A stretch of 64,000 bases of DNA from Acidobacteriota bacterium (GTDB taxonomy: Bacteria; Acidobacteriota; Blastocatellia; UBA7656): NCBI GenBank assembly GCA_038040445.1, contig JBBPIG010000005.1, positions 197,690 through 261,689 on the forward strand, written 5' to 3'. A program made the position numbers and the translations under genes. Below the pieces are notes generated by a model that had not been told where the DNA came from, searched no databases, and saw only the letters and a program-made list of their open reading frames with translations. Shown piece by piece: positions 1 through 64,000 of this stretch (position 1 is its first letter; each line of letters begins with the position of its first letter).

Positions 1-814
1 GGTTGACCACTTTCATGATCGAACCGTCACTAGGAAGCTTGGCTACGATTCCTTCAAGAACGCACGTTAGGGTCTCATTGACTGATTCCTGCCCGAAGTA
101 GTTGAGAGCGCTCAAGGTGGTCAGCACGATCGAAATCGCAGCCTTGGAATCGTAACCGAGCTTGATGTCGCGGTCCCGCTTGATTAACTGCACGGCCCGC
201 TTTAGTGGTGGCTTTAATTCAAGCGGCTCCAGATGTGGCAGTGGCTCGATTGCCTTGAAATACGCTTCAAACTCAGATGACTTGGCTACCTTCTCGAACC
301 ACTCTGCATAGCCTTTGGGATTTGAAGGCTTCCAGCCGTGTGCTTTGCGGTCGGGTACGACAACGCAGCAATAGCCCGCCGCTCCGTCGGGACACGCCGG
401 AAGTATGTCGAGGTGGAACTGATGCTCATAGTTGACGCGCACGCACCTGTTCATCAACTCAACCTTATCCTTGTACAGGCCATTGGCTTTCAGCCATGCT
501 TCGATATCAGTTAATAACTTAATTGGGTTGCCGCAGAACTCTGCCTTGAGGCCTAGCAGCTCGCAGACCAAATCCAAATCGAATTCCTGCCGGCCGCGCG
601 GCTTTACTGTCGTTCCTATTCTCAGAGAACCTTGCGGGTAAATGTCTGGATCATATCTGGCAATCGGACTGCCTTCAGCCTGAAGGTATTTGCCGATTGC
701 CTGATAGTGCTCTACAGCCAGCTTATAGTCTGTAAGGCTGAGTTGAAGTCCAAGGCACAGTCGATGCAAGAGATCATCGAGCGATGAGACCGCGGGGACT
801 ACTTTAGCTACCAT
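1..814 (-). CDS. CD-NTase (cGAS/DncV-like nucleotidyltransferase) of a CBASS system, 3' part off the window
   Basis: This reading frame is open from an ATG at 814 to the window edge, giving 271 residues without the C-terminus. It has the nucleotidyltransferase signature of the SMODS/CD-NTase family: YPQGSLRIGT at residues 59-68 (G62-S63), the metal-binding pair D79 and D81 in EFDLDLV, and a third carboxylate, D136, in FHLDILPA. The later helix LKRAVQLIKRDRD is also typical. Such enzymes make cyclic di- or trinucleotides on phage infection and activate a CBASS effector. The start is supported by GGAGG about 8 nt upstream. The effector and any Cap2/Cap3-type genes would lie beyond the left edge. 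The gene is divergent from an operon with an ImmA/IrrE peptidase. The product nucleotide and the clade cannot be told from this. Confidence 0.88.
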   Translation of the reverse strand, partial: MVAKVVPAVSSLDDLLHRLCLGLQLSLTDYKLAVEHYQAIGKYLQAEGSPIARYDPDIYPQGSLRIGTTVKPRGRQEFDLDLVCELLGLKAEFCGNPIKLLTDIEAWLKANGLYKDKVELMNRCVRVNYEHQFHLDILPACPDGAAGYCCVVVPDRKAHGWKPSNPKGYAEWFEKVAKSSEFEAYFKAIEPLPHLEPLELKPPLKRAVQLIKRDRDIKLGYDSKAAISIVLTTLSALNYFGQESVNETLTCVLEGIVAKLPSDGSIMKVVN

Positions 815-977
815 GTGTTTTCCTCCGAACTGCCCTAGTGGAGAACTTCGGGACCGTTAACCCTGAGGGCAAATAAGCGAAATCTTGTCAGAAAATTGTA
901 CAACCAACTCCTAATCGATGTACACCAATGGTAGGCCCGAAACTACTTGTGTACTCTATCTTGTGCGTCGTAACGAT

Positions 978-993
978 ATATCGAGCTCGATAT
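978..993. promoter_or_regulatory. 16-bp perfect palindrome, candidate operator
   Basis: ATATCGAG followed by CTCGATAT is an exact dyad with no spacer. The core 9-mer GAGCTCGAT recurs once at 1041-1049. The palindrome lies 164 nt upstream of the CD-NTase start. A dyad with a second half-site in a divergent defence promoter region fits a repressor or activator site, but this is inference. No HTH repressor gene is visible nearby other than the sigma-like protein. Confidence 0.4.
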
Positions 994-1300
994 CCCAGTG
1001 CCACACTCGATCTGCAGGAGGGGTTGCCCAATCAGTATTTGAGCTCGATCCTGTCTTAGTCTGTTTATCTTCACGAAGGCTCGGGGCTCCTCGAAGAGAC
1101 AGTTTCGGTCGCAATATTCCTCTTCCTCTCGTCTTAAGGCCTGGTCCATTGGGAGCTGCAATGAACTGCCCTGGATTCTCGAAGCTAACAAATTTCTACT
1201 TGCTCCCACTATGTAGTGCCGGATTGATGGAGGTTTTTGCCGTCAAATGATGGAAAACAAATCCACGATCCACCTTGGATAGTAATGTCGGCGTGTTAAC

Positions 1301-1332
1301 CCTTTGTGCCCTTTGTGCCCTTGCCCACAAAG
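1301..1332. repeat. two 9-bp tandem repeats overlapping a small hairpin
   Basis: The unit CCTTTGTGC occurs at 1301-1309 and 1310-1318. CTTTGTG at 1311-1317 also pairs with CACAAAG at 1326-1332 across an 8-nt loop. It lies about 120 nt upstream of the sigma-like gene. The reverse-complement unit, AAAGGGCAC-like, resembles the AAAGGGCTCA array near 47.6 kb. Function unknown. Confidence 0.4.
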
Positions 1333-1454
1333 CTTGTCTATGTTATTCAGCCACTACACGTTCCTCGAGTGATGAATTGCCGATGCGGTTGTTTTGCAAG
1401 TACCGGCGAAAACTCAGTCGATCCGGGCATAACAGTCTGGAATACGGATGACCG

Positions 1455-2135
1455 ATGAATCTGAAAGCTCACGAAGCTGTCTCCGGAATCTCAGATGACG
1501 AGTGGCGCGGTATCGCGCTGGAGTTAGAGCGGTATGCGTTCAGCGTCAGTCGTAACCTCCGGTGGCGTACGCGAAATCCCACCGAGCTTCCCGGGGGCGA
1601 GACGGTGGATTCGATCGTCTCGAGAGCCATCGAAAAGCTATTCGTCGGCGATCGCGACTGGGAACCCGAAAAAGAGCCGAACATCAAAAACTATCTGAAG
1701 GGGGTCATCGATAGTCTCCTCAATCACCTTGCCGAGAGCAAAGAGAACACGTTGTTAACAGCCGTCCCAAAACCGGGTAGCGTAGATTCGACGGCATGGG
1801 AAGGCGGTTCACCAAAACGAGATCCTGCTGCTGATTGGCTTGTTCCCACGCGCCCGTCGCCCGAACGCACCCTCCTGATGCAGGAAGAGTCGGCCCTGAA
1901 GGATCTGGCGCTTGATTTGCTTATCGATGAATGTGCAGATGACGATGTTCTCATCGAAGTGCTTGAGGCCATGATGGACGGCGCTGATACATCTGCCGAA
2001 ATCTCCAAAGCGAAGGGCATACCCATTAAGGATGTATACAACGCCACCAAACGGCTGGACCGTAAGCTGGAAAAAGTTCACGGACGCATTGCCAGTGAAC
2101 AGAATGCGGCGGTTTCCGGAGAGGAAGGCCTATGA
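1455..2135 (+). CDS. divergent sigma-70 family-like protein
   Basis: This 226-residue protein reads like a divergent ECF-type sigma factor. The N-terminal half (about residues 15-95) resembles a region-2 helical domain, with a LPGGETVDSIVSRAIEKL segment and NYLKGVIDSLLNHL. The C-terminal third (about 165-215) contains a region-4-like helix-turn-helix, SAEISKAKGIPIKDVYNATK. The linker in between is acidic and unusually long. It is the first gene of an operon whose next gene overlaps it by 4 nt and which ends in an ImmA/IrrE peptidase. I infer a transcriptional role, possibly in control of the facing CD-NTase gene. It could instead be a DNA-binding regulator that only resembles a sigma factor, because region-2 promoter-melting residues are not clear. 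No strong Shine-Dalgarno sequence is visible. Confidence 0.6.
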   Translation: MNLKAHEAVSGISDDEWRGIALELERYAFSVSRNLRWRTRNPTELPGGETVDSIVSRAIEKLFVGDRDWEPEKEPNIKNYLKGVIDSLLNHLAESKENTLLTAVPKPGSVDSTAWEGGSPKRDPAADWLVPTRPSPERTLLMQEESALKDLALDLLIDECADDDVLIEVLEAMMDGADTSAEISKAKGIPIKDVYNATKRLDRKLEKVHGRIASEQNAAVSGEEGL

Positions 2136-2575
2136 ATGGAAGTAAACCGGATACTAATGAGCTGTTCCGTCGGATTTCGAAGCTGAGTAGCGAAGCCGAA
2201 TGGACACCAGATGAGGTCAGCGAGGCGCTTTCGGAGGCAGGGGTACGTCCAGACGATCTCGCTGACCGGGTACTGCAACTCGTCACTCGGCTCAAAAAGG
2301 AGTCGCCGTTTCATTGGAAAAACAGGGCGCAGACGATGCGTCACGAGCTACTGGAAAAAGTACGGGCAAGAGTCAGCGCAGAGTCGGCTGGGTTAACGCG
2401 GCCACAGCTCTTGAAGAGACTGAATGAGGCCATAAGCCGATTACCTGTTCCGATCGCAGCCCAGTATGGAGTGGCCTTTCGGAAGTTCGAGCACGCTACT
2501 GAAGAGGACCTTCGCTCAATGCTTGAAGAAGTTGCCTTAGTTGAGGACTTAGAGAGCGGGACCAGAGTTGAGTAG
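2132..2575 (+). CDS. hypothetical protein between the sigma-like and ImmA/IrrE genes
   Basis: This 147-residue, mostly helical, charged protein has no signal peptide, membrane segment or motif I recognise. Its start codon overlaps the stop of the sigma-like gene (ATGA), and its stop lies 5 nt before the ImmA/IrrE start, so the three are almost certainly co-transcribed and translationally coupled. By position it could be the substrate or partner of the peptidase, or an inhibitor of the sigma-like protein. That is inference from gene order only. Confidence 0.6.
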   Translation: MNGSKPDTNELFRRISKLSSEAEWTPDEVSEALSEAGVRPDDLADRVLQLVTRLKKESPFHWKNRAQTMRHELLEKVRARVSAESAGLTRPQLLKRLNEAISRLPVPIAAQYGVAFRKFEHATEEDLRSMLEEVALVEDLESGTRVE

Positions 2576-2580
2576 TTGAA

Positions 2581-3456
2581 ATGAGTCTTGATGTAATCCG
2601 AGAAATGGCCGCTGAGAGGCGTGCTGACGAGCTGATCACCCAATTAGAAATCAGCGACGTCGAAGAGATCGATATTGAAGCCATCGCAATGACGCAAAAT
2701 GCGCTTGTGATCGATGGTGGACTAACCGGGGCTGAAGCGCGGCTTTCGCGCTCGCCCAAGCTCAATTTCATCCGGGTTAACAACGCGATTCGGGAGCCGG
2801 GGCGCCGTCGCTTCGCCATCGCGCACGAACTGGGGCACCTGCTGCTCCAGCAAAGCTCTCAATTTGCTCTCTGCACGGATAGGGATTTAGTCCCGTTCTA
2901 TACAAACAGTGCCGATGAACTTGAAGCGAGCACTTTTTCTGCTGCATTACTGATGCCTGCCAAGTTCTTCGAACCGCTCTGCCGGTCTACAAGACCTTCG
3001 CTGCAATATGTAGGCGAACTGGCAGCTGACTTCCGGGTAACGCTGACCGCCGCTTCCTCGCGTTACATTCAGTCCTGCCCACATCGTTGCTGCCTTGTCG
3101 TCAGCAAGGATGGTAAGATTCGCTATCACAGAAAAACTAAGGATTTCGGCTATTTCATCACTCCGCGAGAGACTTTGAGCCCAGCCACGTATGCAGCAGA
3201 CTTTTTCAAAGGCGAACGGCTGCCTCAGGGGATGAACGAAGTGCAAGCAACGGCCTGGTTAGAAGGAGAACGCATAGATTCGAGCAAGACAATCCAAGAA
3301 GAGTCGATTGCGATGCCGTCCTACGGGTCAGTGTTGACGCTCCTGTGGATTGATAAAGATATTGACCAGTACATTACAGGTGAAGACGAGTACGATGCCG
3401 AGGAACGGGAGTCCGACAGCCGTTGGTCATGGAACCGCTATCGTGATCGAGAGTAA
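2581..3456 (+). CDS. ImmA/IrrE family metallo-endopeptidase
   Basis: This 291-residue protein carries the zinc protease signature HELGHLLL (HExxH) at about residues 83-90. A downstream glutamate lies in DELEASTFSAALLMP, the usual third ligand region of the ImmA/IrrE family (COG2856). The remainder, rich in beta-prone segments, forms an unassigned C-terminal domain. ImmA cleaves the ICEBs1 repressor, IrrE/PprI cleaves DdrO, and CapP, a related peptidase, cleaves the CapH repressor of some CBASS operons. Here the gene closes an operon divergent from a CD-NTase, so a CapP-like regulatory role is plausible. The expected small HTH repressor is absent, and a sigma-like protein occupies its place. 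Confidence 0.85.
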   Translation: MSLDVIREMAAERRADELITQLEISDVEEIDIEAIAMTQNALVIDGGLTGAEARLSRSPKLNFIRVNNAIREPGRRRFAIAHELGHLLLQQSSQFALCTDRDLVPFYTNSADELEASTFSAALLMPAKFFEPLCRSTRPSLQYVGELAADFRVTLTAASSRYIQSCPHRCCLVVSKDGKIRYHRKTKDFGYFITPRETLSPATYAADFFKGERLPQGMNEVQATAWLEGERIDSSKTIQEESIAMPSYGSVLTLLWIDKDIDQYITGEDEYDAEERESDSRWSWNRYRDRE

Positions 3457-3517
3457 AGAACTCTCGTCGAAGATATTTTGATGGCGGAAAGACCTGTCCA
3501 TTGCCCTGGGACGAGTC

Positions 3518-4255
3518 TCAAAGTACCTGGTCGGATGGTAGTAATTGAATTCGACCTGGCATCACACCGCCCTCAGTTTCGCTGGCTCGAACGATCCAGC
3601 GAGCTACCTCCTTGGGATCGAGTCGCTTGATGTTTCTGCCCAAGAAATGCTCACGGACTGGCGGATCAGTTGTATTCTTCAGAAACGGAGTATCGATTGC
3701 ACCCGGCTCAATGCTTGTAACTCGAACTCCACACTCACGCCGCAAAACCTGAAAGAAACCTTCAATTGCCCGTTTGCTTGCTGTGTAAGTCGCCGTAAAC
3801 GGCATAACTGTATCGACCAGAATGGAGGTAACATTTATGACGTGACCATTGGGCGCAGTCTGCAAGTACGATAACAGCCTCGAGGTCAGCAGTATCGGAG
3901 CCATCACATTGACCAGGAAGGTTTCGTTCAATTCCTCAGGTTTGATTTCACCGATTCGGCAATGATAGCCAACACCAGCATTATTGATAAGTAGGTTCAA
4001 AGCGCCGCCCGAAAATACTTCTACAACATTGACGAGCGGCTCTATAGCATCAAGCTCGCGAAAGTCGACTGCATAAGTTTCAAGCTGACTTGCGTATTCT
4101 CTTAACTTTTCACGTAACTCTTGTGAGGATTCGCTCCTCGCTGTTAGAGCGAGTACCCGGACCTCTCGATCCAGTAGTTCCCTACAGATCTCGACGCCTA
4201 ACCCTCCGCTGGCTCCAGTCACCACAGCGCATCTTGGATGTTCACTACCTTTCAC
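3518..4255 (-). CDS. short-chain dehydrogenase/reductase
   Basis: A classical SDR of 245 residues. It has the Rossmann dinucleotide loop TGASGGLG at 13-20, NNAG at 91-94, the catalytic Ser144, Tyr157 and Lys161 (YTASK), and a SIEPGAIDTPF segment after the active site. It would oxidise or reduce an alcohol/carbonyl group with NAD(P). Its start overlaps the stop of the upstream deacetylase gene by 4 nt. It is the last gene of the glycan-type cluster, so its substrate is probably a sugar or another intermediate of that pathway. The specific substrate cannot be read from the sequence. Confidence 0.85.
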   Translation of the reverse strand: MKGSEHPRCAVVTGASGGLGVEICRELLDREVRVLALTARSESSQELREKLREYASQLETYAVDFRELDAIEPLVNVVEVFSGGALNLLINNAGVGYHCRIGEIKPEELNETFLVNVMAPILLTSRLLSYLQTAPNGHVINVTSILVDTVMPFTATYTASKRAIEGFFQVLRRECGVRVTSIEPGAIDTPFLKNTTDPPVREHFLGRNIKRLDPKEVARWIVRASETEGGVMPGRIQLLPSDQVL

Positions 4256-5292
4256 GGAAATGCCTCCAACACTTCATTAATATCGAATTTGTTCATATCA
4301 AATCGTTTTAGATCAAAAACCGGCGTCTCAGCCGAATTCAATCCTGGCACGCTCGTACACGCACATCTGAAGCCGGCTTCCTTAATAATCGACCGGCACT
4401 CTGCATCATATGATTCAATTCCACCGAATGGATAGGCGAAGGAATGAGCCGAATCTGGGGCAAGGGCCTGCAGCATTTCTAATGACCCGAGTATCTCATC
4501 ACGCTTTGATTCACCCGAAAGACTGGAGAGTGAAGGGTGAGACAACGAGTGCCCACCGAGGGCTAAGTACTCAACGCCCCTTAGCTGCATAAGCTTATCC
4601 ATAGAGGGAAACAATTGATCACGTAATAGATCAAATTCCTCGTTCGGAAGTCCCAAGTCCCTTGAGATCTGGCTGAGTGTCTCCCTCTGACCAATGGAAT
4701 CGAGGTGCCGAAAATACTTTCTTATAAGGGAAATATCGGACTTCCCTCCAATTAGAAACGTGTTGCCGGCGATTGAGATCTCTCGGGTGCTTGGTAGCAT
4801 CCGGTGAGCAGCTCCAATCCACTCAATCCAGCGGAGTCCAAATTCAGGGTAAATGCCATAGCCAGTTATGAAGAATGTGGCTTCCATTTGTAGCATCGTT
4901 AGGCGATCAGCAACATCGTCGAAATGTTCCCGAAAGCCGTCATCAAAAGTCAGTACAACAGCTCTTTCCGGCAGTCCATGCGCCTTCGAAAGTTGTAGAG
5001 CCAGGTCAAGAGAGATCACATTTGCTTTCCGCTTCAGAACAGAAAGGTGCATCGTAAATGTTTCGGGAGGTAGCACAATATTAGCCTCGAGATGCACAGG
5101 GAGTGTGAGTGGATGTTGATAAGGTGCGATCCGGTGGTACGTCAAAATTGCGAAGGTTTCCGACGGAGGGATACGATGGACGTTCCAATCTTCGGGCAGT
5201 TGCACAGTGTTGCTCAATCCTAGGATGACTAATCTTAGACTCTGTCCGCACGGATCAATGGGGGCGAAGGCGCTGGGCTGCAAAGAGTTCAT
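4252..5292 (-). CDS. polysaccharide deacetylase family protein (carbohydrate esterase 4-like)
   Basis: This 346-residue protein has the NodB-homology motifs: TFDDGF at 115-120 (catalytic and metal-binding aspartates), the metal-binding HSLSH at 248-252, and a late AYPFGG motif. Such enzymes remove N- or O-acetyl groups from polysaccharides, chitin oligomers or peptidoglycan. There is no clear signal peptide, so it may act on a cytoplasmic intermediate or a lipid-linked sugar. A long insert (about 150-235) between the first and second motifs is larger than in minimal NodB domains. The gene overlaps the upstream glycosyltransferase by 38 nt and the SDR by 4 nt. Confidence 0.82.
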   Translation of the reverse strand: MNSLQPSAFAPIDPCGQSLRLVILGLSNTVQLPEDWNVHRIPPSETFAILTYHRIAPYQHPLTLPVHLEANIVLPPETFTMHLSVLKRKANVISLDLALQLSKAHGLPERAVVLTFDDGFREHFDDVADRLTMLQMEATFFITGYGIYPEFGLRWIEWIGAAHRMLPSTREISIAGNTFLIGGKSDISLIRKYFRHLDSIGQRETLSQISRDLGLPNEEFDLLRDQLFPSMDKLMQLRGVEYLALGGHSLSHPSLSSLSGESKRDEILGSLEMLQALAPDSAHSFAYPFGGIESYDAECRSIIKEAGFRCACTSVPGLNSAETPVFDLKRFDMNKFDINEVLEAFP

Positions 5293-6841
5293 CCATCAGA
5301 CAGTGTTTCCCCCATTGTTTATTGGGTACGATATACCTCTCGACGACGGACTTGGGACCTGACGCATGCACGGCTCCTACATCATGAAAAGCAATCCATC
5401 CGCCAGGTTTAACCCGCGGCGCCCAGGCTTCATAATCCTTGAGAACCATGTCAAACGAGTGATCGCCATCAATAAAGAGAAGGTCCAACTCTTTCGGAAC
5501 AAAGTCAAGCGCGTCTTGGCTTGTCTTTTTGACCTGTCGAATACGTGTCGAAACCCCGTGCCGTGCCATATTAGTTTGGAACTCTGCCTCCAGCGGTAAT
5601 TCATGCCTTTCCATCTGAGAGCGATAGACTTTCTCAGATGCCGCATCTCCGCTACCGTCGAATGGGTCCACACAATAAACTAGTCCATCAAGTCGCGCTT
5701 CAATTGCCTTGGCTAAGATATAGCTAGACCGCCCGAGCCAAGAACCAATTTCGCAAATGACAGGGGCAGTAGACTCGATACTGGCAGCGATTCGATATAG
5801 CTGTATCGCTTCTCTTGGGCTCAGCCAACCATCAATCAGCTCATAGCGCCGAATGATCTGCAAGATAAGCTGGTCTGATAGGCCATCAACGCCGACCAGA
5901 TTACGCCCGCGTAAGGATGAAAGGCTAGATGCGAGATGCTCAGAGTAATTCAAAACGTTTAGAAGCGCGTCCGAAGGGTTCCGCGGAGCATAACGCAGAT
6001 CGAACCCGTCCGGGAGGAGAAATGTATAGTCAAGTGGCGCCTCAGTCATCCCGGGCGACACGTTCTTGTCGAGGATATTATAGTAGACTGCAAGACGTAT
6101 CGTCTCGCTCGGAGACAACTCTTGCTGTTTTGACAAGTTATATGCTGGGTACCAGTCAAATAATACCCGGTCAGGACGCGCTAGATTAGCGAGCCAACCG
6201 ACAAGATACTTTGAGCGCGCTTGTTCTGGATTACGGATTGGAAAATGAGCAAGTGCCAGTGATCCAACAGCTGGCGAGGGCGAAAGGCGGTCCCCAGATT
6301 CCGTCACAACATAGTGATTGCCTTGCGTAACCGACAGACCAGGGCATGAATCAAAGAACGGTCGCGGCAAGGTCAATTTGGAATCGTGGTTGTGTTGATT
6401 TACACGTCGATGACGAATCCGAATCACCGGATTTCTCTCGTTAGCGTCGTCAGCTTCAGTTGGTATGTAGGTTAACCACTCCAGATAGCTCGGACGATCT
6501 ATGGGAAGAGACTCAAGCACTTGGCGAATAGCATTGCCTTCTGGGCAGCACAAGAACTCATCGGCGTCGAGCGGAATCACTAGGTCTGCACCAATAAGAT
6601 TAAACGCGTCGTACACCATACGAGTGACCTTCTCGGCCTGAACGAAGGCAGGATCGTCATCCGACAAAACTGATATTGATAACCCTTCGTCAATGAGGTG
6701 TTCGAGAATCCTAGTACTTTCGTCTGTACTGCCATTGTCCAGAATAATCATGTGGTCAACGATAGCCGCATGGTAACGCACGAAAGCTTCAATAATGTCT
6801 TGCTCGTTCTTCACCATGGAAACCGTTACTATCTTCGTCAT
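5255..6841 (-). CDS. family 2-like glycosyltransferase fused to a class I SAM methyltransferase
   Basis: The start used is the ATG at 6841 (protein begins MTKIVTVSMVKNE), which is where the conserved GT2 fold begins. A longer frame upstream lacks support and overlaps asparagine synthetase. The product has 528 residues. Residues 1-250 form a Glyco_tranf_2_4-type domain (ILDNGSTDES, then a DxD-like LDADEFL near 93-99). From about residue 350 there is a methyltransferase_24-type domain (ICEIGSWLGRSS, a VDPFDG acidic loop, LLFIDGDHS, KPGGWIAFHD). The fusion suggests a sugar that is transferred and then methylated, or methylation of a bound acceptor. It sits mid-cluster on the minus strand, 4 nt after the asparagine synthetase stop. 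Confidence 0.8.
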   Translation of the reverse strand: MTKIVTVSMVKNEQDIIEAFVRYHAAIVDHMIILDNGSTDESTRILEHLIDEGLSISVLSDDDPAFVQAEKVTRMVYDAFNLIGADLVIPLDADEFLCCPEGNAIRQVLESLPIDRPSYLEWLTYIPTEADDANERNPVIRIRHRRVNQHNHDSKLTLPRPFFDSCPGLSVTQGNHYVVTESGDRLSPSPAVGSLALAHFPIRNPEQARSKYLVGWLANLARPDRVLFDWYPAYNLSKQQELSPSETIRLAVYYNILDKNVSPGMTEAPLDYTFLLPDGFDLRYAPRNPSDALLNVLNYSEHLASSLSSLRGRNLVGVDGLSDQLILQIIRRYELIDGWLSPREAIQLYRIAASIESTAPVICEIGSWLGRSSYILAKAIEARLDGLVYCVDPFDGSGDAASEKVYRSQMERHELPLEAEFQTNMARHGVSTRIRQVKKTSQDALDFVPKELDLLFIDGDHSFDMVLKDYEAWAPRVKPGGWIAFHDVGAVHASGPKSVVERYIVPNKQWGKHCLMDELFAAQRLRPH

Positions 6842-6845
6842 AAAG

Positions 6846-8396
6846 TTAGCTACCGCCCGTAGGTATGTTATCGGAAACAACCATTCTGCTAGAGGCGCCA
6901 ATTAGAAATGGGTACGGAAGAGGCTCATCAAACTGATCTGCCGTTATCCCATTTGATTTCCGCCACGCCGCCCGCATATCGGATCGAATCCTAGGCAGAT
7001 CGCATCCCCGCATTGAAAAGCCGAACTTACCGTCCAAATCTGGCATTTGAGGAGATCCGTACGACAATCGGTTAAGCAAAAAATCCCGAAGAGGCCGCTT
7101 TTTCTGAATATCCATACAGCGTAGCGCAGCACTCAGAATCGGTTTAGACAGGAAGGGGAACCTAGACTCGATTGAGAAAAACCCACCAGCTCGGTCAACC
7201 TTTGAGGTATAGGCCAGGAGCGTTGTGAATAGCGAGTAGAAGCTGGTCCTCTGCCAAGCTCTAGGCCATTGATCAGGCGGATAGAAATCCGCGCGGAAGT
7301 CATACCCATCAAACAACTCGTCACCGCCTGAACCGTCAATTATTACTCGAATCCCGGCATTATGAATCGCCGATAAAACTGCGTGAGTCAAGAGGGCACC
7401 ATTGTCGTAATACTCGGAGTCGTAATAGCAAGGATCGTAGAGTTCACTAAGTGCTCTGCCATATTCAGAGTCACCAAATCGAACCAAGGTAATTCCCGAA
7501 GCATGTTTGAGCCGCTTCAGACGACTCATGATGTAGGGTGCCTCAACCGTTGGCTTATCAAAGACCTCAATAAGAGAAAAGACATGGTAGGGAATCTGCA
7601 TCTGCTCGGCAGCGAAGGTCAATATGCCGCTGTCTATCCCGGCAGACATGGGTATGGCGATAGTTTGACTATGATCAAGCCTTGACGACAGTGAATCAAA
7701 GAGTGCCGAAGCGATCTCATCATCCGATTTGACCGAAGGCGAGTCAGGCAACCAAGACTCGTAGGGTGAGACTTGTATAGTGTGTTCGCGAACAACCAAG
7801 TAGTGTGAAGGTGGGAGAGCCCACACTCCGGAAAATGAAGTGTACGGTTCCTGGATCGCGTACGTATGTTGATACGCAGGCCCATGTGTCGGGCGACAGT
7901 AGGACCGCTGAAGGACTTCTGCAACTGCATAAGCGGATGAGGCCCAGACAAGTCGTGTTTTATCGAATCCGAAGTAGAGTGGCTTCGTACCGAAAGCATC
8001 GCGCGCAAGTAGGAGTTGACCAAGTTTCTCATCCCAGAGAGCGATCGCAAATTCGCCGTCAAGCTGCGACGCGAACGCCTCGCCAAACTCACGGTACGCG
8101 GGGATCATCGCACTGCCATCGGCACTTTCAGACACCACCCTCCTTCGGGAATTGTATATTTCTCCATTATAAGTTGCGACCACACCCAAATCTCGAAACG
8201 GCAGACGCCCCACATTGCTATCGCCACGGATTATCAGTCGATTGCCTGCCAGTATGCATCGATCATCTACCCTCGCAAAATACTTTTGATCTGGTCCTCG
8301 TCTTTGAAGGCGACCTAGTGCGCGTCTGAGTGCCGCGCAGGTCAAAGTATCATCAGTTACCGGAGAGAACCAATACGTACCGATAATAGAACACAT
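6846..8396 (-). CDS. asparagine synthetase-like glutamine amidotransferase
   Basis: This 516-residue protein begins MCSIIGTYW, placing the nucleophilic Cys2 of a class II glutamine amidotransferase right after the initiator. The C-terminal synthetase domain has a PP-loop (SAGIDS at 251-256, where SGGxDS is usual) and the IDGSGGDELFDGYDF motif. Family members transfer ammonia from glutamine to an adenylylated carboxylate. In a glycan-type cluster this often means amidating a uronic acid, an amino-acid substituent or a peptide-like moiety rather than making free asparagine, but that is inference. It is shorter than typical AsnB (about 550-630). Confidence 0.82.
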   Translation of the reverse strand: MCSIIGTYWFSPVTDDTLTCAALRRALGRLQRRGPDQKYFARVDDRCILAGNRLIIRGDSNVGRLPFRDLGVVATYNGEIYNSRRRVVSESADGSAMIPAYREFGEAFASQLDGEFAIALWDEKLGQLLLARDAFGTKPLYFGFDKTRLVWASSAYAVAEVLQRSYCRPTHGPAYQHTYAIQEPYTSFSGVWALPPSHYLVVREHTIQVSPYESWLPDSPSVKSDDEIASALFDSLSSRLDHSQTIAIPMSAGIDSGILTFAAEQMQIPYHVFSLIEVFDKPTVEAPYIMSRLKRLKHASGITLVRFGDSEYGRALSELYDPCYYDSEYYDNGALLTHAVLSAIHNAGIRVIIDGSGGDELFDGYDFRADFYPPDQWPRAWQRTSFYSLFTTLLAYTSKVDRAGGFFSIESRFPFLSKPILSAALRCMDIQKKRPLRDFLLNRLSYGSPQMPDLDGKFGFSMRGCDLPRIRSDMRAAWRKSNGITADQFDEPLPYPFLIGASSRMVVSDNIPTGGS

Positions 8397-8522
8397 TGTG
8401 CACTCAGACTTTGGTAGGTGCAGACGAAAAGATTGGGTGATGATGACTAGATTGCTCAGACAGCCACCAAATCCGCTTAGACACAGTCAACAGTAGCCTG
8501 AACAAACTTCGGAAACTTGGTA

Positions 8523-9416
8523 TCACCAATTGAAATCCTCTTCGTAGCCTAACTCTATCAATTCATTACCCGCAACTTTCTTGAAAAGATCCTTAGTAGA
8601 ACGCGGCCAATCATTCCACCTGCCAATGGGTTGAAAGGATTCTGTTCGCTCCGCGACGCACCATCGGAATGTGCCATCTGCTCCTACACCGTAATCCGAT
8701 GAGCCATAGACAGGAAGGCCTTGAATGACATCACGATTAACTATATCTGGCGAGCCGCCTAAGAGTTCAATCGTCGGGCGCAGCTCATCTTCTGGCGACT
8801 GAAGGAGTCCTTCATACCGCATAAGCACCCAGTTCTTTCCGCACGATTCTGCCCCTGGTCCGCGTATGAAGGTGAGCAACTCCCTGACCCCCTCCGCCCA
8901 TGCCGAAAACGCCTCGCCATACACACTCCAGTAGCCAGAAAGCATACCGGACTCCGTGGCATCCCTGCCGTCTCGGACAATCAGCAGGAATTTTGCTGAG
9001 GGGAAAAGCTGTGTGGAATGCATGAGATTCCGTGTTGTAGGAGTCTTTACAACTGTTGGAAGCTCTCCTGTCGGGCCGAAGAAGCTGAGAAGCCCATCGC
9101 CAATAGAAACCAGCAACCGCGAAGCCGTCTCGGGCAAACCTTGCTGACTCTCCTTCCACTTGGTCCAGATCAAGGTAGTCCTGTTAGCATACTCAGTGAG
9201 AAGGTCCGAATGGTAGAGGAGATAGTCTTCCCGACTGAGAGGCCCGTCAATAGGACGTTGAGCAAGTTTTAGGTTAATCAGGATATTTAGTAATAGGTTC
9301 GTCCCGGACTTCCCTGTTGGCGCAATAATGAATATGTGCCTCGCTGATGCCCACGAGCCAAGTCCGGTGTGTCCGGTGCCGCCAAGTTGCAGCTTTTCGC
9401 CGACATCTTTCCTCAT
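8523..9416 (-). CDS. sulfotransferase family protein
   Basis: This 297-residue cytoplasmic protein has a PAPS-binding 5'-phosphosulfate loop, PTGKSGTN (33-40), and a 3'-phosphate site, RDGRDATES (147-155). Both are characteristic of the sulfotransferase family that moves sulfate from PAPS to a hydroxyl or amino group. A tryptophan-rich C-terminal part ends in LGYEEDF, as in other bacterial members. It overlaps the upstream methyltransferase start by 4 nt. It implies a sulfated product. PAPS-forming enzymes are not in the window. Confidence 0.82.
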   Translation of the reverse strand: MRKDVGEKLQLGGTGHTGLGSWASARHIFIIAPTGKSGTNLLLNILINLKLAQRPIDGPLSREDYLLYHSDLLTEYANRTTLIWTKWKESQQGLPETASRLLVSIGDGLLSFFGPTGELPTVVKTPTTRNLMHSTQLFPSAKFLLIVRDGRDATESGMLSGYWSVYGEAFSAWAEGVRELLTFIRGPGAESCGKNWVLMRYEGLLQSPEDELRPTIELLGGSPDIVNRDVIQGLPVYGSSDYGVGADGTFRWCVAERTESFQPIGRWNDWPRSTKDLFKKVAGNELIELGYEEDFNW

Positions 9417-10273
9417 GGTAACGACCGCGCCAGATACTGGATGAAGTGGGAACGACCATTATAGCTGTCACAATAATCCCAAGAGATCCTTTCGACCTCT
9501 AACAAACCTACTAGTGCTTCCAGCATAACGCGATGAGTGACCGGGAAAAAATCGTTAGCGCTCCAGATCTCCTTCTCAGTGTCATAGTAGTGAAAAACCA
9601 CCAAGCTACTGGAAATGTAAGCAGGAAACGCAAACCGAACCGCGCTAAGTCCATGGTAGCAAATATTGGGCAGCGACCGGAATATCTCAGCTCTAGCTGC
9701 AGCTTCATGTCCTTTCAACGATAAAATGAAGTCGAAGTTACGGCTATCGATGAATAGCCGTCCGCCAGGCCGAAGTGTCGATCTAAAGCCTCGTACGAAC
9801 TCTCGAAGAAAAGCAGTGGTCGTCCACTCATCTCCCAACCAACTATGGGTAAGACAGTTTCCAGTCAGAAAAGCGAAATCGAACTTGCCACGAAATGCAT
9901 GGTTCTCCGAACGGAGACCATGCCAGGACATCCGCTCTATGGAAATTGGCGAACCCGCCCCGGCAAGGATCTTGGCGGCTGACTCTAGTGCTTCGACGTC
10001 TATGTCCAGCCCGACAAATCGCTTGTCGGTGTGTCCCTGTGTCTCAAGGGCTCTCATAACTGCGAGCAGTTGTTCACCTCGGCCGACGCCTAGGTCGAGG
10101 ATATCTGAGGCACCTATTCTTATAATTATGTTTGCGAGGCTGAGCGACTCGTCTTCAGAGACTGCGCCACTAAAGTCGGGGAAAATCTCACCCCAAGGAA
10201 CATATCTGAAGCTCCTATAACGGTCTAGCGGAGATCTTATATACCGCATCGAGTCTTCAAGGTCAGGTCGCAC
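9413..10273 (-). CDS. class I SAM-dependent methyltransferase
   Basis: This 286-residue protein has a SAM-binding glycine loop, ILDLGVGRGEQ, at about 58-68. It also has the acidic loop VGLDIDVEALES, FAFLTGNCL at motif IV, and RPGGRLFID as post-motif strand. An N-terminal 40-residue extension precedes the fold. The substrate is unknown; its place between a sulfotransferase and a glycosyltransferase suggests O- or N-methylation of the same product. The start overlaps nothing upstream; the glycosyltransferase stop is 6 nt away. Confidence 0.78.
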   Translation of the reverse strand: MRPDLEDSMRYIRSPLDRYRSFRYVPWGEIFPDFSGAVSEDESLSLANIIIRIGASDILDLGVGRGEQLLAVMRALETQGHTDKRFVGLDIDVEALESAAKILAGAGSPISIERMSWHGLRSENHAFRGKFDFAFLTGNCLTHSWLGDEWTTTAFLREFVRGFRSTLRPGGRLFIDSRNFDFILSLKGHEAAARAEIFRSLPNICYHGLSAVRFAFPAYISSSLVVFHYYDTEKEIWSANDFFPVTHRVMLEALVGLLEVERISWDYCDSYNGRSHFIQYLARSLP

Positions 10274-10279
10274 AATCTA

Positions 10280-11101
10280 TTACTCCAATATCTTCTCGAC
10301 AATGTATCTCACCAAAAGATGGGCCTGCGAATCACCTGGACATTTTACTCGCCAGCTTCCTAAATTTCTCAGTCGCTGCCGCTGATCATCGCCGCCGACG
10401 TACAGTACGGTAAGGCGGTCAGTGTGAACGAAACAGAGTCCTTCATGGACGCTGTTATATCCCGCACCAATCATAACGTGGTCGGCTGCATAGAACAGCC
10501 TAGCAATTGGGAAGTAGTCGAGGTCACGATAGGGTTGCGCATAAGGACTGTTACTGCATCGAATTGCCCGCATCCCGCTGTCTAAACTATTCCGAAGCAG
10601 AATTCTCTCTGGATGGACCGAATAGGCACCGTTTTCGCAGAGAAGAGCAATCCGGTCGCCAGGCTCAGCGCCAACTATTTGGAGGAATTCTTCCCGCGAA
10701 GCCATTTCGTCGCGCCATGTGGAGATAATAGGCCAAATGCATGTATCGCCCTTTACGCCTGGCTCGATGGCAATCACGTGGAAATAGTCTGGGAAGGTAG
10801 ACTTGATCTTACCTAAACGACGGAGACCTATCCACGCGCGACTATACCTACAGTTTAATGAATACACGAACTCGTCGGCCTTCCAGTCGCAGATAAAAAT
10901 GTCGGTGTTACGAGGAGGATCATCAACAGCCCGAAGTTCAATATCACTGTGTAGGTACTCCAGATATTTGGATCGAGGAGCAATCAAACTGAAACAACAT
11001 TTTATACCTTCACGTAGAAATCCCTTGTAGATCGCGTTGACCCTCGAAAGGTGCCCAGAAGCCATTCCCTTCGTATACATCAGGACATTTAGTGTTGCCA
11101 C
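10280..11101 (-). CDS. GT-B-like glycosyltransferase (MurG/family 28-like), short
   Basis: This 273-residue protein begins with a GT-B-type N-terminus (LNVLMYTKGMASGHLSRVNA, a nucleotide-sugar transferase-like glycine loop). It also has a C-terminal acceptor/donor motif, HVMIGAGYNSVHEGLCF, similar to the GG..S..E segment of MurG-like and UDP-glycosyltransferase proteins. It is shorter than typical members (about 350-400 residues), so part of one Rossmann lobe may be reduced. The likely role is transfer of a sugar to the cluster product. Family assignment rests on motif style only. Confidence 0.6.
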   Translation of the reverse strand: MATLNVLMYTKGMASGHLSRVNAIYKGFLREGIKCCFSLIAPRSKYLEYLHSDIELRAVDDPPRNTDIFICDWKADEFVYSLNCRYSRAWIGLRRLGKIKSTFPDYFHVIAIEPGVKGDTCIWPIISTWRDEMASREEFLQIVGAEPGDRIALLCENGAYSVHPERILLRNSLDSGMRAIRCSNSPYAQPYRDLDYFPIARLFYAADHVMIGAGYNSVHEGLCFVHTDRLTVLYVGGDDQRQRLRNLGSWRVKCPGDSQAHLLVRYIVEKILE

Positions 11102-11115
11102 GTGAGGAGCTACTC

Positions 11116-11790
11116 CTAAGTTGAGAAGAGTGAGGACTTCTCCCCAGCATTCGCTCTAAGTCTGCTTAGTGTTGAGGTGTATTCCGATCTTTCTGGCCAA
11201 TGCCCTCGCCGCTCACAGAAGCTAAAGTTCAGGTCATAGCGTTCTTTAGGACCTGGATTCGGCGGGCGCATATGCCATAGGGCTGAGTTTAATACAACTA
11301 CCAGTCCTGGATCGCCTCTGACCTGAACGTCTTCTTGAGTTATTTTGAACCCTTGTTTGTTGGGTATGTGGCGTAGCACCGTCTTCAAGTGGCTCCCGGG
11401 GCGGATAACTAATGGTGAGACTGCATCGTCGAGACCCGCTGGGAAAACCATTATATGGATCATTCTTGGCTTGCCAGGTCTCCAGGGTGAGAAGTCATCA
11501 TAGTCATGATGCCACGGCTTGCCAGGACCTCCTGCTTCAAGGATCCTACCGTTCGCGTGGTGAAACAGGTAGGTTGATTCGAAGAGGGATGCGGGAATAC
11601 TTAGCACGGCGTCCGACATTAGTAGTTCGAAGAATAAAGGATCAGGGAGTAAGAACTTAGTGTTCGGACGTTCTGCGCGAAGGAACTGAAGCCGACCAAC
11701 CATGCGCTGACAATGTTCTTTGGCGAAATAGCTCGGAAGCCTAAGATAACCCACACGCTCAAGCTCATCTTGTTGACTTCTAGAGAACAT
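11116..11790 (-). CDS. phytanoyl-CoA dioxygenase (PhyH)-type Fe(II)/2-oxoglutarate oxygenase
   Basis: This 224-residue protein has the iron facial triad of the PhyH family: H94-x-D96 in WHHDYDDF and H173 in LWHMRPPN. The segment MVFPAGLDDAVSPLVIRPGSH is also diagnostic. These enzymes hydroxylate or otherwise oxidise a substrate using 2-oxoglutarate and O2. It is the first gene of the eight-gene minus-strand cluster, 15 nt upstream of the glycosyltransferase gene and 2 nt after the stop of a secreted coiled-coil protein. Oxygenation of a sugar or lipid part of the product is a reasonable inference. Confidence 0.8.
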   Translation of the reverse strand: MFSRSQQDELERVGYLRLPSYFAKEHCQRMVGRLQFLRAERPNTKFLLPDPLFFELLMSDAVLSIPASLFESTYLFHHANGRILEAGGPGKPWHHDYDDFSPWRPGKPRMIHIMVFPAGLDDAVSPLVIRPGSHLKTVLRHIPNKQGFKITQEDVQVRGDPGLVVVLNSALWHMRPPNPGPKERYDLNFSFCERRGHWPERSEYTSTLSRLRANAGEKSSLFST

Positions 11791-11792
11791 TC

Positions 11793-12371
11793 TTATTTCC
11801 GTTTACTGGTATCGTTACTCATTTTCTGAAACTCAGCTTCTATTGTCATTAGCTCTTTGCATATATCATCAAGCTTTGCCTGCTCCGTTTGTAACTGATT
11901 CGCTAATTTGGCTTGTTGATCGTTCAGAAAGGCTTCTCTTTCTGTTTGCTGCTCTAGAGCCTTCTTTAGCTCCTTGATCTCATTCTCTTGTTGAATTCGT
12001 TGATCAGTATTCTGTTCGTCGTTAAACTCGGTTTCAATGTCTTTTACGCGTGCGCTCAATTGCACGCGAGATTGCTTATTACTGTTCAACTCATTTTGGT
12101 TTTCTTCGAGTTGTCGCGAAACACCATCAAAGCGTCTTTGCTGCACATTGAGACGCTCGATAGTTATCTGAGCGCGATACGCGTTGAGATTTGCTCGTTG
12201 AAGCGAAATACGTAAGTCCCGTACTTCGTTTATCAGTTCTTGAAGAAGCTGTCTCTCGTTGGGAGTGGCTGGATCGTTTGAACTTGCCTTTTGGGCTTCT
12301 GCTGATACGGAAAACACCAAGAGTATGGTCACCAGCACAAAATAAGCTAATCGCGTTTTCTTTATCGGCAT
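11793..12371 (-). CDS. secreted coiled-coil protein of unknown function
   Basis: This 192-residue protein has an N-terminal signal peptide (hydrophobic residues 9-24, cleavage near SAEAQ) followed almost entirely by heptad-rich helix with many Glu, Gln, Lys and Leu residues (about 40-185). It probably forms a long periplasmic or surface coiled coil. A ribosome site GGAGGTGA lies 11 nt upstream. It is on the same strand as the glycan cluster and may be its first gene, since only 2 nt separate it from the PhyH gene. I do not recognise a family; short TPR-less adaptor or chain-length-type proteins are possible. Confidence 0.65.
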   Translation of the reverse strand: MPIKKTRLAYFVLVTILLVFSVSAEAQKASSNDPATPNERQLLQELINEVRDLRISLQRANLNAYRAQITIERLNVQQRRFDGVSRQLEENQNELNSNKQSRVQLSARVKDIETEFNDEQNTDQRIQQENEIKELKKALEQQTEREAFLNDQQAKLANQLQTEQAKLDDICKELMTIEAEFQKMSNDTSKRK

Positions 12372-12506
12372 ACTTCAAGTCACCTCCAATCATCTTGTTT
12401 AGGTTCAAGTATAAAGCAGAGTCCAAGGCAAATACTTAGGTTCAGGTCAGAGTTCTGACGCAGACGAGTTTTGTGGTTCAGTTGCAACCTTCTCTCCTGA
12501 AAGGCT

Positions 12507-12544
12507 CCAAGGCTGTTGCGAAGGGGAGTTTACAACAGCCTTGG
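12507..12544 (-). terminator. 12-bp perfect stem-loop downstream of the M23 peptidase gene
   Basis: CCAAGGCTGTTG at 12507-12518 pairs exactly with CAACAGCCTTGG at 12533-12544 across a 14-nt loop. It begins 17 nt after the peptidase stop codon in the direction of transcription, the usual place for an intrinsic terminator. The T-tract after it is weak (AGCCTTT), so it may work as an mRNA-stabilising hairpin instead. Confidence 0.6.
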
Positions 12545-12561
12545 GTATCAGAGTTCATGCT

Positions 12562-13686
12562 CTAACGCGTGATTGGCGATCCGACAGTGTAGCTATAGTA
12601 GTCAGAAACACCCGCCACATTGCAAAACTGGTAGCCAAGATTCAAGAATGCGCTGGCTGAGAACGGGCGCCTATAGCCTCTGTCGGTAACGATAGAGATT
12701 TCGGTACCTCCCCATTGCTGAATCAGTCGGCCATCTGGTTGGTTTCTACCATTGCTCGGTAAGGGAGAGCTTACAACCGCACCTACCGGGTATCTGTAGA
12801 ATTCAGTGACTGAGATTTGGATCACGTCTCTGAAATCAAAACCTCTTCCTACGCCATATAACTGGTATAGGACAGATGCGCTAGCGATCGGTCTAGCTTG
12901 ACCTTGATACAGCACATACACTGTTCCAGGCTGAGGCCCATCTTTAACAACAAACAAAGTGCCTTGAGGGTGAATCGGCGTAGTCCCTCCGGGGCGATAC
13001 TCGACGCTGCCTCCGTTTTGGCATTTGGGTTGAGTACTGCTGCCAGTAATCCAAGCCAAAGGATTTGTCGTGCTGTTAGTGTAGTTCCCTACTCCCCATT
13101 GGGAATTCGGTTCGCGTCCCCACGGAGCGGGCGGTCGGGTGCTACGATCGGGCCAAACTCCGATATGGACGTGTGGTGGTGACCAATAACCGAGCAATCC
13201 GATCAACGTACCACCGTTAACGACGTCGTTGACTTTAAGAGCAACGCTTGATTTGAGCAGGTGGCCATAGACAGCCACGTAGGGCCGTCCACTGCTCGTG
13301 GAGTGAGAAACGAACACGGCGGTATTGGTTGTCACGGGGCCTGAAGGCGCATTCCAGCTAGTTCCGGAATCAACATAAATGACAGTCCCAGTGGCCATAG
13401 CAAACACGGGCGAATTCTGTGCTGTGGAGCTGTTAAACATGTCATATCCGATATGGTAGTAGCCTGAAGTATAGCAACCGTTTGGGTAGCTTCTACCGAG
13501 CCACGTGCCGCCATTCGATGGGCAACCGGTGTTGAAGACATTCGTTCCTAACGGATAAAAGTAGCCCGTCGACGTGCGCGACGTGGTTACCTGCTGTGCG
13601 AATACTACATAACTCCTCGCGTGGAGGCACGCAATCAACAGTATCCATGTCAGGACCAAACTGTATCTGTAGTGACGTTTCAACAT
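12562..13686 (-). CDS. secreted M23 (LytM-type) peptidase-like protein
   Basis: The start is set at the ATG at 13686 because GGAGGAGTTCTGAAT lies just upstream and a signal peptide follows at once (hydrophobic core about residues 9-31, cleavage near VFAQ). The product is 374 residues. The middle carries M23-like zinc motifs: YHIGYD (H-x3-D) and, about 100 residues on, PPHVHIGVW (HxH). These fit a peptidoglycan endopeptidase or a related secreted zinc enzyme. The C-terminal 150 residues form a repeated beta-type domain (VKDGPQPGTVYVLYQGQARPI-like) similar to those that bind cell walls or sugars. It is transcribed alone. Confidence 0.75.
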   Translation of the reverse strand: MLKRHYRYSLVLTWILLIACLHARSYVVFAQQVTTSRTSTGYFYPLGTNVFNTGCPSNGGTWLGRSYPNGCYTSGYYHIGYDMFNSSTAQNSPVFAMATGTVIYVDSGTSWNAPSGPVTTNTAVFVSHSTSSGRPYVAVYGHLLKSSVALKVNDVVNGGTLIGLLGYWSPPHVHIGVWPDRSTRPPAPWGREPNSQWGVGNYTNSTTNPLAWITGSSTQPKCQNGGSVEYRPGGTTPIHPQGTLFVVKDGPQPGTVYVLYQGQARPIASASVLYQLYGVGRGFDFRDVIQISVTEFYRYPVGAVVSSPLPSNGRNQPDGRLIQQWGGTEISIVTDRGYRRPFSASAFLNLGYQFCNVAGVSDYYSYTVGSPITR

Positions 13687-14111
13687 ATTCAGAACTCCTC
13701 CATCTGCCACACCGCTTTTGCAATGTGGGCTAGGTGTTAGCAGGGACGTTGCGGGAGTAGCAGACCTCAACCACACCCGCAGCATTTAAGTGAGCAATTC
13801 ATTCTTGTTTAATTGGACTTACACGAAACAGGAATTGTTACCGTGAAGTGCAATCTTTTTGAGAGGGGCTTTGGGACAATGATCTGAGGGAACAGATCAT
13901 TAGATGTTCTGTCAGAGCAGACTTCGAAGTGGATTGGGTCTCTTGCGCTTCCAGTGCGAACGGATGCACCCCGCCACGGTGAATCCTGCTTAATGATCGC
14001 GTCCGACTCACGATAGATGGGACTAGCGATGGAAGCTTATGATATGCATGTGGTAATACACTGAGGATGGGACTGTGGTGGATCGTACGCATCCTTTGAA
14101 AGGAGACTCCA
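13687..14111. other. divergent intergenic region between the M23 peptidase and the CHAT protein
   Basis: About 425 nt that must carry promoters for both genes. The only clear structure is a 9-bp hairpin near its centre. No gene of convincing quality is present, and no promoter boxes could be assigned with confidence. Confidence 0.5.
13878..13901. promoter_or_regulatory. 9-bp inverted repeat with 6-nt loop
   Basis: AATGATCTG pairs exactly with CAGATCATT around AGGGAA. Its position mid-way between two divergent promoters suggests an operator rather than a terminator, since no T-run follows on either strand. It lies about 210 nt upstream of the CHAT gene start. Confidence 0.35.
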
Positions 14112-17100
14112 ATGCCCCAGGTTTTTGACATCTATCGAGCAATCAGCCAAATTTGCGTAGTCGCTTGGGCACTGATGTGCTTTCCGTACTTATCAGTTAT
14201 TGCAAGTATCCCAGCAATGCAGGAACGAAATCCGAACACCTGCAAATCCTCTCCCGCGTGTCAAGAGGCTCTTGCGCTTGCAGCACCTTCCACGGCCACA
14301 CAAACAATCGCACCTGGCGAAAGCCATTGGTACAAGATGCAGCTGCAGGTCGGGCAGTATGTGCAAATACTAGTTTTTCAGAAGGGGATCGACGTAATAA
14401 CAACAATTTGCGATCCGGACCTCGAACACATTGTGGATATTGATGATACTACAGGTAACGATGGGATCGACACAGTGTCGCTCGTAGCGGAGAAGACAGG
14501 TTGTTATCGATTTCGCATTGAAGCTTCCGGCGATCAGCGGCCCGCGAGCTACGAATTGCGTGTATCGGCCACAAGGACCGCGAGCGTAAAGGACCGCGAG
14601 CGCGTGAAGGCAGAATGGGCACTTTTTGCCGGTAACGTTCTTGGCGAAGGCAATGATTTAGAAGCTTATCGGCAATCTATTAAGAACTATTCTAAAGCGC
14701 TGGCTAGTTTCGAAGGGGTCGATGATCCTCGAGCAGCATTGGCTTTGAAGGGCTTGGGATATGTTTACGGAAGGATCTACGAATTCGACATTGCGTTGCA
14801 GTATCTTATTCGAGCCGAACGACGACTGCGAGGTTCCGAATGGCAAGTCGAATATGCACAGGTTCTAAATAACCTGGGTTACGTTTACACAGCCATGGGC
14901 CAGGGTACTTGGGCGGAAGAGAATCTGATGCAGGCTATAAGCCACTGGCAGGCCTTGAAGAATGCAGAGCAAGAAGCAATTGCCCGAACAAATCTTGGGG
15001 ATCTATTCTATGCAATCGGTGAGTACGAAAAAGCACGTGAGCAATTCGGTTATGTTGAAAAGCACCTCGACCCTCAGAAAGACAATCTGGTTAGATCACT
15101 ACTGCGAATGGGAATGGTTAATGATGCGCAGGGGCATCTTGAGGAGGCGTTAGATTACTATAACAGGGCGCTGAGTATTGTTCCTGATCGGGACTTGGGG
15201 ACAAAAGCCGGCATCCTCAATAGCATGACGGTGTCCCTCGGGAAACTGAAAAGAACCGACGAGGCGCTAGCACTCATTGAAAAACTGCGACCAATTTATG
15301 ATCAACGTCTCTTCGATAAGAGAGCTCAAGCGATTCGGTACAATACGATTGGAGGCGTTTACAATGCTCGGGGCGAATACGATACGGCCGTTGCAAATTA
15401 TAAGACCGCCCTTTCATTTGCCACAGAGATCAAAGATTCCGAAGTTTTGATGAAGATATTATACAATCTCGCATCAGCGCAGCGATCTGGCGGACGGCTA
15501 AATGAGGCTAAGAGCAACGCGGAAAGCGCTATCGAACTATATGAGCGGTTTCGGGTAAGAATTGATTCTCCAACTCTTCGACAATCCTACTCATCCGCTT
15601 ATAGCCGGATATATCAGCTTTACGTAGAACTGCTGGTAGCGCTCAATGAGCGTGAGGCGGGTAAAGGCTTTGACGTAGCTGCCCTTGAAGCATCAGAGAG
15701 AGCCCGGAGTAGAGTTCTTTTGGATTTCCTCATTGAAGCAAAGATCACGATTGATCGAAGGATCTCGCGCCAACTCGCTGAGAGGCTACGCGACGTACAA
15801 GAAAACCTGAATAATGCAATGCTCAAACGTGCGAGGAGTGTTAATTCAACGAATTCTCTGGCTGATCAAAGTGTTGAGGCCGAGTACCGAAAGAGCGTCG
15901 AAGCATACGACAGAATACTGGCAGAGGTAAGAAAAGCCAGCCCCGAATTCTACAATCTAATTGATCCGGTACCAATCACAGTGGCTCAGATGCGTCGAGA
16001 CATCCTCGATGATCAAACTGCGCTTGTTGAATTCTCCGTTGGACCTGACAGGAGTTTTGTTTTCGCAGTAACACGAGGGGCGCTAATTATCCGCCGGCTA
16101 CCAAGTCGCGACACTCTGAAAGAACAAGTAGATGGGCTACGCCGTTTGCTCACAGAGCGGAATTGTATAGGACATAATGAAGATGAAGACGAGAGAAGCA
16201 AAAGGATAAGGGACGCGGACCTAGCATATGAAAAGGCTGCGTACGCGCTGAGTCGGCAATTACTTGGTCCTGTGGCTGCCTTAATCGAGAACAAGCGGCT
16301 GGCAATTGTGGCCGATGGCCCTCTGCATCTGCTGCCGTTTGGAGCGCTACCCGATCCATCCGGTCCAGAACCTAGCGAGGGCAGAGTTAGAACCGAATCT
16401 GGGAAAGCCAGAAGCTTTCTGCCACTTTTTGTCGCTCACGAAATCGTCTCTCTTCCTTCTGCGACCGTGTTGCTGAAGCTGCGCGAAACGAAACGCTTGC
16501 GAACGGCGGCGGCCAAGTCTTTGGCAGTGATGGCTGACCCTGTCCTTAACGCTGATGACCAGAGAGTTCGGGACCTAGCTTGGGCAAAGAATAAGGCAAC
16601 TAGTAATAATCAATATGCCGCAAGTATGAGGTCCGCGCAGGTATCTAGAGGGGTTGGTTGCGAGCCGACCGAATCCGAATTCGAGAGACTCGGGGGTTTT
16701 AGAGAAGAGGGCGATGCCATTTCGAGATTAGTACGTCCAGGTCAAGCGATGAAAGCCTACGGCCTAAAAGCCAGCATCGATACACTACGTAAGATCGGCA
16801 ACTTCCGTCTAATTCACTTTGCTACCCATGGTTTCATCCCAAGTAATGCTGAACAAGGTAGCCTAGTGCTTTCGGCTTTCAATGTTCGCGGACAGCCAAG
16901 ACAAAGATTCCTGCGCTTGTCGGACGTATATAGACTGAGATTGCGAGCTGATTTGGTGACGCTCAGCGCATGCGAATCTGGCATTGGTAAAGAAGTTCAA
17001 GGCGAAGGAATTGTCGGCTTGGCGCGCGGATTCATGTATGCAGGCACTCCACGGCTCGCCATCAGCTTGTGGCAGGTTGATGACGACGCGACAAAGAATC

Positions 17101-17315
17101 TGATGGTTCGGTTTTACACTTCGATGCTCAAACACGGACAACCTGCGGCAGCGGCTCTTCGCGCAGCACAAAAGGGTATGTGGGAAAACGGTGAATACAA
17201 CGCTCCGTACTTTTGGGCGGCATTCATACTCGAAGGAGAGTGGCGAAAGCCTGACCGCGAGAGCGCCGCAGTCAGAGCCAAGGTCAAGTCCAGGCGAGAA
17301 GCGACGAGACCGTAG
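14112..17315 (+). CDS. PPC-TPR-CHAT domain protein (caspase-like protease)
   Basis: This 1067-residue protein starts after an AAAGGAG site 8 nt upstream. It has an N-terminal hydrophobic segment (residues 10-35), then a beta-rich PPC-like domain (about 60-155) and a run of tetratricopeptide repeats (about 190-470). A helical linker follows, then a C-terminal CHAT domain (about 650-1050). The CHAT catalytic pair is present: His906 in HFATHGF and Cys954 in LSACESG. CHAT proteins are caspase-like proteases or scaffolds; secreted PPC-TPR-CHAT forms are common in Acidobacteria and some other soil bacteria, often beside ECF sigma genes. The sigma/anti-sigma pair ends convergently 20 nt downstream. 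The substrate is unknown. Confidence 0.85.
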   Translation: MPQVFDIYRAISQICVVAWALMCFPYLSVIASIPAMQERNPNTCKSSPACQEALALAAPSTATQTIAPGESHWYKMQLQVGQYVQILVFQKGIDVITTICDPDLEHIVDIDDTTGNDGIDTVSLVAEKTGCYRFRIEASGDQRPASYELRVSATRTASVKDRERVKAEWALFAGNVLGEGNDLEAYRQSIKNYSKALASFEGVDDPRAALALKGLGYVYGRIYEFDIALQYLIRAERRLRGSEWQVEYAQVLNNLGYVYTAMGQGTWAEENLMQAISHWQALKNAEQEAIARTNLGDLFYAIGEYEKAREQFGYVEKHLDPQKDNLVRSLLRMGMVNDAQGHLEEALDYYNRALSIVPDRDLGTKAGILNSMTVSLGKLKRTDEALALIEKLRPIYDQRLFDKRAQAIRYNTIGGVYNARGEYDTAVANYKTALSFATEIKDSEVLMKILYNLASAQRSGGRLNEAKSNAESAIELYERFRVRIDSPTLRQSYSSAYSRIYQLYVELLVALNEREAGKGFDVAALEASERARSRVLLDFLIEAKITIDRRISRQLAERLRDVQENLNNAMLKRARSVNSTNSLADQSVEAEYRKSVEAYDRILAEVRKASPEFYNLIDPVPITVAQMRRDILDDQTALVEFSVGPDRSFVFAVTRGALIIRRLPSRDTLKEQVDGLRRLLTERNCIGHNEDEDERSKRIRDADLAYEKAAYALSRQLLGPVAALIENKRLAIVADGPLHLLPFGALPDPSGPEPSEGRVRTESGKARSFLPLFVAHEIVSLPSATVLLKLRETKRLRTAAAKSLAVMADPVLNADDQRVRDLAWAKNKATSNNQYAASMRSAQVSRGVGCEPTESEFERLGGFREEGDAISRLVRPGQAMKAYGLKASIDTLRKIGNFRLIHFATHGFIPSNAEQGSLVLSAFNVRGQPRQRFLRLSDVYRLRLRADLVTLSACESGIGKEVQGEGIVGLARGFMYAGTPRLAISLWQVDDDATKNLMVRFYTSMLKHGQPAAAALRAAQKGMWENGEYNAPYFWAAFILEGEWRKPDRESAAVRAKVKSRREATRP

Positions 17316-17335
17316 CCGCGCGACCAGCCGACGTC

Positions 17336-18553
17336 TTATCTGCGAATAACCTTCTCTTCCTGCTCGATCCGTGTTTTCATCGCGGCTGCTACATGATCCG
17401 CAATAGCGTGAGCCTCTTTTTCTGTCCGATTGGATATGGCCGTAGGCCACTCGAAGAGCTTGAGCCCTTGGCTGATCACTTTGAAAACATAATTGGGACC
17501 GATTTTGATCCTCATACGCGCTTCGGCCGTTCCCGCATCCTCAATAATATGTATATGGGTCAATTCCTCAATCTTCAGTTTCAATCTATCTCGGAGCCAG
17601 GCCTCGAATTCGTCCGTCCCGATATCGATTGACATATTGCGCACAGAACGTAAGGTTTCAACCCCTTTCGCAACTGTCCCGGCGCGCAACTTTGGAACCT
17701 TGTCCGACGGGGCGACAGCCACCTGCGTCGAAGAGTTCTGCGTTTGCATTCCCGTTCGTTTTCCTATGTTTGAATTGGCCTGCGAATCTGCTGCGGTCCG
17801 GTTTTCGTTGCTACTTGATATTTGTGGTTTCTCACCTCCTTTGATGGCTACATCATCATTTGGGACGTGCTGCGTTCTCGTGACAAGGAGGATAAATCCG
17901 ATCGCGATGCAGACGGCGAGAACAGCTAAGGCAGGTGCTGCGATCGCCGTGATTTGTTGCCATCTGTGAAGGCGCATGAATCGGGTCTTCGCCACTTCTG
18001 GCTGGTCGCAGCAAACATAGAGAACAGACTTTCCGGTCCAGGTCCTCTGAACGCCGGCAGCAAGCAGCTGTCCGTCCCAAAGCGATATAGAAGCAGTGAG
18101 GGTTTTAGAAGGTTGAGGCGGTAAAGCGAGGGTAGCTAACAACACTTCAGGGAAATCGAGATCTAGCGGTTTCCAAAACTCTATTGTGCGGGGACTTTGC
18201 AACTTCACTTTGCCCTGCCGTCGATTCTTGAGAATCAGTACTTCCTCTCGCTCATCGTCTATGCGAACCTCAATTTGCTTGATGGGAATCCGAGCTTCGC
18301 CGCAGGCGAGGTATGTTTCAAGCTGTTTTTCAATCTCTGTATTTTCTTGCGCCGAGTCAGAAAGAGCCCCTCTGTCGGTGAAACGCTTTGCGCTTTCAAG
18401 GGTGCGGTCTAGTGATTGCATCTCTTCATCGTAAAGCCGCCTATGAAAAGAACACGTTTCTAGGTGATCTAGATAGCGGAGGATTTCGTCCTCAGACGCC
18501 CCCTCATCTGGTCTTTCCCAACGATCTCGGTCTTTACACTTCACGCGACTCAC
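17336..18553 (-). CDS. membrane-anchored anti-sigma factor-like protein
   Basis: This 405-residue protein overlaps the end of the ECF sigma gene by 20 nt, the usual coupling for sigma/anti-sigma pairs. The N-terminal 45 residues contain a His/Cys cluster, LDHLETCSFHRRL, resembling a degenerate zinc-binding anti-sigma domain. A single membrane helix (IAAPALAVLAVCIAIGFIL) follows at about 202-222. The distal 180 residues, outside the membrane, include a low-complexity linker and a small folded domain rich in alternating charged residues. I infer that it sequesters the ECF factor at the membrane and senses an envelope signal. Confidence 0.68.
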   Translation of the reverse strand: MSRVKCKDRDRWERPDEGASEDEILRYLDHLETCSFHRRLYDEEMQSLDRTLESAKRFTDRGALSDSAQENTEIEKQLETYLACGEARIPIKQIEVRIDDEREEVLILKNRRQGKVKLQSPRTIEFWKPLDLDFPEVLLATLALPPQPSKTLTASISLWDGQLLAAGVQRTWTGKSVLYVCCDQPEVAKTRFMRLHRWQQITAIAAPALAVLAVCIAIGFILLVTRTQHVPNDDVAIKGGEKPQISSSNENRTAADSQANSNIGKRTGMQTQNSSTQVAVAPSDKVPKLRAGTVAKGVETLRSVRNMSIDIGTDEFEAWLRDRLKLKIEELTHIHIIEDAGTAEARMRIKIGPNYVFKVISQGLKLFEWPTAISNRTEKEAHAIADHVAAAMKTRIEQEEKVIRR

Positions 18554-19142
18554 CTCCTTCGAGCAACTTCCGCAGCCTATTCTTCACACGAAAAATGCTA
18601 ACTCTGACCGCATTGGGACTTTTGCCGAGCCTCTGAGCAATTTCCTGACCTGTGTAACCTTGGAGCATAAAAGAAACCAACGTCTGGTCCTCTGGTTCGA
18701 GCATCTCTATAGATCGCTCCAGACTAATTCTATCGTTATAAAGGTCTACAATAGTCCGCATTCGATTGTGGTGAGGCTGCTCACTCCAACCTTCAAGCGT
18801 AAGGTTAAGTTGTGATGCTGAACACTTCCTCATATGATCATAAGCTGCATTTGCGGCAATTCGGTACATCCACGTCGAGAGTGCCGCCTCACCTCTAAAA
18901 GTGCCGAGGTGCTTAAATGCCTTTATCCATGTCTCCTGCATGACGTCGTGGGTATGATCATCTGGCTGAATGCATCGGAGGGAGCGCAACGTACCGGAAA
19001 TGGAACCGCGCAAATTCGTACTATGTCTTTGCATGAGTACTTCGAAGGCACGAGAATCCCCTAATGTCGTGAGTTGATGCAATTCTCTGTCGCTCAGCTG
19101 ATTCAAGTGGTCGTCATGATCCATATGGGGACCGTTATTCAT
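18534..19142 (-). CDS. ECF-type RNA polymerase sigma factor
   Basis: A 202-residue sigma-70 family protein. Region 2 spans about 30-105 (DVMQETWIKAFKHLGTFRG, then ALSTWMYRIAANAAYDHMR). Region 4 spans about 140-195 (LEPEDQTLVSFMLQGYTGQEIA, then a recognition helix at NAVRVSIFRVKNRLRK). It would direct RNA polymerase to a small regulon under control of the overlapping anti-sigma gene. A likely target is the neighbouring CHAT gene, but no shared promoter motif could be identified. An ATG six codons in is an alternative start. Confidence 0.85.
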   Translation of the reverse strand: MNNGPHMDHDDHLNQLSDRELHQLTTLGDSRAFEVLMQRHSTNLRGSISGTLRSLRCIQPDDHTHDVMQETWIKAFKHLGTFRGEAALSTWMYRIAANAAYDHMRKCSASQLNLTLEGWSEQPHHNRMRTIVDLYNDRISLERSIEMLEPEDQTLVSFMLQGYTGQEIAQRLGKSPNAVRVSIFRVKNRLRKLLEGGESREV

Positions 19143-19962
19143 CCAGGAGTAACTATCATATCCGATGTCAACCTAACTATAGATTGTTATAAAAAGGATT
19201 CCTACGAGCATTCCTCACTTAAGTAGGAGAAGTGCGAGGGTGAACTGCCCTTCGAGCAAGCCGTTCGAGACATCGCCTGGTTGTTGAGAAGCCGGTGCAT
19301 TATAGAAGCATATTGTGATGTCATTGCCTCCTCCGTTCAGATTAGACCGCGGGTAGTCTCGGTTTGTTACATGTGATGGGAGGCAAGGAGAATTGACTCT
19401 CTGGTCTAAAGGCCGTCATTGTTTAGGGTCTTGTTTTTACTGGTTCGAGCCGTTCGCAGGATCGCTGACACCCCTGTCTTCTTTGCTTCGACTACCCGGT
19501 ATCGTCTGATTAGCTTTGATGGACTGCTCTTTATGGAATCAGGTGAGAAGAGATTCAGGGTTGGCTTCGCCACTGCCGTTTTTCGCCGGCAGATGATGAT
19601 CTAGCGCGGATGCTATCGCTGCAATTCGAGACACTGGCACTCTAGAGAGGGGGTCAGAATTAACCCTCCCAGTCGAAAATGTCCGCCGAGGTCTAAGTAT
19701 GTCCTCCCCTACGGTCTGATGACACAGATGACACATATGCCTGAGGACTGAACCGGCCAGGCTAGGGATCATGGGGTTCAAGACTGGAATCGACTTTCCC
19801 ACAGGCTCCGGAACACTGCTCGTGAAATCGACTTAGGCGCACGTCGAAACTACGACGTGGGCGACGCTGGTCATAGTTAGCTAGTGACCGCAGGCTTTGT
19901 GATGGCAGGGAGACACCGGACTACCCTCTCTGAGGGTACATTACTGAAATGGTGCCTTTCTA
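19143..19962. other. gene-poor stretch upstream of the ECF sigma gene
   Basis: About 820 nt between the sigma gene start and the aminotransferase stop, both minus strand. The open frames here are short, on both strands, and lack ribosome sites or recognisable motifs. I see no repeat, tRNA or strong hairpin. It could hold decayed coding sequence, but I cannot show it. Confidence 0.5.
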
Positions 19963-21429
19963 CTACAGGGTTGGAAAGAGGTCTTTGATTTCGGACGCGA
20001 ATTCCTCGTAAGCGCGGAGTGTAGAAGACAGTTTGTCCGGCGTATGTGCAGCCGTGACTACTCCTAACCCCTGCCATGAAAAAATACCCTTGAGGATGAG
20101 TGCCAAGCGGGCAGTTGTGTTTCGAAACTCAACGTCATTTGATCTCGAGTCCCAGTGCACCAGTGGCGAGTTGCTATCTCGGTAGCGGCCGGGATCCGTT
20201 ATGAAGCGGACAGTAGAGATGGGGAAACTAGGAATTTCGGGTGAAGGGCTCCGTCCAGTGATCTCTACGCAAACGCTGTTTCTGTTGAACGCTAGCTCGA
20301 CTCCATCTCGGAGATCCGACGCATTTCGGATGACTTGCTCATAAGCCTCTCCACCCCTCCTTTTGATTTCATCGAGCGTTGCGTTCACGGCAAGCAGAGT
20401 GCCTGGATGTGAAGTGAAGGTTCCGGCATCCGCCCAGACACGTAAGGGAAGACTCTCATTAGCGGCAGACATGAATCGTTGACTTCCAACTATACACGCA
20501 AACGGCATCCCCCCTGCGAGTGCTTTACCATAGGTCGAGATGTCGGCCTGAACCTGGTAAAGTTGCTGCATACCCCCTGGATTAACTCGAAAACCCGTGA
20601 CGATTTCATCGAGGATTAATGCTGATCCGTGTTCTGTGCACAGTTCTCGCAAACGACGGACAAAGCGGGGGTCGGCAACAACCATACCTGAGTTGCCAAG
20701 AACTAATTCGGCAATGCAGGCGGCGATTCTCGGGCCATAAGTCGAAAATGCGCGCTCCGCCGCCTCTACGTCATTGAAGGGAATAATGATGACATCTTGG
20801 GTGAAACCCGTTGGTATCCCACCGCATTCTGACCTAGCTCTTCCATCCTCGTCCCCGATGTTGCGTACTCCACTGACCGACCAAGGCTGCACGCCGTGCC
20901 ACCCGCCCGCAATCTTAACAACCATTTGTCTTTTGGTCGCTGCACACGCGAGCATGATAGCGTACATGGTAGAGAGCGCACCGCTGGTTGAGAACAGGAC
21001 CTGATCGCCACCAGTACAGTCCAGAATCTTCCGTGCGACTTCAGCTTCTAGAGAAGTGAAAACTCCGATCTGCAACAACATCGGCGATCGCGCTGCCTGA
21101 TGAAGTGCGTCGATGACGTGAGGCGGATTGTGGCCGAAAATCATGCAGAAATGTCCCGCCCAATAATCGATAAGATCCGTGTCGTCCACACTTTGCATGG
21201 TGCAGCCGCTTGCACTTCGAAAGAATGGGGGGAAAGGCTTCAGCATTCGCCCGAGCTGTGATACCCCATTCGGGAAAATCGAGCGACCTGCAATGTAAAG
21301 GCTCTGGCTCCTTCGGTATCGGGCCTCAAATTCCGCTTTCACAGCCATTGCGTACGACTGGCGGGCTTTCTGGAGTTCTCTCACCACTTGCAGCCTCTTC
21401 CTGGTTAAATCAAAGTTGAAATGACCCAC
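19963..21429 (-). CDS. class III PLP-dependent aminotransferase (glutamate-1-semialdehyde aminomutase-like)
   Basis: This 488-residue protein carries the class III aminotransferase signature: LILDEIVTGFR with Asp274 and the PLP-Schiff-base lysine Lys302 in STYGKALAGGMPF. It also has a YWAGHFCMIFGHNPPHV substrate-side segment and a GGWHGVQPW loop as in HemL-like enzymes. It is longer than HemL (about 430) by an N-terminal 45-residue extension and lies away from haem genes. A role in amino-sugar or amino-acid-derived natural product formation is more likely. The gene stands alone on the minus strand. Confidence 0.8.
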   Translation of the reverse strand: MGHFNFDLTRKRLQVVRELQKARQSYAMAVKAEFEARYRRSQSLYIAGRSIFPNGVSQLGRMLKPFPPFFRSASGCTMQSVDDTDLIDYWAGHFCMIFGHNPPHVIDALHQAARSPMLLQIGVFTSLEAEVARKILDCTGGDQVLFSTSGALSTMYAIMLACAATKRQMVVKIAGGWHGVQPWSVSGVRNIGDEDGRARSECGGIPTGFTQDVIIIPFNDVEAAERAFSTYGPRIAACIAELVLGNSGMVVADPRFVRRLRELCTEHGSALILDEIVTGFRVNPGGMQQLYQVQADISTYGKALAGGMPFACIVGSQRFMSAANESLPLRVWADAGTFTSHPGTLLAVNATLDEIKRRGGEAYEQVIRNASDLRDGVELAFNRNSVCVEITGRSPSPEIPSFPISTVRFITDPGRYRDSNSPLVHWDSRSNDVEFRNTTARLALILKGIFSWQGLGVVTAAHTPDKLSSTLRAYEEFASEIKDLFPTL

Positions 21430-21796
21430 GGCCGATTCTCGTGGTCCCAGGTAGACATGTCCGAATTCTTAAGTAGCGCCACGCATCAACGAGAATTACC
21501 CAAAGGAACCAGAGGCCGAAACCAAGACTTTGTTTGAGGGTTGCGACAAGTCTGGACGGGCTTAAGCAACCGGCAACACGCAACAGGTGATCTCTATCAC
21601 ACTAGCTTCAGATGATTCATCTCGCACCAGATGTTAGGCAACACAGCTCATCTCCGTTTGTAGGCGATACTGTAACTAGCGGATGCCAACAGTGGAGAAT
21701 GTTGGAGTGCTGCAGTAGAGAGGCAGCCGGTCCATAAAGTTCGAGCCTCTTACTTGTGGAGATCTTGCTCCGACGCGGATGACCGGCCAAATACGA
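21430..21796. other. intergenic region, nothing recognised
   Basis: 367 nt between the aminotransferase start and the stop of the PH-domain gene. No ORF, repeat or hairpin worth naming was found. It marks the left edge of the T4SS block, so an element junction could be here, but no attachment-site-like repeat is visible. Confidence 0.45.
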
Positions 21797-22327
21797 CTAA
21801 CCGGACGAACGATCGCCGGGCGTTCTCGATAGCACAAGCTTCCAGATAATCTCGCGCGTCCGCTGCCCGCCCGCTATGTTGGAAAGCACTATCTTGTCGC
21901 CGTTCGTTGGAGACACCGTAATACTTGAGACTCCAAACAACGCCTGAAGAAAGTTTTGATCGTAGGTCACATCACGTATGTAGCTCAGTGGGATTTGACG
22001 AACTCTCTTATGAATGATCCCGTATTCCTCTTCGATATGCTCGTCCGTCAACCTGTACACAGCTTTCGACAGGCCCTCGTAGAGCGCAAGTAGGCAAGCC
22101 ATTCCAACCAAGCCGATACCGATCATGAAGGCGGAACCGGCCAACTGGAAATCACGATCAATGGCTAGCGGTAATAGATAGGCGATGATGCCGGCAACGA
22201 GCACAACCGCCGGAGCGAAAAAGCTCAATTTCAAAAAACGAATGTCCGGCCGAGCAGTCAGAAGAGCCTTCTCACTGCCAACCGGATCGCTTCCGAACTC
22301 TCCAATATTGACGCTTGTGGATGCCAT
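21797..22327 (-). CDS. bacterial PH domain (YdbT/bPH2-like) membrane protein
   Basis: This 176-residue protein has two membrane helices (about residues 32-72: FFAPAVVLVAGIIAYLLPLAI and FMIGIGLVGMACLLALYEG). They are followed by a bPH2 domain with the usual VYRLTDEHIEEEYGIIHK start and RQIPLSYIRDVTYDQNFLQ core. The domain is widespread in envelope proteins of unknown role. Only 36 nt separate it from virB6, so it is probably the last gene of the minus-strand T4SS operon, which is unusual for that operon. Confidence 0.75.
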   Translation of the reverse strand: MASTSVNIGEFGSDPVGSEKALLTARPDIRFLKLSFFAPAVVLVAGIIAYLLPLAIDRDFQLAGSAFMIGIGLVGMACLLALYEGLSKAVYRLTDEHIEEEYGIIHKRVRQIPLSYIRDVTYDQNFLQALFGVSSITVSPTNGDKIVLSNIAGGQRTREIIWKLVLSRTPGDRSSG

Positions 22328-22363
22328 ATCGCGAATATAACTCCCATCCCATGATCGCGCAAC

Positions 22364-24418
22364 TCAATACCGCATAGTGAGACCCTGCTCAATCCGACGC
22401 GCCGCATCGCGGCTCAGTTGGTGCACGATCGTAGCTGCCATGTGCAGCTTTGCTGCTTGTAAAGAAGCGTCGCGAATCTGACCGGCCGCAGCAATTGAGC
22501 CTTCGAGCATCGCCTTGTTCGCTCGCATTTCTATTGTCGCCCCGCGACCAATTCCACCCATCGCGATCGAGGTCCCGCGTGACGCGCCGCCTGCCGCCTG
22601 GTCTGCCCCGGCCCTAACGGCTGTTATCTGATCCTGAGCGTATTTCTGGTGGACTTCGGTCATCTGCCTCACATATGCATCTTGGTTTCCGCTGAAGCCT
22701 GCGGCCGCTCGTTCCTGGTTCTCTACCATTTTGTCAGTGGAAGTGTTTACTGCGCCCTTCTGACCGGCAGCTCTCTCTTGGATGGACTTGTATTGCAAGT
22801 ATAAACCAGCACCGCCCCCGACAACTTCGAGCCCCGCGGCGCCTAGCTTTCCCACCGTTTCCGTCTTCTCGCTCTTTCCCTTGGTAGCACCTCGTATCGC
22901 CTCGGCGCCCCAGTTCGATCCCATGATCACCTTGTCGCCGACCCACCGCTTCGTATCTGCGGAACGATTCGCTTCGAACAGATCAAACTCTCCTTGTCGC
23001 CGTGCATTGAGATCGCCAATGCTTTGGTCCGTTCGTACGCCAATGTCGCTCTTCGATAAGGCCGCCGTAGCTCCGGCGGAGCTCACGCCAAACAGCTGGC
23101 CGGCTTGCGCTTGTTGAGTCGCCTGCGTCTTCGATCCGTATATCTGTCCGAGGGTAGAGGTCAATGCACCTCGTGCCGCCGCCAGCGCCGAGAGCTTCCT
23201 CGCTTGCACTCCGAGGTTTCCAGCTTCAAACGAAGCGCCGGCTCGTGTCACTTCGCCGCCGTATGCTCCGTGAGCTTGGATCGTTTGCGCCTGTCTCTCC
23301 AGACCTGCTGCCTGCCTCACTCCTGCGACCTCGACCGCCATCCCCGTCAGCGCCGCCATCCATCCGCTCATCACGCCCGACATGCCTTCAAAGACCTGCC
23401 CCGACGCGACGCGGTAACTAATGTAGGGAGATGCAAACAGCGCAAGCGCGCTGACCAGCATTATCGCGGCACCTATCAATGCTGGATACACCGCCCGGGA
23501 TGGGTCTCCCTCTATCATGAGAGTCTCCGGATTCAGCTTAAAGATCGGAATATTGAAATCGATCGCGCTTAATGGAACGTTTGCAGCAGCGTACGCGAAG
23601 ATTCCTACGATCGCTCCCACCGCCGGCGCTATCAGCGTGAACGCCGTTGCGCCCTTTATATAAGGATACGCCACTTGGTGCGCCATCTTTTGATCTATAG
23701 CTATCGCGATGATGAATGGCGAAGTCAATCGCAGGGCTATCATTATGAACTGACCGAGCAACAGCAGAAACAGGTCTGCGAATTCCATCAGCCCGCGCGC
23801 CACCGTCACGACGGTGAAGACTTGCGGCATGTTCCACGAGGAAGGATTCAACGCCTTGTCGATGGACTTGACTGGCGATTCATTGTCAGTCAGCACGCCG
23901 ATCGGTCCCTTCTCGCCCTGGACTGTGAATCCGGCTTCCAGGAACTTCTTATAGTTCTCCTCGAACCTCTGTCCCTGAGTGTCGTAGGCCGACTTGATTG
24001 GCGTGTCCCACACAACCGCCCGTCCCATCTTCTCCATCGAGTTCAGTATCGTCGGACCGGTACCGAACAGAATCATGCAAAACACCAAGCGACCCACCCA
24101 GTAGTACAGTTCCTTCGATCCGCCGTCATTCTCGCGAAGCACTCGCGCGAAGCTCAGCATCATCACTATCGCAGCTATCCACATTGACAGGTTTTCAAAC
24201 TCTCCCATCAACGGGCTCTCGACTTGATCGCGGATCAACGGCACCAGTTCCGCGGCGCGCTCAACCAATCGAGCCATCTCGCTTGCGAAGTCGCCTCCGG
24301 CTGCTGGCGGCGGCGCCTGTGCTCGCGCGGTAGTTGCGCCCAACCCCATGATCGCCGCCGCCAGCAGCACCTTCGCCAGAATGTGACCCCGCTCGTTTTG
24401 ACTCTCGATTACGCTCAT
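22364..24418 (-). CDS. VirB6/TrbL-like T4SS inner-membrane protein
   Basis: This 684-residue polytopic protein begins with a signal-like segment. It has several membrane helices between about residues 70 and 350 (for example WIAAIVMMLSFARVL, LFLLLLGQFIMIALRL, IAPAVGAIVGIFAYA, ALIGAAIMLVSALAL). A long Ala/Gln/Gly-rich cytoplasmic tail of more than 300 residues follows. This is the architecture of TrbL/VirB6, the channel component of conjugation-type T4SS. Its place directly after a VirB5/TrbJ-like gene is the order found in trb operons. Confidence 0.78.
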   Translation of the reverse strand: MSVIESQNERGHILAKVLLAAAIMGLGATTARAQAPPPAAGGDFASEMARLVERAAELVPLIRDQVESPLMGEFENLSMWIAAIVMMLSFARVLRENDGGSKELYYWVGRLVFCMILFGTGPTILNSMEKMGRAVVWDTPIKSAYDTQGQRFEENYKKFLEAGFTVQGEKGPIGVLTDNESPVKSIDKALNPSSWNMPQVFTVVTVARGLMEFADLFLLLLGQFIMIALRLTSPFIIAIAIDQKMAHQVAYPYIKGATAFTLIAPAVGAIVGIFAYAAANVPLSAIDFNIPIFKLNPETLMIEGDPSRAVYPALIGAAIMLVSALALFASPYISYRVASGQVFEGMSGVMSGWMAALTGMAVEVAGVRQAAGLERQAQTIQAHGAYGGEVTRAGASFEAGNLGVQARKLSALAAARGALTSTLGQIYGSKTQATQQAQAGQLFGVSSAGATAALSKSDIGVRTDQSIGDLNARRQGEFDLFEANRSADTKRWVGDKVIMGSNWGAEAIRGATKGKSEKTETVGKLGAAGLEVVGGGAGLYLQYKSIQERAAGQKGAVNTSTDKMVENQERAAAGFSGNQDAYVRQMTEVHQKYAQDQITAVRAGADQAAGGASRGTSIAMGGIGRGATIEMRANKAMLEGSIAAAGQIRDASLQAAKLHMAATIVHQLSRDAARRIEQGLTMRY

Positions 24419-24487
24419 TATCTTTGCCCGCTCAATTGCTAACGGCCGCCCGCGCGGCCGTGCTCGCGTTGTTTACAAGTCTCCTGC

Positions 24488-25378
24488 TCACTCGCCATCA
24501 TGAATCTTGTCCCACACCCGCTGCTTCGCGTCGACAAGCTTCTTCCAGCCGTCCTTCAAGGTAGTTACTTGTGAGCCAAACCGCAGCCGAGCTTCTTCTC
24601 GCTCCGCGATGCGTTCGGTCCGTTCGGTTATCTGCTGTCTGAGCTGCTCGATCTGTGCGTTCGTCTGCTCCTGTTGTTGACTTGCCTGAAAGATTTGTAC
24701 CGCCAGCGCCTGAATCTCTCGATCTTTCTCGGTGCATTCTTCACAGTTCTTCAACTGCTCGACTGCGTCTTGCATCGCCTTTATGTGCTCTTCCGCTTCG
24801 GCGCGGTTGTTACTCAGGCGCTTGATGTCGTAGTTCGCCCTGGCAATCGTGTTGTCCATCTTCTCCAAGCGTTCCATGTTCGCCAGCGCATCCTGACTCG
24901 TACGCCCAATTCCGTTTCTCAAGTAGTCTTCGAGATCGCGCCGATCTGCCTCTGGATCGAATATCCCGTTCCTCAACCGATCATCGATCTCTTTCAGCGC
25001 CCTTACCTGACCAACCACTAAACCTTCAACCAGCCGCTTTACTCGGAATGACGTTCGTATCGTCTTGCCGATGCTGCTTATCGTGGTCAGCGTCTCTTTA
25101 TGAAATCCAAGATGCTGCTCCGCAGTCTTAAGAACGCCTGTCAGCGTCGTTAACTGCCGCACCGCGTTCTCGTACATCCTCGCGTAGTGATCGATCGTCT
25201 GAACCCAGCGCGCTGCCTCCTCCACCCTCTTCTCAACCTGCAGCGCATAGTTAGTAGGGTCGTACACGATGCCGCCCAAAATCTGCGCTCGCGCAGGCAC
25301 CGGTATCATCGGGATCATCATTGCCGCGATCACAACCATGAGCCGAACTCTTCTAGTGATCATTCTCATCGTGTTCAT
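24488..25378 (-). CDS. VirB5/TrbJ-like T4SS minor pilus protein
   Basis: This 296-residue secreted protein has a signal peptide (hydrophobic residues about 12-28, cleavage near PARAQ). It continues with VYDPTNYALQVEKRVEEAARW, the usual N-terminal motif of TrbJ/VirB5 proteins (VYDPxNxxxN). The rest is a coiled coil with two cysteines (CEEC) that may form a disulphide in the periplasm. It would sit at the pilus tip or base. It is flanked by virB4 and virB6, 38 and 69 nt away. Confidence 0.78.
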   Translation of the reverse strand: MNTMRMITRRVRLMVVIAAMMIPMIPVPARAQILGGIVYDPTNYALQVEKRVEEAARWVQTIDHYARMYENAVRQLTTLTGVLKTAEQHLGFHKETLTTISSIGKTIRTSFRVKRLVEGLVVGQVRALKEIDDRLRNGIFDPEADRRDLEDYLRNGIGRTSQDALANMERLEKMDNTIARANYDIKRLSNNRAEAEEHIKAMQDAVEQLKNCEECTEKDREIQALAVQIFQASQQQEQTNAQIEQLRQQITERTERIAEREEARLRFGSQVTTLKDGWKKLVDAKQRVWDKIHDGE

Positions 25379-25416
25379 CGCCTAAACCTCCTGATATCTC
25401 TCGCCAACTCGGTCGA

Positions 25417-28272
25417 TCAATTGATGTGCTCCGCTTCATCTTGTAAGAGAAGCGATTCATCTATCGCCACAAGCCTGTCAGCGGTCAGCCCACGCGGATA
25501 CTGCGTAGCCAGCCACGCGATGCACTCCGCCAGTGTCCATTCCGGCTTTAACATGGCAACTCGCGCTCGCGCGTTTCGCTCGTCTGGATTGCTGGTGAAC
25601 GTCCACAACTCCATTGGCGATAGATCCACCTGGACCATCTCTACTATCTTGTCGTCGCCTGCACCGAGCACCAGTAGGAACTGAGCATGCGATCCAGGCA
25701 CGTTTCGGATTGCGCTTAGGGCGCCTACAGCACCCGGCGACAGCCCTGCATCTTGAACAAGCTTGTCGTAGTCGCCGATCTGCTTCCCAATGAGCTTCAC
25801 GCCTGCCGTCTTTGTGAGATCGTGGACATGTTGAAAATCCTGATAGCCCTGGCTAGCAAGCATGGTGACAACATTCTCTTTTCGTCCCATTCGCGCGCCC
25901 CTTTTGATGACCTTCAGGATCGCGGGGTAACGGTCCACGATCTTGTGAACCTCATCAAAGGCCAGCAACGTGGGCGCTCGCGTGCCGTCTTCATTCAGTC
26001 GCCCGATCGAGCGCGTCACCTTCGCAGCGACCCGATATGCCAGCGACTCCTGCACTCTCGGTGGGAACATCTCAAGGCTATCCAGTTCATACACGTCGAA
26101 CGGCGAATCTACTGCGAAGTCTGGGTGTGTCGGGGCGTCGAGCCACGGATGATCACGGAAACGTTCCAAAGCCAGACTGAGCGACTCCGCACGCTCCTGT
26201 GCTGCCTTGTGCTTGAATGGATAGCTCTTCAGAAGCTCGAGAAGATGTACGTGCGTTGGTTCGTGTTTGGGCAAGCCAGGCGCGTTCCGTGGCGCTTCGT
26301 TCTTGTACACCTCGCTCACAAGCGTGTTGAGGATGTCCTCGGCAAGCGAGTCCGTCTCACGCGCTTGCGCCAGTTGCATTAAGTCTCCGACCACGAAACC
26401 TACTTGCACTTCATCAGGCGGCTCGCCAGCCGCAAGTCCGTCGTAATCCCATACATTGATCGTTCGGGTCTCACTCAGGGTAAACCTTAGATGCCTTCCT
26501 TTCAGCACATCCACCAACGGCCCAAGCGACTCGCCAAAATCCACCGCTCGCACCCGCGCCTCTCGCCTGCTACCGAGCACATCCGTTATCGTTCGGGCCA
26601 TCAGCACCGACTTCCCGCCTCCGGGAGCCGCAACGATCAGCACCAGTGGCGAGGGGATTTGAGCGCGATCGTAAAGATCGAATCCGATCAGTCGGCCACT
26701 CGGCGTCGAGAACAATGTGTGTGGACGTAATGCGCCTTGCCAGGTTGATTCGCTGGGCACAAGCGCCGCGAGCGAATGCGCCGTCTCCGTTATCTCCCTG
26801 CCGGTTGGCCGGGCGTCGCATTCGCCTACAAGCGATCTGTGATAGATCGCCCGCAATGCTGCCGGTTCTTCCCTGGAAGCGTCTGCTCCCGGCATTCTCC
26901 GCATCGCAGTCACCAACTCTTCACAGTAGCCGTCGAGCAACGACACCGACTCCGATAGCTCTGCTTCGGTACATGCGGGCGGGCCATACACAACTGCGTA
27001 CATCCGCGTCTTAACGACCGCTTCTCGTTCACCCGTCAGCTCACTTCGCACGCTCTCAAGGTCACCCATTGCGGCTCGCGCTTCGGGAGTCTCGCGCAGT
27101 CGTCCATCTGCTCGGAGCCGCGTTCTGCGTACTTGGCGAATTCGTTTATCCAGGAGCTTCACTGCCTTTCGTTGGTCGGGATAAACAAACTCGGCGACAA
27201 CCGTATGGCGAAAGTTCAAATCGGCGTCGAGCATCAGGGACCGGAGCACATTCGCCCGAATCACCGGCTGTGGCGGCACGAACATGCTTACGACTGCGGC
27301 GGGATGCGAACCGTGCAACATGAAAGGACCTTGGTTCGAGATAGTCTCGCCACACAGGTAATCCCTCAGATCGACTCCCGGCTCATCAGGCAGCAGCGGC
27401 GCTCCTTCGGCATTCTGGCGATGACCCAAGTACACCGCTTCCCATAGCTCATCCCGACTTAGTCGCTTCATCTCTAGAGGGCTCTCGCGCTCAATGAGAC
27501 GAAAGACTCGCTCCGCCTCGATCCGCGCTTCTCTCTCATCGCTTTCGATTCGGCGAATGATCCCCTCATCCGAACTGCTCTCCCAGCCCGCTGAAATGGC
27601 GGCGGCAAACTTCATCCATCCGTGTCTCTTGATCTCACGGCTCACAGCCGGCACGAAGTTATTCAGTCCTCTGCCGTGCGCGTCGCTGCTGTGTTTGACC
27701 GGCACTCGCACCCACAGCGTCAGCACCGATTGCTTGAATGCGCCTCTCAGCGCCGCTTCCTGGTAGTACTGCACACCCAAGCTATGAAACAGCGCCGCGT
27801 CCGCGTGCGTCCTTCCTTCGTCTCTCGTCGCTACGTGCCGAAATACCGCCCGACCCGGATCAGCTCCAACAGAGAGCCGAAACTGAAGCACCGTGCCGGG
27901 CGGCTTCCTCACTGCCAACAGCCGGGCGATCGTGTCCGCGCGCGCTTCGATTACGTGATCATCTCCAAACACCGTAGGCGCCAGCTCCAGTCGATAGCCC
28001 ATCGTGTATGACCCGTCCGCGTGTCGCAGCGCCGCTTCATATATCCCTACAATCGACGAATCCCGCTTACGACCGGGCGGTGAACCAAGATAACGCCGCT
28101 CTCTCTCCAACATCTCTATCTCGTCATACACGGCGGCCCGAGAACTACCGTTGAATTCTTTCAACTCGCCACGAGCACTCACATAGACCGGAATTAGTCG
28201 CACGGCAGTTCCGAGGCCGATTCCTAGCCCGGCAACTCCAGCCGCCCCCGCAATAATCAGTCCCGGCTCCAT
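25417..28272 (-). CDS. VirB4/TrbE family T4SS ATPase
   Basis: The start is set at the ATG at 28272 because AGGAGG lies 6-7 nt upstream; an in-frame GTG eight codons earlier lacks a site. The product is 951 residues. An N-terminal membrane segment (GLIIAGAAGVAGLGIGLG) precedes a CagE/VirB4-type domain, then a P-loop (AAPGGGKS, with G551-S555). A Walker B motif, TLLAFDEVH, has D773 and E774, and an ASQGYQD motif III-like segment follows. VirB4 powers pilus assembly and DNA transfer. It is longer than typical TrbE (about 850), mainly in its N-terminal half. Confidence 0.88.
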   Translation of the reverse strand: MEPGLIIAGAAGVAGLGIGLGTAVRLIPVYVSARGELKEFNGSSRAAVYDEIEMLERERRYLGSPPGRKRDSSIVGIYEAALRHADGSYTMGYRLELAPTVFGDDHVIEARADTIARLLAVRKPPGTVLQFRLSVGADPGRAVFRHVATRDEGRTHADAALFHSLGVQYYQEAALRGAFKQSVLTLWVRVPVKHSSDAHGRGLNNFVPAVSREIKRHGWMKFAAAISAGWESSSDEGIIRRIESDEREARIEAERVFRLIERESPLEMKRLSRDELWEAVYLGHRQNAEGAPLLPDEPGVDLRDYLCGETISNQGPFMLHGSHPAAVVSMFVPPQPVIRANVLRSLMLDADLNFRHTVVAEFVYPDQRKAVKLLDKRIRQVRRTRLRADGRLRETPEARAAMGDLESVRSELTGEREAVVKTRMYAVVYGPPACTEAELSESVSLLDGYCEELVTAMRRMPGADASREEPAALRAIYHRSLVGECDARPTGREITETAHSLAALVPSESTWQGALRPHTLFSTPSGRLIGFDLYDRAQIPSPLVLIVAAPGGGKSVLMARTITDVLGSRREARVRAVDFGESLGPLVDVLKGRHLRFTLSETRTINVWDYDGLAAGEPPDEVQVGFVVGDLMQLAQARETDSLAEDILNTLVSEVYKNEAPRNAPGLPKHEPTHVHLLELLKSYPFKHKAAQERAESLSLALERFRDHPWLDAPTHPDFAVDSPFDVYELDSLEMFPPRVQESLAYRVAAKVTRSIGRLNEDGTRAPTLLAFDEVHKIVDRYPAILKVIKRGARMGRKENVVTMLASQGYQDFQHVHDLTKTAGVKLIGKQIGDYDKLVQDAGLSPGAVGALSAIRNVPGSHAQFLLVLGAGDDKIVEMVQVDLSPMELWTFTSNPDERNARARVAMLKPEWTLAECIAWLATQYPRGLTADRLVAIDESLLLQDEAEHIN

Positions 28273-28330
28273 TCGCGCCTCCTGAAACGTCAGCACAAAA
28301 GGGGTACAGTTGCGCGCCCCATGCTCCCTA

Positions 28331-28663
28331 TCAGTTCTTGATCCACAACCGACCGCCGCGAATTAGATCACTCGGTAGTCGCCTACGATGGTCAGCGTGT
28401 TCCACCAGCGCTCGCAGGTGGTGTTGCAGCCAGTGCGGTTTCTTTCCCACTCGAATCAAATTCAGCGCAGCGATAGTCACTACCATCGCCAGCACTGTCG
28501 TTATCAACTCGAGCGGGATCTTCCACAGCTTGAGATCGAGCAAGTATGGAATTGTGTAGCTCAAGAGTCCTGCCGCCAGCACAATCTTCCAATCGCTCGA
28601 CACAACACCGAATACCGTTACCGGCAGGTATATCTGTGAACGAACCGCACGTGGCCGCAACAT
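28331..28663 (-). CDS. VirB3/TrbD-like T4SS membrane protein
   Basis: This 110-residue protein has two adjacent membrane helices (about 27-43 and 50-70) between short charged ends. It opens with RSQIYLPVTVFGV, as VirB3/TrbD proteins do (their early residues are short and precede two helices). It lies between the pilin and VirB4 genes, the canonical position. Assignment relies on topology, size and order as much as on sequence. Confidence 0.68.
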   Translation of the reverse strand: MLRPRAVRSQIYLPVTVFGVVSSDWKIVLAAGLLSYTIPYLLDLKLWKIPLELITTVLAMVVTIAALNLIRVGKKPHWLQHHLRALVEHADHRRRLPSDLIRGGRLWIKN

Positions 28664-28699
28664 AAATGGTCAAACTCCTTTCTCCTCGTGCAAGAAGAA

Positions 28700-29164
28700 T
28701 CACTGACCGACATCAGTGTCTACATCAACGGCCTGGCCTTTTGCGAAGCTATAGGCCAGCGACGCGATTCCGCCAAACGCCATCGACGCTCCCCCTCCAA
28801 TGAACTGGCGTGCGTACGGCTTCTCGAGAAAGATATTTACGGTTCCCCAGGCGACTGCTCCTATGCCAAGCAGGAACAGAATATTCCTCGCCCAACGAAT
28901 GGCTTCGCGCACGCCGTTGCCCACAGTCTGGTCTGAACCGCCGAAGATATTGCCTCCGGGCGATTGCGCCAGCACCGGGCACGTGATTACAAGAACCATA
29001 AAAATGAGCGCGAGCAATGGCTCGACCATCCTTATGAACACTGCTGCGCGAATCAGCTTCTCACCGGCTCGCGCGATCCGAGATTGTTCGCGAATCTCTT
29101 CGTCAAGCGCCGGTCGCGCAGACCGAGTTCTCAAGTTACTTCTCATCCGCTTCCAGTCCCACAT
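28700..29164 (-). CDS. VirB2/TrbC-like pilin
   Basis: The ATG at 29164 follows GGAGGTATGT, so I prefer it over a GTG four codons earlier that overlaps the ribosome site. The product is 154 residues: a charged 40-residue N-terminus, a signal/membrane segment ending in PVLAQ, and then two hydrophobic helices (ILFLLGIGAVAWGTVNIFL and FIGGGASMAFGGIASLAY) joined by a short loop. This is the two-helix prepilin plan of VirB2/TrbC. The N-terminal extension is longer than usual. It is the first gene of the minus-strand T4SS operon. Confidence 0.75.
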   Translation of the reverse strand: MWDWKRMRSNLRTRSARPALDEEIREQSRIARAGEKLIRAAVFIRMVEPLLALIFMVLVITCPVLAQSPGGNIFGGSDQTVGNGVREAIRWARNILFLLGIGAVAWGTVNIFLEKPYARQFIGGGASMAFGGIASLAYSFAKGQAVDVDTDVGQ

Positions 29165-29176
29165 ACATACCTCCAC

Positions 29177-29210
29177 TTATTCAGAGTCACTGATTATTCA
29201 GAGTCACTGA
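29177..29210. repeat. two perfect tandem 17-bp repeats upstream of the T4SS pilin gene
   Basis: TTATTCAGAGTCACTGA occurs twice in direct tandem (29177-29193 and 29194-29210) with no mismatch. The pair lies 13 nt upstream of the virB2 start, beside the strong hairpin that begins at 29218. Tandem direct repeats here fit a regulator-binding site or part of an oriT-like region. Which one cannot be told from sequence alone. Confidence 0.6.
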
Positions 29211-29217
29211 CGAAAAT

Positions 29218-29241
29218 GTTGGGGACCCGTCGGTCCCCAAC
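29218..29241. promoter_or_regulatory. 10-bp GC-rich stem with a 4-nt loop in the divergent T4SS spacer
   Basis: GTTGGGGACC and GGTCCCCAAC pair perfectly around CGTC. It lies 8 nt after the 17-bp tandem repeats and between the divergent virB2 and lytic transglycosylase genes. No T-run follows on either strand, so it is not a convincing terminator. A protein-binding dyad, an attenuator-like element or an oriT arm are the options. Confidence 0.45.
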
Positions 29242-29274
29242 GATAGTCCTTCCTTTGGAGAGTTCGAATGCCGG

Positions 29275-29313
29275 CTGAGCCGCGCGGCCAAGCTGTTCGG
29301 CGCGACAGCTCAG
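29275..29313. promoter_or_regulatory. imperfect GC-rich hairpin in the divergent T4SS spacer
   Basis: CTGAGC (29275-29280) with CGCGC (29281-29285) pairs with GCGCG (29300-29304) and GCTCAG (29308-29313), leaving a 3-nt bulge. With the tandem 17-bp repeats and the 10-bp hairpin it makes three structured elements within about 140 nt. This could be a control region for the two operon halves or a transfer origin. Confidence 0.35.
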
Positions 29314-29451
29314 TTCAAAGAGCGTGCCAAAGAAGCAGTAGGACGAGTGACAACTAGTCAGAGGCACCAGGGCGAATCCTTGAAGTCCATCACAACCTAC
29401 TAGGATTGGCTCGAAGCTGTGCGGGCATCGGGGTTGCCTTGTACAACATTC

Positions 29452-30096
29452 ATGAGAACTCTCTTGCTCATCGCTATTCTCACTATTCCCGTTCCAGTAG
29501 CTGCACAAACACACGCTGGCAGAAGCTCTGATATTTCTCTTACTATCCAACGAGCCGTTGCTTTTCATCCCGCCATCAGAGCCGCAGCGGCGCGCAACGC
29601 TCTCGATCCTCACTTGCTCTGGACTATCGCTTACCTTGAGACGCGCTTTCGCCCGCAGCTTGTCTCGCATAAGGGAGCCTGCGGATTGATGCAGTTCATT
29701 CCTGCGACCGGACGTAGGTATGGCTTACTCACCCGCAGTGATTTGCACGATCCTCTTCGATCGATCGACGCTGCCGCGAGGTATGTCAGAGACCTCAATA
29801 TGATGTTTGATGGAAGGATTGACCTAGTGCTGGCCGGCTATAACGCTGGTGAGAATGCAGTCATTAACTCAGGCTATAAAGTGCCGCCCTACCGGGAAAC
29901 TCGAAGTTACGTTACGCGAGGAGTATCGGTCTTCAAACGGATAGCTCAGACAAACATCTTGTCTCTGGAGCCGGGTCTGCAGGTTAGAACGACCGACGTC
30001 ACACGAGCTATCTCCTCCGCCAATCGTCCTCCGCTCCGGTATCACCCTGCTCCCTCGGGAACTCAGTCCACCCGCTCTATTTACTTTCGCCAGTAA
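29452..30096 (+). CDS. VirB1-like lytic transglycosylase
   Basis: The ATG at 29452 begins a signal peptide (MRTLLLIAILTIPVPVAAQ), so I use it instead of a start 11 codons upstream. The product is 214 residues. It has the SLT fold markers: catalytic Glu in WTIAYLETRF, KGACGLMQFIPATG, and LAGYNAGENAV. It cleaves peptidoglycan glycan strands to let the T4SS pass the wall. It is the first plus-strand gene, divergent from virB2. Confidence 0.85.
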   Translation: MRTLLLIAILTIPVPVAAQTHAGRSSDISLTIQRAVAFHPAIRAAAARNALDPHLLWTIAYLETRFRPQLVSHKGACGLMQFIPATGRRYGLLTRSDLHDPLRSIDAAARYVRDLNMMFDGRIDLVLAGYNAGENAVINSGYKVPPYRETRSYVTRGVSVFKRIAQTNILSLEPGLQVRTTDVTRAISSANRPPLRYHPAPSGTQSTRSIYFRQ

Positions 30097-30494
30097 GCCA
30101 GACTTACTCAGGTCACCTTCCCAGACAAGTCACCGCGAGCATGAGCAGCATTGTGTTCAATCCTCTACAGGCAGCGCTCGCAGCTGCTAGGGGGTACTTT
30201 TTTCGACCCACTGGGTTCATTTTTCGACCTGAGGGTTCTATTTTTGTACCCCTCTTCAAACGCTATTGTCGCGATAGCGCATAATGGCTTTTGACAAATC
30301 TACACCGAGTAGCGTTTCGCAAGCGACTTGAAACGGAAGCAGCAACGAACAGTCATTTAATCAAAACCATCTTCTGACTATGTTGGAGTGTAACGGCCAT
30401 TTACGTTTCTGGCTCACCCAAACGATTTGTTTGCTGCTGCTGAAAAGCGCAAACTAACAGCGGCTCTTGGGAATCTTCTTAAACAGACCCTAGA
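30097..30494. other. spacer between the lytic transglycosylase and mkoA, with repeat array
   Basis: About 400 nt without a gene. It contains a 21-bp-period array near its middle. Beyond the array lies a small inverted repeat, CGCTAT/ATAGCG (30261-30266 and 30274-30279). A perfect TTGACA (30291-30296) follows, but no matching -10 box lies at standard distance, so I do not call a promoter. The mkoA promoter is presumably between the array and 30495. Confidence 0.5.
30191..30254. repeat. array of three 21-bp-period units, left copy
   Basis: TTTTTCGACC-type boxes recur with their CGACC/GTACC parts beginning at 30204, 30225 and 30246, an exact 21-bp period. The last unit reads TTTTTGTACCCCTC. The array is bounded by GGGGTAC at 30191-30197 and GTACCCC at 30246-30252, an inverted pair. 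A related array is at 35764-35824, on the far side of the Mokosh genes. Period and repeat number resemble plasmid iterons or a regulator array. Confidence 0.7.
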
Positions 30495-33400
30495 ATGGAA
30501 ACTAGAATAATCAACAATCAATATGCGCTCACACCCTTAGTGAAGAAAGGTGGCATGGCAGAGGTGTACCGAGCGGCCGATCTCTATCATTCCGGGCGCA
30601 CAGTGGCCCTTAAGCTATTCACGGCGGCAAATGTCGATGAGGACATGGTTGCTGAGTCGTTTAAGCGCGAGACTCTTGCGCTCAAGGAACTCAAGCACGA
30701 ATCGATTGTAGAGTTGCTTGATGTGGGAACTGACAGGGAGACAGGCCGACACTTCATTGTGCTTGAGTGGATTGAAGGTGACCTTTCTGACTGGCTGACC
30801 ACTTCTTCTCTCACGGGGTGGGATTCCTTTTATGAGACAATAGGTCAGGATGTTCTGCGAGCGCTAGCATTTGCTCACAACCGCAATGTTATTCACCGCG
30901 ACCTCAAGACGAAGAATATCCTTATCGACCAGAACGGCCGTGTGAAGCTCATAGACTTTGGGATCGCGCAACTGAAGAGCGCCATTCAGTCGGCGGTGAC
31001 GCTTGTGGACTTCATTTCTCCTCCATTTACGCCCAGGGAGATTGATGATGGTGAATACAGCTACACTCGTGACCTATATGGCTTTGGCGTTGTCGTATTG
31101 GACTGTCTCACAACTGTGGAATTGCGAGACTACCCTGATGTCTATGCGGCGCTGGGGAACCTTAATGTACCTCCAGATGTCTTTCAACTCATAGAACGGT
31201 GCGTTTCCGTCAATCCTGCCGATCGGCCCGTCCACGCTGGCATCCTTCTGCAAGAACTAGACAATATTCGGGCCAGGTGCTTCCTAGAAAGAATCCCAAA
31301 GTCATACTGTCATCTTCGCCTCGCCGCAACAGCCCTTAACACACTTCGAACACGGTTTAGGTTGCGGTTAGAGGCAGACTTGCAGAAGGCGATTCTCGAT
31401 GATCTCGGAGCCGAGTGCGGTATAGAGCCTTACAGATCGCCGAAAGACGAAGGAGTTCCAACGATCCCACTGCACGACGGCGACTATACATTATTTGGAA
31501 CGTCATACCTTTATCGCGCTATGTTAAACGGACCGCAAGAAGACAGGCTTGTGATCGTAAATGCATGGCCATTCGATCCCTCCTATCTGGAGAAGAAGCG
31601 AGAAACGGCTTGGCCACTTCCCTACCAATTTAAGTTTGGTAACCCGCGTACGCTAGACGAAGGTCAGCGAACAATTCGTGAACTCCAGCTTGAAGTTGGG
31701 AAGCACCAAGCTGAACTCCAATCTAAACGAGTGGAGGATGCAGAGGAGCGACTGCTTCAGATTTGGAAAAAGACTCTAGATGCTAAAGCATTCATAGAGA
31801 GGAACCGAGAGCCCTCCCTTCAATATACAAATGTCTCGTTTGAAGGAAGGCGCGTTATTTTCCACTTAGTGGATCTACCTGACCGAGATCTCTTGGGCCA
31901 AGCACGGAGGGTCAAATTAACCGACGGGAACTATCTGCGTGGAGAGGTGGAGGAGATCCGAGTCGACAAGCTTCACCTATTTGCTGAACAACGAAATCAT
32001 GATCTAGTGCCAAAATCTGGGAAGCTTGAATTCGATACTAGCGCAGCCAACCAAGCAATTGATCGTCAGAAGAGGGCACTTGAGAGCGTGAGGTCCGATG
32101 AGGCAGTGCGGTCCGATCTTCGTTATTTAATAGTACAACCGGCTCAAGTGACAGTACCTGAGATTAGCGACGACCTTGAATTCTTCAATGCTTCGCTAGA
32201 CTCTGCAAAGCGTACGGCGGTCCAGAAGGCGCTTGGAACTCGTGACTTCCTCGTTGTCGAAGGACCTCCTGGCACAGGCAAGACCACCTTCATAACAGAA
32301 GTCATATTACAATACTTATCCCGCAATCCAGATGCGCGGATACTACTCGCATCGCAGACTCATGTTGCACTCGATAATGCGCTCGAGAAGATCAGTGACC
32401 ACATCGGAGAGTCGAAGCAGTTTTCGGATATCAAGCTTGTACGTATTGGCCGAAATGGAGACCCCCGCATCGCTCCAGCCGTCCACCATTTATTGGTTGA
32501 TAACCAGATGGACTCCTGGTGCGAGGAAGCGATTACTCAGGGGCGTGAATTTCTCAGTGACTGGGCCACGGACAGCAAGCTTTCACGTCATAATGTGGAA
32601 GTTGCTAAGGTGCTTAAAAAACTCAGCATTACGAATTCTGACATCGAAAACAAGGAGGCAAAGCTTGCGGATCTGCGCAAAGAGTTAAGCCGGCTCGATG
32701 AGGGGCTCCCTGATACGCCCTTCGACAAGTTACTGGGTGAAGGTGAAGTTGAGTTTACTTTATCCCTTAGGGACGACATTTATGCGGTTGATACGGACCT
32801 GAAGGCCGTGAGAAAGGAAGCAAGACAGCTTGCAGAGCAATTACGAAAGCTAGAACCAGACGTTGCCGATGATCTATTAAACTCTTCGCCGGCAGAGCTC
32901 GGAAGCTGGATTAGCGATTACTTGCCAGACAGTCCTGGCACCAGGATGTATCTTCAACTATTGAGCATCCAGTTGGAATGGGAACAAAGGTTCGGCCGAG
33001 GAAAAGATTTTCAGACAGCGCTATTTGCATCGTCGCATGTTGTAGCCGGAACCTGCATAGGAGCGGTAGGGGTTAAGGGAATTGCCGAGATCGATTACGA
33101 CCTCTGCATAGTCGATGAAGCGTCAAAGGCGACACCGACCGAGGCGTTAGTGCCCCTTTCGCGGTCTCGCAAGTGGATCCTCGTAGGAGATCAGCGACAG
33201 CTCTCTCCTTTTCAGGAAGACGCTCTTCAGGATCAGAACGTGCTAGAAAGCTTTCAGCTAACTCGTGATGACCTCAAGCGAACACTGTTCGACCATCTTG
33301 TGGAGAGCCTACCGCCTGAGTGTCGTTCGGCCTTAACTACTCAGCATCGGATGGTCCCCCCAATTGGGAATCTTATCAGCGAATGCTTTTATGACGGCGC

Positions 33401-33959
33401 GCTCAACAGTGCTAGGAAGGTTGAAGACAATCTTCTTGGGGGAGCGCTCAAAGCGCGGATAACATGGTTCTCAACTTCTCGATTGCAAAACAGGCAAGAG
33501 TACCAGCCGGGAAAAACGAGTTATGTGAATCCATGCGAAATATCAATCATTCTCCAAACTCTGAAACGAATTCAGTTCTTTGCCAAGATAGCAAAACGAC
33601 ATTACAGTGTCGGGGTGTTGACCGCGTATGCGGGTCAGAAGCGAGAGCTCGAACGCCAGTGTCGATCACAAAGCTGGGATATGCTCAACATTGAATGCAA
33701 TACGGTCGATGCTTTTCAGGGACGCGAGAAGGATGTCGTTATTTATTCGGTCACACGCTCAAATGACCTAGGAGACATCGGGTTTCTTCGCGAGATGAAG
33801 CGCATCAATGTCGCTCTCTCTAGAGGGCGCGATTACCTAGCGATCGTGGGCGACCACAAGTTCTGTAGGTCTTCATCTGGAGAGAATCCACTTAAGGATG
33901 TTGTGAAGTATATGGAGAGCCATCTTGGAGACTGTAGGATTGAAGAGGTTCGGGAATGA
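30495..33959 (+). CDS. mkoA: MkoA: Ser/Thr kinase fused to an SF1 helicase (Mokosh type I)
   Basis: This 1154-residue protein has an N-terminal kinase (about 10-260): glycine loop KKGGMAEVY, Lys40 in VALK, HRD at 134-136, and DFG at 154-156, all intact. A coiled region follows, then a superfamily 1 RNA/DNA helicase of the AAA_11/AAA_12 type (COG1112-like). The helicase has a P-loop, GPPGTGKT (590-597), a Walker B DEAS (874-877), VGDQRQLSPF, QHRMVPPIGN, and a C-terminal AFQGREKDV plus NVALSRGR. Kinase-helicase plus PLD nuclease is the type I Mokosh antiphage arrangement. It overlaps mkoB by 4 nt (ATGA). Between the helicase motifs is a helical insert of about 200 residues. Confidence 0.85.
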   Translation: METRIINNQYALTPLVKKGGMAEVYRAADLYHSGRTVALKLFTAANVDEDMVAESFKRETLALKELKHESIVELLDVGTDRETGRHFIVLEWIEGDLSDWLTTSSLTGWDSFYETIGQDVLRALAFAHNRNVIHRDLKTKNILIDQNGRVKLIDFGIAQLKSAIQSAVTLVDFISPPFTPREIDDGEYSYTRDLYGFGVVVLDCLTTVELRDYPDVYAALGNLNVPPDVFQLIERCVSVNPADRPVHAGILLQELDNIRARCFLERIPKSYCHLRLAATALNTLRTRFRLRLEADLQKAILDDLGAECGIEPYRSPKDEGVPTIPLHDGDYTLFGTSYLYRAMLNGPQEDRLVIVNAWPFDPSYLEKKRETAWPLPYQFKFGNPRTLDEGQRTIRELQLEVGKHQAELQSKRVEDAEERLLQIWKKTLDAKAFIERNREPSLQYTNVSFEGRRVIFHLVDLPDRDLLGQARRVKLTDGNYLRGEVEEIRVDKLHLFAEQRNHDLVPKSGKLEFDTSAANQAIDRQKRALESVRSDEAVRSDLRYLIVQPAQVTVPEISDDLEFFNASLDSAKRTAVQKALGTRDFLVVEGPPGTGKTTFITEVILQYLSRNPDARILLASQTHVALDNALEKISDHIGESKQFSDIKLVRIGRNGDPRIAPAVHHLLVDNQMDSWCEEAITQGREFLSDWATDSKLSRHNVEVAKVLKKLSITNSDIENKEAKLADLRKELSRLDEGLPDTPFDKLLGEGEVEFTLSLRDDIYAVDTDLKAVRKEARQLAEQLRKLEPDVADDLLNSSPAELGSWISDYLPDSPGTRMYLQLLSIQLEWEQRFGRGKDFQTALFASSHVVAGTCIGAVGVKGIAEIDYDLCIVDEASKATPTEALVPLSRSRKWILVGDQRQLSPFQEDALQDQNVLESFQLTRDDLKRTLFDHLVESLPPECRSALTTQHRMVPPIGNLISECFYDGALNSARKVEDNLLGGALKARITWFSTSRLQNRQEYQPGKTSYVNPCEISIILQTLKRIQFFAKIAKRHYSVGVLTAYAGQKRELERQCRSQSWDMLNIECNTVDAFQGREKDVVIYSVTRSNDLGDIGFLREMKRINVALSRGRDYLAIVGDHKFCRSSSGENPLKDVVKYMESHLGDCRIEEVRE

Positions 33960-41692: not shown

Positions 41693-43606
41693 GTGTCGCT
41701 ACTGCACTACATTGAACAATATGACGCCGTGCACGGCATACCGCGTCCGATGGACGCACCTCATCTGACGGCTTATCACGCGGCTCTTCGTTGCCTTACC
41801 ACCGGCGCCGGAATGCTGGGCCTCGTTCTTTGCGGGTTGCTTTCGGCTTACCTTCTCTGGATCACCGCTAATAACCTTAGCGTAGATTTCGAGGTTCGGT
41901 TGATCTTCGTCATCGGCATGATCATGGCTGTCTTTGTGGGATCAATGGACGCCTTGCAACTTGTGCTTCCCTACTACCGCTTCAAGCAGCGCGTTACTCA
42001 CGGCTCAGCTATGTGGGCCGACACTCCCTGGCTCAAGGCTGAAGGATTTGCGCAGGACTTCACCGATACTCCCAAACCGGGCGACCTGCGCATTGGCGTA
42101 CTCCATACCGGTCATCAGCTCGTCCTCCCCGCGTCTCATACCATGCGACACCTCGCCATGTTTGGTCCTCCGGGCTCCGGCAAGTCCAAGACCTTCCTGA
42201 TGACTTTCCTACGCAACTGGGCTAATTCCGGCTCCACCATTGTCCTTGACCCTAAGGGCGAACTCTTTGAGGAGACCGCCTCTCTGTATCAGCATGTCTA
42301 TCGGCTCGACCTAATGGATCCCAGCCGGTCTGACTGCTGGAACTTCCTGCCCCACTGTAAAGGCAATGCCGAACTCGCCCATCAGATTGCTTCTATCATC
42401 ATCGGCTTCAGCCCGAGCAACAAAGGCACCGATACTGAAGACTTCTGGCGCAACTCTGAAATCGCCGCGCTTGCGGCAATCCTTCTACACTTGCCTCAGA
42501 TCATCAACGATCCCACTCCGGCGATGATCAATGAATTCATCTCTCTGCGCTCTATCGATCCGGCTGAAGGCGAGTCGGAGTCGCCTCTGACCAAAGAGAT
42601 GATCAACTCTCCTGATCCTCAGGTCGAGGTCTACTGGGGAGCCTTCACCAAAGCCAAGCGGGATCTTCAAGGCTCCATACTGACTGGCGTCATTTCCAAG
42701 TGCCAGGCCTTCACTACTCCTAATGTGAAGGTGGTCACTACTAGTCTTACTGATCCTGGGTCCAGTCCTCGAGAGGCCATTGATCTCAAGATGCTGCGCA
42801 ACCCGAGCACTGCTATTTACGTGGTCATTCCAGAAGGCGACGCCGATCGCTACGCCTCGTTTCTAACGACTTTCTTTGGCCTCGCTATGACCGTCCTCAG
42901 AACTCTACCTGTTACGTCCGACACCGTACCCGCCCTGTTCGTCTTCGACGAGGCCGGTAACATCCCGATTCACGGTCTTAAAGAGATGCTTGGTGTCGGG
43001 CGCGGACGGAAAGTCGGTCTCGTTCTCGCCTATCAGAACCTCGGTCAGGTCTACGCTCATTACGGGCGTGATGGCGGCGACGCAGTTTTGGGCTCCATCA
43101 ACACAATGATCTTCTTGCCTGGCTTGGACCAACGCACTACTGAATTCGCGGCTACGAGAGTAGGTAGGACCACCGTTCTTCAGCAAACGACCATCGACGC
43201 AGTCGGCACGCAGAACGACGCTGAGCGGCTTGCGGAAACGAGACGCGACCTTGTTGATGCGGCCGAGCTGCGCCAGCTCGTTCGACACAAGCAGGCTGTC
43301 GCCATCATCGATACTGCTCCTCCTATCAAATTCTCTTATCCTCCGTTCATTCAAGCCTCGCCTGCGACGCTATCTATTCCCGCCTACAAGGGCACACCCC
43401 ATATCATCAATCTCAAGGGGGCTCAGAAGGTAAACAGACCAGACGGGGATAAGCGTACTGGGTCGACAAATCCCACAACGGTCGCGGCCCCTTCGGATAA
43501 TTGCCAGCAGGCCATCGAGCACAAAAAATCATCCCCGGCTCATTCACAGCAAGCGGCGCCACGACCGGCACGACAGAACCCACAAGAACCCGAAATCAAA
43601 ATCTGA
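41693..43606 (+). CDS. VirD4/TraG-family coupling protein
   Basis: Starts at GTG with AAAGGAGGG about 10 nt upstream. The 637-residue product has two N-terminal membrane helices (about 35-60 and 68-90), a P-loop (GPPGSGKS, 158-165) and a Walker B VFDEAGNIP (Asp419, Glu420). It also has HLAMFGPPG and LAYQNLGQVYAHYG motifs of the TraG/VirD4 family. It brings the relaxosome or effector proteins to the T4SS channel. Its presence shows that the system can transfer substrates. The C-terminal 70 residues are low-complexity. Confidence 0.9.
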   Translation: MSLLHYIEQYDAVHGIPRPMDAPHLTAYHAALRCLTTGAGMLGLVLCGLLSAYLLWITANNLSVDFEVRLIFVIGMIMAVFVGSMDALQLVLPYYRFKQRVTHGSAMWADTPWLKAEGFAQDFTDTPKPGDLRIGVLHTGHQLVLPASHTMRHLAMFGPPGSGKSKTFLMTFLRNWANSGSTIVLDPKGELFEETASLYQHVYRLDLMDPSRSDCWNFLPHCKGNAELAHQIASIIIGFSPSNKGTDTEDFWRNSEIAALAAILLHLPQIINDPTPAMINEFISLRSIDPAEGESESPLTKEMINSPDPQVEVYWGAFTKAKRDLQGSILTGVISKCQAFTTPNVKVVTTSLTDPGSSPREAIDLKMLRNPSTAIYVVIPEGDADRYASFLTTFFGLAMTVLRTLPVTSDTVPALFVFDEAGNIPIHGLKEMLGVGRGRKVGLVLAYQNLGQVYAHYGRDGGDAVLGSINTMIFLPGLDQRTTEFAATRVGRTTVLQQTTIDAVGTQNDAERLAETRRDLVDAAELRQLVRHKQAVAIIDTAPPIKFSYPPFIQASPATLSIPAYKGTPHIINLKGAQKVNRPDGDKRTGSTNPTTVAAPSDNCQQAIEHKKSSPAHSQQAAPRPARQNPQEPEIKI

Positions 43607-43616
43607 CGCTAGAGAA

Positions 43617-44183
43617 ATGCCTATGCCGTCACCAGAAGGAAAATCAGGCTTCCGATTCAGCTATCTCATACTGGGCTTCTCTGCCGTCGCTCTTATTGGC
43701 TCGTATCTCTATTCTCTCTGGACCGTTTCTCAACGGGAGAAAGCGATGCTACCGCGACCGGCGGTTGACCAGATAGTCAAGGCGCTCAGGACCTATCATC
43801 ACCAGGCAGGCCGATTCCCGCAAAGCTTCGTTGAACTCGAAGCGCGCGTCTGGCGGCACAATCATTCTCCCAACTTCGGCGACGACGGACGTAGCCTGTC
43901 GATGGCCAATTATTACTACCTGTACTATGCGGTCGATTCGGGTGCCTGCACTCTGTGGGCAATACCCATCAACAAGCGCAGAGAAGAGGGCTCGACATTC
44001 TTCCTCACACTTTCGCCCGAAACAGTCCGCCGCTGGAAGGGAGCGCCTCTAGCCCTCGAAGAGATCAAGCGCCTTCCTGCGCTTCCCGAACCCGCTCAGC
44101 TCGCACTACTCGGCCTCACTGAGCAACAACCAATACAGCTACAGCGCTCGCCCAATGGGCAGAAGCTTCAACTGGGGAATTGA
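43617..44183 (+). CDS. membrane protein with pseudopilin-like tail
   Basis: This 188-residue protein has one N-terminal helix (about 14-34) and a soluble domain that contains YYYLYYAVDSGACTLWAIP, reminiscent of type II pseudopilin C-terminal sheets (GspG-like). It ends 3 nt before the next gene. It is in the plus-strand T4SS operon after virD4. The similarity is at motif level only and its role in transfer is unknown. Confidence 0.55.
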   Translation: MPMPSPEGKSGFRFSYLILGFSAVALIGSYLYSLWTVSQREKAMLPRPAVDQIVKALRTYHHQAGRFPQSFVELEARVWRHNHSPNFGDDGRSLSMANYYYLYYAVDSGACTLWAIPINKRREEGSTFFLTLSPETVRRWKGAPLALEEIKRLPALPEPAQLALLGLTEQQPIQLQRSPNGQKLQLGN

Positions 44184-44185
44184 TA

Positions 44186-44395
44186 ATGCGAACAAGAATC
44201 GACAATAGCAGCCGACGCTACACTGGCGGGCGCACCAAAGAGGCGCTCACGTACGCGGTAAGGCTCGTCGTCAGCCAGCTTTCTAACGGCATTGATCTAG
44301 CGGAGGCGGTTCAGTTCGCAGCGAAATATCACAACGTCACCTGCGCGGCGATTGAAGCGGAGCTTGCGAAAAAGGCTGGCGTTCTCAGTCGATAA
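44186..44395 (+). CDS. small hypothetical protein at the end of the T4SS operon
   Basis: This 69-residue basic protein (begins MRTRIDNSSRRYTGG) overlaps or abuts the preceding gene and has a GGGG-type ribosome site 9 nt before ATG 44186. A central helix pair could be a small DNA-binding or accessory protein. No family recognised. It is the last plus-strand gene before the convergent SDR gene. Confidence 0.5.
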   Translation: MRTRIDNSSRRYTGGRTKEALTYAVRLVVSQLSNGIDLAEAVQFAAKYHNVTCAAIEAELAKKAGVLSR

Positions 44396-44409
44396 TGTCG
44401 CCCTCGTCA

Positions 44410-45903
44410 TCAGCTTGTTGCTCGCCCTTCCTTTCCTACCGCGACGATGCGGCGCAGCATTCCCGTAAAGATGAGCTGGTGTACCGGGAAGAGAACGTAC
44501 CAGTAAAGTAGACCCGATAGTCCGATGGGATCGAAGATCGCAGTCTGGCGAATGGTGGAGCCCGAAGCATCGCCCTGCACTTCGAATTCCAGCCAGGCTT
44601 TGCCGGGCAGCTTCATCTCCGCTGAGAGCCGCAGCAGCCGGTCAGGCTCGAACGCTTCGACGCGCCAAAAATCAAGGGTTCCACCGACACTTGGCAATTC
44701 GGGATCAAGACGGCCTCGTCGCATCCCGACGCCACCAACCAACAGGTCCAGAAAGCCCCGGAGGCGCCACAGCCAATCGCCGAAGTACCATCCGGTCTTG
44801 CCGCCGATTCGGCGGATCGGGGCGAAAGCGCTGGCTGGCGGGCGGCTGACTCGCGCTACGCGCGAATCCACGATCCGCGCGCCGAATCGTGCGCCCCCCC
44901 AAGTCGGCTGGGGCCCTGCCGAAGAGAGCGCGTCGGACCAGCGCGTCTGCGCAAAGTCGCGATCCTCATTGCGTAACGCCCTGGCGATGGCTTCGCTGAT
45001 TCCCATGGGTCGAATCGGGAATACTCGGAGCGCGATTGAGTCCTGCACCGTGGTCTGATTGCGCAGACTATCAATCAGCTTCCGACCGACGCGAGCGTAG
45101 AGGGGGGTCACCAACCCCAACCACAAACTGGAGAGTCCCGGAGTCAGCACGGGAACCGGAATAAAAGCGCGCCGCAAGCCGCGCTGCCGGGCGTACTCGC
45201 GCATAATATCGCCGTAAGATACCTGATCGGCGCCTCCGATCTCGTACACCTCGTTTTGCACGCCAGGCGCCTCCGCCCCGGCCACGAGGTAGGCCACCAA
45301 ATCCTCAATCGCAATCGGCTGGGCCAGTGTCGCCACCCAGCGCGGAGCGATCATCAACGGCAGGCGTTCGGTCAACGCCCTGATCATCTCGAAAGAAAGA
45401 CTACCTGAGCCAATCACAATCGAGGCGCGGAACTCGATCACCTCCACGCCGCACTCGCGGAGAATCTGACCGACTTCCTGGCGGCTGCGCAGGTGCGATG
45501 AGAGCGACCCTTTGCTATCCCCTAGCCCACCCAGGTAAATGATCCGATGCACCCCGGCACCTTGTGCTGCCACTCCGAAGTTTTGCGCCGCGCGCCGATC
45601 CTCCTCCTCGAAATCGCCTGCTGATCCCATCGAATGCACCAGGTAGTAGGCGGTATGAATACCCTGCAATGCCGACGCGAGAGCGCCTCGATCCAGGACA
45701 TCGCCCGCGACCACCTCCGTCTCCGACGCCACCTTCGGGCGAAGGAATTCCGGGTGGCGCGCCAGACAACGCAATGGGTAACCCGCACTCTCCAGCGCCT
45801 TCAAAAGCCGCCCGCCGATGTAGCCGGTGGCCCCCGTGAGAAGTATCCGTCGAGTCAAACTTCGATGTTTCGCCGCTGGATTTGTAGCGCTCATAGTGCT
45901 CAT
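44410..45903 (-). CDS. SDR/NAD(P)H-binding protein with C-terminal DUF2867
   Basis: This 497-residue protein starts with an extended-SDR (atypical) Rossmann domain, TGATGYIGGRLL at 24-35. A DUF2867-type C-terminal region follows (from about residue 360: DWLWRLRGFLDLLVGGVGMRRGR). This architecture is a common housekeeping-style gene of unknown function in many bacteria, often with lipid-like ligands. It is convergent with the T4SS operon, separated by about 14 nt. It is one of the few genes here with no evident mobile-element link. Confidence 0.8.
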   Translation of the reverse strand: MSTMSATNPAAKHRSLTRRILLTGATGYIGGRLLKALESAGYPLRCLARHPEFLRPKVASETEVVAGDVLDRGALASALQGIHTAYYLVHSMGSAGDFEEEDRRAAQNFGVAAQGAGVHRIIYLGGLGDSKGSLSSHLRSRQEVGQILRECGVEVIEFRASIVIGSGSLSFEMIRALTERLPLMIAPRWVATLAQPIAIEDLVAYLVAGAEAPGVQNEVYEIGGADQVSYGDIMREYARQRGLRRAFIPVPVLTPGLSSLWLGLVTPLYARVGRKLIDSLRNQTTVQDSIALRVFPIRPMGISEAIARALRNEDRDFAQTRWSDALSSAGPQPTWGGARFGARIVDSRVARVSRPPASAFAPIRRIGGKTGWYFGDWLWRLRGFLDLLVGGVGMRRGRLDPELPSVGGTLDFWRVEAFEPDRLLRLSAEMKLPGKAWLEFEVQGDASGSTIRQTAIFDPIGLSGLLYWYVLFPVHQLIFTGMLRRIVAVGKEGRATS

Positions 45904-46017
45904 TAGTTAAATAAGACGTATGGGTGAACAGCGATAAAGAACCAACATACTGTTCTCACGCTCAATTGATGCTCTTGTCTTGTTCCCCTCGGCAGGATTT
46001 CAGATGTCGCTCGGATC

Positions 46018-46491
46018 TCACGCCCTCATGCTCGGCACTCGCTTGAAGTCGTGTGTCACGACATCGGTTATCCCAACGCGTTCGGCTGCGGCGACGTTGA
46101 TTGAGTCGTTCACGAACAAGCCATAGTCCCGGCGAATTGCATGACTTCGCGCGATATCAGCGGCTCTGATTTCAATAACCGCCAGAGGCAATTTGAGGAG
46201 CTTCTCGACCTGCGTCACGTAATCGCTTAACTTGGGAATGATTGTCGGATCGTCCTTCAGTTTCTTGAGAGCCTTGCTAGGCGTTATCAAACCTTTGCCA
46301 ACTGCCTCGATCAACATTTGGCGATGAAGAAGCTCGGCGATTATGACCGTCGTTACCTGCCCCTCGATCTCATTCTTGGCAACCCGCCGAAGGAAATCCT
46401 TGCATTCCGAGGACGACCCTGCGATGTGATACAAAAGGATATTGGCATCAACAAGACACTTGCTGCCGGCCGACAACAGCTTAATATCCAC
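46018..46491 (-). CDS. PIN-domain toxin (VapC-like)
   Basis: A 157-residue PIN protein with an early acidic motif, LVDANILLYHIAG, and later conserved acids (EIRAADIARS, FVNDSINVAAAE, VTHDF) typical of VapC ribonucleases. It is encoded just after an antitoxin-like gene with 11-nt overlap. The usual action is cleavage of tRNA or rRNA when the antitoxin is lost. The pair may stabilise the mobile region. Confidence 0.72.
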   Translation of the reverse strand: MDIKLLSAGSKCLVDANILLYHIAGSSSECKDFLRRVAKNEIEGQVTTVIIAELLHRQMLIEAVGKGLITPSKALKKLKDDPTIIPKLSDYVTQVEKLLKLPLAVIEIRAADIARSHAIRRDYGLFVNDSINVAAAERVGITDVVTHDFKRVPSMRA

Positions 46492-46711
46492 TGAACTCCT
46501 CGTCTTCGGCGAGGCGGATTAGCGTCGCCCGGTCCGGCGCTTTTATTGAACCGAAGGTTTCCTCAACGATGGCGACCGCCGCGGCCTGCTTTCTAGCATC
46601 GCCGGAGGGCTCGGGCGCTATCTCCTCGAGGATCGTGGTTGCTAACCGTCGTCTTTCCTCGGTTGGAAGCTTCCGCGCTTCTTCTAACAGACTCAAGAGG
46701 TCCGTGCTCAT
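46481..46711 (-). CDS. antitoxin-like partner of the PIN toxin
   Basis: A 76-residue protein from the ATG at 46711, supported by GGAGAGG upstream; a longer frame uses TTG. It is a short helical protein (SLLEEARKLPTEERRRLATTIL) of the addiction-module type, seen before PIN toxins. It lacks a clear DNA-binding fold that I can name. Its overlap with the PIN gene is typical of toxin-antitoxin operons. A TATACT box lies about 30 nt upstream of the start; the -35 is not clear. Confidence 0.65.
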   Translation of the reverse strand: MSTDLLSLLEEARKLPTEERRRLATTILEEIAPEPSGDARKQAAAVAIVEETFGSIKAPDRATLIRLAEDEEFSGY

Positions 46712-46763
46712 GATCATCTTCCTCTCCAAGAACTCAGTATACTATTTTTGTAGCTCTTAGTCG

Positions 46764-47198
46764 TCACACGACTGCGTCCACGATCTGCAGTTCGAACGCC
46801 CAGCCTTCGTGAGAGGCTAGGATCGAGGCAAGATCATCAATTCCCAGTGCGATCCCATCAACGACCAAGAGTACGGCTCCTTCACCGTCTGACGTAATGC
46901 GACCGCTGAGTCGATCGTGCAGCATTCGATAAGTTCCCGCTGAACCGCTGACATGACGGGTCGCCAAAGCTCGGTACATCTTCTGCCTCAGTCTGCCGAG
47001 AGCGCCGTAAGGACTTGTCTCGCTGTACGCCGCGAACTCGTATCCGTTACCGCTACGCCCTTCCTCCTCGGCGCGCACTGTGAATCCATGGGCGCCCTCA
47101 CTGCAATTGATTATGAAGACTCGCATGCGACCCGCATAGTCCTCGACCTCTTCCCTCATAGGAAAGTCGGCTTTCCACTGCCCCTTACGGCTCCTCAT
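46764..47198 (-). CDS. hypothetical protein
   Basis: The start is the ATG at 47198 because AAAGGAGGT lies 9 nt upstream; a frame 28 codons longer lacks such a site. The 144-residue product (MRSRKGQWKADFPMREEVE) has mixed alpha/beta content with no signal peptide or known motif. It ends 52 nt upstream of the toxin-antitoxin pair on the same strand but is probably separate. Function unknown. Confidence 0.55.
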   Translation of the reverse strand: MRSRKGQWKADFPMREEVEDYAGRMRVFIINCSEGAHGFTVRAEEEGRSGNGYEFAAYSETSPYGALGRLRQKMYRALATRHVSGSAGTYRMLHDRLSGRITSDGEGAVLLVVDGIALGIDDLASILASHEGWAFELQIVDAVV

Positions 47199-47394
47199 CG
47201 TAGTGATACCTCCTTTCGCCATTGGTGGGATTACCAGATTCTGAGTGCGGACACCTTCTTCCGCCGCCGAGCTCTTGTTCATCCAGTTTCAGAGAAACTC
47301 CGTTGGCTCCCTACCGATTCTATCCGAAGGCACGCAATGCTCGAAGTTGCTGCTATGGGACACTTATGGGACATATGAGACTCTCGACTAGGCC

Positions 47395-47592
47395 GTGCTG
47401 ATCGCCAAGACAAGCGAGCGTTTGAGCAACTTGGATTATCAGAAGGCGTTCGGCGTCTCAAAGCCAATTGCATCGACGGATTTGGAAGATATGCTAAGGA
47501 AGGGCATATTGGAGAAGATAGGAACAACAGGCAAGGCAACCTATTACGTGCTCAACCGCAAAGGGCTCACAAAGGGCTCAAAGGGCTCATGA
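47395..47592 (+). pseudogene. orphan winged-helix fragment, possible remnant of a Fic- or ATP-dependent regulator
   Basis: The 65-codon frame reads LSNLDYQKAFGVSKPIAST, then a recognition-helix-like part, then KATYYVLNRKGL. That is the kind of C-terminal winged helix seen at the end of Fic and AAA regulators. The frame has a TAG immediately upstream of its GTG start and no plausible upstream domain, so it looks like a truncated gene end. The last residues run into a tandem repeat array. It might alternatively be a genuine small DNA-binding protein. Confidence 0.35.
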
Positions 47593-47680
47593 AAAGGTCA
47601 GAATGCAAAGGGCTCACGAAGGGCTCAAAGGGTTCACCCCAGGGACGCGGGCAATGGCTCATAAATGGTTCAATTGGCTC
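47560..47680 (+). repeat. tandem array of AAAGGGCTCA-type 9-11-bp units
   Basis: AAAGGGCTCA occurs exactly at 47560, 47571, 47580 and 47607. Close variants GAAGGGCTCA and AAAGGGTTCA follow at 47618 and 47627, then more degraded forms (ATGGCTCA, ATGGTTCA, TTGGCTCA) to about 47680. The first units code for the tail of the orphan winged-helix frame (KGLTKGSKGS). The array continues past its stop, so it is DNA-level repetition. Confidence 0.65.
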
Positions 47681-47710
47681 ATCGGAATACGTGATTCCAC
47701 CTGCCCCGTC

Positions 47711-47799
47711 CCCATCATTATTTAATACCCGCCGTTCATAGCACAGCTCAGACACGGCGGTAGCCCACCCGCCCACCCATCATTATTAATACCCGCCGT
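47711..47799. repeat. imperfect 24-25-bp direct repeat pair with nested palindromes
   Basis: CCCATCATTATTTAATACCCGCCGT at 47711-47735 is repeated, minus one T, at 47776-47799. Within it CCGCCGT (47729-47735) pairs with ACGGCGG (47754-47760). CGCCGTACGGCG (47794-47805) is a perfect 12-bp palindrome overlapping the second copy. The spacing between copies is about 65 bp. It belongs with the large inverted repeat that follows. Confidence 0.65.
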
Positions 47800-47862
47800 A
47801 CGGCGAACATGCATCTGCTCAACCCATCCCGAACTAAACCCTCCCGGCTCATTCTCCTCTCC

Positions 47863-47981
47863 GACAAATTCAGGTAAAGGGGCAAGACGAGTCGGCCCAA
47901 CGGCAGCGCTTGTTTGTCGCTTCGCGTCTTTCCCTATTTCACTGCCTACCTGCGGGCCGACCCCTATGACCTGAATTTGTC
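47863..47981. other. interrupted 21-bp inverted repeat upstream of ardC-like gene (candidate oriT or ssDNA promoter)
   Basis: GACAAATTCAGGT (47863-47875) pairs exactly with ACCTGAATTTGTC (47969-47981). Further in, GTCGGCCC (47891-47898) pairs with GGGCCGAC (47954-47961). The two stems are separated by unequal internal loops (15 and 7 nt), and a 55-nt terminal loop lies inside. The structure ends 72 nt before the ArdC-like gene. Long imperfect hairpins upstream of antirestriction and ssb genes are known as single-strand promoters (Frpo/ssi type) in conjugative leading regions; oriT is an alternative. Confidence 0.6.
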
Positions 47982-48053
47982 TCCGCTACACATGGCCTCT
48001 ATCGGGTTTGTTACTAGTTTTTTTAATTCCACAAAACCCTTTGGAGGTACGAC

Positions 48054-48872
48054 ATGAACCTTGACGCAACCAATCAGCAGAAATGGAGCGACTTGTTAAC
48101 GCAAGCCGTCACTCAACCCGGTTTGATCCTTAAAGCTTACTCGGCTTTTCACGGCTACAGCCTAGGCAATCAACTTGGCGCACTCGTGCAATGCCAGCTT
48201 CAGGGTATCGAGCCAGGCCCGATTGATACATATAGAGGATGGCTCGACAAAGGCCGCCACGTACGCAAAGGCGAAAAGGCAATCTGGCTTTGCATGCCTC
48301 TTACTCGCAAGAAGACCAACGGCGACACAGGCGAAGACGAGCTCTATATAACCGCTTTCGTTTGGAAGCCGCGATGGTTTGTGTTGGCGCAGACCGAAGG
48401 CGAGCCGGTACCAATGCCCGAGATTCCAGAATGGAACAAAGAACGCGCCCTTGCTGCGCTTGGCATCGAGCAGATTCCGTTCACACACACAAACGGCAAT
48501 GTTCAGGGATACGCGAAGAAATCCCAGGTTGCTATATCGCCGCTTGCCGAACTACCTCACAAGACCCTGTTTCACGAAGTCGCCCACGTTGTTTTGCTGC
48601 ACACGGCAGAATCCGATATCAACGACTCCGAACAGACCCCAAGGAGCTTACGAGAAGTTGAGGCCGAAGCAGTAGCACTTTTGGTTTGTGAATCGCTTGG
48701 CTTGGCATGCTCTGAATACTGCCGAGGCTACATTCAAAGCTGGCTTGAGGGCGACGTGATCCCGGAGAAGTCGGCGCAGAAAATCTTCGGAGCAGCCGAC
48801 CGCATTCTGAAGGCTGGCATCAATCATCAGGCTGAGCGAACGCAATCAAACGCCAATCAGCCGTTGGCATGA
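48054..48872 (+). CDS. ardC: ArdC-like antirestriction protein
   Basis: This 272-residue protein starts after TTTGGAGGT. The N-terminal part has the ArdC ssDNA-binding-domain pattern (YSLGNQLGALVQCQLQG, then GWLDKGRHVRKGEKAIW and FVWKPRWFVLAQTEG). The C-terminal part has a zincin-type HEVAHVVLLHT (HExxH) and a later Glu region, EVEAEAVALLVCESLG. ArdC proteins protect incoming single-stranded plasmid DNA from restriction. It lies downstream of a large palindrome and upstream of ssb, the leading-region arrangement. Divergence from canonical ArdC is evident in the N-terminal motif (YSLGNQ in place of NPWRGYN). Confidence 0.78.
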   Translation: MNLDATNQQKWSDLLTQAVTQPGLILKAYSAFHGYSLGNQLGALVQCQLQGIEPGPIDTYRGWLDKGRHVRKGEKAIWLCMPLTRKKTNGDTGEDELYITAFVWKPRWFVLAQTEGEPVPMPEIPEWNKERALAALGIEQIPFTHTNGNVQGYAKKSQVAISPLAELPHKTLFHEVAHVVLLHTAESDINDSEQTPRSLREVEAEAVALLVCESLGLACSEYCRGYIQSWLEGDVIPEKSAQKIFGAADRILKAGINHQAERTQSNANQPLA

Positions 48873-48888
48873 CCCTTGCACAACAAAG

Positions 48889-48911
48889 GCTGGGTGTTGC
48901 GAGCACCCAGC
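48889..48911 (+). terminator. 8-bp perfect hairpin after ardC-like gene
   Basis: GCTGGGTG and CACCCAGC pair exactly around a 7-nt loop, 17 nt after the ardC-like stop. Only a short CTTTCC follows, so it is a weak terminator at best. It may instead attenuate transcription into the next genes or fold in single-stranded transfer DNA. Confidence 0.4.
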
Positions 48912-48956
48912 CCGACTTTCCGCCCCATTGACACGGGGAGAAAAGAGTTTCGACCA

Positions 48957-49166
48957 ATGTCAACGTATCACGACCATTCCACCCATTCAACCGCTTTTGA
49001 GTTTGTTAGATCACGCTTCGGGTGCGCGCCCGAAGAACTCTCCTGCGCTGAGGCTGCAGCCTGCATAAACGCACTCGCTGAACTCCTCGACGCTCAACCG
49101 CCAGGCTTTTCACGCCTGCGCTTCACTTCAACAAACAAAGGAGAACAACACCATGTCAAGCTTTAA
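48957..49166 (+). CDS. small hypothetical protein overlapping ssb
   Basis: This 69-residue protein begins MSTYHDHSTHST at an ATG preceded by a purine-rich stretch (GGGGAGAAAAGAG). A frame 27 codons longer lacks support. Its last 14 nt overlap the ssb start. It has a cysteine-containing helical middle (GCAPEELSCAEAAACINALAELL), with no domain I recognise. Operon position between ArdC and SSB suggests a small leading-region protein. Confidence 0.5.
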   Translation: MSTYHDHSTHSTAFEFVRSRFGCAPEELSCAEAAACINALAELLDAQPPGFSRLRFTSTNKGEQHHVKL

Positions 49167-49551
49167 CAAAATCACAGTCGTTGGCTATCTGGGCAGAGCC
49201 CCGGAACTGCGTTACACGCCGGATGGCACACCCGTTTCCAACTTCTCAGTTGCCACGACCGAGAGGCGCAAGGACAAGTCCGGTGAGCTTCAGGAAACCA
49301 CCACATGGTTTCAAGTCGCCCTCTTCGGACGCCGTGCCGAGGTTGCGAATGAGTACCTGTCAAAGGGCAGCCATGTTTGGCTCGAAGGTCCGCTGACCCT
49401 GAATCAGTGGACCGACCGGGAAGGCGCAGCCCGCGTCAACCTGGAAGTCAGAGCCTCTGACATCAAATTCCTGTCTCCCTCAGCCGAGAAAGCCACAGCC
49501 GCAGCCGCCGCAGCGGAAGTGACCAGCGAGGAGCAGGACGTTTCGTTCTAG
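49153..49551 (+). CDS. ssb: single-stranded DNA-binding protein
   Basis: A 132-residue SSB: OB-fold from residue 1 to about 105 with NKITVVGYLGRAPELRYTPDG, TTTWFQVALFG and YLSKGSHVWLEGPLTLN. A short Ala-rich tail follows and ends in EEQDVSF, an acidic C-terminal tip related to DDDIPF. It is started by AAAGGAG 9 nt upstream. The short linker and the altered tip point to a plasmid- or element-encoded SSB, which would coat incoming ssDNA during conjugation or replication. Confidence 0.9.
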   Translation: MSSFNKITVVGYLGRAPELRYTPDGTPVSNFSVATTERRKDKSGELQETTTWFQVALFGRRAEVANEYLSKGSHVWLEGPLTLNQWTDREGAARVNLEVRASDIKFLSPSAEKATAAAAAAEVTSEEQDVSF

Positions 49552-49562
49552 CGGCAATCCGT

Positions 49563-49605
49563 GGGCCAGTGTCGGGCACAGCGCTCGGCTCTGGCCCAAA
49601 TTTTT
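49563..49605 (+). terminator. intrinsic terminator after ssb
   Basis: GGGCCAG (49563-49569) pairs with CTGGCCC (49591-49597) and is followed by AAATTTTT, a rho-independent pattern, 12 nt after the ssb stop. The loop is about 21 nt long. It likely ends the ardC-ssb transcript. Confidence 0.65.
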
Positions 49606-49638
49606 CGCGGGTCCGCTTCTAGCGTACGCGGACCCGCG
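49606..49638. promoter_or_regulatory. 11-bp perfect inverted repeat between ssb and the primase gene
   Basis: CGCGGGTCCGC (49606-49616) and GCGGACCCGCG (49628-49638) pair exactly around an 11-nt loop, directly following the terminator T-run. It could be an operator for the primase gene, a second terminator hairpin, or a priming site. The primase start is about 100 nt downstream. Confidence 0.45.
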
Positions 49639-49738
49639 AGGCTCACGCCGGTCCGACAACGAGAACTAACTCAGCGACGCGCTGAGCCGTGCGTTGCTGA
49701 GATTGAGCCGACGAGTAGTGCGGCTGGGAGCAAGAATC

Positions 49739-50632
49739 ATGAGTGACATAGTTGCTGAACTAGAGCATCGCTACGCTGGTCGAAGAGGGCTGCCATCTTC
49801 CGAAGTAGCCGAGGCCTCAGTAATGCTCGATCTCTTTCAAGGCCTTGGTGTCCAATGTTTCTCTCTCACGTTCACTGACGACACTGGACGCAAGGTAGCT
49901 TTCAGGCGGAATAGGTCCGTTGAATCACTGCGCAGTGAATTGCCGTGTTTATTATTCACCTCCTGCCAGAAGCGGCTGAACGTGATTGTGCGGCCGATTG
50001 CTGCACGCCCTCTATCGCTCATACAGCTTGATGATCTGAGCGCTTCCCAGCTTGATCGAGTGCGCGCGTTCTCTTTTCTCGTACTGGAGACGAGTCCAGA
50101 GAACTTCCAAGCTTGGGTAGCCGTCACTGACGCCAGTCACCAGACGATCCGCAGAGTTAAGAAAGCAGCAGGAGCCGACCTCAACGCGAGCGGGGCGACT
50201 AGGCTCGCTGGATCATACAACTTCAAATCAAAATACGCGCCCAACTATCCGCGCGTGCGGCTTCACTCCATTGCACCTCTGCACGCTGTCACAGTCGGCG
50301 AGCTTGATCGCGCTGGCTTAGTCGCACCCGAGGAGCACACGCCTCGCGCGCCGCGCCATGCTCCCAGCTATCGGCGCAGACATCGGTTGCTGGTGTGGCC
50401 CAGCTACGCACGCTGTCTGGCTGATGCGCTTGGAGCAAAGAATCATGAGGGCAAAGACCGCAGCGCGGCAGATTTCAACTTCTGCCTCATCTCTATAGAT
50501 CGAGGCTGGTCTGTTGAAGCTACCGCAAACCAACTTATGGCTGAGAGCGAGAAGGCGAAGTCAACCGGATACAACTACGCGCTCTTCACTGCCAAGCGAG
50601 CTGCTTCCGTGGTTAGTAGCAACCGTCGTTGA
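49739..50632 (+). CDS. RepB-type DNA primase-like protein
   Basis: Starts at the ATG at 49739 (GGGAGCAAGAATC upstream); a frame 15 codons longer lacks a ribosome site. The 297 residues contain LETSPENFQAWVAVTD and RLAGSYNFKSKYAPNYPRVRL, patterns of the RepB_primase family found on IncQ-type and related mobile elements. The N-terminal 90 residues form the first half of the archaeo-eukaryotic-primase fold; a catalytic-site-like acidic motif is LTFTDDTG. It would prime replication after transfer. A helicase/initiator partner is not obvious here. Confidence 0.7.
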   Translation: MSDIVAELEHRYAGRRGLPSSEVAEASVMLDLFQGLGVQCFSLTFTDDTGRKVAFRRNRSVESLRSELPCLLFTSCQKRLNVIVRPIAARPLSLIQLDDLSASQLDRVRAFSFLVLETSPENFQAWVAVTDASHQTIRRVKKAAGADLNASGATRLAGSYNFKSKYAPNYPRVRLHSIAPLHAVTVGELDRAGLVAPEEHTPRAPRHAPSYRRRHRLLVWPSYARCLADALGAKNHEGKDRSAADFNFCLISIDRGWSVEATANQLMAESEKAKSTGYNYALFTAKRAASVVSSNRR

Positions 50633-50693
50633 ATACATCTCGCATCGCGACATTGTCGAAGATTGAGACTTTGAAGATTGGAGAAGGACTATC

Positions 50694-50900
50694 ATGAAAA
50701 GCTGGAGAGTAACCGCCACGTTCCCGGAGTTGCCGGCGGCTCACGCAGTACAGGAGGCGCGCGGTGAAGGTTCAAGTCTATCAGTTGCCATCAAGCGCGC
50801 ACTCGATGCGATTCTGCGCGAGCCTCACGTGAAAGGCCGTCGAATCTTGACGGTGAAACTTTTCGTGAGGGCTGAACAGCGTGACGACGAACTGCCGTGA
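50694..50900 (+). CDS. small hypothetical protein
   Basis: A 68-residue protein (MKSWRVTATFPELPAAHAV) with GGAGAAGG about 8 nt upstream of ATG. It has a beta-alpha-beta-like pattern (WRVTATF, long helix, ILTVKLFV) that suggests a compact ferredoxin-like fold. No family recognised. It lies between the primase and IetA-like genes on the same strand. Confidence 0.5.
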   Translation: MKSWRVTATFPELPAAHAVQEARGEGSSLSVAIKRALDAILREPHVKGRRILTVKLFVRAEQRDDELP

Positions 50901-51010
50901 GGTGCTAAGCGTGACCAACGCTGAACGGGAAAGTGTGTTTTACTTTGCGTAGCGAGTCGGCGTTACGATATATACTAATCCTCCTACAATGGTACTCGGG
51001 GGCTCGGCAC

Positions 51011-51991
51011 TTGGCTAGCAGGGAACAGATCAAAGCACTACTCAAGTCGCACATTGATGGCGACGATACACAATTCTTTGCAGTCGCTATGCAGGTCGCG
51101 GCGCACGAGGCGCAATTAGGGCACGGCAAAATAGCACAAGAGCTCCGTGAGATGATTGACGCGGCAAAGCTGAAACGAAAAGGTCACAGTGCGGGCCGAC
51201 CGGTTCCGATCGCTCAGCCACGCGGAGAACTTTCGAGCCTACTTTCAGTCTTCTATCCTAAATCGAGATCGGCCGATCTCATCGTTGATGCGCCAGTTCA
51301 CGCCCGGCTCAGTAGGTTAATAAAAGAGCACCGACACATCTCAAAACTACGTTCCCACGGACTAACGCCACGAAGGAAGCTTTTACTTGTGGGCCCACCC
51401 GGCACGGGGAAAACACTTTCAGCGAGTGTTATCGCGGGCGAGCTTGGACTGCCGCTTTTCGTAGTCCGACTGGATAGTCTGATCACGAAGTTCATGGGTG
51501 AGACCGCAGCGAAGCTTAGATTAGTTTTCGATTCGATCGCACAGGTTCGTGGGGTGTATTTGTTTGACGAATTTGATTCAATCGGGGCTCAGCGAGGAAT
51601 GGGTAACGAAGTTGGAGAGATAAGAAGAGTGCTCAATAGCTTCCTTCAGTTCATCGAGCACGATGAATCTGACAGTTTGATACTAGCAGCTACAAACCAC
51701 CCGGGCATCTTAGACTATGCGTTGTTCCGCCGCTTTGATGATGTCATCGAATACACACTGCCGGAGAAAGAGTTCATATTTAAGGCAATCAAATCAAAGG
51801 TCGCGTCGGTTAAGAAATCGAGAATGGACTGGGAGGCGCTGGCCAACGTAGCGAACGGAATGAGCTACGCTGACATAGCGCACGCTTGTGAAGAAGCGAT
51901 CAAGGGAATGATAATAGATGACCGACAAAAGCTGACGGAGCAAGACTTGTTGGACGCGTTGTCGCAGCGAAAGTCCATCCAGCGTAGTTAG
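51011..51991 (+). CDS. ietA: IetA-like AAA+ ATPase of an IetAS defence pair
   Basis: The likely start is a TTG at 51011 (LASREQIKALLKSHIDGDD), because the conserved N-terminus of such ATPases begins there; an upstream ATG at 50933 adds 26 residues of hydrophobic, unrelated sequence. The 326-residue product has a P-loop, GPPGTGKT (128-135), and a Walker B, LFDEFDS, with Asp186 and Glu187. The sensor/arginine region is LAATNHPGILDYALFRRFD. With the S8 protease that starts 21 nt downstream it matches the ietAS antiphage arrangement reported from large-scale defence screens. The ATPase is expected to sense or regulate the protease. Confidence 0.78.
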   Translation: MASREQIKALLKSHIDGDDTQFFAVAMQVAAHEAQLGHGKIAQELREMIDAAKLKRKGHSAGRPVPIAQPRGELSSLLSVFYPKSRSADLIVDAPVHARLSRLIKEHRHISKLRSHGLTPRRKLLLVGPPGTGKTLSASVIAGELGLPLFVVRLDSLITKFMGETAAKLRLVFDSIAQVRGVYLFDEFDSIGAQRGMGNEVGEIRRVLNSFLQFIEHDESDSLILAATNHPGILDYALFRRFDDVIEYTLPEKEFIFKAIKSKVASVKKSRMDWEALANVANGMSYADIAHACEEAIKGMIIDDRQKLTEQDLLDALSQRKSIQRS

Positions 51992-52011
51992 CCGATCCAC
52001 AATCATCCGAA

Positions 52012-54495
52012 ATGGCAGACGGCAATCTCGAGAAACTCCCGCACCTCCTCGTGACTGGCACGGGCCAGGCGGAATCGTATGTTAAACCACCAGGAGGAGG
52101 CGGCGGAGAATTTGCTCTTCCGCATCGGAACAGAAAACAACACGGCAGAGGCCTTCTGGCTCAGCTCAAGCAAGTGCAACAGGCGGCTGAGGCCCTGGCT
52201 GATGAGCAGCGTGCTTTTGGCGTTGACGCGGGCAACGGCATCGTCATTCAGTTCGAAAGCGAACCGGACTACGAACTCGCGATCAAGAGCCTTGAATTCT
52301 TTCCGTCGGGAATAGAACTCCTCGCGGTGAGGCGACTCGATGATAGAGTTATCGCGACTGTCTTTGTTCCAGAAGGAAAGATGTCTCGCTTCATCAACGC
52401 AGTCACCGCATATCTCGAACAGCAAACCCAGTCCGGCAGCCCCAAGAACCAAAAGCTCGTCGAGAGCATTTCCGAGATTCGCAGAGCCGTGCTGGACGCT
52501 TTATGGACAGATGACGGCGCCCCGCCAGCTGAGGATGAAGCAATATTTTGGGAGGTCTGGTTAAGGGTGGGGTCCGAGCGGGAAGCGTTTGTGGAAAGGT
52601 TCAAACAGCACGCTCAAGACTTGGGGCTTGACATTGGCGACGAGCAACTCAACTTTCCTGATAGGACGGTTGTGATCGCCCGAGGAACCAGAGCACAAAT
52701 GAGTCAGTCAGTCGATCTGCTTAACTGCGTTGCTGAACTCCGAAAGGCGAAGCAGACCGCGGCCTTTTTCACATCCATGACAGCGGCTGAACAGTTTGAG
52801 TGGATTGAGGAGGCGTTAGCTCGCATCAGGCAAGCACCTGCAAATAGTCCGGCAGTCTGCATACTCGATACTGGCGTAAACAATGCGCATCCGTTGCTTA
52901 ACGGCTCTCTCGCTGATGCCGACATGCACACCTACGATCCCGATTGGAATGTGGCCGACCATCACGGACACGGAACAGAGATGGCGGGTCTGGCCCTGTA
53001 CGCTGATCTGACAGACCTCCTGGGCTCTCCTGACGCGTCGGAGCTAAGCCATATTCTTGAATCGGTCAAGATTCTTCCTCCTGAAGGCGAGAACCCCCCA
53101 AAGCTGTACGGCAAGATTACCGCTGAAGCTATGGCTCGGGCTGAGATCGAAGCGCCAGATCGTAAACGTGTCTTTTCGATGTCCGTGACGACAACCGACT
53201 TTCGCGACCGGGGACAACCCTCAGCGTGGTCGGCTGCGCTTGACGCTTTGAGTTCCGGTGCCGAGGAACAAGGCGAACATCGCAGGCTGATCTTTGTTTC
53301 CGCAGGCAACACTGACCCGAATGGCCGCCACTTGTATCCAGACTCGAACCAAACCGACGGAATTCACGATCCCGGTCAATCCTGGAATGCGATCACCGTG
53401 GGCGCATCTACTGATAAGACGAACATCGACACTGATACTTATCCCGACTGGACGCCGGTTGCTCCTGAGGGCGATCTGAGTCCCTCTAGTTCCACTTCTC
53501 TGGTTTTTGGCCGCCCCTGGCCTATCAAGCCAGATGTCGTTCTGGAAGGTGGCAACATGGCTATCAATCCTGGAACTGGATTGGCAGACTACGTTGATAG
53601 TTTGCAGTTGCTATCCACTAACTGGCAGTTCGCTACAAGAGCCCCGCTCGTGGTTACTGGAGACACCAGCGCGGCCACTGCGATGGCGGCTCGAATGGGT
53701 GCGATGTTGCAAGCCGCATATCCGCAGTTCTGGCCGGAGACGATACGCGCTCTGCTTGTGCACTTCGCCGAATGGACAAATGCGATGAAGGAGCGATTTG
53801 TCCCATTGAACACACGCAGTGCAACTATCAGGTTGCTTCGCTATTGTGGTTTCGGAGTGCCCAACCTGGAGAGGGCAATGTGGAGCGCGAGAAACTCGCT
53901 AACTCTCATCGCCCAGGAGTCGATTCAGCCGTTTGATAAGGCCGGCCCGAAGGTAAGCACCCACGAGATGAGCCTGCATAGTATCCCGTGGCCAGTTGAC
54001 GTGCTCGAAGGACTTGGTGAAGTGCCCGTCGAGATGCGAGTCACGCTTTCGTATTTCATTGAGCCAAACCCCGCTCGGCGTGGATGGATCAGGAAACACA
54101 GGTATGCGTCGCACGGGCTTCGCTTTGATGTGAAGACGCCTCTCGAAAGCCTCGACGAGTTCAGACAACGAATCAACAAGGCCGCACGGGACGAGGAATT
54201 CGATAGAGCATCATCCAGCGACTCGGCCCGGTGGCTCCTCGGTCCCGACCTTCGGTCGCTCGGTTCCTTGCACTCCGACCGTTGGACAGGTACAGCGGCC
54301 GAGCTGGCTCAGCGTGGAATCATTGGTATTTATCCCGTAAGTGGCTGGTGGCGCGAGCGTCATCAACTTGGGAGGTGGAATAAACGCGCGCGTTATGCGC
54401 TCGTTGTTACCATTGAAACGCCAGAGGTTGACGTTGATGTGTACACCCCGGTCGTGAACATGATTGCGGCTCAAATCCCAACCGAAATTCAGTAG
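52012..54495 (+). CDS. ietS: IetS-like subtilisin (S8) protease of an IetAS defence pair
   Basis: This 827-residue protein has an intact catalytic triad: Asp286 in ILDTGVN, His320 in HGHGTEMAGLAL and Ser553 in GDTSAATAMA. The N-terminal 275 residues form a helical/beta domain without a signal peptide, so the enzyme is cytoplasmic, unlike most subtilases. The C-terminal part (from about 620) is an unassigned domain. Downstream of an AAA+ ATPase gene it matches the two-gene IetAS plan. Protease activation on phage infection is the presumed role; the target is unknown. Confidence 0.83.
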   Translation: MADGNLEKLPHLLVTGTGQAESYVKPPGGGGGEFALPHRNRKQHGRGLLAQLKQVQQAAEALADEQRAFGVDAGNGIVIQFESEPDYELAIKSLEFFPSGIELLAVRRLDDRVIATVFVPEGKMSRFINAVTAYLEQQTQSGSPKNQKLVESISEIRRAVLDALWTDDGAPPAEDEAIFWEVWLRVGSEREAFVERFKQHAQDLGLDIGDEQLNFPDRTVVIARGTRAQMSQSVDLLNCVAELRKAKQTAAFFTSMTAAEQFEWIEEALARIRQAPANSPAVCILDTGVNNAHPLLNGSLADADMHTYDPDWNVADHHGHGTEMAGLALYADLTDLLGSPDASELSHILESVKILPPEGENPPKLYGKITAEAMARAEIEAPDRKRVFSMSVTTTDFRDRGQPSAWSAALDALSSGAEEQGEHRRLIFVSAGNTDPNGRHLYPDSNQTDGIHDPGQSWNAITVGASTDKTNIDTDTYPDWTPVAPEGDLSPSSSTSLVFGRPWPIKPDVVLEGGNMAINPGTGLADYVDSLQLLSTNWQFATRAPLVVTGDTSAATAMAARMGAMLQAAYPQFWPETIRALLVHFAEWTNAMKERFVPLNTRSATIRLLRYCGFGVPNLERAMWSARNSLTLIAQESIQPFDKAGPKVSTHEMSLHSIPWPVDVLEGLGEVPVEMRVTLSYFIEPNPARRGWIRKHRYASHGLRFDVKTPLESLDEFRQRINKAARDEEFDRASSSDSARWLLGPDLRSLGSLHSDRWTGTAAELAQRGIIGIYPVSGWWRERHQLGRWNKRARYALVVTIETPEVDVDVYTPVVNMIAAQIPTEIQ

Positions 54496-54841
54496 TCAAT
54501 TCATGTGGAATGGCCGATTTTGACTCGCATCTGAATTACGTCGCTGCGGCTGACGGTCGGCAGGGTGCCGAGCGGCCATGAACCTACCAGGCCGGAAAGA
54601 CAGCAGGGAGTGTAGCCCATGCAGCTTTGGCATTGACCGTTTGTACAACAACCAAATATAGGTCTCCCGGCGTCTGAGGTGCATGTCCTAGCTAGGAGGC
54701 GCACCGCCTTTTCTGAATCCGAAATTCAACGGTGGAACTAGTTCGTAACAAATACAAATCGCGAGATGTTCCACAGACATGAGGACAGCCAGTCGCTCGC
54801 GCGAAGGACGGAGAATATGGATCCTGAAGCTACCCTCTGGC
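54496..54841. other. convergent spacer between ietS and the HerA-like gene
   Basis: About 346 nt between stop codons of opposite-strand genes. Short frames on both strands show no features. I see no T-run terminator hairpin; ATGGCCG and CGGCCAT are present but about 60 nt apart. Nothing else supported. Confidence 0.5.
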
Positions 54842-57136
54842 CTATGTCTCCGCCTCTTCAGTCTGCGAACCTTCTTTGACGCCTTCCGTGATGTCAACAC
54901 TTACACTGGGAACGTTTCCGGGATCGCTTTCGGCGCGCACTCCGTCCGCATTAGCTGCTCCCTTTCCTCGGAACACGCTTAGGAAGTCTTTGCGGTCATT
55001 TAAGCGTATTAGCACAGGGTTGCTGCAAGAGGAAGCACGTCCGAAAGCCACTGCGTGTCTATCCTCTAGCGTTGATAGAACGCCTGCGTATTCCTCACCT
55101 ACGTAGTTCTTCAGGAAGTCCATTCCTGTAGCATCGAACACTCGAAGGGCAAAAACCGTGTTGCACTGGTTCAGGATTGATTTGGTTACGTTCGCGGTTC
55201 TTTGTGTTACGACAAGGCAGCCAAGGCCATACTTACGGCCTTGCAAAATGGCTTTTGCCGTTCCGTTTGTTGCAACCTTATCTCCCTCGCTCGCAACTGA
55301 GTTCCACTCTGGAATCAGAGAATGCGCTTCTTCAAGAACAAGGCAGCATTTCGCCACGTCAGTCATCCCTTGCGCTTGTAACACCTCAAGAGCGGATTCG
55401 GCAAAGATCCGGGTGATTTCGGTCGGCGTCAACGATGCCATTGAAGCGTTATCTTTGAAGGGTCTGCTGTCCTGGCGCCATACCTCGAACTCCGTTGGGT
55501 TGAACATAAGTAGTCTACATGCCTCATTCTCTTTGAGGAATCCCTTCAGAACAGTCCTTACTGCGAGTGAGAAAGTATTGATGCTTCCACCCTCCTCTAC
55601 ATTTTGGTTCACCAACGTTTTTCCTGCGGCACCAATCGCCTGAAGCTTCTCGATTGCCGGTCGCCTTGCATCAGCATCATAATAAGGACTCAGCTCTTTG
55701 GCGTATTGGTTCGTCAGATCAAGACAGATTACCTTCACTCCAGCGTCAATCATTCGCTCTACCAATTCCAGAGCGAGGAATGATTTACCGGCGCCGAGAA
55801 TGCCTAAGATGGCAGCATTGTGCGTGACGAGCGAGTGCACATCAACACTAACTGGATAGGAGGTTCCGGGGAAATGGCCGATCGCTGACCTGTCGGCGTC
55901 CGGTGACTCTGGCTCAACAAGGAACACTGGCGCATTCGGTTGTGGGATCCATCTGACAGCTTCAAAGCGCCGCAGTTCATCACGCCAGCGACCTATCTTC
56001 TTAGCCTCGCCACGTACGTATCCCCTCTTGTTCTTCTGCTGAACGATTTCCTCCCTTGTTAAACCATTGATGATTTGATAGAGCACCTTATTAGGGCCGA
56101 TGTTCACTTCGACAAGACGGCCCTCTTCGAGATCGAGGTCTGTACGTACAAGCTCCACTCTGAGACGCGAGATATCCGTATCCTGCGTGACAAGTCCAAC
56201 CAACCGATCCTTGCCAGTCCAGGCCCCATCAGTAATTTGGCGTCTTGAAGAGTCGGCTAGGTCAATTTGCGTAGCCAGGCCTTTTGATTCATCGCTGACT
56301 GAGCTAGATCGTTGGATGAGGTCTCGTACAGGCGCGGGTATAGGGAGATGGAAGGCCCTAATCCACGCGCCTTCAGCAAACCCAACTTGGTCGAGTATCA
56401 TAGCCAAGCCCGGCTCGCCAGAATCGCCACGTACGACTACAAGGTCCCCGAAGACGACCGAGCTATCGATTTGCTGACGAATTAGGACGACACTCGGGAT
56501 TTGATGTCCGACAACCTCACCAACCTCTTGGGCAGCAGGTCCGTTTCTCCACAATCTCCACAGTCGCTTGAGGAGAATGCTAAGCGCTTCCAAGGGCTGG
56601 ATCGTGACGATTACCGCCCAAGCTAAACCGATGATGAGGTACTCGCGGGGCACGTCTCGGTGAAATGTGACTAGGGCAAAAAGGAAGACCGCCGAGAAGA
56701 CGGCCTTCGGGCCGCCTATTGCGTCCGCCACCAGCCTCAGCGACTCTGACGACTTCTTTAGTGAACTGCGCGAAGAGTCTTTGAGTGCTATCGAGAGCAC
56801 GCTCGCGACGAGTACCACACCAATGTAGCAAGTCGCGGTTAACCATAGAGATCGATCAAAGCTGGTGTACTGGTGCTGGGACGGGAGGTTGACTGCTAAC
56901 AAACCTATGCCCGCAGCTACTGCGTACGATATGGCATCTGCTGGCTTATGGTAGAAAGGCGTCACTAAGAGGTTGCCAAGCAACAGTGCTGCGATCCCTG
57001 AGTAGAACCATAAGCCTTTCTCCGTAGACGGTGGCAGCCAAGAACCAAGAGCCACCTTTGATGCAAAGAACAAAGCGGCCAGATAGAGAATCAAAATCAG
57101 CAGTCGAATGGGTTGGCTCGGCGTAGTAGTTGCCAA
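54842..57136 (-). CDS. membrane-anchored HerA/FtsK-like ATPase
   Basis: Initiates at TTG (57136) with GGAGG 9 nt upstream. The 764-residue product has about five membrane helices in residues 8-190 and a HerA-type beta-barrel region (about 200-410). The ATPase has GILGAGKS (P-loop, G448-S452), LVLEEAHSL (Walker B), and a motif-III-like VVTQRTAN. HerA-like ATPases translocate DNA, often with nucleases. Membrane anchoring is unusual for HerA and resembles VirD4/FtsK topology. It is the last gene of the minus-strand HEPN-DUF1156-DUF499 operon, 78 nt after DUF499. Confidence 0.78.
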   Translation of the reverse strand: MATTTPSQPIRLLILILYLAALFFASKVALGSWLPPSTEKGLWFYSGIAALLLGNLLVTPFYHKPADAISYAVAAGIGLLAVNLPSQHQYTSFDRSLWLTATCYIGVVLVASVLSIALKDSSRSSLKKSSESLRLVADAIGGPKAVFSAVFLFALVTFHRDVPREYLIIGLAWAVIVTIQPLEALSILLKRLWRLWRNGPAAQEVGEVVGHQIPSVVLIRQQIDSSVVFGDLVVVRGDSGEPGLAMILDQVGFAEGAWIRAFHLPIPAPVRDLIQRSSSVSDESKGLATQIDLADSSRRQITDGAWTGKDRLVGLVTQDTDISRLRVELVRTDLDLEEGRLVEVNIGPNKVLYQIINGLTREEIVQQKNKRGYVRGEAKKIGRWRDELRRFEAVRWIPQPNAPVFLVEPESPDADRSAIGHFPGTSYPVSVDVHSLVTHNAAILGILGAGKSFLALELVERMIDAGVKVICLDLTNQYAKELSPYYDADARRPAIEKLQAIGAAGKTLVNQNVEEGGSINTFSLAVRTVLKGFLKENEACRLLMFNPTEFEVWRQDSRPFKDNASMASLTPTEITRIFAESALEVLQAQGMTDVAKCCLVLEEAHSLIPEWNSVASEGDKVATNGTAKAILQGRKYGLGCLVVTQRTANVTKSILNQCNTVFALRVFDATGMDFLKNYVGEEYAGVLSTLEDRHAVAFGRASSCSNPVLIRLNDRKDFLSVFRGKGAANADGVRAESDPGNVPSVSVDITEGVKEGSQTEEAET

Positions 57137-57214
57137 CGCTATAATCCTCCTCTTCTGCAGCCGCTAACAGCCTTGAGCTCCGGTCGACAAGTCCGCAATT
57201 CGGTTAGGTAGAAG

Positions 57215-60200
57215 TCACTCACTCTCGAAGCCGTGACTCGTGAACTTGAGCGTCCGGCTGTTCTCAGTGACCGTTCTTACGACGTTCTCGGGCGCGCCGC
57301 CGGGGATCGCCGCTTCGATCTCAAGAGTCACCGCGACGTTGGCTCCGACCAAGCCAGCCAGATGAGCAATAACCTCGTCGGCGATACGGCTCGCGTCGCG
57401 GCCCACGCGGGTGGGTTCGAGGGTAACCGTCCCGTGAAAACGCCTTGGTCTGGGCGCGGGTTCGGGCGTCGTGGTGCCCCCCTTTTCGGTTGCCGAATCG
57501 CCGCCAGTTGGCCCGCTTGCCTTGCCAGGCCCAGCGTCTCCACCCGTCACAACCGCAGCGCCCGGAGCGGGTTGAATCTCGGCTTCCTGTTGCTTCTGGG
57601 CAACGTCAAATCGCACCAGCAGCCCCGACACTTGGTCATCCGAAATGCTGACGTGCTGTCCCCCGCGCAATCCGCGATAGCGCCCGGCCTCTTCGTCGTA
57701 GCTGTCAGCGTACGCAAACCCGTCCTGCTGCCAGGTCAGCAGCGAGACGCCGCTACGGATTGATTCGAGCAACACCATTGGCCCTTTGAGTCGAGGCAGG
57801 TATAGATAGCTCGCGAAGTCCTCGATGAGCTGTTTAATTCCGACGTGCTTACCGCGCCAGAGCGGCACGCCATTCAACTCCATCCTCAGCCGCGAGGGCG
57901 CGAAACCAGTGATAAGCATCTCATCGCTCTTCAGCTTCTTGCTGGCACGAACCGCGAGGGCGTCCTGACCAGAGAGCCTGAAGCTCTGCCACTCCACCAC
58001 AGCCTGCGGCGAGGTCTGCACTGGCACTAGCAGCCATTGGTACGCTTCTGGGATGCGCGCCGTAACCGCGCCATCGGCGGATGCCTTCTGCGTCTCAGCT
58101 TGCTTCACTTGTTGCGGGTCGAGATTGAGTTGCTCCTTCTCGGCCAGCACTGACTCCCACGCGAGGTAACGTCGCGCGGCCTCGTCGAGGTCCTGCAGCC
58201 GAGTCTTGTCAACGGCGAGAAAGACGAGCGTGTTGCGGTAGAGGCGAGGCGTGTTGCCACGCGCTTCGAGGATCGCCTTCGCGGCGGCCTCCGCTGCGCT
58301 CGCTGGCTCCTTGGTGTAGGGATGGTCGGTGCCGAGCACGACCAGCCGCGCGTCGAGATCGTCTGGCACGTCTTGGCCAGACTGTGGCATTGGATGGATG
58401 CGGCTGAAGTCACCCGTCCGGCGCAGGTCGGCGCGCAGGCGTTCGTCCAGCTCGTGCACGACCTTGTCGGGATCACGCTTGAGTTGATCGGCACGGTCCT
58501 CCGCCAGCTTGGTCACAGTTGGCTGTGTCGAGTACCAGTAGCGTGGACCGTCCTGGTAGAGATAAGTCGCTGCTGCGGCCAACCGCCGCAGCGCATCCCC
58601 AAAGACGGCCGGTGACTCGCCCGGCATCACGCAACCGAGCTTGACCCGTCGATCTTCAAGTCCTCGATGGGCCGCTTGGGTGAGGGGCGCAGAACCCATG
58701 TAGATTGCACGCGCCACGCGCCGGCACGCCGAGAACTTGCCAAGGTTGGGCACCTCGCTGTCGAGCCTCAGTGGGAGCGAGCTCGGACCGTCCACGTCCT
58801 TCTCGATCACCGGCACCCAGTTGTCTGAGAGGTAGCGCGTCAGCTCAAACTGCACTCGCGGGTCGTCAATCGAGATGTTCGCCGGCAGGATGAGCGGGTT
58901 CTTGTCTCCCTTTTCCCAAAGGCTATGGATAACTGCAGCCATCAATCGCAACACGCCGCGAGTGCGCTGAAACTTCACCAGCGTCGACCAGTCGTTGTAG
59001 AGCCTATCGAAAATTTCCGGGTGGATTGGATACGCAGCCTTTATTCTTTTCTCGTAGTCAGAATCCCGACATTCGGGCGGGAACTCTGCCTGTTGCGTCC
59101 GGTAGAAATCGGCAAATCCGCGCGCCACCACGTCCCGGTCCTTGAACTGGGCAGGCTCGGACATCGGCTCAAACAGTCGCCGCCGCACGATCTCGAAGCC
59201 CTCTTCGGCGCTGGCCGGTCGCCACGAGGACTCGACTCGGCCTACCACATTGCGCAGACGATCAAGCGCCTCACGACCCCGTTGGCCGCCCACCTCCACA
59301 TCATCGGCTTGTGTGTGCGGCGAGCCGCCAGTATCCGAGGCCGGAAGACTGATCACCAACAGACAGTTCTTTGCGAGCTTCGCCGACTCGGTCAGTACCT
59401 GCGCGAAGGTGAACTGCGTCTCGAAGCCGCCCGCTGGCAAGTCGCTCTGGTCGTGGAGCTGCCGCGCGTAAGCAACCCACTCGTCGATCAGAATCATGCA
59501 CGGGCCGTATTCCACGAAGAGTTCGCGTAGCACGTCGCCGGGGCTCGTAGCCTTCTCGTCGTCAGCCTTGATCCGGGCAAACGCCTTCTTGCCGCCGAGC
59601 TGGTAGGCGAGTTCTCCCCAAAGCGTTCGCACGACCGTGCCGTCAGGTTTCTTAGATGGGCTGCCAGCCGAGATCTTGTTCCCGACCAGCACCACACGAC
59701 GAACGGTAGGCAGTGACTTAGCTTCCGCTTGCTGCATCACTACGTCGATGCCTGCTAGCTCCGCGGGCGCGATGCCGGAGAACAGGTGATAGAGCGCCAG
59801 CATTGAGTGCGTCTTACCGCCACCGAAGTTGGTCTGGAGCTGCACCACCGGATCGCCGCCCTTCCCGGCGAGCCGCCGCACTGCGCCGACCAGCATCCCC
59901 TTGAGGCTCTCGGTGAGATAGGTGCGTCGGAAGAACTCGACGGGGTTCTTGTACTCGTCCGTCCCCTGGCCGAGATGCACCTGCCACAGATCGGCGGCGA
60001 ACTCGGCCTGCTGATATTGGCCGCTTGCCACATCCTTGTGCGGTGTCACCACCTCGCGCCACGGTTTGAGGCCGCCTACCGCCGCGCTCTCGATGGCCGT
60101 GCCGGCGCTCTTGCGCTTTTCGCCGCGCACCTGCTCGTCAAACCGCAGGCGCAGCAGCTCCGTCTTCATCTTCTCGATCTCATCGGCCTGAGATGCAGAA

Positions 60201-60571
60201 ACCGCCGTCAGCAACCTCCCCGCCGAATCGAGGGAGCGGTAAGCGTCATCACTTGAAAAAGTCTGTTGGTGCGCCCACTTGTTGCGGACTTCTCGGAGCT
60301 CGCTGACCAACGTGCGCTCAGCTTGCCCAAGTGTCTTGTTGAACACGCTGTTCCACTCGTTCCACATCACCGATAGGATTCGCTGCGTATCCCAGTCCAG
60401 TATCTTTTCCTGGCGGCTGGTTCCGAACAGCCTGTCGTCAAGCCGAGACCTGAGCTGCTGCTGCCAGTCATCGCCGAGAGCCGCTGTTAGCTCGCGCTCG
60501 AAGAACGGCATCAGTCCGCTGTTTAGCAATTCAAGCGCCTTGCCGACGCGGTCGTGGTTGGTGATCGCCAT
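57215..60571 (-). CDS. DUF499 ATPase with N-terminal Swt1-type HEPN domain
   Basis: This 1118-residue protein has an N-terminal HEPN-like segment (about 1-120; VSELREVRNKWAHQQTF carries an R-x4-6-H-type motif) and the DUF499 core. The P-loop is NFGGGKTH (G250-T254) and Walker B is MILIDEWVAY (Asp363, Glu364). A Pro/Gly-rich linker (about 1010-1045) leads to a C-terminal beta-domain of about 75 residues. Its start is 3 nt after the methylase stop. DUF499 with DUF1156 and a helicase is the core of helicase-methylase-ATPase type (Hma-like) defence loci. The HEPN motif could make it a ribonuclease. Confidence 0.82.
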   Translation of the reverse strand: MAITNHDRVGKALELLNSGLMPFFERELTAALGDDWQQQLRSRLDDRLFGTSRQEKILDWDTQRILSVMWNEWNSVFNKTLGQAERTLVSELREVRNKWAHQQTFSSDDAYRSLDSAGRLLTAVSASQADEIEKMKTELLRLRFDEQVRGEKRKSAGTAIESAAVGGLKPWREVVTPHKDVASGQYQQAEFAADLWQVHLGQGTDEYKNPVEFFRRTYLTESLKGMLVGAVRRLAGKGGDPVVQLQTNFGGGKTHSMLALYHLFSGIAPAELAGIDVVMQQAEAKSLPTVRRVVLVGNKISAGSPSKKPDGTVVRTLWGELAYQLGGKKAFARIKADDEKATSPGDVLRELFVEYGPCMILIDEWVAYARQLHDQSDLPAGGFETQFTFAQVLTESAKLAKNCLLVISLPASDTGGSPHTQADDVEVGGQRGREALDRLRNVVGRVESSWRPASAEEGFEIVRRRLFEPMSEPAQFKDRDVVARGFADFYRTQQAEFPPECRDSDYEKRIKAAYPIHPEIFDRLYNDWSTLVKFQRTRGVLRLMAAVIHSLWEKGDKNPLILPANISIDDPRVQFELTRYLSDNWVPVIEKDVDGPSSLPLRLDSEVPNLGKFSACRRVARAIYMGSAPLTQAAHRGLEDRRVKLGCVMPGESPAVFGDALRRLAAAATYLYQDGPRYWYSTQPTVTKLAEDRADQLKRDPDKVVHELDERLRADLRRTGDFSRIHPMPQSGQDVPDDLDARLVVLGTDHPYTKEPASAAEAAAKAILEARGNTPRLYRNTLVFLAVDKTRLQDLDEAARRYLAWESVLAEKEQLNLDPQQVKQAETQKASADGAVTARIPEAYQWLLVPVQTSPQAVVEWQSFRLSGQDALAVRASKKLKSDEMLITGFAPSRLRMELNGVPLWRGKHVGIKQLIEDFASYLYLPRLKGPMVLLESIRSGVSLLTWQQDGFAYADSYDEEAGRYRGLRGGQHVSISDDQVSGLLVRFDVAQKQQEAEIQPAPGAAVVTGGDAGPGKASGPTGGDSATEKGGTTTPEPAPRPRRFHGTVTLEPTRVGRDASRIADEVIAHLAGLVGANVAVTLEIEAAIPGGAPENVVRTVTENSRTLKFTSHGFESE

Positions 60572-60574
60572 AGG

Positions 60575-63448
60575 TTATTCCTCATTTCCGTCAAACAGCT
60601 CGGCCTGCGACTCTCTCGGCTTGCTGCCTTCGCGAGCCAGGCGGGTGATCTCGGGCCAGCTTTGCACTAGACCGTTATAGGCCAGCGCTTCCGCCGCTCG
60701 CTTCTTGCGCTCGCACAAGGTGTAGAGCCGGTAGGCCAGCTCTCGGGCGATCTCGGCCTTCCTGCCCAGCTTGCCGACGAGCGTTCCCGCGGCACCCTCG
60801 CCGCCTGCTTCGAGCGAGCGGATTAGGTGGTGGACCATCTCCCACGCCGTGAGGCGCGCGTCCGTCGTCGGGTCCCAGTCGGCAGGCAGCTCGCTTGGTT
60901 TCAGCAGGCGCACCTTGCCGCGACTCGAGGCCAGGATGCCCGCATTCTCCATTCCGGCGACGCTGGTGTTCTTGGCCTTGGAGAGCGTCTCTGCCACGCC
61001 GTACTCGCCCTCGACGAAGCCCGACTGCTCGAACCACGCGAGCGCCCAGCGGCTGTCGGCGTCGAAGTCGCCCTCCTGCTCGGCCAGCGCCTCGTCGAGG
61101 GTCTGATTGATGAGTGCAAGCGCATCGCGCACCTTGAGCCGCTTGCCCTCGGCGTCGAGCACCTGGGCATATCGGGTGTAGACCGCCATGCCTGGTCCGA
61201 TGGCGGCTTGAGCGAGATCCACCGGCGCGATGTTGCTCCGCTGCACGTGGGCAAGCGCCACTGGCAGCTCGACCTTGAGCGCGGAGACGAATTCTCGCCG
61301 CGTGGCAGTGGGCGCGTTCATCGCTCGTCGGCGGCATACGAGGACGATGCTGGAGGCAAGAGTGTTCGTACCGGTGGACCGAGCTCCGCGCTCGGTCCGC
61401 ATTGGCCAAGTGCCGGTGATAGCGAAACCGGCGTCGATCACTGCTTCGAGAAAGGTATCCCAGCCCGTGCTGGCGGTGCCATCTATCTCGTCGCTTTCGG
61501 TCTGTTTGAAAGCGTAGTAGATAGTGACCGGAAAGGCCGAGTGCGCCTGCTCTGCCAAGCGGTGCATCGCGCGTGTCATGCCATCGAGAAAGAAGGCCTC
61601 CGCCTCTTCCTTACTCGCGTGCCGGTACGGCGTGGCGACCAGTTCCTCCGCCTTGGGCACAGCTAATGTTGTGAAAAGCTCAGGGAAGACCGGCTTTAGA
61701 GCTCGGCGTAACCAGACGTAAAAAAAGTCTGACAAGTCTGCGTAACCAATGTTGTCGTAGTACGGCGGATCCGTTGAGACAACTCGATTGCTAACTGAAA
61801 CGCTTTGGGCGTCACATTGGGATGCCTCACCGTCCGAGCCCGGGACAATCACCTCGAGCGCCTTTGCGACTTGGCCGATTCCGCTATCAATACTTCCTGT
61901 CGCCGATCCAAGCGTGTTGGTTTCACAGTAGTCCCAGGTCATAGGGAGTGCCTGTCGTCCGAAGGTGTTTCGAAGAGTTTCCCCTGCGGAAATCCATCTA
62001 CAGATTGTCGAGTTATAGTCAGCCGCCTTGTCTAGTGTGATTCCCAAATACGTTGCGATGGCATCGGCGTAGGCAGCGGCGCCGGTCCCTCCGGAAGCCA
62101 AGGCTATGCCGTCGTCAGGCAATCCCGTAGCCAGCGCGTGCTGCTTCACCAGTTCTCGTGCGTTCTGTGCTAGGTCGGAGAAAGTCGTTAGCGCGACAAG
62201 TTGGCGGGGAGTGAAGTAGTCGCCGAACGTCCTAAAACCATAGCGGCGACCCTGCGCGTTGCTTGCCCAGGTCCCACGGCTTGGTGCGTCGGGCTTCCAA
62301 GTCGGCCGAGCAGCGCGTGCGATGACTTCCATCTCTGTCGTCGGCGACACGTAAATTCGGCCACGCTCGCCTTCCGCGACGATTGCCATCAACCGTTCCC
62401 CGATTCGTCCAGCATTGGCCTCGTCATCGATGTACTCGTACCTGATCGGGACGCTCGAAATCAGACATCGGAAGCTTCCTTGCGAAATTCTAGTGCCGTT
62501 CTTCGCAGTCTCCGCGTCCTTCGGCTTGCCCACCTTCACCGTGAAGCGGTAACCGCCGCCCTCGATCACCGGCTCGACATACGCCTCCTTCCCTGCCTTG
62601 GTGGAGAGCATGAAGGTAGACGCAAGCGGCACATCGACGTTCGCGAAAGCCGGGTTCGGGCTCTTCACCGTGCGCGCCCAGAGCCAGGCGATCACGGTGA
62701 GCTTCTTGCCTACGTACTTTTTCAGGTCCGGCCGCTCCTTCGCCATTGCCGCCGTGATCTCTACCTTGGGGTAGAGGTGGCCGATGCGCTTCTCGGCTTC
62801 GTCGCGCATCCATTTGCCGTAGTAGCGCACGTCCTCGGCGAGACCCTGCGCGCCACGCCAGCTCTTGTCCATCTGCTCTTTTTGTTTCTGCGCATCGGGG
62901 TTCACCGGCGGCTTGCCTGCGAACTTCGGCGGGATCTCGATCATCGCCTTGTTGATGAGCACAGCCACCGGATTGAGGTCGCTCGCATACGCCTCCAGCC
63001 CGAGCCGCTGCGCTTCCAACGGCAACGATCCGCCGCCCGCGAACGGATCGTGGAACGCAGGCAGCTTGTGACGGTCGAATAGTTCCTTGGCGCGTGGATG
63101 GTCAACGTTCTCGGCGCACGTGTAACGCCAGCTCTGCCAGATTTCGTCTCGCGCCTGCTGGAGCACCTTCTCGTTGGTGGTGTTCTCCCACAACACGAGG
63201 TCCTCGATGATTCGGAACAACCGCTGCCGCTCCTTCTCCTGCTTCTTCTCAGTCGGAAACAGATCCGGATGCGCCGACGGGTCGTCCACCATCTGCGCGA
63301 AGATCACAGCCCTTGCCGTCGCCAGCGGCCGCCGCGCCCACCACAGATGCAGCGTGCTCGGATGCCCGTGACGAATCGACTTCTCCCGCGCCGAAGCCTT
63401 ATTGATCGCGTCGAGCGGCAATGCCACTTCGATGAGTTTCTTCTTCAT
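60575..63448 (-). CDS. DUF1156-containing DNA methyltransferase
   Basis: This 957-residue protein opens with the DUF1156 domain ([20 protein letters not shown], then [18 protein letters not shown]). It has a SAM motif, [10 protein letters not shown] (134-143), and a catalytic DPPYYDN (560-566), the order of N6-adenine or N4-cytosine methylases. A DNA-recognition region lies between and after them. It would mark host DNA so that partner ATPases act on unmarked phage DNA. It overlaps the HEPN gene by 4 nt and is followed by DUF499 after 3 nt, indicating a tight operon. Confidence 0.85.
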
Positions 63449-64000
63449 GCCTCTGACAGCGCCGCAACGACCGGCGTCGGATTTAGTTTGGCTTCTATGT
63501 AAGAGACGAATTTCAAAGCCTCAACATATAGCCCATATACTTCGTCCGAAGTCATCTCCAGCGGGTAGCTAGCGAAGTTTTCATGAACCAAAAGATTCCT
63601 TATATCGCCAAGTTGCAAAAATGCGGCAACGGCTCGCGCTAGCTCCGGCTCCTTGAGTTCAAGTTTGGCGGAATCTCTTAGTAAAGTCCCAAACATCGCG
63701 AAGAACGGCATCACACTGCGGTTACCTTCACGCCATTGGAAATAGGTGAAATATTGCCGCTCTATAGCCTTGATCCGAACTAGAGAAGTGAGTGCTTCGT
63801 CGGCGTTTGACACGCGTGCCGCATAATCCGTAATCGTATTCGTGATCCGACTCTCAAAATAACTCGCGATCGAAAGCAGGAGAGTCTTGCTCAGGAACGC
63901 CTCTACGTTCTGTGAAAACGACACCTGGCCCTGTCCCTGCAGAAAGCCGGCGAGCTCTTTTTGCTCTCTAAAGAGAGTGTCAATAAGCGTTATTTCCGAT
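63445..64000 (-). CDS. HEPN-domain protein, 5' end beyond the window
   Basis: The frame is open through the right edge, so the GTG at 63924 is probably not the true start; upstream codons read [18 protein letters not shown], in keeping with the fold. About 184 residues are visible. The C-terminal half has RNLLVHENF, an R-x4-H HEPN motif of the kind found in RiboL-PSP/MAE_28990-like families, in a mostly helical protein. It may be an RNase or a toxin-like partner in the DUF1156/DUF499 locus. It overlaps the methylase start by 4 nt (ATGA). Confidence 0.65.

Follow-up and report, generated by a model that had tools for sequence, protein, structure and literature searches.

A conserved imperfect hairpin upstream of an ardC-like gene of Acidobacteriota, candidate control element of a conjugative leading region

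We analysed a window of 64,000 nucleotides (G000:C5:197690-261689) from the 6.7-Mb draft genome of a member of the class Blastocatellia, in which a hairpin of 119 nt ends 72 nt before an ardC-like antirestriction gene. This hairpin is real and is maintained by selection for pairing. The reading which we find best supported, at about even odds, is a leading-region control element of the Frpo/ssi type, which would act in single-stranded DNA as a promoter and/or a primer site. We favour this reading because the stem covaries, its distance to the gene is fixed, a hairpin recurs before a second gene, the wobble pairs lean toward one strand, and the relaxase has the matching orientation.

The window contains a conjugative element, with a VirB4-like ATPase gene on the minus strand (25.4-28.3 kb), then VirB8- and TrbI-like genes and a coupling protein on the plus strand (36.1-43.6 kb), and then ardC-like, ssb and RepB-primase-like genes, all on the plus strand. 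The features used below are the following, with positions counted from the first nucleotide of the window:

41693..43606, plus strand: coupling protein of the type IV secretion system, end of the transfer operon (PF02534, E 3.6e-37)
47711..47805, no strand: lineage-specific pair of direct repeats and palindrome, absent from relatives and judged not to be part of the element
47863..47981, minus strand (predicted folded strand, the ardC template): conserved hairpin of 119 nt, family R2, from fold, covariation and the R2 model
47863..47875, no strand: left arm of the outer stem, 13 bp, exact complement of 47969-47981
47878..47881, no strand: AGGG, pairing with CCCT at 47962-47965 in the covariation alignment
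47883..47890, no strand: one-sided asymmetric bulge, unpaired yet strongly conserved in the alignment with L003 and L006
47891..47898, no strand: inner stem GTCGGCCC, exact complement of 47954-47961
47902..47908, no strand: apical stem GGCAGCG, pairing with 47940-47946, with an AT-to-TA change in L003 and L006
47969..47981, no strand: right arm of the outer stem, 13 bp, exact complement of 47863-47875
48021..48048, plus strand: A/T-rich TTTTTTTAAT and Shine-Dalgarno sequence TTTGGAGG between hairpin and ATG, conserved in position
48054..48872, plus strand: ardC-like antirestriction gene, 272 aa (PF08401 ArdcN, E 1.4e-6)
49153..49551, plus strand: ssb (PF00436, E 1.2e-31)
49694..50632, plus strand: RepB-type primase-like gene (PF16793, E 3.3e-6)

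The window ArdC is 42-44% identical to plasmid ArdC-like proteins, its relatives in named records include Blastocatellia and Pyrinomonadaceae, and relatives were found in 3 of the 7 genomes of the family and in 16 of the 162 genomes of the class (own genome included). By synteny with the relative L126, only short ORFs lie there between the coupling protein and the hairpin, and a RepB-type primase-like gene likewise stands downstream of ardC and ssb. Defence cargo is found on or beside the element of the window: PADLOC reported matches to mokosh-like MkoA/MkoB, IetA/IetS and HmaB/HmaC (30495-35749, 50933-54495 and 57215-63448), and a HEPN gene occupies 63445-63924. Some nine copies of AAAGGGCTCA or its variants can be seen by eye at 47550-47685; read in frame, they resemble not iterons but a winged-helix protein, now decayed, with a tail rich in KGS.

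A first-pass annotation, made from the window alone, had described positions 47711-47981 as one folded, repeat-rich block and a candidate ssDNA promoter or oriT. All the repeats which it named are present in the sequence at the places given. The two direct repeats (47711-47735, 25 bp, and 47776-47799, 24 bp) differ by one T only, and the window has 4 repeats of at least 14 bp within 100 bp, against a mean of 0 in 20 shuffles. The perfect 12-bp palindrome CGCCGTACGGCG lies at 47794-47805. The inverted repeat has outer arms of 13 exact bp and inner arms of 8 exact bp; exact arms of at least 13 bp within 130 nt occur twice in the 64 kb and never in 20 shuffles, the other occurrence being at 24300-24368, near the start of a 684-aa gene. 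As one block, however, the description held for the hairpin only, which is conserved, while the direct repeats and the palindrome fall outside the conserved unit: reading by eye, we did not find them at L003 and L006, where the hairpin recurs. We therefore rejected the direct repeats as a functional part, and the palindrome as well, since twelve-bp palindromes stand at chance frequency in the window (16 against 16.3 expected).

Folding of each strand separately, a check proposed with that annotation, gave a significant fold on both: positions 47855-47995 as ssDNA have a z of -3.6 on the plus strand and of -3.2 on the minus strand, and none of 200 shuffles was as stable on either. The other proposed check, a comparison of the regions upstream of ardC, found the stem conserved and covarying at two loci of another genome, G004 (L003 and L006, the ardC of L006 being broken), where the same hairpin stands directly upstream of the gene. 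One pair of the outer stem is changed on both sides in L006, and one pair of the inner stem reads CG, TA and TG across the three R2 sequences. Over these three sequences, 96.9% of the 96 pair cells are standard, against 28-49% with the partners slid, and both partners have changed in 3 pairs, where shuffles give 1.4; 40 of 500 shuffles reach the observed value, and with three sequences this test is weak. The R2 covariance model, run on the 162 genomes of the class, found one place in the genome of the window and five in G004; beyond the ardC loci, the latter comprise three copies that lack ardC, one of full length and two compact forms of 77-78 nt (L185 and L186; G004:C106:178901-178977 and C66:35306-35383). 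These compact forms have nearly perfect outer stems made of different letters, and a similar 3' flank GGCCTCCA.CG.GTTGATG.

At ten further ardC loci, from another family of the class, the same place is taken by a hairpin of a second kind, R1. The R1 model found 23 places in 14 of the 162 genomes of the class, and among 396 genomes of the phylum it matched only members of the class, in 4 genomes. The genes downstream of the 23 places are ardC (10), a 107-aa ORF with a strawberry-notch helicase gene (2), NikA/MobC-like genes (3, two of which were scanned with Pfam and one of these was above the cut-off), a TrwC relaxase gene (1), a SWIM-type small protein (2, below the Pfam cut-off) and integrase-like genes (2), with none readable at 3. 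Several copies have no gene close by, the next one being NikA at +352 to +602 or TrwC at +1052. In 21 R1 hairpins, 93.2% of the cells are paired against 40-50% in slid controls, 23 of the 30 pairs are changed on both sides, and all of 500 shuffles fell short of the observed value on each of five measures; fitting the alignment to the model, as was done here, favours structure. The window's own genome has an R1 copy too (C5:273392-273525), 28 kb to the right of ardC and in the same orientation, 60 nt upstream of the 107-aa ORF (ORF107) and of a strawberry-notch-type helicase gene; this copy and the R2 hairpin apparently belong to the same element.

We also noted some peculiarities of the R1 loci. 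L166, L167 and L168 are small elements with an R1 hairpin and a NikA-like gene, and with a tyrosine integrase in L166 and L167; in L167 and L168 the hairpin is at the end of the contig, as if the assembly had been broken by repeats. At L172:14564-14866 the ORF which follows the hairpin starts ArdC-like (PKWSA) and continues integrase-like, as judged by eye. The strawberry-notch-type helicase gene of L174:5489-13637 (G004:C16) is split by three consecutive ORFs (338, 318 and 500 aa) which resemble a recombinase trio.

To ask which strand folds, we used the fact that a G.T pair becomes an A.C mismatch when the opposite strand is read. With the arms of 23 hairpins in a strand-neutral alignment, from which L164 was omitted, the minus strand has 25 G.T against 9 A.C (p 0.005), and in 15 of 21 R1 hairpins, with their helices put in register (L151-L155 and L164 left out), it has 387 Watson-Crick cells, 24 G.T, 7 A.C and 3 others (p 0.0017 by cells), helix P2b supplying 16 of the 24 G.T; both p values are too small, because cells common by descent are not independent. 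The model-fitted alignment A8 of 21 hairpins gave 26 G.T and 15 A.C, 10 of the latter in helix 4, which we judged to be misregistered in many rows, and the two former counts were used instead. The three R2 sequences show 3 G.T and 0 A.C on the minus strand, one of these G.T pairs being in the apical stem of the window. The known Frpo2 of F gives 2 against 2 in the same test, that is no bias, so that the test is without a positive control. We take the wobble lean toward the minus strand, the ardC template, as moderate evidence of which strand folds. Single-sequence energies also favour the minus strand in 24 of 24 hairpins; we gave this little weight as a strand test, since comparison with shuffles (mean excess z -0.83) shows the preference to be mostly base composition.

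This lean bears on the idea that the sequence acts as RNA, as a structured leader or attenuator of the ardC mRNA which would block read-through or control translation. The hairpin is indeed close to the ribosome-binding site, the plus strand folds as RNA too (z -3.4), and a precedent exists in EGeRS1-B of plasmid pLS20, which blocks read-through in one orientation (PMC8708921). On the plus strand, however, the 24 G.T cells become A.C mismatches, and RNAalifold scores R1 worse there than on the minus strand (-18.2 against -25.5 kcal/mol). We regard an RNA element as rather unlikely.

In all 13 ardC loci which bear a hairpin, R1 or R2, the stem ends 44-72 nt before the in-frame ATG of ardC, and the predicted folded strand is the ardC template. 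Seven of the 20 inspected loci of the class have no such hairpin upstream of ardC (L004, L007, L010, L012, L016, L017 and L027). Over 27 homologues the regions upstream of ardC have a median z of -2.27 against -1.15 in ardC coding DNA, which is a weak control. The constancy of the spacing and of the orientation is more than a mere priming site would need, and it weighs against a hairpin that is purely an ssi, priming the complementary strand, perhaps by means of the element's own RepB-type primase, with its placement before ardC incidental. Such a role would suit the RepB-primase-like gene which follows ssb in both f1 elements, and the R1 copies in small NikA-plus-integrase elements without ardC, which would still need priming; yet in those f8 elements that we examined the neighbour of ardC is a helicase gene and not this primase, and the chances of this explanation seem low to us.

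A double-stranded regulatory region, namely a cruciform or an operator to which ArdC itself or a regulator binds, is still less credible: a cruciform predicts no wobble strand lean, and conserved one-sided bulges interrupt the stem, even though unrelated long-range inverted repeats precede other acidobacterial ardC genes (L058, L059, L061 and L066) and the ArdC of R388 binds ssDNA and overhangs (PMC7213743). At L059:3786-3932 such a repeat has 13-bp GCAAATTCCCTTC arms and spans about 147 nt.

A MOBP-type relaxase gene (PF03432, E 2.3e-11), preceded by a NikA/MobC-like gene, lies on the plus strand at C5:192020-194383 (L124), some 51 kb to the left of ardC. Relaxase genes are, as a general rule, the last to enter (Samuel et al. 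2024, PMC11541004). The L124 relaxase is probably part of the element, because G004 has a homologue in the corresponding position (phmmer E 8.6e-69). An origin of transfer generally lies upstream of the relaxase operon; from this arrangement, the orientation of the relaxase and the relaxase-last rule we predict that the T-strand is the minus strand, the ardC template. The minus strand is thus likely to be the transferred one. In the elements of G131, G124 (TrwC) and G143 (MobL-like), the relaxase genes and the R1 hairpins have the same relative orientation, and plasmid F, with its two Frpo copies, is arranged likewise. An oriT, or an oriT hairpin recognised by the relaxase, which was the other suggestion of the first-pass annotation, is very improbable, for although some R1 copies precede NikA-like genes by 350-600 nt or a TrwC relaxase by 1 kb, the NikA and relaxase genes of this genome are about 51 kb from the window hairpin, the genome has two hairpins, and ardC would enter last with the minus strand as T-strand.

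If the hairpin is a single-stranded control element, as we favour, it may work in the following way. The minus strand would be transferred, as the orientation of the relaxase suggests, and on entering the recipient it is predicted to fold at 47863-47981 into a stable imperfect hairpin, the pairing of which is observed to be conserved. By analogy with Frpo/ssi, the fold would offer a short duplex at which the RNA polymerase of the recipient could start and copy the minus strand rightwards through ardC, ssb and the primase-like gene; the complementary strand might also be primed in this way. Conversion to double strand would, by the same analogy, remove the fold and switch the element off. The R1 hairpin 28 kb to the right could have the same role for the 107-aa ORF and the strawberry-notch-type helicase gene.

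Covariation, position, recurrence before a second gene, strand lean and polarity favour the ssDNA-element half of the first-pass idea; the lack of boxes beyond chance in the window stem and of sequence similarity to Frpo counts against it. With an approximate matrix, the -35/-10 boxes expected in the stem did not exceed chance (p 0.81), in a scan which also misses the known Frpo2 of F (p 0.63-0.71). Under the same matrix, R1 stems repeatedly hold TTGTGC-N15/16-GACAAT, the f8 R1 stems score p 0.02-0.41, and the R1 copy of the window's own genome has TTGACA-N15-GAAAGT, a score reached by 0 of 150 shuffles. Because Frpo2 itself scores so poorly, the box scan neither confirms nor excludes a promoter. 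The double-stranded flanks contain no ordinary promoter beyond chance by the approximate matrix (mean p 0.61 and 0.66). No sequence homology to Frpo1 or Frpo2 was found among 16 hairpins (the smallest of 32 p values is 0.045); a resemblance of TGGACA.T to Frpo does not reach significance, and Frpo1 lacks the -10-like box GACAGT of Frpo2.

Neither hairpin has a BLASTN match in 72,556 plasmid records, nor a match in IMG/VR, where only exact patterns were searched. Rfam gave no match above the gathering score at these hairpins, and identity with a known RNA family was discarded; at other ardC genes it reported a HEARO RNA nearby in Tepidimonas (L062:7589-7827) and an adjoining group II intron in Candidatus Nitrotoga (L067:4642-4791). 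A literature search, with subscription journals largely outside its scope, returned no paper on such elements in Acidobacteriota.

We tentatively extend the reading to the two families: R1 and R2, unrelated in sequence, may be promoters which fold on the T-strand and govern establishment regulons in conjugative and mobilisable elements of Acidobacteriota. If this is true, the Frpo principle would have arisen independently outside the plasmids of enterobacteria, in a form that only covariation reveals and that has several copies in each genome, with small integrase-plus-NikA elements among the carriers. Single-stranded promoters are known from a few enterobacterial plasmids and have been searched for by similarity to those. 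Early antirestriction expression from entering ssDNA would then be more general, covariation together with a wobble bias of the template strand would be a way to find elements where nothing resembles Frpo, and the hairpins would mark the establishment genes of the poorly studied elements of Acidobacteriota.

Among known systems, the EGeRS1 sequences of the pLS20 family of Bacillus are comparable: they are structured and repeated, and stand directly upstream of ardC and of four other establishment operons (Val-Calvo et al., PMC8708921). They are 400-600 bp long with several branches, and their authors argue against ssDNA promoters, the T-strand of pLS20 being the non-template strand; here, by contrast, the hairpin has 119 nt and the T-strand is inferred to be the template. 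By size, by this inferred polarity and by the absence of a BLASTN plasmid match, we do not class our hairpins with EGeRS1. Samuel et al. sought Frpo-like candidates upstream of anti-defence genes that the T-strand encodes, using either BLAST comparison with five known Frpo/ssi sequences or a -35/-10 consensus (PMC11541004). Neither route would detect R2, and covariance is a word that their text does not contain. ArdC is needed in the recipient (Gonzalez-Montes et al., PMC7213743), and in F, Frpo1 and Frpo2 are needed for early expression, with the T-strand as template (Couturier et al., PMC9849209). The hairpins described here show no sequence similarity to Frpo and measure about 119-150 nt against about 280 nt, and the window stem is without detectable -35/-10 boxes, in a scan that misses those of F Frpo2 as well. 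Like Frpo and the ssi of ColIb-P9, they precede genes lying on one strand, antirestriction and ssb among them, with the T-strand as the (here predicted) template. The distances agree as well, the F hairpin lying about 60 nt before ssb (stem end near 13584, gene at 13644) and ours 72 nt before ardC, and so does the topology, with two copies of Frpo in F and more than one copy of the hairpin here.
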